Positions 1 to 39,540 of a stretch of 39,540 bases of DNA are shown piece after piece. Where the stretch lies: the IMG/VR virus record IMGVR_UViG_3300048927_000338, positions 1 to 39,540 of that record; one strand, written 5' to 3'. The DNA is from a virus. The notes beneath the pieces are model-generated. The model worked only from the letters and a program-made list of their open reading frames with translations. It was not told where the DNA came from and made no database searches. The translations under genes and the position numbers were made by a program. Positions within the stretch are counted from its first letter, which is position 1, and the number at the start of each line of letters is the position of its first letter.

Positions 1-113
1 CACGCTTGCGCCTGTCCGGCGATGAAGCCAAAGATGACACCACCCAGTACAAACAGATGATCCGGCAGATGATTGCCGAGCTCGAAGACGTGCTGGTTGT
101 GCTCAAGAAATAA
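1..113 (+). CDS. 3' end of a host chromosomal gene
   Basis: An open frame runs from the window edge to TAA at 111-113 (codons begin at position 3) and ends with a charged, helical tail rich in Gln, Glu and Lys. Only about 36 residues are visible and I do not recognise the protein. It lies upstream of the tRNA and outside the prophage, so it should be an ordinary host gene. No terminator is obvious between it and the tRNA. Confidence 0.55.
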   Translation, partial: RLRLSGDEAKDDTTQYKQMIRQMIAELEDVLVVLKK

Positions 114-131
114 ATTTATGCTTTTAAATAC

Positions 132-160
132 TTCCAGTTTTCAAAAGCTTGCGATATATT
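132..160 (+). promoter_or_regulatory. possible tRNA-Pro promoter
   Basis: A TATATT hexamer at 155-160 resembles a -10 box about 40 bases upstream of the tRNA. Seventeen bases further up, TTCCAG at 132-137 is a weak -35 match. The region is AT-rich compared with its surroundings. This is a pattern match only. Confidence 0.3.
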
Positions 161-202
161 CTTGAGCGTTCCTCGAGATGAGGAACAGGTAACACGCCTA
201 GT

Positions 203-279
203 CGGGGCGTAGCGCAGTCCGGTAGCGCACTAGCATGGGGTGCTAGGGGTCGAGTGTTCGAATCACTCCGTCCCGACCA
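203..279 (+). tRNA. tRNA-Pro, anticodon GGG
   Basis: A 77-base cloverleaf can be folded by eye. The acceptor arms CGGGGCG and CGTCCCG pair, the encoded CCA is at 277-279, the anticodon stem CTAGC/GCTAG encloses a 7-base loop ATGGGGT giving anticodon GGG, and the T arm contains GTTCGAATC. It reads proline codon CCC. The adjacent inward-lying integrase shows that it serves as the phage integration target, with its 3' part rebuilt by the phage end. Confidence 0.95.
245..279 (+). other. inferred attL core inside the tRNA 3' half
   Basis: The prophage starts immediately after the tRNA: integrase and excisionase genes follow within 110 bases. Integrases of this kind usually recombine within the T arm and 3' end of a tRNA and leave an intact gene. 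The exact core cannot be set because the matching attR copy lies beyond the window. The boundaries given are only the likely tRNA segment. Confidence 0.45.
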
Positions 280-319
280 TATAATTCAAAGGGTTGCGAG
301 ATTTTATCTCGAGACACTT

Positions 320-346
320 AAGCCGATCATCTAGATCGGCTTTTTT
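320..346 (+). terminator. Rho-independent terminator after tRNA-Pro
   Basis: Stem AAGCCGATC (320-328) and GATCGGCTT (334-342) with a 5-base loop is followed by a run of T residues. It ends the tRNA transcript. The sequence lies on the phage side of attL, so the terminator was probably supplied by the phage. Confidence 0.85.
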
Positions 347-352
347 GTGTCT

Positions 353-383
353 GCGCAAAACCCGCGCAAAACTGGCGCAAAAC
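353..383. repeat. three 9-bp direct repeats with 11-bp period
   Basis: GCGCAAAAC occurs at 353-361, 364-372 and 375-383, each copy starting exactly 11 bases after the last, so all three face nearly the same side of the helix. They lie between the tRNA terminator and the integrase stop codon; the last copy touches the stop. Position and phasing are what one expects of arm-type integrase or excisionase binding sites next to attL. The role is inferred. Confidence 0.7.
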
Positions 384-1498
384 TATCCGGTGATTTCGCT
401 GATATTCAGGTCCGGAATTGCCTCGGACCAGATGACTTCCTCGTGGTCACGCTGGTAGTTTTTGGTCATGACTTCGCTCGCGTGGCCAGCGATCTTCTGT
501 CCGTCCTTCCCGGCTTTCTTGTACAGGTGCAGCGACAGCGCTCGCACTTCATGGAAGCCCGGCATTTCTTCTTCCTTCCATCCTGCGTAGCAGCTCGCCG
601 CCTCTCTCGCTTCCTTGAACGCTCGCGTCAAATACCGTTCCTCAACCTTCGTCCAGTGGTCCTTGGTCTGCGCCTGTTTCTGTTTCAGGCGATCGGGCTT
701 CCGGTGCACCAGGTAGGGCGAAGCGGTGTCGTCACGGCAGCGGCTTATCACCGCTTGTAACTCGGGCGTAACCCGAAAGCGGATCCATGCCGCATCACTG
801 GCCTTCGCCGTCTTCTTCTGCACCAGATAGAGAAACCCCTCCCGAACGCCATCAAAGCGCATATCGAGAATGTCGGTGCGGCGCTGGGCGGTAATCAGGG
901 CTAGGTCGATTGCGTTCTGCAGCCAGGCTGGCGCTTTCTCCCTGATGGCTTTCAAGCCATCTACAGTGTGGCGCTTGCGCTGTTTCTTCTCGATGCGATT
1001 GATGGTACTGGCGGCGGGATTGTCCGGGCACAGGCCCTTGGCCGCCGCATGGTTGAATATGTCGATTAGCAGGGCCCGGCACTGGTTGGCCGTGCGCGGA
1101 GTGAGGGCGTCCAGCATTTCCGCAATCATGCGGATCGTGATCTGATCTACAGCCTTGCCCTCGAAATGCTTGCGAAAGCGACGGAAGTGCACGGCGTACA
1201 AAGCCAAAGTGCCCTTGGCCAACTCGCGAGGTGGCAGGACGTCGCCCTCGTATGTGTTGAGGAAGACGGCGAACGTTTCTGAGGCGTTGTTCAGCACAGC
1301 GCCGACCAGGTCAGCGCCACGCATAAACTCCAGGTTCAACTGTTTTGCAGCGTCGATCGCTTTAATGCGGTCGGTCCCGAACTGGAACCACTTCCCATCC
1401 GTGGGCCGACGGTAGCGATAGGTCGAGCGCCGCGTATCGAAGTAGAGGTTCTGCGGGAGGTTCTTGTTCGCAGTATTGCGCGGCCGAGGGACCATCAT
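383..1498 (-). CDS. int: tyrosine-recombinase phage integrase
   Basis: This 371-residue protein carries out integration and, with an excisionase, excision at the tRNA-Pro site. The catalytic set is visible: Arg206 in TAQRRTDIL, a Lys near 229, His316-x-x-Arg319, His339 in AGH and the nucleophile Tyr348. The region before about residue 180 is the arm- and core-binding part. The gene points toward the tRNA, as is normal for an integrase next to attL. Its ATG at 1498 overlaps the stop of the preceding small gene (ATGA), so the two are translationally coupled. A second ATG follows directly at 1495. Confidence 0.93.
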   Translation of the reverse strand: MMVPRPRNTANKNLPQNLYFDTRRSTYRYRRPTDGKWFQFGTDRIKAIDAAKQLNLEFMRGADLVGAVLNNASETFAVFLNTYEGDVLPPRELAKGTLALYAVHFRRFRKHFEGKAVDQITIRMIAEMLDALTPRTANQCRALLIDIFNHAAAKGLCPDNPAASTINRIEKKQRKRHTVDGLKAIREKAPAWLQNAIDLALITAQRRTDILDMRFDGVREGFLYLVQKKTAKASDAAWIRFRVTPELQAVISRCRDDTASPYLVHRKPDRLKQKQAQTKDHWTKVEERYLTRAFKEAREAASCYAGWKEEEMPGFHEVRALSLHLYKKAGKDGQKIAGHASEVMTKNYQRDHEEVIWSEAIPDLNISEITG

Positions 1499-1707
1499 GC
1501 TGCTCCTTTCAATACCATTGCCACCAGGTCATTGCCGTTCGACCGGTTGAACGCAGTCCAATCAACGTACCAGAGTTTCCCGATCTGCTCGCCGGGCACT
1601 ATGCCGTTGCGGATATGGTTGCGAATCGCCTGTGGGCATTGGGGTGTGCCGTTTTCGCCCCAGCGCCGGCGTTGAAACTCACTGATCTTGATGAGTTCTT
1701 TTTTCAT
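1495..1707 (-). CDS. excisionase-like small DNA-binding protein
   Basis: This basic protein of about 70 residues lies directly upstream of the integrase and overlaps its start by 4 bases. The start is put at ATG 1707 because GGAG sits six bases before it; an upstream in-frame ATG at 1719 has no Shine-Dalgarno. The sequence has a winged-helix look, with a QAIRNHIRNG recognition-helix-like stretch followed by PGEQIGKLWYVD, the pattern of MerR/Xis-type excisionases. It would bend attachment-site DNA to drive excision. Assignment rests on size, composition and context. Confidence 0.65.
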   Translation of the reverse strand: MKKELIKISEFQRRRWGENGTPQCPQAIRNHIRNGIVPGEQIGKLWYVDWTAFNRSNGNDLVAMVLKGAA

Positions 1708-1752
1708 TGGGTGCTCCATGCCGCGCGTGGCGGCAGAAGGTGGTGAAGGGAT

Positions 1753-2871
1753 TTATGCGGCTGGCGCTGAGTCGCGAAACACGTCCATCTGCGCTGCGCC
1801 GTCGAGCCAGGCCGCCGCGATCCGGCGTTCAGCCATGGCGGCATAGTCAGGGTTGAGTTCACAGAGGACCGACTTGCGTCCCTCCTGCATGGCGACCACC
1901 GCCGTGGTGCCAGCACCGCCGAACGGGTCGAGAACAACGCCCCCGCGTGGGGAGCCGGCGAGGACGCATGGTCTGATCAGGTTGGGCGGAAATGTTGCGA
2001 AGTGGGCGCCTTTAAAGCTATGTGTGGCCACAGTCCAAACGCTGCGTTTGTTTCGCTCGGTTGGCATGATCGCCAGTGCAGAGTCCATTGAGTCGTTGTC
2101 CTTCACTCTGCCGCGCTGGCGCTCGTCGGCGTCCGTGCCATGGCCCCAGCCGACTCCGTTCGTCTTCCTGGCCACTGCTTTCATGTTGCCGTTACTCTTG
2201 GCGCCGCCGGCGGCCCGCTCGCTACCAATCTGCGCCTGGACGTCCTGGGATAGGCGGGCATGTGTATTCGGGGAGCAAGGTTCTAGGATCGCCTGCTGGT
2301 CGAAGAAGTACTTCTTCGATTTGCTCAGCAGAAAGATGTACTCGTGCGACTTCGTGCAGCGGTCCCGGACGCTTTCAGGCATTGGGTTTGGTTTGTTCCA
2401 GACGATGTCTTGCCGGAGATACCAGCCGTCATCCTGCAGGGCGAACGCCAGACGCCAGGGCATGCCCATGAGGTCTTTCGATTTCATCCCCATTTCGCGG
2501 CCTCGCACGCCGGTACCGGATTGGAAACGCGGGTGTTCGTTGATTCGGCGGGCGGAGGCGACGCTGCGCCCAGACATCTGACCATCACCTTGAGGCCTGC
2601 CCTGGGCGCCCCAGCTACCGGCGTAGCTATCACCCATGTTTACCCAAGCAGTTCCATCATTCCGGAGTACTCGGCGCACCTCGCGGAACACTTCGACCAG
2701 GCGGGCGACGAGCTCGCCCGGCGTTTCTTCCAGGCCGATCTGTCCGTCGACTCCGTAATCGCGGAGCCCGAAGTAGGGCGGGGAGGTGACGCAAGTGTGA
2801 ATTGACTGGTCCGGTAGCGTCCGCATCATGTCGATGCAGTCGCCGACCAGTATGCGGTGCTGTTTTGTCAT
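1753..2871 (-). CDS. site-specific DNA amino-methyltransferase, beta class
   Basis: This 372-residue enzyme should transfer a methyl group from S-adenosylmethionine to the exocyclic amino group of adenine or cytosine. TSPPY (residues 29-33, catalytic motif IV) comes before DPFGGAGTT (315-323, AdoMet-binding motif I), the order of beta-class enzymes; TSPPY is commonest in N4-cytosine methylases. The variable middle would hold the target-recognition domain. Start chosen at ATG 2871, with AAGGGG upstream, rather than the GTG one codon earlier. No partner endonuclease is adjacent, so it is probably an orphan methylase that protects phage DNA from host restriction. Confidence 0.88.
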   Translation of the reverse strand: MTKQHRILVGDCIDMMRTLPDQSIHTCVTSPPYFGLRDYGVDGQIGLEETPGELVARLVEVFREVRRVLRNDGTAWVNMGDSYAGSWGAQGRPQGDGQMSGRSVASARRINEHPRFQSGTGVRGREMGMKSKDLMGMPWRLAFALQDDGWYLRQDIVWNKPNPMPESVRDRCTKSHEYIFLLSKSKKYFFDQQAILEPCSPNTHARLSQDVQAQIGSERAAGGAKSNGNMKAVARKTNGVGWGHGTDADERQRGRVKDNDSMDSALAIMPTERNKRSVWTVATHSFKGAHFATFPPNLIRPCVLAGSPRGGVVLDPFGGAGTTAVVAMQEGRKSVLCELNPDYAAMAERRIAAAWLDGAAQMDVFRDSAPAA

Positions 2872-2924
2872 CACCGCGGCCCCTTGTAGCAGTACACGTA
2901 GGCGAACCAGGCGAGGGCGATCAT
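2871..2924 (-). CDS. 17-residue hydrophobic micro-ORF coupling two genes
   Basis: A tiny frame, MIALAWFAYVYCYKGPR, fills the gap between the cupin-like gene and the methyltransferase exactly. Its ATG (2922-2924) overlaps the upstream stop as ATGA, and its TGA (2871-2873) overlaps the methyltransferase ATG as TGATG. The Shine-Dalgarno of the methyltransferase lies inside it. It may be a real small membrane peptide or only a bridge that carries ribosomes across the gap. The junctions suggest it is translated; function is unknown. Confidence 0.45.
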   Translation of the reverse strand: MIALAWFAYVYCYKGPR

Positions 2925-3502
2925 GGCGTCACCTGTTGGCTAAGCAGCACATCGCTGACGACTTCCCAGAGCTCGGCCGACGACCACTGGAAGCGATCGA
3001 AGTCACCATCGGGCTCAATTCCTATAGCGCAGCTTGATTGCGCACCGATTTTGCCTTCCCATCCCTTCTTCATGATGGTCGCCACCTTGCCGTCACCGCC
3101 TGGCTCGGTGCGGTGAAAGTCATAGGCCTTCATTCGGTAGGTCGATCCGGCCTGAATAACCCTGCGATGCGCTTGGCGCATGTCTACGCGACCGTTCGGA
3201 ACCCATGGCCGTCCGCCGCGAGCGGAGCGGGCGCCTTCGTGCAGATACAGTTCGTGAGTTTCCCGAATGAACGCAGCGGAGGTCGGCGGCAGGTCTGCGA
3301 ATTCAATGTTGATCTGTTCGCCGACCAAGATCATTGAGTCAAAGTCGAAGCGGTGGTTGTGGATTGCCGAGTGCTCGAAGCAGGTGCGGCGCGGCAGCTC
3401 CGGGTGCCAGACGTGCAGGCGCTGATTACCCTGGAGTTGAACCTGCACAAAGCCCAGGCCGTGCAGGGTGATTTTGTCGGTCATAACGTCGTCGATGATC
3501 AC
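2921..3502 (-). CDS. cupin-like phage protein, function unknown
   Basis: About 193 residues. The start is put at GTG 3502: it overlaps the upstream stop as GTGA and has an excellent GGAGGT seven bases before it. The protein has a double-stranded beta-helix look: an early HNHRFDFDS segment, a middle ELYLHEGARS stretch and a later YDFHRTEPGGD segment give spaced His and Asp/Glu residues like cupin metal ligands. I know of no proven role for such proteins in phages; a small-molecule or metal-binding enzyme is possible. It is in the same leftward operon as the methyltransferase. Confidence 0.6.
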   Translation of the reverse strand: MIIDDVMTDKITLHGLGFVQVQLQGNQRLHVWHPELPRRTCFEHSAIHNHRFDFDSMILVGEQINIEFADLPPTSAAFIRETHELYLHEGARSARGGRPWVPNGRVDMRQAHRRVIQAGSTYRMKAYDFHRTEPGGDGKVATIMKKGWEGKIGAQSSCAIGIEPDGDFDRFQWSSAELWEVVSDVLLSQQVTP

Positions 3503-3789
3503 GCTGCTACCTCCTTCTTCATCCATTCCTTGTAGTCACCGGCGTACTCCCAGCAATACGTCGCCGGCCATGCGCCGCGGGTCCCTGGCTCGACGAAGTG
3601 ATACCAAGAGCCGCCCGGACGCGGTGTTGTCTTGCACCAGACATGCTCGGCGCCGCCCAGGAACCAGCCCGGGTACTGCTTCACGGCCTCGGTCATGAAC
3701 TCGGTCAGGTCGTGGTGGCCTTTGCTCATGACGATGTAGGTATCAGAGCCGACGCTTTCGACCTCGAGTGGGTACTTTTCTTCAGGCAT
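3499..3789 (-). CDS. hypothetical phage protein, 96 residues
   Basis: Start set at ATG 3789, preceded by AAGGA, instead of the longer frame beginning with TTG at 3849. The protein is acidic and rich in aromatics (PGGSWYHF, YCWEYAGDYKEW), with a central helix around HHDLTEFMTEAV. I see no known motif, signal peptide or membrane segment. It overlaps the cupin-like gene by 4 bases and is the first gene of this leftward group, reading away from the accessory gene on the other strand. Confidence 0.6.
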   Translation of the reverse strand: MPEEKYPLEVESVGSDTYIVMSKGHHDLTEFMTEAVKQYPGWFLGGAEHVWCKTTPRPGGSWYHFVEPGTRGAWPATYCWEYAGDYKEWMKKEVAA

Positions 3790-3908
3790 GACTTCGTCCT
3801 TGCCGCTATAGCGGCTGACTTTGAGGGTAGAGGGGGGGCTGGCGTTCAAGCCTTTGCTTAGTTTTCTTTGCTAAAGTGTTGCCACAAAATTTCACAAGGA
3901 AGAATTCG

Positions 3909-4604
3909 TTGAACCGCTTACGAACGTACTGGGTTGATCAAGCGAAATGGTGGTGCAGTCGAAGCTTGGAATGGTGGGCTGCGCATCTGACTGCTCTGTA
4001 TGTAGGCGGCGCGATTACCATCATGGGTGCAAGATTCGATGAGCTAAGAGTCTTGAAGCTTAATGAAATTGGAGATCTTGCTGCGGGCGTGTTCGGGCCA
4101 GTAGCATTTTTGTGGTTAGTACTCGGTTACATACAACAAGGGCGGGAGCTGAAGCTAAGTTCCGAAGCGTTGCGCCTGCAGGCGGAGGAATTGAGACGCT
4201 CAGTTGAACAACAATGTGAAATGGTTGCGGCTCAAAAAACCAGCCTCCTAAATTACGAAAGGACGCTAGAGCCTCTCTTGCATCTAACCGTTAGTGACAA
4301 TGGATGGGGCGAGGGAGGGTTCTATGTCAGCCTGAATGTGAGTAACACTGGCGATTACTGTGAGTCAGTAGTCATAAAGTTATTTGCGACCGATTATAAT
4401 GAAATAAACGCTGATCCACTCATAACCGGAGCCTCTTGTTCTGTAAGATTTGACGGTCTTCATGATTGGGAGGATTTTGAAGTTGTGGTTGAGTACAAAA
4501 CAAGAAGTGGCGCGTCCAACTCGCAAAAATTTAGTGCTGTTAGTTATCATGAGGAGGGTTATGGTTATAACTATTTCGTGAGAAAGCATCCTTTTCTAAA
4601 TTGA
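3909..4604 (+). CDS. two-TM coiled-coil membrane protein, accessory gene
   Basis: About 231 residues from TTG 3909, chosen because AAGGAAG lies six bases upstream; a GTG at 3876 has no such site. Two membrane segments (about 23-41 and 56-76) are followed by a heptad-like helix (about 78-118) and a soluble, probably beta-rich, C-terminal domain. The gene is AT-richer than its neighbours, lies on the opposite strand, and is flanked by its own short intergenic spaces, marks of a recently acquired moron. Its architecture fits superinfection exclusion or another membrane-based defence function, but no motif proves this. Confidence 0.7.
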   Translation: MNRLRTYWVDQAKWWCSRSLEWWAAHLTALYVGGAITIMGARFDELRVLKLNEIGDLAAGVFGPVAFLWLVLGYIQQGRELKLSSEALRLQAEELRRSVEQQCEMVAAQKTSLLNYERTLEPLLHLTVSDNGWGEGGFYVSLNVSNTGDYCESVVIKLFATDYNEINADPLITGASCSVRFDGLHDWEDFEVVVEYKTRSGASNSQKFSAVSYHEEGYGYNYFVRKHPFLN

Positions 4605-4622
4605 TCTTTAGAATTGACTTAC

Positions 4623-6428
4623 TTAAGCTGCTAAACGTTTGTAAAGGTCGATGATGTCGGCGGCATTGGCGCCGACCAACGCTTCGGCTTCGTCCGGACA
4701 GACACTGTTGCCGATCAGTCGGACCTGGTCTGTTTTATTTATTTCACGCCACTCTTCGGCACCAGTTACCGGGTCGACGAACAGGCCTCGGTCGATAATG
4801 TAGTCCTTGTCGAAGCCTTGGGCGGCCTTTAACTCAGGCGGCTGCAGCATGCGCAGGGTGATGTCGACCAACACATAACCGCCGACCATGACCAGGTCCG
4901 CCGGGTCTTTGAAGTGTTCCGGCAGATGTTCGTGCATAAAGGCGGCGCAGCGGCGCGCTCCTTCCAGCTGCTCGGACGTCAGGGTGTCCGGCACCTGCAC
5001 AACTTCGACCAGCGCGACTCGATCTTTCGTCGGCAGGGTATGCATCGGCTCGGTGAGCGATATGCCGTCCTTCTCGTTTCCGTAATACTTCACCAGGTAG
5101 GCGTTCACCAGTCGCTGGTTGGCGCCTGATTGGCAGATGGTTGAGATGGGATCGTAGGCCGAACGGCCGTCACCTTTGTAATACCCGCCATTAGCCTGTT
5201 CGAAGAATGCGGCCGATACCGCGTGATGCCCGGTACTGGTGGCGACCACGCCGAGCGGGCCCGCTACGTCGGCGCCGACCGAACCCTTCCGCAATGTCAC
5301 CATGTTGGCTGCGGCCATCGCAAAGTGCCCACCCTTTACCTGTGCCACTTGAGTTCGCAACGGCTCCTGCACGTCGAAGTTGCGCTGCGACGATCCATTG
5401 GCGCACTCGGTGAGGAACGGCGCCGCTACTGGCTGCACCAATGCGTGATGCGTGCCTCCGGCGCTGATGGTCGACAGCGCTTCGTCGACGCCGTGAGTGC
5501 TGGTGTGCGCCTCAGATGTGCCGCGCATTGGGACAATGAATGGCTTCGCGCTGGTCAGCACGTGTCGCCAGCAACCCTTGGCCACGCGGCGCATGGTGTT
5601 CAGGGCCATCGGCTTGTCCCGGAAGATCGTGCGGCCCAGATTGCTCCAGTCGATGCACTCGGCCGCGGTTCGCCAAGGTTGCTGCTTCGCCGTCGGCACC
5701 TTGTGGCGCTTTGGCGATGGCCAGACTATCGGCTTGCCGTCGCTTCGGGCCACCAGGTACAGGCGCTTGCGGATGGTCGGGGTGCCAGCGTTGGCTGCGA
5801 TGCGCTCGCGCCATTCGACGTTGTAGCCGAGCCCGCGCACCAGCGCTTCCACCGGAACGAAACCGCCAATTGATTCGAGGATATCCGGCATGTCGGGGTG
5901 ATCGGCTGCCAGGCCGGTGCTGAGTGCGGCGATAAACGACTTGAAAGTGCGGCCGCGCTCGGCCTTGATCGGTTGGCCGTCTTCGTCGATAGGGCCCCAG
6001 TCGCAGAACTCTTCGACGTTCTCCAGGAACATCAGGCGAGGCCGGGTGGCGTGCGCCCAGCGAACCACCACCCAGGCGAGCCCGCGAACCCCGCGGTCAC
6101 GCGGTGCGCCGCCCTTGGCCTTGCTGTGATGTCGGCAATCAGGTGAGGCCCAGAGAATGCCAACCGGCTGGCCGCCAGTGGCATGGACCGGATCCACCTC
6201 AAACACGTCCGCAACATAGTGCGCCGTCTGCGGGTGGTTAGCGCGGTGAACGGCCAGGGCGATAGGGTTGTGGTTTACCGCGACATCCGGCTCCCGGTAC
6301 GCCCGGGCTATCCCAGTGCTGGCACCGCCGCCACCGGCGAACAGATCTACCACCAGCTCCTTTTCGAATGGCAAGCCCATACTTGGCTGGCGGTTGATGA
6401 ACTGGGGCAATTTCTGTTCTGCGGACAT
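4623..6428 (-). CDS. DNA cytosine-C5 methyltransferase
   Basis: This 601-residue enzyme should methylate carbon 5 of cytosine. Motif I DLFAGGGGASTG (28-39) binds AdoMet. Motif IV is SPDC (95-98), with Cys98 as the nucleophile in place of the usual PPC; ENV (136-138) is motif VI; RKRLYLVA corresponds to motif VIII and RLIGNSVCP near the C-terminus to motif X. The long middle part should hold target recognition. ATG 6428 has GAGG upstream. It is longer than most bacterial C5 methylases and belongs to a type I associate with phages. Likely role: protecting phage DNA from restriction. Confidence 0.9.
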   Translation of the reverse strand: MSAEQKLPQFINRQPSMGLPFEKELVVDLFAGGGGASTGIARAYREPDVAVNHNPIALAVHRANHPQTAHYVADVFEVDPVHATGGQPVGILWASPDCRHHSKAKGGAPRDRGVRGLAWVVVRWAHATRPRLMFLENVEEFCDWGPIDEDGQPIKAERGRTFKSFIAALSTGLAADHPDMPDILESIGGFVPVEALVRGLGYNVEWRERIAANAGTPTIRKRLYLVARSDGKPIVWPSPKRHKVPTAKQQPWRTAAECIDWSNLGRTIFRDKPMALNTMRRVAKGCWRHVLTSAKPFIVPMRGTSEAHTSTHGVDEALSTISAGGTHHALVQPVAAPFLTECANGSSQRNFDVQEPLRTQVAQVKGGHFAMAAANMVTLRKGSVGADVAGPLGVVATSTGHHAVSAAFFEQANGGYYKGDGRSAYDPISTICQSGANQRLVNAYLVKYYGNEKDGISLTEPMHTLPTKDRVALVEVVQVPDTLTSEQLEGARRCAAFMHEHLPEHFKDPADLVMVGGYVLVDITLRMLQPPELKAAQGFDKDYIIDRGLFVDPVTGAEEWREINKTDQVRLIGNSVCPDEAEALVGANAADIIDLYKRLAA

Positions 6429-6489
6429 AGGGGATCCTCGCAGGGTATATTGTGGAGTTCAGGAGCAATTCAGCGAATCAGGGGCAAAT

Positions 6490-7341
6490 ATGAAAAGAGG
6501 AATCGTGATTCCAGGAGCGCAATTCGAGGCTGAGCCTGGACGACTTCAAATGAAAAGCACTGGGGTGAAAGCTAGCGACCTTAGATTCTGTTTGTTTTAT
6601 TTTGATCTGATTGAACGGCCGACGAATAATGTTATTCATATAGCGCCTTCTATCGATGAAAGCTTTTTGCGTGAATGTAAAGTTTTAACTAATACCGAAA
6701 TTCTTTATACGCAAATGAATGACGTCGGTGGGCTTATGCTTGACTGTCATTCAAAGGCTTACGAACAAAAAATGAAGAATAAGGGTGAGCACTGGTCACG
6801 CGGTTTTAGTGGCACTAACTGGATCCCCGTGAATGAGCCTGATGCGAATTCAAACTTGATCGAGATGTCTCTTTACGACTCACTTCCTTGTCCATCTGAT
6901 GATGTCCCGTTAGCAGATATCCTTGAATTCAAGCTGAGGCGTCAGGACGAGCTAGAAGCTTTACGAGCAAGGTTGGACGAGACATATGAGGGGATTGCGG
7001 TTGCATCGGATGTTCCGCGGGCAATGTCAGCTGCACTGACAAGACTTTCACAAGCAATAAATGAACTCAATGTAGTAGTTGATGAAAGTTTTACGTCACG
7101 ATTGATATCTGGATTCAAAGTTCAAATAGATCCGATGGCTATTGGCGGTTTTGCTTCAGCCGGCGCGTTGACTGCTGCTGGGTTCGGAATTCCAATGGAG
7201 CTTGGCCTAATTGCCGGTGCTGCGGTATCTACGATAAAATTTGAATATTCATCTGCTACCAAAAATACGACAACTCCGGAACACTTAAAGGATTTTGCTT
7301 ATCTTTACAAACTAGGCTCTCACTTAAAGGTTCGTAAGTGA
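6490..7341 (+). CDS. unrecognised accessory protein divergent from C5 methylase
   Basis: About 283 residues from ATG 6490 (AGGGG upstream); the open frame continues upstream only through the methylase gene. The N-terminal MKRGIVIPGAQFE block and later NNVIHIAP recall, from memory, the DUF6236 type, which I cannot confirm. A helical charged stretch (about 143-205) precedes a Gly/Ala-rich hydrophobic segment (about 216-249) that could enter a membrane or act as a hairpin. The gene is clearly AT-richer than its neighbours, has its own promoter space of 61 bases shared with the methylase, and runs against the operon. Abortive infection or another accessory role is possible; function unknown. Confidence 0.7.
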   Translation: MKRGIVIPGAQFEAEPGRLQMKSTGVKASDLRFCLFYFDLIERPTNNVIHIAPSIDESFLRECKVLTNTEILYTQMNDVGGLMLDCHSKAYEQKMKNKGEHWSRGFSGTNWIPVNEPDANSNLIEMSLYDSLPCPSDDVPLADILEFKLRRQDELEALRARLDETYEGIAVASDVPRAMSAALTRLSQAINELNVVVDESFTSRLISGFKVQIDPMAIGGFASAGALTAAGFGIPMELGLIAGAAVSTIKFEYSSATKNTTTPEHLKDFAYLYKLGSHLKVRK

Positions 7342-7351
7342 GTGGTGACAA

Positions 7352-7654
7352 CTAAGTAGCTGTTTTCGAAAATGCCTCAAGCTGTCGCGACTGCTTTTCA
7401 GTTATAACGATTTCAGGTCGCGACATGGCGGCGTAGTGTTCGGACTCTTCCGCCGGCGCGGCGGCGAGGTTGATCAGGAATGTCGACACCGTCTCCTGCC
7501 ATTCCTCGAAGTCGTGGCGGTCGCCCAGCACCTGCAGTGCATCAGCAAGTGCCTTCGACACAATCAGCGTTCGCTTCTCGGCACCGATCCGGTCGAGCAG
7601 AGCTTTCTCCTTGGCGCGCTTGTCCCTCTGAATATCCGCGTTGCTCTTGGCCAT
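7352..7654 (-). CDS. hypothetical phage protein, 100 residues
   Basis: Start placed at ATG 7654 (MAKSNADIQR); a TTG five codons earlier is an alternative. The N-terminal third is strongly basic and helical (RDKRAKEKALLDRIGAEKR), and the rest is mixed acidic. This looks like the small DNA- or RNA-associated proteins common in Pseudomonas prophages, but I know of no assigned function. Its stop lies 10 bases from the convergent stop of the accessory gene on the plus strand. Confidence 0.6.
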   Translation of the reverse strand: MAKSNADIQRDKRAKEKALLDRIGAEKRTLIVSKALADALQVLGDRHDFEEWQETVSTFLINLAAAPAEESEHYAAMSRPEIVITEKQSRQLEAFSKTAT

Positions 7655-7735
7655 GGCCTGTCTCTTCAATTCCGTGGGCTGGTAGATCCAGCCATGCCTG
7701 TCGTCGGCGCTGGCGCACCTGGTTGTTGATTCGTC

Positions 7736-8050
7736 TCACGGCGGGCCCGCGAACGTTATGTCGTTCTCTCGGGCGATCAGCCTGGCACGCTTTGTTTCCA
7801 TGCCCATTTCCTTGGCGGCCTGGATCACCGTCTTGCCGGCGGCGGCGAGGTCCTTCAGGCGCGGCGCCTGCTTGTTGCGCTCGATCCGCAGCTTGTTGCT
7901 GTGAGAGGTGCCGAACATGGCCTCCTTCTCACCAGTTACGCCGGCGGCAATCTCCTGCACCGTGCGGCCGGCTCCGAAGAATTGATCGAGCTGCTGGTTC
8001 AGGTTCGCAATGAGCGAGTCCCGCGGGTTGGGCATTGGTACGCCGATCAT
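7736..8050 (-). CDS. hypothetical phage protein with HTH-like C-terminal half
   Basis: A protein of 104 residues. ATG 8050 overlaps the upstream stop as ATGA. The C-terminal half contains LKDLAAAGKTVIQAAKEMG followed by ETKRARLIARENDI, which reads like a helix-turn-helix that could contact DNA. The N-terminal half is a helical segment with a repeated Gln/Leu pattern (LNQQLDQFF). No catalytic motif is seen. It is part of a tight run of small early genes. Confidence 0.6.
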   Translation of the reverse strand: MIGVPMPNPRDSLIANLNQQLDQFFGAGRTVQEIAAGVTGEKEAMFGTSHSNKLRIERNKQAPRLKDLAAAGKTVIQAAKEMGMETKRARLIARENDITFAGPP

Positions 8051-8328
8051 TTCCGATCACCTGACAGTGAGACCTTGATGCCGTCGGCGCGCGCTTCCAG
8101 TTGCTCGGCGAAGTTCACTGCTTCTTTCCAAGTCCAGCGGAAGCCCTTCACCTTGCGGGTGGCCAACTCGATGATGTGATACGCCTTGCCCTTGGAGACG
8201 ACCTGGTAGCGAATCTTTTGCACGGGCAGCTCCCTGCCGATCATTGAGTAGAACTCGGACGTAGCGATGACTGCGCGGAGGCGCAAGGCCTCAAGCCCGG
8301 CGAAGCGCTGCTGCATTAGTGTTTGCAT
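8047..8328 (-). CDS. hypothetical phage protein, 93 residues
   Basis: ATG 8328 has GAGGGA upstream. The protein is basic; its middle, IRYQVVSKGKAYHIIELATRK split into alternating hydrophobic and charged residues, looks like a small beta sheet, followed by a helix EAVNFAEQLEARAD. It might be a small nucleic-acid-binding protein. It overlaps the next gene by 4 bases, so the two are coupled. Confidence 0.6.
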   Translation of the reverse strand: MQTLMQQRFAGLEALRLRAVIATSEFYSMIGRELPVQKIRYQVVSKGKAYHIIELATRKVKGFRWTWKEAVNFAEQLEARADGIKVSLSGDRK

Positions 8329-8429
8329 GGCTGATCCCTCGGTATGGGTTGCGTGTATTCGTCAGCACTCGGCCGTCTGCTGGTTGCCGTTGGGCGCAGG
8401 GGAGAGTGCTGGCGGATAAAGGCAGACGT

Positions 8430-8541
8430 AAAAAAGCCCGATCGGAACCGGGCATTTGTTGGTGTCACGAAGACCTCCCTACGTGACAGCCTCCCCAGGC
8501 CCGCTACTGGCGACGGCCTGGGTTTGAATCATCAGCGGTGA
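8430..8541 (-). ncRNA. candidate three-hairpin small RNA or structured 3' UTR
   Basis: Read on the minus strand, three hairpins follow each other. The first has a perfect 8-bp stem (8494-8501 with 8515-8522), the second a perfect 7-bp stem TGTCACG/CGTGACA (8463-8469 with 8482-8488), and the third is a terminator ending in a T-run. The second hairpin displays AGGGAGG in its loop, which resembles a CsrA/RsmA ANGGA motif or an exposed Shine-Dalgarno. It could be a free small RNA or the processed tail of the lyase transcript. A 39-codon minus-strand frame (8504-8623) overlaps the first hairpin and offers a coding alternative. Confidence 0.4.
8431..8455 (-). terminator. Rho-independent terminator of the lyase-side transcript
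   Basis: GCCCG (8436-8440) pairs with CGGGC (8449-8453). On the minus strand the stem is followed by a run of T residues (the A-run at 8430-8435 on the plus strand). It separates the lyase/LuxR transcript from the early genes to its left, or marks the end of the candidate small RNA. Confidence 0.65.
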
Positions 8542-8833
8542 CCTTGAACTTTGGGGTGGGCCTACCGGTTGCCCGGATGGTGCGCGGTGACACCGACGGC
8601 CCAGATGTCCGCTGCCTGTTCATGGATTCTTGAGCGAATACTGCAGGCTTTCTTCGCTACCCAAGCTGGAGCGTTCGTCTATTTCATGGCGGTCGTCCTC
8701 GTCGAGATGGAAAAACTATTCCGGTTAGGTGTAATTAGTTTCCGGTACCTTTGGATGCAGGGGGCCGCTTTGCGCGGTGCAGAATCATCCGCATCGGGCA
8801 GTTATCGTCATGCTGACGTGACGCTGGTTGGTC
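8542..8833. other. about 290-base stretch without a convincing gene
   Basis: No open frame here has a good start signal. The stretch contains two direct copies of TTCCGGT (8719-8725 and 8740-8746), exactly 21 bases or two helical turns apart around an AT-rich centre, which could be a protein-binding site. Together with the hairpins to its left it forms a roughly 500-base non-coding zone downstream of the lyase gene. Beyond these repeats I see nothing definite. Confidence 0.4.
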
Positions 8834-9508
8834 TTACCCGTGAGTGATGGATAGATCGCTGATAACGCAAATCGAACCGTCCTCAGGATCGGTTGAATCG
8901 GAGTAATCGATCTGGTTGTACACGCCGCCATGGAAAGCGAGAGTCTTCGTGTCCCAGGTGTTGTCGAGGCGCATGATTGCGGAGGTGGATTTGGCGCCGT
9001 TGCAGCTGGCAGATACCGATACGGCGCCGCTCGAATTGGCGTGAATGTTGATTTTGAAGAGTGCGCCGAGTGGCACGTTTTCCAATACCGTCGAGTTGAC
9101 CGGATCGTCTTGCAGGTAGCTCGACCGGAACCCCATGGTGATTTTGCCTTTGTTCCAGAACACCTTGACCGGTGGGCGTTCAGAGCCCTGTACATGAATT
9201 TGGCCGATCACGACCTTCTGCAACGAATTGACCTTCGTCAGCCGCATTTCTTGACGGCACCAATGGTCTGGGGCACTGGCAAACAGCCAATAGCCAGGCT
9301 CTTTCCATTCACAACGAGTTCGATGGACGCTTTTACTGGAAGCACCAAGGGTTGGCGCTGTCATCTGCAGCGATCCGTCAGGAAGCATCGAGATGACGCT
9401 TGGGCATTCGATCAACGCTCGCCATCCGATCAAATCAAGGGAGATAGGATTTGTGTCGGAAATTGGAAGCGGAGTGGCGATGATGAAATTGCTGATATCT
9501 ACAGTCAT
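8834..9508 (-). CDS. polysaccharide lyase family 7 (alginate-lyase-like)
   Basis: This 224-residue protein matches the PL7 jelly-roll lyases, which cleave alginate or related uronates by beta-elimination. The three hallmark blocks are present: Arg65-x-Glu67-x-Lys69 (the usual last residue is Arg), Gln103-Ile-His105, and a C-terminal block ending GGVYNQ with the catalytic Tyr197. The opening DISNF followed by a TPLPIS strand is also typical. There is no signal peptide, so the enzyme would be set free only by lysis. AAGGAA precedes ATG 9508. It lies in the early leftward region, not with tail genes, which is unusual for a phage depolymerase. Confidence 0.82.
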   Translation of the reverse strand: MTVDISNFIIATPLPISDTNPISLDLIGWRALIECPSVISMLPDGSLQMTAPTLGASSKSVHRTRCEWKEPGYWLFASAPDHWCRQEMRLTKVNSLQKVVIGQIHVQGSERPPVKVFWNKGKITMGFRSSYLQDDPVNSTVLENVPLGALFKINIHANSSGAVSVSASCNGAKSTSAIMRLDNTWDTKTLAFHGGVYNQIDYSDSTDPEDGSICVISDLSITHG

Positions 9509-9619
9509 TGTCGATTCCTTATTTCATTGATGTCACCTGTGCTCTGTTGAGCTCTTCGCTTGATGTAGGCCTACATCCCGCTGCCCACTCATCGAATGGG
9601 CAGAAGTGATGCTGTCCAT

Positions 9620-9871
9620 TCAGAGGCGTGGCGCGTCTCGCTGCGGGCCGCCAGGTGCAGGGCCGGCAACATCTGTGGCAGTTACACCCGGGCCAAGGAT
9701 CTTGATGCGGCCCTCGTCGAACCATTCCGACTTCTGCACCTCGTTGATGCCTTGGCGAATCGGCGGTGCCAGGCAGTACTGATCGCAGCCTGTGAGGTAC
9801 TGCGCGCGGCCTGTGATCGTTCCGTAGAAACCGGTGATCTTGTCTTCTGCTTTCTGTCCAAGCTCGATCAT
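9620..9871 (-). CDS. small conserved phage protein, 83 residues
   Basis: ATG 9871 has an excellent AAGGA six bases upstream. The protein has the pattern of a small beta barrel: DKITGFYGTITGRAQYLTG, then a conserved-looking Cys-Asp-Gln-Tyr, then SEWFDEGRI. I remember similar small proteins in many phages and prophages without an assigned role. It sits between the lyase and the LuxR-type regulator in the same direction. Confidence 0.7.
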   Translation of the reverse strand: MIELGQKAEDKITGFYGTITGRAQYLTGCDQYCLAPPIRQGINEVQKSEWFDEGRIKILGPGVTATDVAGPAPGGPQRDAPRL

Positions 9872-9891
9872 GATTTTTCCTTTGAGGTGAG

Positions 9892-10284
9892 TTACGCCGC
9901 GCGCTCCAGCGTTTCGGCGCGGCGGGTAATGCGGATCTGGGCGATTCGAACAGATGGTGGCCGACGATCACGGCGGGCGGGTTCGACAGACTGAACGTTG
10001 GTTACAGCGTTCATCGCCATCAGCGTGGCCAGGACAAAGCACATAGGAGAGATGATCTGGCGGCGCATGGCTTCAGCGACCAGAGCTGCACGGCGGGTGA
10101 CGCCGAGCTTGAACATTGCGTTGGTAAGGCGTTTCGCTACGGTGGCCGGCGAGATACCGGCTTCCCGGGCGATTTCCTTTGCGGTCAGCCCAAGGGCAAC
10201 CCACAGCAGGAACTGAAGTTCTCGCGGTGCCAGGCCACGACCGAGGTGACCCTTCCATGCGCCATTTACGATTTCTGATTCCAT
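9892..10284 (-). CDS. LuxR-type HTH transcriptional regulator
   Basis: A protein of 130 residues made of little more than a GerE/LuxR DNA-binding domain: LAPRELQFLLWVALGLTAKE, IAREAGISPATVAKRLTNAM and KLGVTRRAALV follow the four-helix pattern. No receiver or autoinducer domain precedes it, so activity is not visibly ligand-controlled. The C-terminus is Arg-rich and ends at a hydrophobic stretch (PMCFVLATLMAM). GGGAG lies eight bases before ATG 10284. As first gene of the leftward operon behind a repressor-like operator, it is a plausible early regulator. Confidence 0.82.
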   Translation of the reverse strand: MESEIVNGAWKGHLGRGLAPRELQFLLWVALGLTAKEIAREAGISPATVAKRLTNAMFKLGVTRRAALVAEAMRRQIISPMCFVLATLMAMNAVTNVQSVEPARRDRRPPSVRIAQIRITRRAETLERAA

Positions 10285-10591
10285 CGTCGTGACTCCCGGT
10301 TATTTTCCCAATGCACCCGGCCAACCAGGTGCATCAGTGAAACTTTCCGTCCTATTGCCGCCGGAAGGGCGGGGCGCATTGCTTGCCGGGTCATTCACAC
10401 GGTCAGGGCTTGTAAGGGCGTTTCACCTCGAGCAACCGTCCAGGTTATTCCTGTCGTGGGCAGGCTTTCGGGCCTGTCTGCTCGCCGGTCGCCGGTAGAG
10501 GCAATGCGGTCTGTTGTTTATTGCGCTGACTGTTAAAGAGCGGCGGGTCTGTTGAGGCCCTTCGCAGTGGGTATGTCGCTGCGATGGATCT

Positions 10592-10621
10592 AATATGAAC
10601 CAATAGTTCAAATTAGGTCAA
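10592..10621 (-). promoter_or_regulatory. leftward early promoter
   Basis: On the minus strand TTGACC (10616-10621) and CATATT (10592-10597) are 18 bases apart, a good sigma-70 match. It would drive the LuxR-type gene and the genes beyond. The leader of about 300 bases before the first start codon is long and may carry regulation. Confidence 0.65.
10596..10610. promoter_or_regulatory. operator-like palindrome in the leftward promoter
   Basis: TGAACCAATAGTTCA has arms matching at six of seven positions and fills the spacer of the leftward promoter. It is nearly identical to the palindrome over the cI start at 11980-11994. The likely ligand is CI, which would then silence the leftward operon in the lysogen. 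Confidence 0.6.
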
Positions 10622-10690
10622 GTACCAAAAGTACATAAATTTTTGAGCGGTTCACATTTGGTGAAAATTTCGTGCTGGGTGCATTAGGGA

Positions 10691-10719
10691 TTTACCGGTT
10701 TGAAACGCTTCGATATAGT
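10691..10719 (+). promoter_or_regulatory. promoter of the DUF1654 gene
   Basis: TTTACC (10691-10696) and TATAGT (10714-10719) are 17 bases apart and about 40 bases before the gene start. The -10 box matches at five of six positions, the -35 at four. Confidence 0.55.
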
Positions 10720-10759
10720 TTATTTGTACTGGATGCATATACAGCAATCGGAGAGTGAA

Positions 10760-11071
10760 ATGTCCAAGGCGAACAAGCAGACAAAACCGGCACAACGACA
10801 AGAAAGAAGCGGGATAGAGCGACTTGGGCTGCGTGTTTCTGAAATGATCAATCACCCCGTGGCGCAGATTCAGCGCTGGGTCACGATTCACCGCTTGGAT
10901 ACGGATGGCGACCGTGAGTGGGAGGAGGTGATGGGGTTGCTCTCCGAAACGGACGGGATTGACATGACATTCAACGACGATGAATCGGTGACGCTGAAGT
11001 GGGAGGCGACCGCTAATGAAGATCGGCCGGTGGAAGTTGTCGAGGAAGTGGAGGAGCCAGCTCCTTTTTGA
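10760..11071 (+). CDS. DUF1654-like protein
   Basis: A protein of 103 residues from ATG 10760, with GGAGAG upstream. The core, beginning IERLGLRVSEMI and continuing TIHRLDTDGDREWEEV, fits the DUF1654 family, which I know from pseudomonads and their phages; function unknown. The N-terminus is short and basic, and the C-terminus very acidic (a Glu/Val-rich tail). It has its own promoter and a terminator directly after it, so it is a single-gene unit next to the repressor and may be expressed in the lysogen. Confidence 0.75.
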   Translation: MSKANKQTKPAQRQERSGIERLGLRVSEMINHPVAQIQRWVTIHRLDTDGDREWEEVMGLLSETDGIDMTFNDDESVTLKWEATANEDRPVEVVEEVEEPAPF

Positions 11072-11084
11072 CCGCCCACAAAAA

Positions 11085-11107
11085 AGCCCGCTCGTTGGCG
11101 GGCTTTC
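11085..11107. terminator. bidirectional terminator between DUF1654 gene and cI
   Basis: AGCCCGC (11085-11091) and GCGGGCT (11098-11104) form a 7-bp stem with a 6-base loop. An A-run precedes and a T-rich stretch follows, so it can stop transcripts of the two convergent genes from both sides. Confidence 0.85.
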
Positions 11108-11123
11108 TGATAGTCACTGAGAT

Positions 11124-11987
11124 CTACACCAGGTTGGCGTTCCACACCAGCAGTACACGCGCCTGAATGAAGGTGTCCTCTGCTCGAATGGTCTCTGGTG
11201 GGTGCCTGGTATTGTCGGAGATCATTTTTAAACGATCATCGCCCATCCACTGAAGCCGCTTGATGTAGAGGTGTCCTTCCCAGGAGAACATGTAAATACC
11301 ATCACCCGCGAATTCGCGGATGCTGATGTCAACGAGGAGGGGATCGCGGTGCTTGATCGTTGGTGCCATCGACTGGCCCCAACCTGTCACCATCTTGAGA
11401 TGGAAGTGTTCCTTGAACTCAACGCCCATCTCGCGCAGATGCTGGGGGCTGACACGAACATCCTGGAGCATTTCTGGATAGTCATGTGGTATTTGACCAC
11501 CGCCCATCGCCGCGCGAACGTCGTAATGCGCGATCCAAACCTCATCACCCATCGCTCCGGGTCGATAGTAGTCAACCTCGATAGCCCCCCCATCGTCGGC
11601 TTCAGCGACTGCGAGCAATCTCCGGCGTGCATCTTCTGACAGGCCTTTGCCTTGCTTCGCAAGCATGTTTCTAACGATTTCAGCCGCCGACTGGCTGTGA
11701 TCATCAGTATCGGTAATTTCAGCCTTCGAAAGCATTGAGAAACCGGGTTCCTCCCCGGCACCATGCTGAAGCCACTCGATTTTCACACCGAGGGCATCCG
11801 CTATAGCGTTCATCTTCGCCGGCCCAGGCAATGACTCACCATTGAGCCATTTGCTTGATGCTTTGGGAGTAACTTTTGCGATTTCCGCCAAACGGGCGCC
11901 TGCCCCCCACTGGTCAATACCGTGGGCGGATAGGGATTTTTTGAGGCGAGCTACAAAAGCCGCACGAATATCTTCTATGTGAACCAT
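11124..11987 (-). CDS. cI: CI-type repressor, HTH plus S24 domain
   Basis: The lysogeny repressor. About residues 5-70 hold a helix-turn-helix (ARLAEIAKV then KASSKWLNG); the C-terminal half is a LexA/CI-type S24 domain with Ser206 in GWGQSMAP and Lys243 in LYIKRLQ, the residues for self-cleavage on RecA activation, so the prophage is probably SOS-inducible. Start set at ATG 11987; an in-frame ATG at 12032 would add 15 residues but lies on the presumed promoter. The chosen ATG lies in the middle of an operator-like palindrome and has only a distant AAGGA, so the start is uncertain. Confidence 0.88.
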   Translation of the reverse strand: MVHIEDIRAAFVARLKKSLSAHGIDQWGAGARLAEIAKVTPKASSKWLNGESLPGPAKMNAIADALGVKIEWLQHGAGEEPGFSMLSKAEITDTDDHSQSAAEIVRNMLAKQGKGLSEDARRRLLAVAEADDGGAIEVDYYRPGAMGDEVWIAHYDVRAAMGGGQIPHDYPEMLQDVRVSPQHLREMGVEFKEHFHLKMVTGWGQSMAPTIKHRDPLLVDISIREFAGDGIYMFSWEGHLYIKRLQWMGDDRLKMISDNTRHPPETIRAEDTFIQARVLLVWNANLV

Positions 11988-11994
11988 TGGTTCA
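11980..11994. promoter_or_regulatory. operator-like perfect palindrome at the cI start
   Basis: TGAACCA-T-TGGTTCA is a perfect 7+1+7 inverted repeat covering the cI start codon. It matches the imperfect copy at 10596-10610. Binding here would let the repressor limit its own synthesis. Confidence 0.65.
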
Positions 11995-12007
11995 GCATCG
12001 CATGTCC

Positions 12008-12037
12008 TTGCATGTACTTTCAGTTCCGACATAATAT
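12008..12037 (+). promoter_or_regulatory. rightward promoter PR with overlapping operator
   Basis: TTGCAT (12008-12013) and TAATAT (12032-12037) are 18 bases apart and drive the Cro-like gene. The -10 box is inside an 11-base perfect palindrome ACATAATATGT (12029-12039), whose other strand (TATTAT) could serve as -10 for the repressor, so the two divergent promoters may share one box. GCATGT is repeated 10 bases apart just upstream (from 12000), a further possible operator. Confidence 0.65.
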
Positions 12038-12070
12038 GTACCGCAAGTTCATATTTGACTCGGAGGCCTT

Positions 12071-12310
12071 ATGCGGCCGCTCAAGAAATCGATTGATGCA
12101 GCCGGCGGCGTCCCTGCTGTGGCCATGGCCTGCGGAAAAACTCCGAGGGCTATTTACAAGTGGCTCGCGGCGGATGCATTGCCGCGGACTGAGTACACGG
12201 GCGAAACCCAGTACGCCACAAAAATCGCTGAACTTGCGGCCGCGAAGGGCAGGCCGTTCGAAGCCGCGTGGCTCCTTGCTGAAGCGCATCCCAAAAAATC
12301 TGTCGCTTAG
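12071..12310 (+). CDS. Cro-like / YdaS-type HTH protein
   Basis: A basic protein of 79 residues, first gene of the rightward operon and divergent from cI. LKKSIDAAGGVPAVAMACG followed by KTPRAIYKWLA is a helix-turn-helix of the Cro/YdaS type. It should bind the cI/cro operators and turn repressor synthesis off during lytic growth. Start ATG 12071 has GGAGG upstream. The spacing to PR is about 35 bases. Confidence 0.85.
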   Translation: MRPLKKSIDAAGGVPAVAMACGKTPRAIYKWLAADALPRTEYTGETQYATKIAELAAAKGRPFEAAWLLAEAHPKKSVA

Positions 12311-12449
12311 CCCGTTGATACAAGTATCGGTGGGAAGTGGTGATAGCGGCAGAACGCCGGATTAGCTGTTGATTCATCCAGTACTGAAGGTGAAGGGAAT
12401 GCGAAGAGAAGATTGGGTAGAGAAAGGGCAGGGAGTAGTTGTGTCGGCA

Positions 12450-12473
12450 ACGGCGCAGATCGAACTGCGCCGT
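12450..12473. other. 9-bp perfect hairpin without T-run
   Basis: ACGGCGCAG (12450-12458) and CTGCGCCGT (12465-12473) enclose a 6-base loop. It lies in the gap between the Cro-like gene and the stop of the convergent gene. No T-run follows on either strand, so it may be a Rho-type or protein-dependent site, or protect a 3' end. Confidence 0.45.
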
Positions 12474-12494
12474 GATGAATCGCGGATTTTTGTA

Positions 12495-12800
12495 TCAGGA
12501 CTCTCTGTTACGGAGCTTTTCTCCAGCCTTGAACGCTGCGAATGCCGTGCGTCCCTCGGAGTTGAGTCCCTTGGTGTTGGAGATACACCAGGCTTTGAAC
12601 TCGTCCGGGCTTGCATGGACTTTGATGACGCTCGCGCCGCTGCGGACCGCGTTTTCATAGATCTCAGTCGCACGCTTCTGCCACTTGGCAAAAGTCGGGG
12701 ACATCACTTCGGCGTCTTCGAAGATCGCCAGGTACTCGGTGTACTGGGCCGTGTTTTTGAACCACAGCATGCCGACGGCGCTGATTCCCATCCGTTCCAT
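12495..12800 (-). CDS. hypothetical protein antisense in the early operon
   Basis: A protein of 101 residues with a textbook AGGAGG upstream of ATG 12800. It is helical, with YTEYLAIFEDAEVM and FAKWQKRATEIYENAV, and no motif I recognise. It runs against the rightward early operon, between the Cro-like gene and the antirepressor, so it must have its own promoter in 12801-12890. Such a position fits a gene expressed in the lysogen or one that dampens early transcription by interference; both are guesses. Confidence 0.7.
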   Translation of the reverse strand: MERMGISAVGMLWFKNTAQYTEYLAIFEDAEVMSPTFAKWQKRATEIYENAVRSGASVIKVHASPDEFKAWCISNTKGLNSEGRTAFAAFKAGEKLRNRES

Positions 12801-12890
12801 CTGAACCTCCTGGTAACTGCTTTGCGTAAGAACTCGGCAGCCTACCAGCGAGGTGCAGACCTTTGTAGTGCCGGCAAATTGCGGGCGTAA

Positions 12891-12915
12891 AAAAGCCGGG
12901 CTGCAACCCGGCTCT
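12891..12915 (-). terminator. GC-rich hairpin terminator or attenuator
   Basis: GCCGGG (12895-12900) and CCCGGC (12907-12912) form a stem with a 6-base loop. On the minus strand it is followed by a T-run; on the plus strand only by TCTTCAT. It would block leftward read-through toward the antisense gene and may weakly attenuate rightward transcription just before the antirepressor. Confidence 0.65.
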
Positions 12916-12945
12916 TCATCAACATCAAAACTATGTGGGGCCATT

Positions 12946-13650
12946 ATGAACACGATCATCGCTCCAAGCAATACGGTCACCATGTCGAGCCGGGAGATTG
13001 CCGAGCTCACAGGGAAGCAGCATAAGGATGTCATTCGCGACATCCGTGTGATGCGCAAAGCCCTGGCTGTTGATGGCGCAGATCTGCGCCATCTTCAAGA
13101 GCTCAAGGATGGGCGGGACTACACCGCCGAATTTCGCCTTGACCGAGTTCTGACCGAAACCCTTTTGACCGGTTACAGCATTGCGCTTCGCCATCGTGTC
13201 GTGACCCGTTTGAGCGAACTCGAAAACGTGTCGCGACAGGTTGTCACGATCCCGCAGTCCCTTCCCGAAGCCCTGCGTCTTGCTGCCGATCTCGCAGACA
13301 AGAACGGGGAGCTGCAGCGGCTGATTTCAGTTCAGGCTCCGAAGATCGCCGCCATCAATAGGCTCGCCGCAGCTTGTGGTGCGATCTGCATCACTGACGC
13401 AGCCAAGCAGCTCGGTATGGCCCCAGCGTGCCTTTTCGGCTGGCTGGAACAGCACCGCTGGATCTTCCGGCGACACGGGTGCAAGCGCTGGGTTGCCTAT
13501 CAGCCGCGCATCACCTCGGGTCACATGACCCACAAAGTCACAGCCCTCAAGCCGGATCCTGAAACGGGAATCGAGCGAGCTGCTTTCGACCCTATGGTCA
13601 CCCCGAAAGGCCTAACCCGCCTCGCTGAACTTCTGCAGGAGGCCACGTAA
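12946..13650 (+). CDS. phage antirepressor, Rha and KilAC domains
   Basis: A protein of 234 residues from ATG 12946 with GGGG upstream. The N-terminal half resembles the Rha/pRha regulator domain (MSSREIAELTGKQHKDVIRD, then DGRDYTAEF). The C-terminal half is a KilAC/ANT DNA-binding domain (ITDAAKQLGMAPACLFGWLE then a WIFRR segment). Proteins of this type inactivate CI-like repressors or act directly on early control and push the phage into lytic growth. Its stop and the next start overlap (TAATG), so it is the head of the replication operon. Confidence 0.85.
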   Translation: MNTIIAPSNTVTMSSREIAELTGKQHKDVIRDIRVMRKALAVDGADLRHLQELKDGRDYTAEFRLDRVLTETLLTGYSIALRHRVVTRLSELENVSRQVVTIPQSLPEALRLAADLADKNGELQRLISVQAPKIAAINRLAAACGAICITDAAKQLGMAPACLFGWLEQHRWIFRRHGCKRWVAYQPRITSGHMTHKVTALKPDPETGIERAAFDPMVTPKGLTRLAELLQEAT

Positions 13651-14402
13651 TGGCCGGCGACTGGATCAAATTCGAACTCACCACTCTCGACAAGCCAGAG
13701 GTTTGCCAAATTGCAGACTTGGCCGATATCGACCCCGACGCGGTCGTCGGCAAGCTGATGCGTGTGTGGGGATGGTTCGACCAACAAACCGAAAATGGTA
13801 ACGCTCCGAGCGTTAGCAAAAAGTTACTTGATCGTCTCGTCGGCGTTATTGGTTTCTGCGAGCACATGAAATCGGTCGCCTGGATGATTGAGGCCGAGGG
13901 GGTGATCAGTCTTCCGCATTTCGAGCGACACAACGGGAAGACCGCTAAAAATAGGCTTCTAACGGCAAAGCGCGTTGCAAATCACAAGGCCAGTAACGGC
14001 AAAAGTAACGCTGCGAACGTTAGCGGCGCGTTACCTAAAGAAGAGAAAGAGAATAATAAAGAACCTCTCTCTGCGCAGGAGTCCGTGGATCCTCGCATGC
14101 CTAGCGAAATGACCCTCGACTGGGTACCGGATGAAACACTGCTGAAAACCTACGCCTTGCACCGCGGGTTGTCGCTTGACCTGTTCACCGATGAAGTTCG
14201 CATCGCTTTCACTGCTCACTACGAACCTCAGCACCAGGTCAACACCCAGGCCGAGTGGGTGAGCATGCTGGTTAAGTGGGTGAACAACGACAAGGCCCGT
14301 GCTGCTGCCGCCTCGAATGTGAAGCAGTTCAAGCCGAAGCAGGCGCCTGCGTCTGACTTTGACGATGACGACACTGAATGGCAGAACGGGGTGAAGTCAT
14401 GA
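13650..14402 (+). CDS. replication initiator, O/DnaT-like
   Basis: A protein of 250 residues. The N-terminal part (DWIKFELTTLDKPEVCQIAD, then VVGKLMRVWGWFDQQ) is the winged-helix start common in phage replication initiators. A polar, Asn/Lys-rich linker follows. Residues about 155-215 (DWVPDETLLKTYALHRG ... WVSMLVKWVNND) resemble the DnaT single-strand-binding domain. With the next gene it fits the lambda O/P module: it binds the origin and brings in the helicase loader. The phage origin may lie within this gene, but I could not identify iterons. Confidence 0.8.
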   Translation: MAGDWIKFELTTLDKPEVCQIADLADIDPDAVVGKLMRVWGWFDQQTENGNAPSVSKKLLDRLVGVIGFCEHMKSVAWMIEAEGVISLPHFERHNGKTAKNRLLTAKRVANHKASNGKSNAANVSGALPKEEKENNKEPLSAQESVDPRMPSEMTLDWVPDETLLKTYALHRGLSLDLFTDEVRIAFTAHYEPQHQVNTQAEWVSMLVKWVNNDKARAAAASNVKQFKPKQAPASDFDDDDTEWQNGVKS

Positions 14403-15082
14403 AAGCCGTCTCTGTGATCGCCGAAGGCCTGTGGACCACGGCCCAATCCGTTGAGTTCATCGCCGCCGAAGACGCTTCGCCAGTAGCCACTGAAACCAAC
14501 AGCACACTGGTCACGGCCATCAACGAACTGTTCAAAGAGCTGCGTTCGATCCGCTCGGCGTGGCGCCAGGCATGGCCCGACAAGGAAACCTATCAGGCTT
14601 CGAAGCGCCAATGGTTTCAGGCATTTCTCGAGGAAGGCATCTGCACTCAGGGTCAGATCGACTTCGGCATGGCGCAGGTTCGCAAACAGCCCGGTGACTT
14701 CATTCCAAGCCCTGGCCAGTTCATCGAATGGTGCAAGCCAACCCCCGAAATGCTTGGTTTGCCACCGCTCGCTGCGGCGCACCGCGAGGCCTGTCGCAAT
14801 GCTCACCCGGGTATGGCTGGGCAGGGCAAGTGGTCGCATGACGCCGTCTGGCACACCGCCAAGGAATGCGGATTCGAAAGCCTTAACAAACTCGACACGG
14901 TGCTCAGTCTCAAACTGTTCGAGCGCAATTACACCATCACCATTCGCCGGTTGCTGGCCGGTCTGCCGCTTCAACCGATGCCCAAGGCGCTCCCTGCACG
15001 CGTCGTTGTGAAGGCGAAACCTGAAATTGGCCTAGGCGCCCTTGCACAACTGCGCGCCACGCTGGGAGGTGCACGTGGTTAA
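14399..15082 (+). CDS. replication protein P-like helicase loader
   Basis: A protein of 227 residues from ATG 14399, which overlaps the previous stop as ATGA. The sequence follows the lambda P family: a helical LFKELRSIRSAWRQ segment, KRQWFQAFLEEG, then QIDFGMAQVRKQPGDF and PSPGQFIEWC. P-type proteins capture the host DnaB helicase and deliver it to the initiator at the origin. The adjacent O-like gene supports this. Confidence 0.85.
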   Translation: MKAVSVIAEGLWTTAQSVEFIAAEDASPVATETNSTLVTAINELFKELRSIRSAWRQAWPDKETYQASKRQWFQAFLEEGICTQGQIDFGMAQVRKQPGDFIPSPGQFIEWCKPTPEMLGLPPLAAAHREACRNAHPGMAGQGKWSHDAVWHTAKECGFESLNKLDTVLSLKLFERNYTITIRRLLAGLPLQPMPKALPARVVVKAKPEIGLGALAQLRATLGGARG

Positions 15083-15278
15083 TCCGCATCTCGTAGCGAC
15101 AGACCCAGCGGACTACCGCTACGCCGTGCATTGCTGCGCCTACAAGTGGGATCTCACCGATAAACCAGATCGCGCTGTAGCGCTATTCGAACATCGCTCG
15201 GCCGCCGAGAAGTTCGGCAGCCTGATGTGGCCGAGCACTTTCGAAGTAATCGACATCACCACAGGAGATAGGGCATGA
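15075..15278 (+). CDS. hypothetical protein, 67 residues
   Basis: Start set at GTG 15075, four bases after GGGAGGT and overlapping the P-like gene by 8 bases. The protein has a compact mixed pattern with two Cys (VHCCAYKWD) and an aromatic core. I do not recognise it. Tight packing on both sides (next start overlaps its stop) supports translation as part of the operon. Confidence 0.55.
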   Translation: MVNPHLVATDPADYRYAVHCCAYKWDLTDKPDRAVALFEHRSAAEKFGSLMWPSTFEVIDITTGDRA

Positions 15279-15394
15279 ACGACATGCTGCTTCATCTGTA
15301 CATCGCTTTCCTGACGGTCGTCGCCGTTGGCCTTTGGTGGGGCATCCGCCGTCTTGAACGCCGTGCCCGAATCGCGCGGGGCAATCGCGAATGA
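15275..15394 (+). CDS. small single-pass membrane protein, 39 residues
   Basis: ATG 15275 has AGGAGA upstream and overlaps the previous stop; TGA at 15392-15394 overlaps the next ATG. A short N-terminus is followed by one membrane segment (about residues 4-23, LLHLYIAFLTVVAVGLWWG) and a very basic tail with many Arg. The topology is likely N-out, C-in by the positive-inside rule. Function unknown; perfect coupling to both neighbours argues that it is real. Confidence 0.65.
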   Translation: MNDMLLHLYIAFLTVVAVGLWWGIRRLERRARIARGNRE

Positions 15395-15822
15395 CGCCGG
15401 GCGCCATGAAGCAATTCAAACAGAAGCCGACGCGCGCTAAGCCAGTCGACCGTGAGGGCCTGGAGCAAGCGGCGTTGATGGCTGAGCTTCGGGCCCGCAT
15501 GCCCGAGGTCGCTGACCTTATCTATCACGTCCCGAACGGCGGCCATCGCGTCAAGGCCGTAGCCGCGAAGTTGAAGGCCCAGGGCGTAAAGGCCGGTATC
15601 CCTGACCTGGTCCTGCCGATGGCCCGCGGTGGGTTCTTCGGCCTGTACATCGAGTTCAAGGCGACACCACCGAACGATGCCGCGATTTCGGCCAGCCAGC
15701 ATGAACGGATTCGCAAGCTCAATGCCCAGGGGTATCTGGCGGTGGTGTGCCGCGGGCACTTCGACACGATGGAGCAGATCCGCGCCTACCTTCGGCTCGC
15801 TCCTACAGTGGTGGCCGCATGA
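15391..15822 (+). CDS. VRR-NUC family nuclease
   Basis: A protein of 143 residues (ATG 15391; ATG 15406 also possible). It is a stand-alone PD-(D/E)xK nuclease of the VRR-NUC type: Glu25 in EGLEQAALM, the Asp in GIPDLVLP (residues 69-76), Glu88-Phe-Lys90, and Gln103 in the following helix. Phage VRR-NUC proteins cut branched or other structured DNA. In this operon, between replication and recombinase genes, a role in resolving replication or recombination intermediates is likely. Confidence 0.85.
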   Translation: MTPGAMKQFKQKPTRAKPVDREGLEQAALMAELRARMPEVADLIYHVPNGGHRVKAVAAKLKAQGVKAGIPDLVLPMARGGFFGLYIEFKATPPNDAAISASQHERIRKLNAQGYLAVVCRGHFDTMEQIRAYLRLAPTVVAA

Positions 15823-17099
15823 CCAGCGCCGCCGTGAAGATGTCCGACGCCGAGATCAAACGGCAGGCGGCCGGCGATGTCCGGAACCTGCGCGACATCG
15901 AGAATCGCGGCTTGTACCTGCGCTTCACCCGAGCTCGCGTGCGTGCGTCCTGGTATCTGGTGGTGAAGGGTGAGTGGAAGCGAATAGGCGCCTTTCCGGA
16001 CCTCAACACTAAGCAGGTGGTCGCGGCGCTGCCGGCCATCCGCCTGCGGCTGGAAGCCGGGACCGGCGCGAACCTGTCGAAGTGGGCCACTGTCGGCGAG
16101 CTGCTGACCTGGTACGCCGAGCGCATGTCCCGCGACCGAAATCTCTCCAGCAAGCGCAAGAAGACCGGCGCCTCGGCCATCAAGTGCCACCTGATGCCTC
16201 GGCTGGGCGACCTGCCACTGACCGGCATCGACAAGGCGACCCTCGACAGCCAGCTCATGTGGCCGCTGCAGGAAAGCATTTCCATCGACTACGTGCGTTC
16301 GGTGTTCCAGCTGCTGGCCCTGGCCTTCCGGCAGGCATTCAAGCTGGGGCTGATCTCGGCCAACCCGATGGCGACCATCAAGTTCAACGACTTCTCCAAG
16401 GCCAAGGTCGGGATCAAGCCGTCGCGTCTGCGTGGAGTACAGCTGTCGGGCCTTCTGGAACAACTGGCCGAAGTCATGGTGCCCGCGCCGCTGGATGCCA
16501 TGCTCGCCTCGATGATGCTGTGCCACGGCACGCGCATCGGCGAAACCCGGCAGGCACGCTGGGCGCACATCAGCCTGGCTGAGCGTGAGTGGTTCATCCC
16601 GGCCGAGCACACCAAGACCGGTGTCGAGCATCACCTGCCACTGACCGAGCAAGTCTGCGCGCTACTGATGCGGTACCGCGACGGGCAGTACGCCCGAGGC
16701 TATGACGGCCAATTCTTGTTCCCAGCACGCAATGGCAAGGCCCTGAGCGAAGGCCAAGCTAGCGCTGTGTTTGCCCGGTTGGGGCAGGGCGAGTGGACCA
16801 GCCATGACCTACGCAAGGTGGCCCGTACCGGTTGGGCTGATCTCGGCATCGATCATCTGATCGGTGAGCTGCTGATCAACCACGCCATGGGGCACAACGT
16901 GAAGGTGTACATCCAGTCGGACGTGATGAGTCGCAAGCGGGATGCGCTGGAGCAGTGGCACGCGCATCTAGACCAGAAGGGTTTTGCCCTGATTCACGGA
17001 TTGACCGGCTTTAGATTCGGAGATTCCGGTAATGCGCTGGAAGCCGCAGAACATAAGGGCTGCGAGGCCAATCAAGAATCAACCATAGGCGAGGTTTAA
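15819..17099 (+). CDS. second tyrosine recombinase in the replication operon
   Basis: A protein of 426 residues from ATG 15819, coupled to the nuclease by ATGA. All catalytic residues are present: Arg239 (CHGTRIGE), Lys266 (TKTG), His329-Asp-Leu-Arg332, His359 (AMGH) and Tyr364. The N-terminal part resembles the P4-integrase-type arm-binding domain (ENRGLYLRFT, KRIGAFPDL). It is unlike the integrase at attL in sequence and length. It could resolve multimers, invert a segment, or be an integrase left from another element. The intact active site suggests it works. Confidence 0.88.
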   Translation: MTSAAVKMSDAEIKRQAAGDVRNLRDIENRGLYLRFTRARVRASWYLVVKGEWKRIGAFPDLNTKQVVAALPAIRLRLEAGTGANLSKWATVGELLTWYAERMSRDRNLSSKRKKTGASAIKCHLMPRLGDLPLTGIDKATLDSQLMWPLQESISIDYVRSVFQLLALAFRQAFKLGLISANPMATIKFNDFSKAKVGIKPSRLRGVQLSGLLEQLAEVMVPAPLDAMLASMMLCHGTRIGETRQARWAHISLAEREWFIPAEHTKTGVEHHLPLTEQVCALLMRYRDGQYARGYDGQFLFPARNGKALSEGQASAVFARLGQGEWTSHDLRKVARTGWADLGIDHLIGELLINHAMGHNVKVYIQSDVMSRKRDALEQWHAHLDQKGFALIHGLTGFRFGDSGNALEAAEHKGCEANQESTIGEV

Positions 17100-17101
17100 A
17101 A

Positions 17102-17416
17102 ATGGGAAAAAGAACTCACGGACCCGCCTTTGTGCGTTGCCTGATCCCGCTCACCGACTGCCCATCGTGCGCTGGAAAAGGGATCGTCCAAGGCGTGTTC
17201 CATCAGCTCGACTGCATCGGTTGCCATGCATCTGGCCAGGTGAACGCCGTTACGCTGGAACCGTTGCCGGTGGAAGATTTGGTGATGCAACTGGGCATGC
17301 TGCTGCGTCGGGAGCGTCACCTCTCATCCCTGGCTTCAGTGGTGAATGACACTGCAGAGCAGTACCAGCAGAGCAACAGTCACGGCGCCGGCCGCTCGTC
17401 TTTCAAGGGGGATTAA
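17102..17416 (+). CDS. zinc-ribbon-like small protein
   Basis: A protein of 104 residues. Two CxxC pairs, Cys20-x-x-Cys23 followed by AGKG and Cys38-x-x-Cys41 followed by HASG, form a DnaJ-type zinc-binding module. A helical C-terminal half follows. Small proteins like this often lie just upstream of the Q gene in Pseudomonas and enterobacterial phages; the function is unknown, with a transcription-related role possible. GAGG precedes the start. Confidence 0.7.
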   Translation: MGKRTHGPAFVRCLIPLTDCPSCAGKGIVQGVFHQLDCIGCHASGQVNAVTLEPLPVEDLVMQLGMLLRRERHLSSLASVVNDTAEQYQQSNSHGAGRSSFKGD

Positions 17417-17419
17417 TTC

Positions 17420-17773
17420 ATGGCGAGAACCAAAAGCTTCACCGAGCGCACTGCTGAAGATCTGCTGGAACACTGGGGCCGCTGGGTGGTATTAGGCTCG
17501 GGCGTGTCCTGCTGTGCATCCCGCGAGAACACCCTGCATGCACCAATGATCACCGACGACGATGCACTGATGATCGATGCCTTGATGGGCCGACTGCTCA
17601 AGCGGTACCCGGAGTGTGGGAACGTGCTGATGAAGTACTACACCGCCCGGGACAAGGCGCTGGTAGACGTCGGCAAGAAGCTGGGATTTGGTGAAGAGAA
17701 GACCAGGCAGCTTTGGAAGGCTGGAGTCGCATGGATTGATGGGGCTCTCGATATCCGTCGAGAGGCCGCTTGA
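17420..17773 (+). CDS. Q-type late antitermination protein
   Basis: A protein of 117 residues in the classical Q position, last gene of the early operon and upstream of lysis and packaging genes. The C-terminal half has a sigma-like helix-turn-helix: RYPECGNVLMKYYTA, VGKKLGFGEEKTRQLW and then AWIDGAL. An N-terminal LLEHWGRWV segment is typical of the family. Q-type proteins load onto RNA polymerase at the late promoter and let it pass terminators; the terminators just downstream fit this. Confidence 0.8.
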   Translation: MARTKSFTERTAEDLLEHWGRWVVLGSGVSCCASRENTLHAPMITDDDALMIDALMGRLLKRYPECGNVLMKYYTARDKALVDVGKKLGFGEEKTRQLWKAGVAWIDGALDIRREAA

Positions 17774-17824
17774 CAGGACCGGGGTCGATATATAGATTTC
17801 AGTTACTTTGCGGTTTTTCCGCGA

Positions 17825-17856
17825 GCAAAGCCCGACCTTGAGTTGGGCTTTTTGCT
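17825..17856 (+). terminator. terminator after Q
   Basis: GCAAAGCCC (17825-17833) pairs with GGGCTTTTTGC (17845-17855), an 11-base loop between them and T-rich sequence on the 3' arm. It ends the early operon. In phages of this plan the late promoter usually lies nearby, with such a terminator overcome by Q. Confidence 0.8.
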
Positions 17857-17886
17857 TTCTGGTCGGTAGCTATTGAGGGGTAAGGA

Positions 17887-18432
17887 ATGGAAGCGATAAG
17901 CCCATCTGTTTGGTTTCCTGTTGTAACTCTTGTTATAGGTCTGCTGCTGAAAGCGGTATTTGACTCGTGGACAGAGAACCGACGCGCCAGTTTTGATCGA
18001 GAATCGCGAATCGAAAAAAGGAAAGAAGTCATCCTTTTGCAGAGAATGGATCTGCAGCGAAAGGCATTGGGCGATCTTCAGGTGGCAATTGCAGACATGA
18101 TGCGTTCTACGAGCCTAATTCAAGGCCATGACGTGGCTGTTTATCGTGAAACGAAGGAATGGGGTCGAAATATGAGCCCGGATGGTGTTAGTGAGGCGGC
18201 TCGAGCCAACTTTCGATCTGTCAGCCTTATGAGGGTTCGAGTAAGTGATGAAGACGTTCGGAACATGACTGGTGAGCTCTCTACTCTGTGCACCCAAGTG
18301 ACGCGGGCTCGCTCGGAAGAAGATTCAGACAGAAGTCTTCATTTAGCCGCAATCCTTTACAACTCTACAAATGAGCGAATTGGCGAAGTTTTGAGGGCCC
18401 TTGAGCATCAAGAGCAAGCTTTTCTTAGCTAA
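17887..18432 (+). CDS. membrane-anchored coiled-coil moron, unknown function
   Basis: A protein of 181 residues; GGGGTAAGG lies just before ATG 17887. One N-terminal membrane segment (about 8-25) is followed by a long charged helix (about 28-75) and a helical cytoplasmic part. Codon use is AT-richer than that of the flanking phage genes. A terminator on each side makes it an independent unit between Q and the holins. Such placement is typical of morons expressed from the prophage, for example exclusion proteins. No motif identifies it. Confidence 0.7.
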   Translation: MEAISPSVWFPVVTLVIGLLLKAVFDSWTENRRASFDRESRIEKRKEVILLQRMDLQRKALGDLQVAIADMMRSTSLIQGHDVAVYRETKEWGRNMSPDGVSEAARANFRSVSLMRVRVSDEDVRNMTGELSTLCTQVTRARSEEDSDRSLHLAAILYNSTNERIGEVLRALEHQEQAFLS

Positions 18433-18460
18433 CAGCAGGCCGTTGCCTCTATATTCATTC

Positions 18461-18489
18461 AAAGCCTCGCCATTGTGCGGGGCTTTTTC
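18461..18489 (+). terminator. strong terminator after the membrane moron
   Basis: AAAGCCTCGC (18461-18470) and GCGGGGCTTT (18477-18486) make a 10-bp stem with one G-T pair and a 6-base loop, followed by T residues. It separates the moron from the lysis genes. Confidence 0.88.
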
Positions 18490-18578
18490 GTTTTCGGCTC
18501 CGCCACACCCATCGCTCCAAGCTGGGAGTGCTGCTGGAGCCGATTCAAATACGGTCATGCACAGTCGGAGTCGAACGC

Positions 18579-18908
18579 ATGGATTTTCTGCATCGCCTGT
18601 TCGACAAAGCTGAATGGCTTATCGCAGGCTTGATTGGCGCAGTCGTCGCCAGTTGGTGGCACAAGGACGACCTCACTGATTGGCGCGCCTGGGCAATATT
18701 CCTGGTCACTGGAGTGGCTTGCTCTCTGTACCTGACAGGCATGGTCAGCGCATACCTCGGTGTGACTGAGCCGAGCATCGTCGCCGGCATCGGTTTTCTT
18801 CTTGGCACCTTCGGCGGCTCCCTCCTGGCAGCGATCAATCGCGCCATTAAAGCCGCGGACCTTTGGGCAATCATCCGCCAGAGGTTCGGCGGAGGAAATC
18901 CACCATGA
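18579..18908 (+). CDS. holin
   Basis: A protein of 109 residues from ATG 18579 (GGAG upstream; longer frame upstream ignored). Three hydrophobic segments are visible: about 13-25 (LIAGLIGAVVASW), 37-58 (AIFLVTGVACSLYLTG) and 68-88 (IVAGIGFLLGTFGGSLLA). The pattern, beginning MDFLHRLFDKAEW, is one I know from holins of Pseudomonas prophages. It would make the hole that lets the endolysin reach the cell wall. It overlaps the next membrane gene by 4 bases. Confidence 0.78.
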   Translation: MDFLHRLFDKAEWLIAGLIGAVVASWWHKDDLTDWRAWAIFLVTGVACSLYLTGMVSAYLGVTEPSIVAGIGFLLGTFGGSLLAAINRAIKAADLWAIIRQRFGGGNPP

Positions 18909-19249
18909 ATTACGAATTGATCAGTTCCATCGCCTGCGGACTGATAGCGCTGTGGGCAACCTGGTGCGTGCTGAGTGGCAAGGTGAGAGATGGCATTATC
19001 GGGAAGTTGATCTATTCCGCGATCGCCATCAGTGGTTTCGTGGTTATGGCGCGCAGCCAGAACATTTGCATTGGCCCGACCACTGCTGGCTTGACGCTGC
19101 ATGTGTCGCTGGCATTGGCCGGTATTCGTCACATCTTCATGGTGATCTGGTGGCAGCGAGTGAAGGCCTGGCTATGCCGAACACTCAATTGCGAGCACTG
19201 TCTGGGCTGCCATAAAGGCCATGCACCTGACGACCACCACAAAGGCTGA
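18905..19249 (+). CDS. second holin-like membrane protein
   Basis: A protein of 114 residues, coupled to the holin by ATGA. Three hydrophobic segments (about 5-22, 34-48 and 62-82) are followed by a C-terminal tail with four Cys/His-type residues (CEHCLGCHKGH) and His-rich end that could bind metal. Paired holin-like genes often encode holin and antiholin, or parts of a two-component holin. The cytoplasmic Cys/His tail is unusual and might sense redox state or metal. Confidence 0.65.
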   Translation: MNYELISSIACGLIALWATWCVLSGKVRDGIIGKLIYSAIAISGFVVMARSQNICIGPTTAGLTLHVSLALAGIRHIFMVIWWQRVKAWLCRTLNCEHCLGCHKGHAPDDHHKG

Positions 19250-19264
19250 CGGGCGAGGTGGATC

Positions 19265-20008
19265 ATGATCAGGATTGAAGCCAGGGCCAACGTTGAAGAA
19301 CTATCGAAGACCCTGCGCACATTAGGTGCCAAACAGCTTCCTTTCGCATTAGCGCTCACCGCCACTCGCTTGGCCATGCTTGTAAAGAAAGGCGAGCTTG
19401 CGGTAATGCGGCAGCGACTGGATAGACCGACAGCCACCACGATGAACAGCCTTTATGTGAAGGTCGCAAAGAAGGGCAACCCTGAGGCACGCACCTTTTT
19501 TAAGGACGCCTGGACATCTGGCGTTCCAGCTGACACTTATCTGCAACAGCCAGTGAAGGGTGGCCGCCGGCCACATAAGCGGTTCGAAAAGGCACTGATT
19601 GCTCGCGGCATCATGAAGCCGGGGCAGTACGCGATCCCAGCGGAATCTGCACTCAATCAGTTCGGTAACGTACCGCGCGGCACGATCATGAAGATTCTGT
19701 CGGGGCTCGGTGCGGCCGAGACTGTCAGTGGTGTGCAGGCCAACGCTACAGGCAGCAAGCGCAGTAAGCGCAAAGGTAACGCAGACAGGTATTTCGCTGG
19801 TGATGTCGATGGTACACAGGGCATCTGGGAAAGGAAGAAGTCCGCGTTCGGTGATGCCGTTCGACCTGTCTTCATCTTCAGTGATGGTGAGCCTGGGTAT
19901 CGGGTGATCATCCCTTTCTACAAGATTGCAGAGAACATCGTGAAGGCGAACCGAGCGAAGGAATTCGCCAGCGCGATGGATCAGGCGCTGTCGACAGCCC
20001 GGGGCTGA
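19265..20008 (+). CDS. putative virion morphogenesis protein, HK97 gp10-like
   Basis: A protein of 247 residues. The opening (ANVEELSKTLRTLG then LPFALALTATRLAMLVKKGE) is typical of a group of phage proteins resembling HK97 gp10 / tail-completion proteins, and is followed by DRPTATTMNSLY. It is basic and has no membrane segment. Its place upstream of the terminase is odd, because gp10-like genes normally stand between the head-tail connector and the tail terminator; no such gene is seen there (27069-27072). Assignment from general pattern only. Confidence 0.5.
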   Translation: MIRIEARANVEELSKTLRTLGAKQLPFALALTATRLAMLVKKGELAVMRQRLDRPTATTMNSLYVKVAKKGNPEARTFFKDAWTSGVPADTYLQQPVKGGRRPHKRFEKALIARGIMKPGQYAIPAESALNQFGNVPRGTIMKILSGLGAAETVSGVQANATGSKRSKRKGNADRYFAGDVDGTQGIWERKKSAFGDAVRPVFIFSDGEPGYRVIIPFYKIAENIVKANRAKEFASAMDQALSTARG

Positions 20009-20129
20009 CGGTCAGGGCAGGGGGGCCCCCCTTTGGGTCCTTCCCAGGCCCCCAGCCTCTTGCGGGTAATTCGGGCCCCGCCCATCAAATATGTATGACC
20101 TTTTTTCAGAGGTTGGTTGTTGTTTAATC
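20009..20129 (+). other. candidate cos packaging region
   Basis: This gap precedes the Nu1-type terminase gene, where lambda-type cos lies. It contains the 12-base palindrome GGGGGGCCCCCC (20020-20031), then GGGTCCTTCCC (20035-20045), close to the GGGTCCTTTCC beside lambda cosN, and after about 20 bases GGGTAATTCGGGCC, which resembles the lambda stretch leading into the nick site. It is very GC-rich. The exact nick position cannot be set from the sequence. Confidence 0.5.
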
Positions 20130-20675
20130 ATGGCCAAAAACGAAACAACCAAACAGCGCGGGTGGTTGAACAAATCCGAGATGGCGTCGAGCCTGGGAAT
20201 TTCCCCGCAAGCCTTTGACAAATGGGGAGTTGCGCCTGTCGCACGCATCGGTCGAGAGGCGTTCTACACCGTGCAGAACGTGGTCGAAAACCGTGTCGAG
20301 CACTCACAACGGAAACAACAACCGGCGGGTGAGGGAACCGAAGGTGTCGATCCGATGATCGAGTACAAGCTGCTCGAGGAGCGCCGCGGTCTCACCGCCG
20401 CCCAACGGATTGCTCAGGAGAAGAAGAACCTGGTCCTGGACAAGCAGCTGGTGCCCGTCCCATTCGCCACATTTGCCCTTGCCAAAATCGCCGCTCAGAT
20501 CGGCTCGAAACTGGACACCGTCGGCAAGACCGTCACTCGACGTCACCCAGAGGTTGACCCTCGAATCATCGAGTCGGTGGAGCGGGAGATCGCGCTTGCT
20601 CGAAATATTGCCGCCAGCTTTGGCGAGCAACTTCCGGAATTATTAGATGAGTACGTTGAGTCCATGGCTGAATGA
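20130..20675 (+). CDS. terminase small subunit, Nu1/DUF1441 type
   Basis: A protein of 181 residues from ATG 20130; the Shine-Dalgarno is poor and an in-frame ATG at 20091 is an alternative. The N-terminal LNKSEMASSLGISPQAFDKW is the winged helix of Nu1-type subunits that binds cos DNA. A long helical middle (YKLLEERRGLTAAQRIAQEK) serves oligomerisation, and the C-terminus should bind the large subunit. It overlaps the large-subunit gene by 29 bases. Confidence 0.82.
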   Translation: MAKNETTKQRGWLNKSEMASSLGISPQAFDKWGVAPVARIGREAFYTVQNVVENRVEHSQRKQQPAGEGTEGVDPMIEYKLLEERRGLTAAQRIAQEKKNLVLDKQLVPVPFATFALAKIAAQIGSKLDTVGKTVTRRHPEVDPRIIESVEREIALARNIAASFGEQLPELLDEYVESMAE

Positions 20676-22593
20676 TCTGCGTAAGTCGATCAAGCTAGGA
20701 CTCCAGGCGCTCTACAAAGAACCACCGCAAACCGCCGTCGAATGGGCGGATGCAAATTTCTACATGTCCGCCGAGTCCTCCTACAACGAGGGCAAGTGGA
20801 CGACCGAGCCGTTCCAGGTTGCGATCCTGAACAGCATGGGCAACGACCTGATCAACGTCGTCAACTTCATCAAGTCGGCGCGGATCGGTTACACCAAGCT
20901 GTTGATGGCGAACATCGGCTACAAGATCCAGCACAAGCGCCGCAACGTCATGATGTGGAGCCCGACCGACCCGGACGCCGAGGACATCAGCAAAAGCCAC
21001 GTCAACGGCATGATCCGCGACGTTCCTGTGCTGGGCGACCTGGCTCCGTGGTTCGGCCGCAAGCACAGCGACAACACCCTGGACCAGAAGATATTCGCGA
21101 ACCGGCGAACCCTCTGGATTCGCGGAGGGAAGGCTTCCCGAAACTACCGTGAGAAATCTGCTGACGAGGTGATCTACGACGAGCTCTCGAACTTTGACGA
21201 AAGCGTCGAAGGCGAAGGCGCGCCGATCACCTTGGGCGACAAGCGACTCAACGGTGCGATCTACCCGAAGTCGATCCGAGGTTCAACGCCGAAGCGCGTC
21301 GGCTCCTGCCAGATCACCAAGGCCGTCGAAGAGTCACCCTACCTGCTCAAGTTCCACATCGACTGTCCGCACTGCCGGCAGGAGCAGACGCTCAAGTGGG
21401 GCGGCAAGGATTGTGAGTTCGGCCTGAAGTGGGAAAAGAATGCGCTCGGTGAGGCCGAGAAAGCTTGGTACGTGTGCGAACACGCGGCTTGCATCATCTG
21501 GCACAACGAAATGGTCGAGGCTTCTAAGTCTGGCCGCTGGATCTGCGAGCATACTGGTATCTGGACCCGCGACGGCATGGACTGGTTTGGCGCTGACGAT
21601 GACATCATTCGCACGCCGCGCTCGGTCAGCTTCAGCATCTGGGCGATCTACAGCACTTGGAGCACCTGGCTCAGTCTGGCCGAAGAGTGGCTGAAGATCA
21701 AAGGTGATGTGTCGAAGCTGATCACCTTCATCAACACCACCCGAGGCGAAACATGGGATGACGACCAGGGCGAGAAGCTCGACTCCGAAGTTCTGTACGG
21801 GCGCCGCGAAGTTTATCCGCAGGTTCCGGCCCTTAGCCTGGTACTCGTAGGCGGCATCGATACTCAAGACGACCGTTTCGAGGGCCGTGTCTGGGCGTTC
21901 GGTCCAGGCGAGGAAGCGTGGCTGGTTCATCGCTTCATTCTCATGGGCGACCCTGCCAGCGAGGAGCTTCGCCGCAAGGTGGGGCTTGAGCTGCACCGGC
22001 AGTTCACCCGCGTGGACGGCACGGTGATGAAGGTTGAGCGCTGGACATGGGACGCCGGCGGCCACTACGCCGATGAGGTCTACGCCGAAAGCCGCAAACA
22101 TGGCGTGCACTGGGTGGTACCAATCCGTGGCGCGACCATCTATGGCAAGCCGATCGCGAATTTCCCGCGCACAAAGAACAAGGTTCACAAGGTCTTCCTG
22201 ACCGAGGTCGGTACCGACAACGCCAAAGAGCTGCTCTACAGCCGGATGGGACTCCCCGTCGATACGGCTGCATCCCAGGCGGGCGTGTCTCAGCCCGGGG
22301 TGGTTCACCTTCCGGCCAATGACGCGATCTGCGACGAATCGGAGGTGAAGCAACTCACCTCAGAAAAGAAGAAAGCAGCCATCTCCAAAGGCAAGCGCGT
22401 GATGCGCTGGGACAGCGGCGGCCGCCGAAACGAGGCGCTCGACTGCTTTGTGTATGCGCTCGCCGCGCTGCGCATCTGCCAGCAGCGATTCGGTCTTGAT
22501 CTCGATCTGTTGGTTGCGGCGGTCACTGGCGGCAATGAACCGGACGCTGAAGTACGGCCGCGGAAGAAATCCTCTCACTGGAATAAAAACTGA
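20647..22593 (+). CDS. terminase large subunit, GpA family
   Basis: A protein of 648 residues that cuts concatemers at cos and pumps DNA into the prohead. The ATPase has the lambda-type Walker A variant KSARIGYTK (76-84) and an acidic Walker B near DEVIYDEL (173-180). A zinc-ribbon-like set CPHC (240-243) with Cys277 and Cys282 lies between the ATPase and nuclease parts. The nuclease includes GGIDTQDDRFEG. Length matches lambda gpA (641). This type points to cos-site packaging rather than headful. Confidence 0.93.
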   Translation: MSTLSPWLNDLRKSIKLGLQALYKEPPQTAVEWADANFYMSAESSYNEGKWTTEPFQVAILNSMGNDLINVVNFIKSARIGYTKLLMANIGYKIQHKRRNVMMWSPTDPDAEDISKSHVNGMIRDVPVLGDLAPWFGRKHSDNTLDQKIFANRRTLWIRGGKASRNYREKSADEVIYDELSNFDESVEGEGAPITLGDKRLNGAIYPKSIRGSTPKRVGSCQITKAVEESPYLLKFHIDCPHCRQEQTLKWGGKDCEFGLKWEKNALGEAEKAWYVCEHAACIIWHNEMVEASKSGRWICEHTGIWTRDGMDWFGADDDIIRTPRSVSFSIWAIYSTWSTWLSLAEEWLKIKGDVSKLITFINTTRGETWDDDQGEKLDSEVLYGRREVYPQVPALSLVLVGGIDTQDDRFEGRVWAFGPGEEAWLVHRFILMGDPASEELRRKVGLELHRQFTRVDGTVMKVERWTWDAGGHYADEVYAESRKHGVHWVVPIRGATIYGKPIANFPRTKNKVHKVFLTEVGTDNAKELLYSRMGLPVDTAASQAGVSQPGVVHLPANDAICDESEVKQLTSEKKKAAISKGKRVMRWDSGGRRNEALDCFVYALAALRICQQRFGLDLDLLVAAVTGGNEPDAEVRPRKKSSHWNKN

Positions 22594-22796
22594 TGGCCTA
22601 CACGATCGAGCAATACAACGCCCTGCAGGCGGCCATCGCCGAAGGGGCGTTGTCGGTCCGCTATGCCGACAAGAGCGTCACCTACCGGTCACTCGACGAG
22701 ATGATGCGGATCCTCAAGTTGATGGCTACCGAGCTTGGTCTCAATGCCTGCAACGATGGTGGTCGCCGTTTCAGCTCATTCTCCAAGGGGTACTGA
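22593..22796 (+). CDS. gpW-like head-tail joining protein
   Basis: A protein of 67 residues, coupled to the terminase by TGATG. The order terminase-W-portal is that of lambda, whose gpW has 68 residues. The sequence has the two-helix and hairpin pattern of gpW (YNALQAAIAEGALSVRYADK, then SLDEMMRILKLMATEL). It joins the filled head and prepares it for tail attachment. Confidence 0.85.
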   Translation: MAYTIEQYNALQAAIAEGALSVRYADKSVTYRSLDEMMRILKLMATELGLNACNDGGRRFSSFSKGY

Positions 22797-22797
22797 C

Positions 22798-24318
22798 ATG
22801 GGGATGATTGACGATCTGTTCCCCGGGTTCGCGGCCAAACGTTCGGAGATGCGGCTGAAGAAAGCGCGCACTGACATGGCGCTGAAAATGATCGAGCGTC
22901 GGTTTGAAGGTGCGGCAGGCGGTCGTCGGAATGATGGATGGCGCGCGACGGGTGCCGATGCCAACGTTGAGAACGCACCGGCTTTGGCCAAGCTTCGCAA
23001 CAGGGCGCGGGATCAACGCCGCAACAATCCGTTCGGTGAGCGCGGCATCACCGGGATCGCTGACAACGCTGTCGGTGCCGGCATCGTTCCGCTGCCATTG
23101 GCAAAGCGCGATCGTGATGGCCTGCGGCTGATGGACTTATGGAAGGCCTGGGCTGAGACAACCGACTGTGATGCCGACGGCCTAGATAATTTCTACGGCC
23201 TGCAGCACATGATCATGGAAGCAGTCGCCGAGAGTGGGGAGTGCTTGGTTCGGCGGCGCCGGCGTTTCAGTTCTGACGGGTTGCCCGTTCCTGTGCAGCT
23301 TCAGGTGCTGGAGGCCGACTTCCTTGACGAGTCGAAGGCAGACATCGTCGGGCTCAACCGGATCATTCAAGGCGTCGAGTTCGACGCTCTTGGCCGGCGG
23401 GTCGCGTATTGGCTGTTCGATGAGCACCCTGGCGCCAATGCCGTATGGGGTTCTCTGCAGTCGCGTCGAGTCCCGGCAGAGGATGTGATTCACGTCTTTC
23501 TACGCAAACGCCCGGGGCAAGCTCGCGGTTATAGCTGGTTAGCTCCGGTCATCCAGCGCATGCGCAACTTCGACGAGATGGAAGATGCGGTGATGGAGCA
23601 AGCAAAGATTGCGTCCTGCTTTGCGGCATTCGTCACCAAGGATGAAACCACCGGGGCGCCAGGCGGCAAAAAGCCGGCGCTGATTGATCGCGTTGAGCCA
23701 GGAATCGTTCAGGAGCTCGGGTTCGGTGAAAGTGTCAGCTTCGGCACGCCGCCAACTTTCAACGGCTACACGACCTATTCCTGGCAGCAGCTTCATGCCA
23801 TGGCAGTCGGCCTGGGCGTTCCGTACGAGCTGCTCACGGGCGACCTCAAGGGTGTCAACTTTTCCAGTGGGCGGATGGGGTGGCTGAACTTCGCTCGTCG
23901 GGTGGACGTGTGGCAGTGGCGGATGTTGATTCCCCAGCTGTGCGATCAAGTCTGGCGCTGGTTCATGGAAGCTCAGGTACTTCTGCCCGGCGGGGTGACC
24001 GACGACGTCAAGGCTTACTGGGTACCGCCACGCCGCGACATGGTCGACCCAAAAGCAGAAACAGAAAACGTCATCACCCGCGTGCGCAATGGCCTGACGA
24101 CCTGGCCGGATGCTTTGCGCGAGCTCGGCATTACGGACCCCAAACGCCACGCCGAGCAAATCAAGAAAGCAAACGAAATGATCGACAAGTACGGGTTGGT
24201 GCTGGATTGCGACCCGCGCCGCGTCGCGGCCGCCGGCTCACCAAGTCAGCCGCCATCCACAGAAGAGAAACCAGACGATGCCAACTCCGAACCAGGTGAT
24301 GACGAGAAAGACGCATGA
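22798..24318 (+). CDS. portal protein, lambda family
   Basis: A protein of 506 residues from ATG 22798 (AAGGGG upstream). Portal proteins form the dodecameric ring at one head vertex through which DNA enters. Recognisable elements are LRNRARDQRRNNPFGERGI near residue 65, ESGECLVRRRRR, and the DRVEPGIVQELGFGESVSFG block, all typical of the lambda gpB family. The C-terminal 30 residues are polar and low in complexity. The next gene starts inside this one. Confidence 0.92.
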   Translation: MGMIDDLFPGFAAKRSEMRLKKARTDMALKMIERRFEGAAGGRRNDGWRATGADANVENAPALAKLRNRARDQRRNNPFGERGITGIADNAVGAGIVPLPLAKRDRDGLRLMDLWKAWAETTDCDADGLDNFYGLQHMIMEAVAESGECLVRRRRRFSSDGLPVPVQLQVLEADFLDESKADIVGLNRIIQGVEFDALGRRVAYWLFDEHPGANAVWGSLQSRRVPAEDVIHVFLRKRPGQARGYSWLAPVIQRMRNFDEMEDAVMEQAKIASCFAAFVTKDETTGAPGGKKPALIDRVEPGIVQELGFGESVSFGTPPTFNGYTTYSWQQLHAMAVGLGVPYELLTGDLKGVNFSSGRMGWLNFARRVDVWQWRMLIPQLCDQVWRWFMEAQVLLPGGVTDDVKAYWVPPRRDMVDPKAETENVITRVRNGLTTWPDALRELGITDPKRHAEQIKKANEMIDKYGLVLDCDPRRVAAAGSPSQPPSTEEKPDDANSEPGDDEKDA

Positions 24319-26287
24319 GACACCGGCGTTCAGCCTGCACGCCGCGGTAAGGCCGGAATCGGTCGACATTGAAAACCGCACGGTCGAACTGACCTGGACT
24401 ACCGGCGCGAAAGGTCGCCGGTGGTCTTGGGATGTCGGCAGCTACATGGAAGAGCTGGAAGTCAGCGACGTGGCGGTGCGTCTGGATCGGCTGAACAACG
24501 GCGCACCGTTACTCGGGGTTCACAACCAATACGAGCTTGGCGCGGTGCTGGCGGTTGTCGAACGAGCCTGGATCGCTGACGGCCTGGGTCATGCGTTGGT
24601 CCGTTTCAGCAAGAGGGAAGACGCGGACATCGTTTTCAAGGACGTGATCGACGGGATCCTTCGAAACGTAAGTGTCGGTTACGCGGTTCATCGGTACGAG
24701 CTGATCGAAGAGGAAGACGACAAGCTTCCAACTTATCGAGCTGTCGACTGGGAGCCTCTGGAAATTTCACTGGTCCCGATCGGCTTCGACGACGGCGCCA
24801 AGGTCCGCAGTGCCAAAACACCCGCCGAATACACCGGCGATCGATTCAAAACAATTTTTGAAGTTCGGTCGGCAAGCGAGCCGACCGTAGAACCGGCCGC
24901 CGTGCCTACTACCCAAGAGGAAGATGCAATGACCGAAGAAGAGAAGCGCGCGGCCGAAGAAACGCTTCGCCGTGAAGCTGCTGAAGCTGAGCGCAAGCGC
25001 AGCCTGAACATCCGCACCATGGCTCGCAAGGTGCAGCTGGATGACGAAGCCTTCGTCGATGATCTGGTTGAGCGTGGTGTTTCCGTCGCCGATGCCAGCA
25101 TCGCGCTGATCGACAAAGTTGCCGAGAAGCAGAACAAGGACCAGCCGAATACCCGCAATAGCCAACCGACTGTTGTGACCGGCGGCCTGGACGTTACCGT
25201 CCTGAACGCGAAACGCTCTGCGATGCAGAATGCTCTGCTGCACCGCTGTGACTCGAAAGTTGAGTTGGTTGAAGCTGGTCGTGAGTTCCGAGGCATGCGC
25301 CTGGTGGACATGGCCCGCGAGTTCGTCGAGATGGCTGGTGGTAATGCCCGCGGCATGACTCCCCAGGAACTGGCTCGCGCGGCTCTGGGCTGCGATCGTC
25401 AGGCGGTTCGAGCGGCTGGCATGCACAGCACCAGCGATTTCCCGCTGCTGCTGGGCAGCACGGTAAACCGTACCCTGCGTGATGCCTACACCAACGCTCC
25501 GCAGACCTGGCGTCCGCTGGGTCGGCAGACCACTGTGCCGGACTTCCGTGCCGTGACCCGCGCCGCGCTGGGCGACATTGCCGCGCTGGAGCAGGTCAAG
25601 GAACACGGCGAGTACAAGTACGGCACGCTGTCGGAAGATGGGGCCCCGATCAAGGTCGCCAAGTTCGGTAAGATCATCGCCATCACCTGGGAAACCATCG
25701 TGAACGATGACCTGGGCGCGCTCACTCGTATCCCGGCAGCGCTGGGTAACGCTGCTGCTGCGACCGAGTCCAACGTGGTCTGGGCACTTCTGCTCGGCAA
25801 CCCCAATTTCACTGACGGTACTCCGTTCTTCGACGCGGCCCATGGCAACGTCGCAGGAAGCGGCGGCGCCATCAACACCGCCACCCTGGCTGCGGCTCGC
25901 GCTGCGATGCGCAAGCAGAAGAGCAAGGCGGGCGAGTTCCTCAACCTCGCCCCCGAGTTCCTGGTTGTCGGTCCAGACAAAGAGCTCGAGGCGTACCAGT
26001 TCACCAGTTCCAATTACGTGCCAGCCAAGAATGCCGACATCAACGATGTCCGCAACGCCTCGCTGACCGTGATCGTTGATGCTCGCATCACCGGTAACCA
26101 GTGGTACCTGTATGCCGCCCCGGGTGCGGTCGACACCTTCGAATATGCCTACCTCGAAGGCGAGCAGGGTGTGTTCACCGAAACCCGCGAAGGCTTCGAA
26201 GTCGACGGCATGGAAATCAAGGCCCGCCTGGTGTTCGGCGCTGGCTGGATCGATTACCGCGGCGCCTACAAAAACCCAGGCGCGTAA
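24278..26287 (+). CDS. fused prohead protease and major capsid protein
   Basis: A protein of 669 residues with three parts. Residues 1-185 form an S78-like prohead protease with His82 (GVHNQ), Ser132 (NVSVGY) and Glu162 (WEPLEISLVP) as the probable catalytic set. Residues about 200-300 are charged and helical, like a scaffolding segment. Residues about 330-669 form an HK97-fold major capsid protein (TRAALGDIAALEQVKEHGEY, then a C-terminal GWIDYRGAYKNPG). The protease should release itself and the scaffold during maturation. The start overlaps the portal by 41 bases; ATG 24299 is an alternative. Confidence 0.9.
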   Translation: MPTPNQVMTRKTHETPAFSLHAAVRPESVDIENRTVELTWTTGAKGRRWSWDVGSYMEELEVSDVAVRLDRLNNGAPLLGVHNQYELGAVLAVVERAWIADGLGHALVRFSKREDADIVFKDVIDGILRNVSVGYAVHRYELIEEEDDKLPTYRAVDWEPLEISLVPIGFDDGAKVRSAKTPAEYTGDRFKTIFEVRSASEPTVEPAAVPTTQEEDAMTEEEKRAAEETLRREAAEAERKRSLNIRTMARKVQLDDEAFVDDLVERGVSVADASIALIDKVAEKQNKDQPNTRNSQPTVVTGGLDVTVLNAKRSAMQNALLHRCDSKVELVEAGREFRGMRLVDMAREFVEMAGGNARGMTPQELARAALGCDRQAVRAAGMHSTSDFPLLLGSTVNRTLRDAYTNAPQTWRPLGRQTTVPDFRAVTRAALGDIAALEQVKEHGEYKYGTLSEDGAPIKVAKFGKIIAITWETIVNDDLGALTRIPAALGNAAAATESNVVWALLLGNPNFTDGTPFFDAAHGNVAGSGGAINTATLAAARAAMRKQKSKAGEFLNLAPEFLVVGPDKELEAYQFTSSNYVPAKNADINDVRNASLTVIVDARITGNQWYLYAAPGAVDTFEYAYLEGEQGVFTETREGFEVDGMEIKARLVFGAGWIDYRGAYKNPGA

Positions 26288-26310
26288 CTCTGCATTTCGA
26301 CCTGAACCCC

Positions 26311-26338
26311 AAAGGGCGCCACGTGGCGCCCTTTTTGT
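26311..26338 (+). terminator. terminator after the capsid gene
   Basis: A perfect 12+12-base inverted repeat, AAAGGGCGCCAC (26311-26322) and GTGGCGCCCTTT (26323-26334), is followed by more T residues. It would lower transcription past the capsid gene, helping to give more capsid than downstream products. Confidence 0.85.
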
Positions 26339-26370
26339 TTTCCAGTTCCAGTCTCTGAAGGGGACCTTGC

Positions 26371-26721
26371 ATGAAGACTTTCATCCAGAACGGCGACTGC
26401 CTGACCGTTCCAGCCCCGGCGGGCGGCACCCTCTCGGGCGAGCTCTACAAAGTCGGTTCGATTATTGGCGTTGCGGCCACGACTGAAGTGGCTGGTGCGC
26501 CGGTGGTACTTAAGCTCGGCGGCGTGTTCGGCCTGACCAAAACCAGTGCTCAAGCTTGGGCTGTTGGTGACCTGCTGTTCATGAACACTACCACCCGCGC
26601 GTTGACCAACGTGTCCGCTACCGGCCTGGTGCTGGTGGGCGTAGCCACCGACGTGGCGGCCAACCCGAGCGCGACCGGTGCCTGCCGACTCAACGGCGTC
26701 TCTGCTCCGGCGCCTGTGTAA
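26371..26721 (+). CDS. DUF2190 family capsid decoration-like protein
   Basis: A protein of 116 residues with GAAGGGG upstream of ATG 26371. It is beta-rich and Gly/Ala/Val-rich, with FIQNGDCLTVPAPAGG at the start and a VGVATDVAA block, the pattern of DUF2190. Members follow the major capsid gene and are thought to decorate or stabilise the head. The position supports this. Confidence 0.82.
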   Translation: MKTFIQNGDCLTVPAPAGGTLSGELYKVGSIIGVAATTEVAGAPVVLKLGGVFGLTKTSAQAWAVGDLLFMNTTTRALTNVSATGLVLVGVATDVAANPSATGACRLNGVSAPAPV

Positions 26722-27069
26722 ATGGGCTGGGCCTCAATGGCCCAGCGCATGCTCGGCGTTTCGATCCGTACCTTCAGTGAGCCGTCGGCGACCATCGATC
26801 CTGATGGCGCCGTGTACTGGCTGACCGATGGCGTTGCGCCTGGCGTGCCTCTGGCCCAAGCCGTGTTCGATACCGCTCACGTTTCGGTTGATCCAGAGAC
26901 AGGCGCGCCGGTATCGAGCCGAAACCCAATCCTCGGCGTTCGTCTGATCGACCTGCCGAACAAGCCAACAAGCCGGGATCGCGTCCGCGCCCGCGGCGAG
27001 TTGTACATGATCAGTGACGTGCAGCCCGATGGTGTGGCCGGCGTGACGATCATCTTACGGAAAGCATAA
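26722..27069 (+). CDS. head-tail joining protein, gpFII-like
   Basis: A protein of 115 residues starting directly after the previous stop (TAAATG), so probably translated by re-initiation; ATG 26737 is an alternative. The domain PILGVRLIDLPNKPTSRDRV, RGELYMISDVQPDG, VTIILRK is the gpFII/ATP-binding-sugar-transporter-like fold found at the head-tail junction. It would join the portal-bound stopper to the tail. Confidence 0.78.
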   Translation: MGWASMAQRMLGVSIRTFSEPSATIDPDGAVYWLTDGVAPGVPLAQAVFDTAHVSVDPETGAPVSSRNPILGVRLIDLPNKPTSRDRVRARGELYMISDVQPDGVAGVTIILRKA

Positions 27070-27071
27070 CT

Positions 27072-27626
27072 ATGGCCCACCCGCGCGAACTGATCCGCAA
27101 GCAGGCTGTTGCCGTGCTGCTGGGTGCCACCAACGCAGATGCCAGCGTTTATGCCAGCCGAGTTAGGCCGCTGATTTCCAACGGATGGCAGAGCGAACTT
27201 CCCGCGATCATCGTTTACACGATGGACGAGTCGAGCGAGATCTTTAATCAGGCGCCCCGGGAGTACCGCCGCCGGGTTGAATTGGTGGTGGAGATCCACG
27301 CAGAGGGCAACGAATCGCTGGACGACACGTTGGATACCTTGGCCAGGCAGGCCGAGAGACTGCTGCTCATGGATGACTCCCTCGGCGGCACGGCGAACGA
27401 TTTGCAGCTACAGCGTTCCCGCATGGTGTTGCTCGATCAGTCCGAACAATTGACCGGCGCCTGCCGGCTCATCTTCGAGGCCGAGTACTTCGACCGCCAC
27501 CCCGATGACTTTTTCAACCAGAGCTTGCCCGACCTGAACACGGTCACGACCGAGTACAGCCTAGACAACGCACAACCCAATCCGGCGGATCGTGCCAAAT
27601 CGATCATTGAGGACCTGAACACATGA
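27072..27626 (+). CDS. tail terminator / tail completion protein
   Basis: A protein of 184 residues. LIRKQAVAVLLGATNADASV, LPAIIVYTMDESSEIF, VELVVEIHAEGN and LFRAEYFD-like elements follow the pattern of gpU-type tail terminators, which cap the tail tube and fix its length. The C-terminal 40 residues are polar. Its place just before the DUF2635 and sheath genes fits. It overlaps the next gene by 4 bases. Confidence 0.72.
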   Translation: MAHPRELIRKQAVAVLLGATNADASVYASRVRPLISNGWQSELPAIIVYTMDESSEIFNQAPREYRRRVELVVEIHAEGNESLDDTLDTLARQAERLLLMDDSLGGTANDLQLQRSRMVLLDQSEQLTGACRLIFEAEYFDRHPDDFFNQSLPDLNTVTTEYSLDNAQPNPADRAKSIIEDLNT

Positions 27627-27814
27627 CAACGCAACAGCACGTCAAACCCGCCGTCGGCTGCCTGGTACGCGACCCGGTGACTTATGAGGCTCTACCTGTG
27701 GAAGGCACGCTGGTTGAAATGAACAGTTACTGGGTACGCAAGGCAGCGGCCGGTGACATTGAAATCGTCGAGCCTGCCGTGCAGGACCTGAAACCCAAGG
27801 GTGACAAACAATGA
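27623..27814 (+). CDS. DUF2635 family protein, Mu gp38-like
   Basis: A protein of 63 residues. VKPAVGCLVRDPVT, LPVEGTLVEMNSYWVRK and a charged end match the short DUF2635 proteins that precede the sheath gene in Mu-like phages. The precise function is not known. It is coupled to both neighbours by 4-base overlaps. Confidence 0.82.
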   Translation: MTTQQHVKPAVGCLVRDPVTYEALPVEGTLVEMNSYWVRKAAAGDIEIVEPAVQDLKPKGDKQ

Positions 27815-29283
27815 GCATCGGATTTAACACAATCCCGGGCCCCGGCGCCCTGCGCAAGCCAGGCGTGTACAGCGAGATTGATAACAGCCAGGCGGTGAGT
27901 GGCCCCCAGGCCGTGACTTATCGTCGTCTGTTAATCGGGCAAAAGCTCGTCGCCGGCATTGCGCCTGCGGGCGCGTTGATCCGTATCACCAGCGCTGCAC
28001 AAGCCGACACCCAGTTCGGCGCGGGCTCGATGCTGGCCGGCATGGTCCGTGCGGCTTTGGCCGTTGATAGTTACACCGAACTGCAAGTCATGCCATTGGT
28101 TGATAATGCCGCCGGCGTGGCAGCGACCGGTACCCTGGTATTCACCGGTACCGCCACAGCGTCGGGCACCATCGAACTGATGATCGCTGGCCGTCGTGTA
28201 TCCGTTGGCGTTATCAGCGGCAACACTGCCGCGATCATTGCCACTGCCGTCGCTGCGGCCATCACGGCTGCCACCGACATGCCGGTTACCGCCGCGGCCG
28301 CTACCGGTACGGTCACGCTCACCAGTCGTCATAAAGGCGAAGCTGGCAACAGCATCAACGCACGCGTGAATTACTACGCTGGCCAGGCGCTCCCTGCGGG
28401 TGTGACGCTTGTCATCACTGGGCTGGCCGGCGGCACCAGCAACCCTTCGCTGGCCACGGCACTGGCCGCTATCGGTGATGAGTGGTTCCACGCCTGGGGC
28501 GTCGCGTATTCCGATGCCGCAACGTTGGCCGAGCTCAAGGTAGAGCTGGATAGTCGCTTTGCCTGGGGCCGTGAAATTGAGGCGCATGCCTTTACGGCTG
28601 CACGCGGTACCCAGGGTACGCTCAGTGCTCTGGGGCGAACCCACAACAATGAGCACCTGGTCATCGCGATGGCCAACGACGAGCCGATGCCGGCTTACGA
28701 AAAGGCTGCTGAAACGATGGCGATCGCTGCGTATTACGCGGCCATTGATCCAGCTCGTCCGATTCAGAACCTGCCTTACGTGTGGTGCCTGCCACCGGCA
28801 GCTGCCAATCGGCTGACTAACCAGGAGCGCAACCTGCTGTTGTTCGACGGCATCGCGACCACGAAGGTGAGCTCCGATGGCGTGATGCTCGCCGAGCGTT
28901 TGATCACCACCTACAAAACCAATGCAGCTGGCGCATCGGATATCAGTTACTTGGACAGCGAAACGCTGTTCACCCTGATGTACATCCGCCACGACTGGCG
29001 CGACTACATCCTGCGCAAGTACCCGCGCCACAAACTCGCCGACGACGGCACCCGTTACGGCATCGGTCAGGCAGTAGTCACCCCGGTGGTGATGAAGGCA
29101 GAAGCCATCGCCAAGTTCCGCGAGTGGGAGGATTTGGGCTTGGTGGAGAACATCGACGACTTCAAGGCCAACCTCATTGCCGAGCGCAATGCCAGTGACC
29201 CGAACCGGATGGATGTGCTCTTGCCGCCGGACCTGGTCAATCAACTGCGGATCGTCGCCAACAAAATTCAGTTCCGCCTGTAA
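27811..29283 (+). CDS. contractile tail sheath protein, Mu gpL-like
   Basis: A protein of 490 residues. FNTIPGPGALRKPGVYSEID at the start, then a domain with Ala/Thr/Gly-rich inserts, YRRLLIGQKL and the C-terminal IRHDWRDYILRKYPRHKL are typical of Mu-type sheath proteins. The sheath wraps the tube and contracts to drive it into the cell. Its presence shows that this phage has a myovirus tail. The Ala/Thr-rich middle is probably an exposed domain. Confidence 0.92.
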   Translation: MSIGFNTIPGPGALRKPGVYSEIDNSQAVSGPQAVTYRRLLIGQKLVAGIAPAGALIRITSAAQADTQFGAGSMLAGMVRAALAVDSYTELQVMPLVDNAAGVAATGTLVFTGTATASGTIELMIAGRRVSVGVISGNTAAIIATAVAAAITAATDMPVTAAAATGTVTLTSRHKGEAGNSINARVNYYAGQALPAGVTLVITGLAGGTSNPSLATALAAIGDEWFHAWGVAYSDAATLAELKVELDSRFAWGREIEAHAFTAARGTQGTLSALGRTHNNEHLVIAMANDEPMPAYEKAAETMAIAAYYAAIDPARPIQNLPYVWCLPPAAANRLTNQERNLLLFDGIATTKVSSDGVMLAERLITTYKTNAAGASDISYLDSETLFTLMYIRHDWRDYILRKYPRHKLADDGTRYGIGQAVVTPVVMKAEAIAKFREWEDLGLVENIDDFKANLIAERNASDPNRMDVLLPPDLVNQLRIVANKIQFRL

Positions 29284-29308
29284 CGGCGGCGGCCAGGAGA
29301 AATAGAAC

Positions 29309-29677
29309 ATGGCAGGCAAAAACCGCATCGGCGGCATCATCGCCTTGAAGGTCAACGGCGATATGTACTTCGCCAAGGGCAACTTCACCTACAACCTGGG
29401 CAAGCCCAAGAAAGAGGGTGTGGTCGGTAGCGATCGCGTCCACGGCTACAAAGAAGTGCCGCAGGTGCCTTTCATTGAGGGCGAGATCACCGACCGCAAT
29501 GAGTTGGATCTGGAAGATCTGGTCACCCTTGATGACGCCACTGCCACGCTGGAACTGGCCAACGGCAAGGTCATCATGCTGCGTGAGGCCTGGTATGCCG
29601 GCGAGGGCACCGGCAACACCGAAGAGGGCAACATTGCTCTTCGTCTCGAAGGCATGTCGGCTGAGGAGGTTCGCTGA
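29309..29677 (+). CDS. tail tube protein, Mu gpM-like
   Basis: A protein of 122 residues with AGGAGAA upstream. RIGGIIALKVNGDMYFAKGN opens the beta-sandwich fold of Mu-like tube proteins, and ATLELANGKVIMLREAWYAG follows. It polymerises inside the sheath. Its stop and the next start overlap (TGATG). Confidence 0.9.
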   Translation: MAGKNRIGGIIALKVNGDMYFAKGNFTYNLGKPKKEGVVGSDRVHGYKEVPQVPFIEGEITDRNELDLEDLVTLDDATATLELANGKVIMLREAWYAGEGTGNTEEGNIALRLEGMSAEEVR

Positions 29678-29979
29678 TGGCAAAGGAAAAAGTTATCCAG
29701 TTGGTCGAGCCAGCGGAGTTTGGCAAGCAATCCTTCACCGAGGTCACCGTCACCCGGAAGTTGAAGTACCTGCGTGGACACGCGCTACGCATTACCTCAG
29801 ACGGCAAGGGCAGCGGTGGCGTCGACATGGACTTCGCCACCCTGATTGACCTGGCGGCCAAGATGGTTGGTCAGCCTCCCGCCATGATCGAAGAACTCAG
29901 TGAGGATGATCAGGCGGTCCTGATTCAGGAAGCCCGAGATTTTTTACTGAAGCACCTCGGGGGTGGGAGTCAGGAGTGA
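29677..29979 (+). CDS. tail assembly chaperone, gp41/gpE-like, frameshift donor
   Basis: A protein of 100 residues in the reading frame as written. LTRKLKYLRGHALRI-like and FATLIDLAAKMVGQPP segments fit the phage tail assembly protein family (Mu gp41, P2 gpE). Near its end is the heptamer T-TTT-TTA at 29940-29946 in the right frame for -1 slippage. A fraction of ribosomes should therefore produce a longer protein of 142 residues: 90 from this gene and 52 from the next frame. The long and short forms would coat the tape measure during tail assembly. Confidence 0.88.
   Translation: MAKEKVIQLVEPAEFGKQSFTEVTVTRKLKYLRGHALRITSDGKGSGGVDMDFATLIDLAAKMVGQPPAMIEELSEDDQAVLIQEARDFLLKHLGGGSQE
29940..29946 (+). 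other. programmed -1 frameshift site TTTTTTA
   Basis: Codons read GAT TTT TTA, which gives the canonical X-XXY-YYZ heptamer. After a slip of one base back, the frame ACT GAA GCA continues without a stop to TAG 30102-30104. An AGGA at 29927-29930 lies nine bases upstream, like the stimulatory Shine-Dalgarno of dnaX. The overlap of the two frames fits known lambda G/GT and P2 E/E' arrangements. Confidence 0.8.
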
Positions 29980-30104
29980 CTGTCGTCGTCAAGGTGATGG
30001 GCGTTCAGCCCACGGAAGTCATGGAAATGGATTTCGAACAGCTGGACTGGTGGCTTGAACGCACTGAGGAATGGGTCGGATGGCAAACAAAGGATACTCC
30101 CTAG
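29976..30104 (+). CDS. tail chaperone extension, gpE'-like
   Basis: This frame can be read as a 42-residue product from GTG 29976, which overlaps the previous stop as GTGA, or, more likely, as the C-terminal part of a frameshift product beginning at 29946. It has the [19 protein letters not shown] block that resembles P2 GpE. In lambda, P2 and Mu the equivalent part is made only by frameshifting. Whether the free GTG start is also used cannot be decided here. Confidence 0.75.
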
Positions 30105-31927
30105 ACGTCGTCATCAAGGCTGTCGACAAGCTCACCGCCCCATTGCGCGGCATTTTCTCCAAGGTTAAGCAGGCCAGCGCCGGTGTGTCCGGCGCACTTG
30201 ATCGAACTGGCCTGCCAGTGTTCGCGAACAGCCTCAAGGGTGTTGGTGGCGCTATTGGCGGAATAGGTACTGCCGTCAGTTCAAGTGCGAAGAGAATCTT
30301 GGGGTTGGGCGCGACACTAGGCATCACCGGTGCCGCCTTGAATCTGTTCTTCCAGGGGTTCGCTGATGCCACTGGCGCGATCGGCGACACCGCCGAGCGC
30401 ACGGGCATCAGCCGTGAGAGGTTCCAGGAGCTGAGCTTTGCGGCGAAGCTGACCGGTGCCTCTGCCGAAACCTTGGGCGGTGCCCTACAGAAAATGCAGA
30501 TCAACGTCGGTAAGGCGACGGCAGGCTCGAAAGACCTGAAGGATATGTTCAAAGGTTTGGGCATCAGCATTAAAGATTCGTCCGGCAAGCTGAAAAGTAC
30601 CGATGCCTTGTTCGATACGTTCGTTGACCGAATCTCCAAGATCAAAGACCCGTCTTTGCAGGCGGAGGCGGCGGTGAAGATTTTCGGTAAAAGCGCTACC
30701 GAGTTGCTGCCACTGATCCGTGGCGGTGGTGCGGGCATCAAGGACATGGCGGACGAAGCTCGTCGCCTGGGTATCGTCATCTCCGATAGCGCTGTGCGTG
30801 AGGGCGAGACCTTTGGTGACACACTGGACACACTCCGTGCAGCTCTGAGTGGGGTTGGCAATTCAATCGGCAGCTCGCTGGTGCCTCAGCTGAACATTCT
30901 TGGCTCGAAGTTAATCGACAACATCGTCAAGTACCGACCGCAGATCGAGGCGTTCGCAACTTCTTTCGCGACGGATCTGCCCGGTAACATCGAAAAAGTC
31001 ACAGGTTTCGTCGGTGATCTGTACGACGGAATCGAACCTTTGATCAGCCTTGTCGGCGATCTGAGTGACGTGTTCGGCGGCGCCAATCTGATTTTCGCGG
31101 CGCTCGGTTTATATATCGGCGGCGGGCTGGTGATGAGTGTTCTGAACCTGGCGCTCGCCTTGAAGGGCCTGGGCGTAGCAATTGCGCTCACTCCGGTCGG
31201 CTGGTTCCTGGGCGCGGTTGTCGCGATCGGTGCAGCGGCGTTTGTCATCTACCGAAATTGGGGCAGCATCGTCTCGTTCTTCACTGAGAAGTGGGCTGGC
31301 GTGAAAGCGGCGTTCAGCGACGGCATCATCAACGGCATTGTAAAACTTTGGCTTGAGTACAACCCGGTCACCTTGATGATGGAGGCTTTCAACGGGCTGG
31401 TTCAATACCTGACCGGTTGGGACCTCAGTGCAATCATTGGGGCCAAGTTCAGCGCCATTGTGAAGGTTTGGAGCGAGAACAACCCGGTCACTTTGATGCA
31501 GGAGTCCTTCGGGGGCCTGATCAAATATCTGACTGGGTGGGACCTGGGAGCAATCCTCGGCTCAAAAATCTCGGATGCCGTTGCGGCGATAAAAAATGGT
31601 CTGCCCGACTGGGCGAAAAAGCTGCTGGGTATCGACGATGCCTCGATGGGTGACGCGACGGGTAATGAGCCCGGAAACTCCAACGTTGCCGCAGCTTTGG
31701 CCGCCGATCCAAACGCAGCACTTGGGCCTCGTCGTTCAGTCAACGAGCTGGGCCAGCGCGCAGCTCAGGTCGGTCAGATCGCTGCGCAGGCAGTCGAACA
31801 GCCAACTCAAAAAGTGCTGGTGCAAGTCGACATGAACAACCTGCCGCCAGGCACCAAGGTTAAAACCGAGGGCAGCCAGGGCGCGACGTTCGACACCGAC
31901 CTCGGTTACTCAATGATGGCCCCCTAA
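30080..31927 (+). CDS. tail tape measure protein
   Basis: A protein of 615 residues from ATG 30080 with GAGGA nine bases upstream. The N-terminal part ([20 protein letters not shown]) and the [20 protein letters not shown] repeat-like region are typical of Mu-like tape measures. Two hydrophobic stretches around 345-395 ([36 protein letters not shown]) could cross the host membrane during injection. The tandem motif [20 protein letters not shown] appears twice, about 40 residues apart, an internal duplication. The length sets the tail length: at about 1.5 angstroms per residue roughly 90 nm. Confidence 0.92.
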
Positions 31928-31939
31928 CCGGAGTTTTCC

Positions 31940-33247
31940 ATGACTTGGCGAGACACCTACCGCGCTGCGACTTTTCGCGGCGTGGCCTTTTTTGTGGAAA
32001 GTGCGGACAGCAGCCACGGTCGGCGTCAAGCCGTGCACGAAACCGCGCAGCGCGACACTCCGTACACCGAAGACCTGGGTCGAAAGTCCCGCGAGTTTTC
32101 GGTCATCGGTTACCTGCTCGGTAAGGACTACCACCTAAACCAGGACGAACTGATCAAGGCCTGCGAGGTCGCGGGCCCGGGTGCTTTGGTTCACCCGTAT
32201 CGCGGGGAAATGAACGTTGTTTGTCGTGGCCTGAACATCAGCGAGAGCGCGGCTGAAGGCGGAAAGTGCACGATCGCCCTCACCTTTTTGGAGGCAGGGG
32301 AGGCGGCCTACCCGTCGGCGAACGTTGATAGCGTCAATGCGATCAGCGCCAAGGGCAACACCGTCACCGCTGCGGCAGAAAAAAGCTTTGTGTCTGACTT
32401 CCTGACCACAGGATTTCCCGCCTACGTAGCGGAATCTGCTGCGTCCGGGCTGGCAGCCCTGGGTGAGTACATGGCGGCGCCGGGCTTGAGCTTCTCCAGC
32501 GACTTGAAGGCAGCGTCTGACTTTTACCTGCAAGCGCGTGGACTTGCATCCGACGCTTCAAGTTTGGTCCAGAAGCCACTGAATATGGTCAGCCGTATCA
32601 CAGGCTTGATCGGTTCGGTCCGCTCAGCTTTTGGAACAAACGCTTTCAGCATGCTGACCAGTTTGTTTGACCGGTCGCCGACAACCTATACGGGCAGTAC
32701 CGCGACGCCAAGCCGCCAGCAGCAGGCCACCAATGCAATTGCGATGAATGCACTGGTGCGCCAGGTGGCTGTAGCCGAGGCGGCCAAGGCGGCGGTCGTC
32801 ACGCAAACCCCGGTGGTTACAACGACGAGCACCACGCAGTCGACGCAGGGGGCAGCGTCGGCAACGACGGGAGCAACTCAGACGGCGCCCGGTGTTACCC
32901 AAACACTCCCTGTTCCAACCGTTTACGATAGCTACCAGGCAGCAATCAAGGTCCGTGAGGATTTGGTCGACCGTATAGAAGCCGAAAGCGAGGTCACTCC
33001 GAACGATGAGGTGTACGTCGCATTGTCTGATTTGCGAACGAGTGTGGTTCAGGCCGTGCCAAATCCTGAGCAAAACCTTGCCCGGATTGTTCAATACGTA
33101 CCGCGAGAAACGTTGCCTTCCCTGCTGGTGGCTTATCAGATCTACGGCGACGCCGGCCGCGCAGATGACATCGCTACGCGCAATTCAGCGAGACATCCAG
33201 GGTTTTTAACGGGCGGACAACAGCTCGAGGTACTCGCAGATGGATGA
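31940..33247 (+). CDS. DNA circularisation / baseplate protein, Mu gpN-like
   Basis: A protein of 435 residues. TWRDTYRAATFRGVAFFVES, then REFSVIGYLLGKDYHLNQD and the GPGALVHPYRGEMNV block, match the N-terminal domain of the DNA circulation protein family, which is a baseplate-hub-associated protein in Mu. Residues about 250-310 form a Thr/Ala/Gln-rich low-complexity stretch. The stop overlaps the next start by 8 bases. Confidence 0.85.
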   Translation: MTWRDTYRAATFRGVAFFVESADSSHGRRQAVHETAQRDTPYTEDLGRKSREFSVIGYLLGKDYHLNQDELIKACEVAGPGALVHPYRGEMNVVCRGLNISESAAEGGKCTIALTFLEAGEAAYPSANVDSVNAISAKGNTVTAAAEKSFVSDFLTTGFPAYVAESAASGLAALGEYMAAPGLSFSSDLKAASDFYLQARGLASDASSLVQKPLNMVSRITGLIGSVRSAFGTNAFSMLTSLFDRSPTTYTGSTATPSRQQQATNAIAMNALVRQVAVAEAAKAAVVTQTPVVTTTSTTQSTQGAASATTGATQTAPGVTQTLPVPTVYDSYQAAIKVREDLVDRIEAESEVTPNDEVYVALSDLRTSVVQAVPNPEQNLARIVQYVPRETLPSLLVAYQIYGDAGRADDIATRNSARHPGFLTGGQQLEVLADG

Positions 33248-34364
33248 CTTGGAGCTGCTGGTCAACGGTATGAAATACGCCGGCTGGACTTCTCTTGGGG
33301 TCACCCGCGCGATCGATGCGGCAACCACGGCCTTCACGGCAACGTTCACCGAAAAATGGGAGGCGGGAAACAGATCGCTGGCACAAGTAGAACCCTGGCC
33401 GATTCTCCCGGGTGATGCGTGCGAGGTCAGGCTGGCCGGCTTTCCGATGGTGATCGGCTACGTGGATATTTTCAAGCCGTCCTACAGCGCGAACGACCAC
33501 ACGATCAATGTGCAGGGCCGGGATAAGGTTGCCGACCTGGTGGATTGCAGCGCCGTGCACGCCCCGGATGAATGGAAAAACATCGATCTGCTCAAGTTTG
33601 CGCAGATCCTCGCGGCTCCGTTCGGCGTGACGGTGAAGGCGGATATAGCCGTTGGTGAGCCATTCCAGGTCTGCAAGCTTCAACAGGGTGAAACAGCCTT
33701 CAAAGCGATCGAGCGCTACGCCCGGCAGCGCAAGGCGCTGTTAATGCCTGACGGCGCTGGCGGGTTGTTGATTACCCGCGCCGGCGTTCGGCGCACCACA
33801 ACTGCGCTTGTGCAGGGTGAAAACATCCTCAATGCCATCGGTACCATTGATCACAGCCAGCGGTTCAGTAACTACCAGGTGAAGGGTCAGGCAAGTTACA
33901 GCCCCGACAGCACCGGAGAAACCGAGGCTCACATCGAAGGCAGCGTTACCGACAGCGGCATTAGACGTTATCGACCAATGCTGCTGGTCGCCGAGATTGG
34001 CGGCACAACAGCAAGCCTGCAGGATCGCGCCACGTGGGAGGCGAACAGCCGAATTGGCAAGTCCGCTGCTGCCAGCGTTTCAGTCTATGGGTGGCGGCAA
34101 AGCCCGGGCGGAGCACTGTGGGAGCCCGGCATGCTGGTCTATGTCCGTTCGTCCTGGCTACGCATGGACGGGTGGATGCTGATTCGCCAGGTCACTTACG
34201 AGCGCGGCGAAGGCGGGACCACGGCCAAGCTTGAGATCGTCAGCCCGCAGGCCTTCGACCCTGAGCCACCAGACGGTAAGAAAGCGAAAAAAACGAAGGC
34301 CGGCAAAAAAGGCCAGCGCAACATTTGGGCCGAGGCCATTGGCGAAGAGGATCCACCGAAATGA
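33240..34364 (+). CDS. baseplate hub protein, Mu gp44 (gpP)-like
   Basis: A protein of 374 residues, close to Mu gp44 (379). DDLELLVNGMKYAGWTSLGV, then the INVQGRDKVADLVDCSA block and YARQRKALLMPDGAGG, are typical of the gp27-like hub that holds the spike. The C-terminal 35 residues are Lys-rich (KKAKKTKAGKKG). It is coupled to the next gene by ATGA. Confidence 0.9.
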   Translation: MDDLELLVNGMKYAGWTSLGVTRAIDAATTAFTATFTEKWEAGNRSLAQVEPWPILPGDACEVRLAGFPMVIGYVDIFKPSYSANDHTINVQGRDKVADLVDCSAVHAPDEWKNIDLLKFAQILAAPFGVTVKADIAVGEPFQVCKLQQGETAFKAIERYARQRKALLMPDGAGGLLITRAGVRRTTTALVQGENILNAIGTIDHSQRFSNYQVKGQASYSPDSTGETEAHIEGSVTDSGIRRYRPMLLVAEIGGTTASLQDRATWEANSRIGKSAAASVSVYGWRQSPGGALWEPGMLVYVRSSWLRMDGWMLIRQVTYERGEGGTTAKLEIVSPQAFDPEPPDGKKAKKTKAGKKGQRNIWAEAIGEEDPPK

Positions 34365-34876
34365 GGGAAGCGCTCCGCGAGATTGGCAGCCGCGTAATGA
34401 TGATGTTCTCCCGTGGCGTGCTGCGGGGCGTCAATGATTCCGGCCCCAGGCAGCAGGTGCAGGTTGAGCTGCTCAAGGACGAACTGCGCGATGGCCTTGA
34501 GCACATGCAGAACTACGGCTTCACCAGTCACCCACTCGGCGGTGATGTAGCGGTCGCTTTTTTGGGCGGCAACCGGGAGCAGGGGATTGTCCTCGTTGTC
34601 GATGACCGTCGGTACCGCATCCCCTTGCGTGCCGGTGAGGTGGCCATCTACGACGACCTGGGCAACAAGGTCGAGTTGCTGCGCGAGATGGTGAAGGTGA
34701 CGGCGGTTCAGCACCTTGAAGTGGTGGCGCCGACGATCAAGGTGGTGGGCGATCTAGAAGTGATCGGAGACATCACCAGCACCGGCACCGTCACGAACAA
34801 TGGCAAGGACATCGGTAGCACCCATAAACACGGCGGGGTTACTGCCGGCAGTGGAAACTCAGGAGTGCCGATCTGA
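34361..34876 (+). CDS. baseplate spike protein, Mu gp45-like
   Basis: A protein of 171 residues. The N-terminal OB-fold region (SRVMMMFSRGVLRGVNDSG, then AFLGGNREQGIVLVVDD) leads to a beta-helical needle (VEVVAPTIKVVGDLEV, then ITSTGTVTNNGKDIGS). His155-Lys-His157 near the tip is the HxH motif that in related spikes binds an iron ion at the point. The trimer pierces the host outer membrane when the sheath contracts. Confidence 0.9.
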   Translation: MREALREIGSRVMMMFSRGVLRGVNDSGPRQQVQVELLKDELRDGLEHMQNYGFTSHPLGGDVAVAFLGGNREQGIVLVVDDRRYRIPLRAGEVAIYDDLGNKVELLREMVKVTAVQHLEVVAPTIKVVGDLEVIGDITSTGTVTNNGKDIGSTHKHGGVTAGSGNSGVPI

Positions 34877-35343
34877 TGGCCGATGCTGCAATGGTAATGA
34901 CCGAAAACGGCGGGGAACTGGTTTTGGCTGCTCTCGATCTGGCGCGTGATGACGGCTTGGAGACGGCGGTCATCATCAGTCTCTTCACCGATCGCCGAGC
35001 CAGCGCTGAGCAGCTCCCCGTGGAGCTCCCGCAGGATGATCTGCGTGGTTACTGGGGTGACATCAGTAATGCGACGCCGTCGGACCAGACCGGATCGCTG
35101 CTTTGGCTGCTCGCGCGAGAAAAGCAACTTCCGCAGATCCTTGGACGCGCTCAGCAGTATTGCCGGGAGGCACTGGCCTGGATGGTGGAGGACCTGGTCG
35201 CGACCCGCGTTGAGGTGACCGCTGAGTTTGTCGCCCAAGGCTGGATGCTGATTCTCGTAGACATTTTCCGGCCAACCGGGTCACCGGTTCGCTATCGATT
35301 CAACTATGAATGGGCGGCTCAAGCCGCGAAGAGGTCCGCCTGA
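34876..35343 (+). CDS. baseplate wedge protein, Mu gp46-like
   Basis: A protein of 155 residues that follows the gp45-gp46-gp47 order of Mu. DLARDDGLETAVIISLFTDR and the later LRGYWGDISN block are typical of the GP46 family, which corresponds to gp25-like baseplate wedge components. It overlaps both neighbours (TGATG at each end). Confidence 0.85.
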   Translation: MADAAMVMTENGGELVLAALDLARDDGLETAVIISLFTDRRASAEQLPVELPQDDLRGYWGDISNATPSDQTGSLLWLLAREKQLPQILGRAQQYCREALAWMVEDLVATRVEVTAEFVAQGWMLILVDIFRPTGSPVRYRFNYEWAAQAAKRSA

Positions 35344-36401
35344 TGCCATTTGCTCGACCAACTTTGACCGAGCTGATCGAACGCGTCATTGCCGATATCA
35401 GCAGCCGGGTAACGGGCGTCGACGGTGCTGTGCTGCGGCGATCGCTGCTCGGAGTTATCGGCCAGTCTGAGGCCGGCGCGGTCCATTTGCTGTACGGCTT
35501 TCTGGATTGGATCGCCAAGCAGTCGATCATCGACACGGCCGAAAAGGAGTATCTCGAGCGCTGGGCGGCTATCTGGAAGATCACCCGAAAAACCGCCGGT
35601 TTCGCCAGCGGCCAGGTTGCATTCTCCGGGGGCCCCGGTTCGACCATTGTCGATGGCACTATTGTGCAACGGCAGGATGGTGTCCAGTACAAGGTACTCG
35701 GCGATGCGGTGTTCGGTGCCAGTCCGTTGTCTGTACCCGTGCTGGCCTTGGAGGCGGGGGAGGCCGGGAATTTTGGAATAGGGTTACCGATCTTCCTGTT
35801 GTCCCCGATTGCTGGCGTCCAGTCGACAGGAACGACTGCAACCAAGATCGAGGGCGGTGTCGACACGGAGTCGGATCAACGCTTGTTGGCCAGGCTGCTG
35901 GCGCGAATTCAGCAACCTCCGCACGGCGGCGCGGATTTTGATTACCAGATGTGGGCTTTGGAGGTGGCCGGTGTAACCCGGGTCTGGGTGTATCCGCGCC
36001 AGATGGGCGCCGGTACCGTGACAGTCCTGTTCGTCTGTGAAGACCTTCCGGACATCATTCCAACACCGGCCAAAGTCGCCGAGGTCCAGGCGTACATCAA
36101 CGCCCGACGTCCGGTCACTGCCGAAGTGTTTGTGGTCGCACCCATAGCCAATCCGCTCAACATGACTATCAAGCTGCAGCCGAATGCCGCTGCCGTCCGC
36201 GCAGCCGTCACCGCCGAGCTTGCGGATCTGATTGCGCGGGATTCGAAACCCGGCGAGCCGATCCTGATCAGCCGGCTGCGGGAATCGGTATCCCTGGCAG
36301 CGGGCGAAGCGGATAACGCGATCGTCACACCGACAGCCGACGTGCCTCATGCAACCGGGCACATGGCCACGTTGGGAACACTTACCTTTTCCAGCTTCTA
36401 G
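35343..36401 (+). CDS. baseplate protein J-like, Mu gp47-like
   Basis: A protein of 352 residues from ATG 35343. FARPTLTELIERVIADISSR at the start and the FASGQVAFSGGPGSTIVDGT and DTESDQRLLARLLARIQQPP segments fit the baseplate J/gp47 family, the wedge component that forms the ring around the hub. A C-terminal LISRLRESVSLAAGEADN segment is also typical. Confidence 0.92.
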   Translation: MPFARPTLTELIERVIADISSRVTGVDGAVLRRSLLGVIGQSEAGAVHLLYGFLDWIAKQSIIDTAEKEYLERWAAIWKITRKTAGFASGQVAFSGGPGSTIVDGTIVQRQDGVQYKVLGDAVFGASPLSVPVLALEAGEAGNFGIGLPIFLLSPIAGVQSTGTTATKIEGGVDTESDQRLLARLLARIQQPPHGGADFDYQMWALEVAGVTRVWVYPRQMGAGTVTVLFVCEDLPDIIPTPAKVAEVQAYINARRPVTAEVFVVAPIANPLNMTIKLQPNAAAVRAAVTAELADLIARDSKPGEPILISRLRESVSLAAGEADNAIVTPTADVPHATGHMATLGTLTFSSF

Positions 36402-36409
36402 GGGGCTCA

Positions 36410-38233
36410 ATGCCTACAGCTGCCGAATACAGAGAGCAGCTGAAACAGCTGCTCCCTCCCGGTCAAGCCTTCCCGCGCGACCCTGGCACCACGCTCCACG
36501 ATCTGCTCGACGGCATGTCGGTAGAGCTTGCTCGAGTCGATGAGCGGGGCTTCACGTTGCCGCTCGAAGCAAATCCCACGACGACCAATGAGTTGTTGGG
36601 TGATTGGGAGCGGGTCGTGGGCTTGCCCGACAGATGCTCCGGAGTGTTGGAGGAAACGATTCAGGGGCGTCGCAATGCACTGTTGGCCAAACTTGCCAGT
36701 ACGGGTGGGCAGTCGATTGTCTACTTCGTGAGCATTGCTGCGGCGCTTGGATACGAAGTCGCCATTACTGAGTTCAGGCCCTTCAGGGCTGGCTTCTCAG
36801 TGGCAGGCGATGCCCTAACCAATGGAGATTGGCAGTTCGCCTGGCAGGTCGAGGGCCCGGAAACCACAGTTCTGGCTTTCCGCGTAGGGCTCTCGGCCGT
36901 GGGTGAGCCTTTACGTTCGTGGGGTACTGGTTCGCTTGAATGCAAGATTAGGCAGCTTGCACCAGCGCACACCATTCCGATTTTTGCTTATGCCAACTCG
37001 TCGCTCGATCTGAACTTTTCGCTCGACACTTACCTGGTAGCGCAACAGAGTGTGCTGCTTGCCAGCATCGTCAACTTCACCCGTGCATCGGCCGGTGGCC
37101 GCGTAAACCCAGCCAAGAGCTTCGAGCAACTAGGAGTGAATGTGCCGAGGCTTACCCATTCCAGCGTAACTGGTGTTCGCCAAGGGTTAGTTGTTGAGGC
37201 GGCTGCTACTAACCTGATTACCTATTCGAGTGACTTCTCTAACGCAATCTGGGGAAAGGTCAACGTCACGGTTATCCCCGCGGCTGGGGTTGCACCCGAC
37301 GGGACCAACTCCGCGTTCAAAGTGGTTTCAAGCAATTCGCTGCTTGAGCACCATGTCCAACAGTCCAAAGTAACCGATCCCAATACAACGTTTTGGATGG
37401 GGGTATACGTAAAGGCAGCAGAGCTTACGAATGTTGCCATTCGAAGTCTGAACTTCGCGGGGCAGTCGATACGAACCGAGCTTCGAGTGAATTTGTTGAG
37501 CGGAGAGTACACAGTCGCGGGTACTGCTGGTGCTGATGTGCGTGTGGAAAATGCAGGTAACGGTTGGTGGAGGTGTTCAATCCTTTCTGTTCGAAACGGT
37601 ACCTCCACAAGCAGTACGCTAAGTATCGTAAATCTGGACGAGACAGGGGCATTCACTAATCAAGGTGATGGGCTATCGGGCCTCCTGATCTGGCACGGTC
37701 AACTCGAGGCGAATGATTATCCGAGTTCACCAATTCCGACCACCTCTTCGACCATAACTCGCGCGATTGATCTGGCCACAGTGGACGTGGCTCAGTCGTG
37801 GTTTGGGCTGCGCGCTGGCACCTTCGTAGTTGATATTGAAACACAGGGGCCATTGACTGCTGCTGCGAATGACCGACGACATTTGCTCTCGTTGATCAAC
37901 GGTAACGATCAGCTATTCGTGTATCTGCAAAGCGGTGGTGTTGCGACCGTTACCCGCACTGTATCAGGGGGGATTATTACCCAGTCTGTATTCGGCAGCG
38001 ACCTAACGACAGGGAAAGTAGCGGTCGCATTCGATGGCGTAAATGTGACAGTAGCCCTGAACGGGGTCGTACGCACAACGCCAAGTGTGCTGGACATCGC
38101 CTCCCTGGGTGCCGGTGTGTTAACCGTGGGCGCATCCAACACGATCCGTCAACTTAACGGAGTAGTGCGCAGTCTTCGCTACTACCCGCGGCGTATCAGT
38201 GACGCCGATCTCATTGCTTTAACACTCCCTTAG
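36410..38233 (+). CDS. gp48-like baseplate protein fused to adhesin-like domain
   Basis: A protein of 607 residues, about three times the length of Mu gp48. Residues 1-195 match the gp48/YmfQ (DUF2313) family (AEYREQLKQLLPPGQAF, then TNELLGDWERVVGLPD). After a short linker, about 400 residues follow the plan of a phage spike/fibre domain (VNFTRASAGGRVN, VVEAAATNLITYSSDFSNAI) and end in a jelly-roll/lectin-like module with LNGVVRSLRYYPRRISDADL. No frameshift separates the parts. The second half is AT-richer. It probably brings receptor or polysaccharide binding directly to the baseplate. Confidence 0.85.
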   Translation: MPTAAEYREQLKQLLPPGQAFPRDPGTTLHDLLDGMSVELARVDERGFTLPLEANPTTTNELLGDWERVVGLPDRCSGVLEETIQGRRNALLAKLASTGGQSIVYFVSIAAALGYEVAITEFRPFRAGFSVAGDALTNGDWQFAWQVEGPETTVLAFRVGLSAVGEPLRSWGTGSLECKIRQLAPAHTIPIFAYANSSLDLNFSLDTYLVAQQSVLLASIVNFTRASAGGRVNPAKSFEQLGVNVPRLTHSSVTGVRQGLVVEAAATNLITYSSDFSNAIWGKVNVTVIPAAGVAPDGTNSAFKVVSSNSLLEHHVQQSKVTDPNTTFWMGVYVKAAELTNVAIRSLNFAGQSIRTELRVNLLSGEYTVAGTAGADVRVENAGNGWWRCSILSVRNGTSTSSTLSIVNLDETGAFTNQGDGLSGLLIWHGQLEANDYPSSPIPTTSSTITRAIDLATVDVAQSWFGLRAGTFVVDIETQGPLTAAANDRRHLLSLINGNDQLFVYLQSGGVATVTRTVSGGIITQSVFGSDLTTGKVAVAFDGVNVTVALNGVVRTTPSVLDIASLGAGVLTVGASNTIRQLNGVVRSLRYYPRRISDADLIALTLP

Positions 38234-38242
38234 GAAAACGAC

Positions 38243-39178
38243 ATGCATAGAATCGATGGTCCTGGTGCAACGGTAGACAAAAAATTCACTGAAGGCGACC
38301 CCGTCGGTGGTGTGCAGGCAACCGTGGTGACCGCCGCTTGGATGAACGACGTCCAGGAAGAGCTTGTCAGCGTCTTGTCTGCAGGCGGGGTGGCACCGGT
38401 CAAGGGCGTTCAGGATCAGCTTTTGAGAGCCATCCGGACAATGTCCACTGGCGCTGTGGGGACCGCAACGAACCTGAAAATGACTGTTCCTACCGCATCG
38501 GCGAGTGCGACCGTCACGGCAGATCAGGTCGTCGTCGGTGCCGGCTTGGGCGGGCAGGCCTATCGGCTTTCGTCTTACAGCAAGACCATCAACCTGGCCA
38601 CGACTGGACCAGGGGGGATGGACGCAGGCACCGCGCTGGCGAATGGGTATATTGCGCTTTATGCGATCTACAACCCCGCCACGGGCGCAAGTAGCATTCT
38701 GGCAACGAATGCTACTTCTGCAATAATGCCAGCCGTCTATAGTGCAGCACCGTATCCGGCCGGCTATACAGCTTCAGCTTTGCTGGCGGTCGTACCAACC
38801 GGAGCAAGTGCATTATTCAAAGTTTGCCGGGTACAGGGACGCAAAGTATTTATACCTCTCGTCGCAGTATATTCGGGCTCTTCGATTATCACCGCCACGC
38901 CTGTGTCAATTGCCGGGGCGGTGCCTCCCAATGCGATTGAAATATTTGGCGAGCTATCGGTTTCGAGCACGGCGTCGGCAGGTTTGAGCTTGTCTTTGAC
39001 CTCTGATTCTTCTTTGATCGGACAACAAAACACGTCTGCAACGGTTGGTTCGGGCAACGCATCAATTGGTAATTTCGCGAACGTTCCGATTGTGACACCA
39101 CAAACTGTTTCAGTGACTACAAACTCTACTGCCGGGACCCCGTTATTTATTGTGTACGTTGGAGGGTATTTGATATGA
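38243..39178 (+). CDS. short tail fibre protein
   Basis: A protein of 311 residues. It begins with the conserved fibre anchor MHRIDGPGATVDKKFTEGDP and VVTAAWMNDVQEELVSVL, which attaches the fibre to the baseplate. The rest is beta-rich, Ala/Ser/Thr-rich and without charged clusters, as in trimeric fibre shafts and tips. It should recognise the host surface together with the adhesin-like protein. The stop overlaps the next ATG. Confidence 0.8.
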   Translation: MHRIDGPGATVDKKFTEGDPVGGVQATVVTAAWMNDVQEELVSVLSAGGVAPVKGVQDQLLRAIRTMSTGAVGTATNLKMTVPTASASATVTADQVVVGAGLGGQAYRLSSYSKTINLATTGPGGMDAGTALANGYIALYAIYNPATGASSILATNATSAIMPAVYSAAPYPAGYTASALLAVVPTGASALFKVCRVQGRKVFIPLVAVYSGSSIITATPVSIAGAVPPNAIEIFGELSVSSTASAGLSLSLTSDSSLIGQQNTSATVGSGNASIGNFANVPIVTPQTVSVTTNSTAGTPLFIVYVGGYLI

Positions 39179-39360
39179 GCCTTTACGCCCGAAAATCTGA
39201 TGGAAAAATTCTTGCGCTATTTGGATGCCAGCAAAACCTTCAATATTGGCCGGATGTTGTATTAATTGCAGATGATGACGAGTCGTTGGTTGAGTATTTG
39301 CAAACTAATAACTTTCAAAGTTCTTTCGGCGTCGGGCCTGAGTTGTGTGAGTCGCCGTAA
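39175..39360 (+). CDS. small protein after the tail fibre, unknown
   Basis: A protein of 61 residues coupled to the fibre gene by ATGA. It starts SLYARKSDGKILALF and is followed by an acidic patch (LIADDDESLVEYLQ). Position after a fibre gene suggests a fibre-assembly chaperone or a fibre subunit, but it is shorter than known Tfa proteins and I do not recognise the family. The AT content is higher than in the tail genes. Confidence 0.55.
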   Translation: MSLYARKSDGKILALFGCQQNLQYWPDVVLIADDDESLVEYLQTNNFQSSFGVGPELCESP

Positions 39361-39396
39361 TTGAATATTTAACGTTGCAGATTTAACTCGCCTAGT

Positions 39397-39422
39397 GCCA
39401 GCCATAGAGCTGGCTTTTTTTT
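39397..39422 (+). terminator. terminator after the tail gene block
   Basis: GCCAGC (39397-39402) and GCTGGC (39409-39414) form a stem with a 6-base loop, followed by a run of T residues. It ends the tail operon ahead of the endolysin gene, about 20 bases before the next start. Confidence 0.88.
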
Positions 39423-39435
39423 ACCGGAGAGTTTT

Positions 39436-39540
39436 ATGACTGACTCAGAAAAAGAACGTGACATCCTCGCACGCACGCTTTGGGGTGAAGCTCGCGGGGA
39501 AGGGCTGGCGGGACAGGTTGCTGTGGCTTGGACGATTCGC
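39436..39540 (+). CDS. cell-wall hydrolase (endolysin), 5' part only
   Basis: ATG 39436 has CGGAGAG upstream and the frame runs to the window edge. The 35 residues seen (ERDILARTLWGEARGE, then AGQVAVAWTIR) match the start of the SleB/hydrolase_2 cell-wall hydrolases, in which TLWGEARGE contains the catalytic Glu. It is the likely endolysin, separated by 20 kb from the holins. Confidence 0.85.
   Translation, partial: MTDSEKERDILARTLWGEARGEGLAGQVAVAWTIR

Follow-up and report, generated by a model that had tools for sequence, protein, structure and literature searches.

A PL7-family lyase gene in a putatively CI-controlled early operon of temperate Pseudomonas phages, and the two-stem element in its leader

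Biochemical work has described phage alginate lyases of 30-37 kDa (PMC5380687), and PL7 genes are already annotated in a few Pseudomonas phages. The PL7 consensus comprises the blocks RxExR, QxH and YxKAGxYxQ (PMC8618178, PMC9345997). The first and third of these help to bind the substrate on the plus side of the cleft (PMC9345997), and QIH in the second is said to accompany a preference for poly-G or poly-MG, with many exceptions (PMC8618178). Among cellular enzymes, the biological role of PA1167 of P. aeruginosa has been stated as unknown (PMC4444821) and, elsewhere, as a possible fail-safe (PMC8829089). The gene described here lies in a virus-derived stretch of 39,540 nt, referred to as the window (IMG/VR record IMGVR_UViG_3300048927_000338), and is a variant of this known phage alginate-lyase kind. 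The part of the locus furthest from what is described is a 45-nt two-stem element in the leader of the gene, which many Pseudomonas phage genomes share and which appears not to have been described before.

Identity and active site of the lyase

8834-9508, minus strand: PL7 (Alginate_lyase2) lyase gene, 224 aa (PF08787, AF2, Foldseek, dN/dS)

The open reading frame occupies exactly these positions from an ATG start. A sequence-only reading had recognised a PL7 lyase by its motifs and proposed a profile search and a structure prediction, and both bear it out. The product matches PF08787 (Alginate_lyase2) over the entire profile (1-225 of 225) with E=9.2e-40 and 137.3 bits, where the Pfam cut-off of this family is 29.7 bits, which is well beyond chance. 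The AlphaFold (AF2) model has a mean pLDDT of 90.6 and the beta-jelly-roll fold of PL7, and PL7 lyases top the Foldseek list: PA1167 (1vav) is the best match at TM 0.82, A1-II' comes next in the ranking, and AlyA and other PL7 lyases also score high. The protein further falls into a phage protein cluster without an assigned function (E=4e-142), and NCBIfam contained no model matching it.

The catalytic set Arg/Gln/His/Tyr corresponds to R65, Q103, H105 and Y197, which are invariant in alignments A1 and A2; together with E67 and Q199, they are also invariant among 19 aligned relatives including PA1167. R65/E67/K69, Q103/H105 and Y197 are thus found where the earlier reading had placed them. Its view of the Arg-to-Lys change at position 69 as a peculiarity of this gene finds no support, as Lys69 is common to the whole close clade and invariant in all relatives of at least 54% identity (Met in the Peetri phages and Arg in PA1167). 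The same clade carries His193 in place of the Lys in the third block, a change which that reading had overlooked. The complete RxExR and YFKxGxYxQ blocks, which are typical of PL7 but do not define it, are missing here: the lyase reads RCEWK, QIH and AFHGGVYNQ, and we read the departures in RCEWK and AFHGGVYNQ as a subfamily trait. Since the two changed blocks are those involved in plus-side substrate binding, an altered specificity is a fair guess, and the substrate preference may therefore differ.

These clade-wide replacements of the usual Arg and Lys in the '+' subsite blocks (PMC9345997), together with the second PDB match, the glucuronan lyase 7nde of PL7 fold, suggest that the enzyme could be directed against another polyuronate such as glucuronan or could have an altered specificity for alginate. 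PA1167, by contrast, is the best match in sequence as well as in fold, and the hosts belong to Pseudomonas, a genus with known alginate production. We give this possibility a minor chance and regard the gene product as a PL7 uronan lyase, probably with alginate as substrate.

The placement in the control region, as proposed earlier, is also confirmed: the lyase is located in the leftward operon between cI (11124-12032, minus strand) and int (383-1498, minus strand), away from the tail region on the plus strand (27811-39178). The gene has neither a tail-gene neighbourhood nor a virion-attachment domain, and its position and single-domain make-up rule out a plain annotation as tail depolymerase. 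A virion-associated depolymerase would find a precedent in Peetri-like phages, in which a relative adjoins a minor tail gene. However, the lyase is a single jelly-roll domain of 224 aa that offers nothing for attachment to the virion, and the tail genes of the window belong to another operon on the opposite strand, which makes such a function very improbable indeed. The tail region of the window encodes a contractile tail (sheath, baseplate).

Repressor control, release and selection

The leftward region contains the following features, starting from cI.

11980-11994, no strand assigned: second exact operator TGAACCATTGGTTCA, at the start of cI (palindrome scan)
11124-12032, minus strand: CI-like repressor with S24 peptidase domain (PF00717, E=1.6e-15; Ser in GQSM, Lys in YIKRL)
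11079-11104, minus strand: terminator-like hairpin 3' of cI (GCCCGCCAACGAGCGGGCTTTTTT), which parts cI from the lyase operon (from sequence)
10592-10621, minus strand: PL-like leftward promoter TTGACC-18-CATATT (promoter scan, 9/12 matches)
10596-10610, no strand assigned: CI-type operator TGAACCAATAGTTCA over the leftward promoter (exact TGAACN5GTTCA palindrome)
10531-10542, minus strand: putative boxA-like site CGCTCTTTAACA, by its resemblance to a nut boxA
10461-10476, minus strand: putative boxB-like hairpin CAGGC-CCGAAA-GCCTG
9892-10284, minus strand: operon gene 1, GerE/LuxR-type HTH protein (PF00196, E=6e-12; phrog_3282, E=8e-51)
9620-9871, minus strand: operon gene 2, 83-aa ORF (phrog_16275, E=2e-27)
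9516-9520, minus strand: Shine-Dalgarno AAGGA of the lyase, 7 nt 5' of the ATG
383-1498, minus strand: integrase at the far end of the leftward region (PF00589, E=2.6e-9; PF09003, E=2.8e-11)

Leftward from cI, the terminator-like hairpin is followed by the promoter with its operator, the boxA-like site, the GerE gene, the 83-aa ORF and, as third gene of the operon, the lyase. As in a CI/PL-type early operon, the leftward promoter of the window follows a CI-like gene and is covered by an operator. As about 2 promoter-like sites with 9/12 matches are expected by chance in the scan, the overlap with the operator is the stronger argument for this promoter. Exact copies of TGAACN5GTTCA occur twice, at the leftward promoter and at the start of cI, and if up to one mismatch is allowed, 9 sites are found where 1.03 are expected. 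As to a promoter of its own, such as a lysogenic-conversion moron would use in the prophage, the lyase leader holds only one 9/12 promoter-like site, which overlaps the start codon. The linkage to a CI-type repressor is recurrent, with a CI homologue upstream of the lyase on the same strand in 31/31 phage loci in which BLAST found a CI; the integrases found in phage loci lie nearly all downstream of the lyase. The earlier proposal that the lyase is tied to prophage induction is strengthened by the exact operator palindrome that overlaps the leftward promoter and recurs at the start of cI, and a predicted induction of the lyase upon prophage derepression is well supported.

Some further observations concern this region. 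A tRNA gene (203-276) adjoins the integrase and is the likely attachment site, and two DNA methyltransferase genes, of N6/N4 type and C5 type, are located at 1753-2874 and 4623-6428. Between cI and the leftward promoter, a 123-aa ORF (10700-11071, plus strand) runs antisense to the operon; its cluster is present in 35/85 compared loci.

The earlier reading had also noted the lack of a signal peptide. This absence stands, as judged by a simple hydropathy and charge check rather than SignalP: the N-terminus MTVDISNFIIATPLPISDTN lacks K/R in residues 1-8 as well as a hydrophobic core resembling that of a signal peptide. It is no special trait, because the cellular enzyme PA1167 lacks a signal peptide in the same check, so that its absence is not unusual for a PL7 enzyme of Pseudomonas. 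Without a signal peptide, the lyase would be released only at lysis. Among the window proteins scanned, no lysis gene was recognised; the record stops after the tail fibre gene with no recognised lysis gene, and may therefore be incomplete.

PA1167, the closest solved relative, with no signal peptide and a role that is unknown or proposed to be a fail-safe, could also point to a lyase that acts within the envelope or the cytoplasm, as would PA1167 and PA1784, and clears misplaced alginate. No export route is known for the lyase or for PA1167, though, and CI control is a poor fit with housekeeping, and we consider such a function quite improbable.

With somewhat better than even confidence, we therefore favour an accessory PL7 lyase of temperate Pseudomonas phages that would be repressed by CI in the lysogen, expressed early upon induction and released by lysis to cut alginate and aid spread. 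In the lysogen, CI would shut the leftward promoter and thereby keep the lyase off. Upon induction or infection, the GerE regulator, the 83-aa ORF and the lyase would be transcribed early, possibly with antitermination via the boxA-like site, and the lyase would accumulate in the cytoplasm. Phage lysis would then free the enzyme, and cutting of the alginate around the cell would ease escape and spread of the progeny. The family, the fold, the catalytic residues, the purifying selection, the place in the operon, the operator at the promoter and the repeated linkage to a CI-type repressor are computed results, and each step as far as derepression is based on sequence; activity, substrate, timing, release and benefit are inferred from them. 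Several points count against this explanation: the RCEWK and AFHGGVYNQ blocks depart from the consensus, no lysis gene was recognised among the window proteins scanned or next to the solitary chromosomal modules described below, and acetylation shields bacterial alginate from most lyases (PMC4444821). Moreover, CI of the window possesses both residues of the S24 dyad, Ser and Lys, but has no obvious Ala-Gly cleavage site, the canonical Ala-Gly being absent at the expected place.

The lyase gene was found in 50 viral contigs, in most of them at 89-99% identity, and close copies also occur in Pseudomonas genomes. Relatives of at least 51% identity are present in 53/298 sampled Pseudomonas species, where they form two groups (82-98% and 51-63%) besides one truncated copy at 87%, and in 0/228 other genomes sampled from the class. 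The chromosomal relatives of 54-60% that were read stand alone amid ordinary genes. Jumbo phages carry relatives of about 60% (58% in Psa21), and P. putida phages (Peetri group) have relatives at 36-40%. With a median dN/dS of 0.045 for 41 phage copies and 0.054 for 16 chromosomal copies, the lyase is strongly under purifying selection. The repressors at the phage loci show 31-92% identity to CI of the window while the lyases are mostly 89-99% identical, which argues that the lyase moves between backgrounds.

Several Pseudomonas chromosomes retain just the S24 repressor, terminator, promoter with operator palindromes, leader and lyase, with repressor and lyase intact (e.g. L062, L065, L066, L070 and L075, and as another group L054, L055 and L060), followed downstream by ordinary genes, e.g. 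GTP cyclohydrolase I. Remnant palindromes such as AATATGGGAACACCCATATT lie over a TTGACA promoter, and TAGCAGCACTGCTA is found in the other group; the half-sites AATATGGG...CCCATATT are conserved and the spacer is variable. Self-cleaving repressors have Ala-Gly, Ser and Lys sites, all of which are present in the L066 repressor. In L062 and L066, a short ORF 3' of the lyase resembles by eye the end of a tyrosine integrase, with no Pfam match, and because of this ORF the solitary modules are probably prophage remnants. Since the same gene is found under two different operator types, it can be argued that damage-inducible control is selected, and the simplest reading is that switch and enzyme are together under selection. 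There is no lysis gene beside the lyase in the solitary chromosomal copies, and release there would therefore need another lytic element.

Such modules open up the possibility of a lyase that serves the host as a repressor-controlled, damage-induced public good: a few lysing cells would loosen the matrix for their kin, and the phage would be only the vehicle. In favour of this, several Pseudomonas genomes keep an intact repressor and lyase at a shared chromosomal site next to a gene for GTP cyclohydrolase I, where the other phage genes have been lost and an apparent integrase remnant is left, and the low dN/dS of the chromosomal copies fits as well. On the other hand, most close copies reside in phages together with other early genes, and relatives are also found in lytic jumbo phages. 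We therefore give the host-serving role an appreciable but minor chance.

The two-stem element and its cassettes

9509-9614, minus strand: conserved leader moving with the lyase among unrelated contexts (alignment A4, 84% mean column identity, 36 loci)
9571-9614, minus strand: two-stem element copy 2 (model R1), before the lyase (cmsearch 50.2 bits, E=5e-12; in the training alignment)
10301-10345, minus strand: two-stem element copy 1, before the GerE gene (cmsearch 57.2 bits, E=5e-14; in the training alignment)
9562-9577, minus strand: 16-bp palindrome GATGTAGGCCTACATC, specific to the lyase leader; its hairpin could compete with the outer stem of the element
9541-9552, minus strand: third possible hairpin GCTC-AACA-GAGC, 5' of the ribosome-binding site (36 loci, no variation in the stem)

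The 105 nt 5' of the lyase are conserved across phages and chromosomes, and the DNA further upstream is unrelated. At the 5' end of this leader lies the element of 45 nt, in which an outer stem of 5 bp leads via an internal loop to an inner stem of about 7 bp that is capped by a short loop. The internal loop reads UCACU / GGGA and is invariant apart from one sequence with G for the A of UCACU. In 58 distinct sequences, standard pairs fill 93.9% of the pair cells compared to 67.7% after shuffling, and the covariation score is 0.634 compared to 0.171 (sd 0.015) in shuffled alignments and at most 0.106 with a slid partner arm. As the sequences were chosen by a search that requires pairing, the paired percentage is inflated, and the stronger argument comes from compensatory changes, which are varied and affect either stem, and from 287 matches against 11 in reversed sequence. 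The latter ratio, together with the shuffled and slid controls, rules out chance hairpins. The two extra hairpins of the lyase leader show little or no covariation. The left arm of the palindrome GATGTAGGCCTACATC is part of the outer stem of the element, and the two exclusive folds are calculated at -34.9 and -34.6 kcal/mol; with so little covariation, switching between alternative leader folds is speculative.

In 201/230 distinct contexts, the element is followed by a start codon with a Shine-Dalgarno sequence, at a median distance of 20 nt (quartiles 17-25.5) and in front of about 65 protein families. Every copy in the 36 lyase loci searched is on the lyase strand. The element occurs in 76/149 Pseudomonas species, and an order-wide sample yielded only two genomes, both of which are also in the Pseudomonas set. 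Annotated phages carry it as well, phi297, MD8 and phiPSA1 among them, mostly within unannotated DNA. At E up to 1, no Rfam model matched the element, either in the window or in three further loci, and in open-access papers we found nothing on its loop sequence or on structured RNAs of Pseudomonas early operons. A leader confined to the lyase was likewise rejected: the palindrome scan returned lyase contigs only, and the element hairpin itself is part of a far larger family. Nor is the element obviously a CsrA/RsmA site, its GGA being located in the stem junction. Phage CsrA/RsmA-like genes were seen behind the element in 11 contexts (the L171:2148 region and ten others). One variant of the element, GATTTCACTGGCTGGCCTTGGCGACAGGGCCAGACGGGAAATC, precedes many unrelated genes and recurs in almost the same form in at least 120 viral contigs (L103-L221, e.g. 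L013:4723-4767). A lyase relative of 61% identity (G030:C1:250044-250869) has the element 116 bp upstream, and the association of element and lyase may therefore predate the close phage clade.

In more than 40 loci, homology to the window begins at about -105, the 5' end of the element, and in loci with the other element type it starts just 3' of the element. Among pairwise comparisons, 301/753 from several gene families start at most 5 nt from the 5' end of the element, which describes a trend and not a probability, as these pairs are not independent. The element often marks the 5' boundary of a cassette. Just short of even confidence, we propose that the lyase is one payload of cassettes in temperate Pseudomonas phages, in which the 45-nt RNA would head each early leftward accessory cistron and affect its expression, and its DNA would be a place of recombination. 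The element may act as RNA, as recombination site or as both. It could explain swapping and expression of accessory genes in Pseudomonas phages, and it provides a handle for finding further accessory genes.

Comparison with known systems

If our explanation is true, breakdown of a matrix polymer of the host is coupled to induction in a common group of Pseudomonas prophages, and some bacteria have kept just switch and enzyme. Whether phage or host profits from matrix lyases released by lysis would then become directly testable.

PA1167 (1vav) resembles the lyase in fold (TM 0.82), in size (223 aa), in the missing signal peptide and in the Arg/Gln/His/Tyr set. However, the two share only 24-28% identity, and PA1167 reads RSELR and YFKAGLYLQ where the lyase has RCEWK and AFHGGVYNQ; moreover, PA1167 is cellular, and no repressor adjoins it in the annotated region that was seen. 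Like the window, Psa21, the Peetri group and AH02 are Pseudomonas phages with a PL7 gene that stands alone (58%, 36-40% and 28-29% identity). In contrast to the window, these are large phages or have the gene in a non-homologous setting (in a tRNA cluster, by tail genes or by lysis genes), and they lack a CI-linked cassette and, within the regions searched, also the two-stem element. Phage-borne alginate lyase activity has been reported for PT-6 (37 kDa) and an Azotobacter phage (30-35 kDa); these enzymes are known by activity, the gene not being determined in that review (PMC5380687), whereas the virus of the window is temperate. With the lambda-type PL operon, the locus has in common cI, an operator-covered leftward promoter, a boxA-like site, accessory genes and int as the last gene, and it differs in that its first few cistrons can each bear their own copy of the two-stem element.
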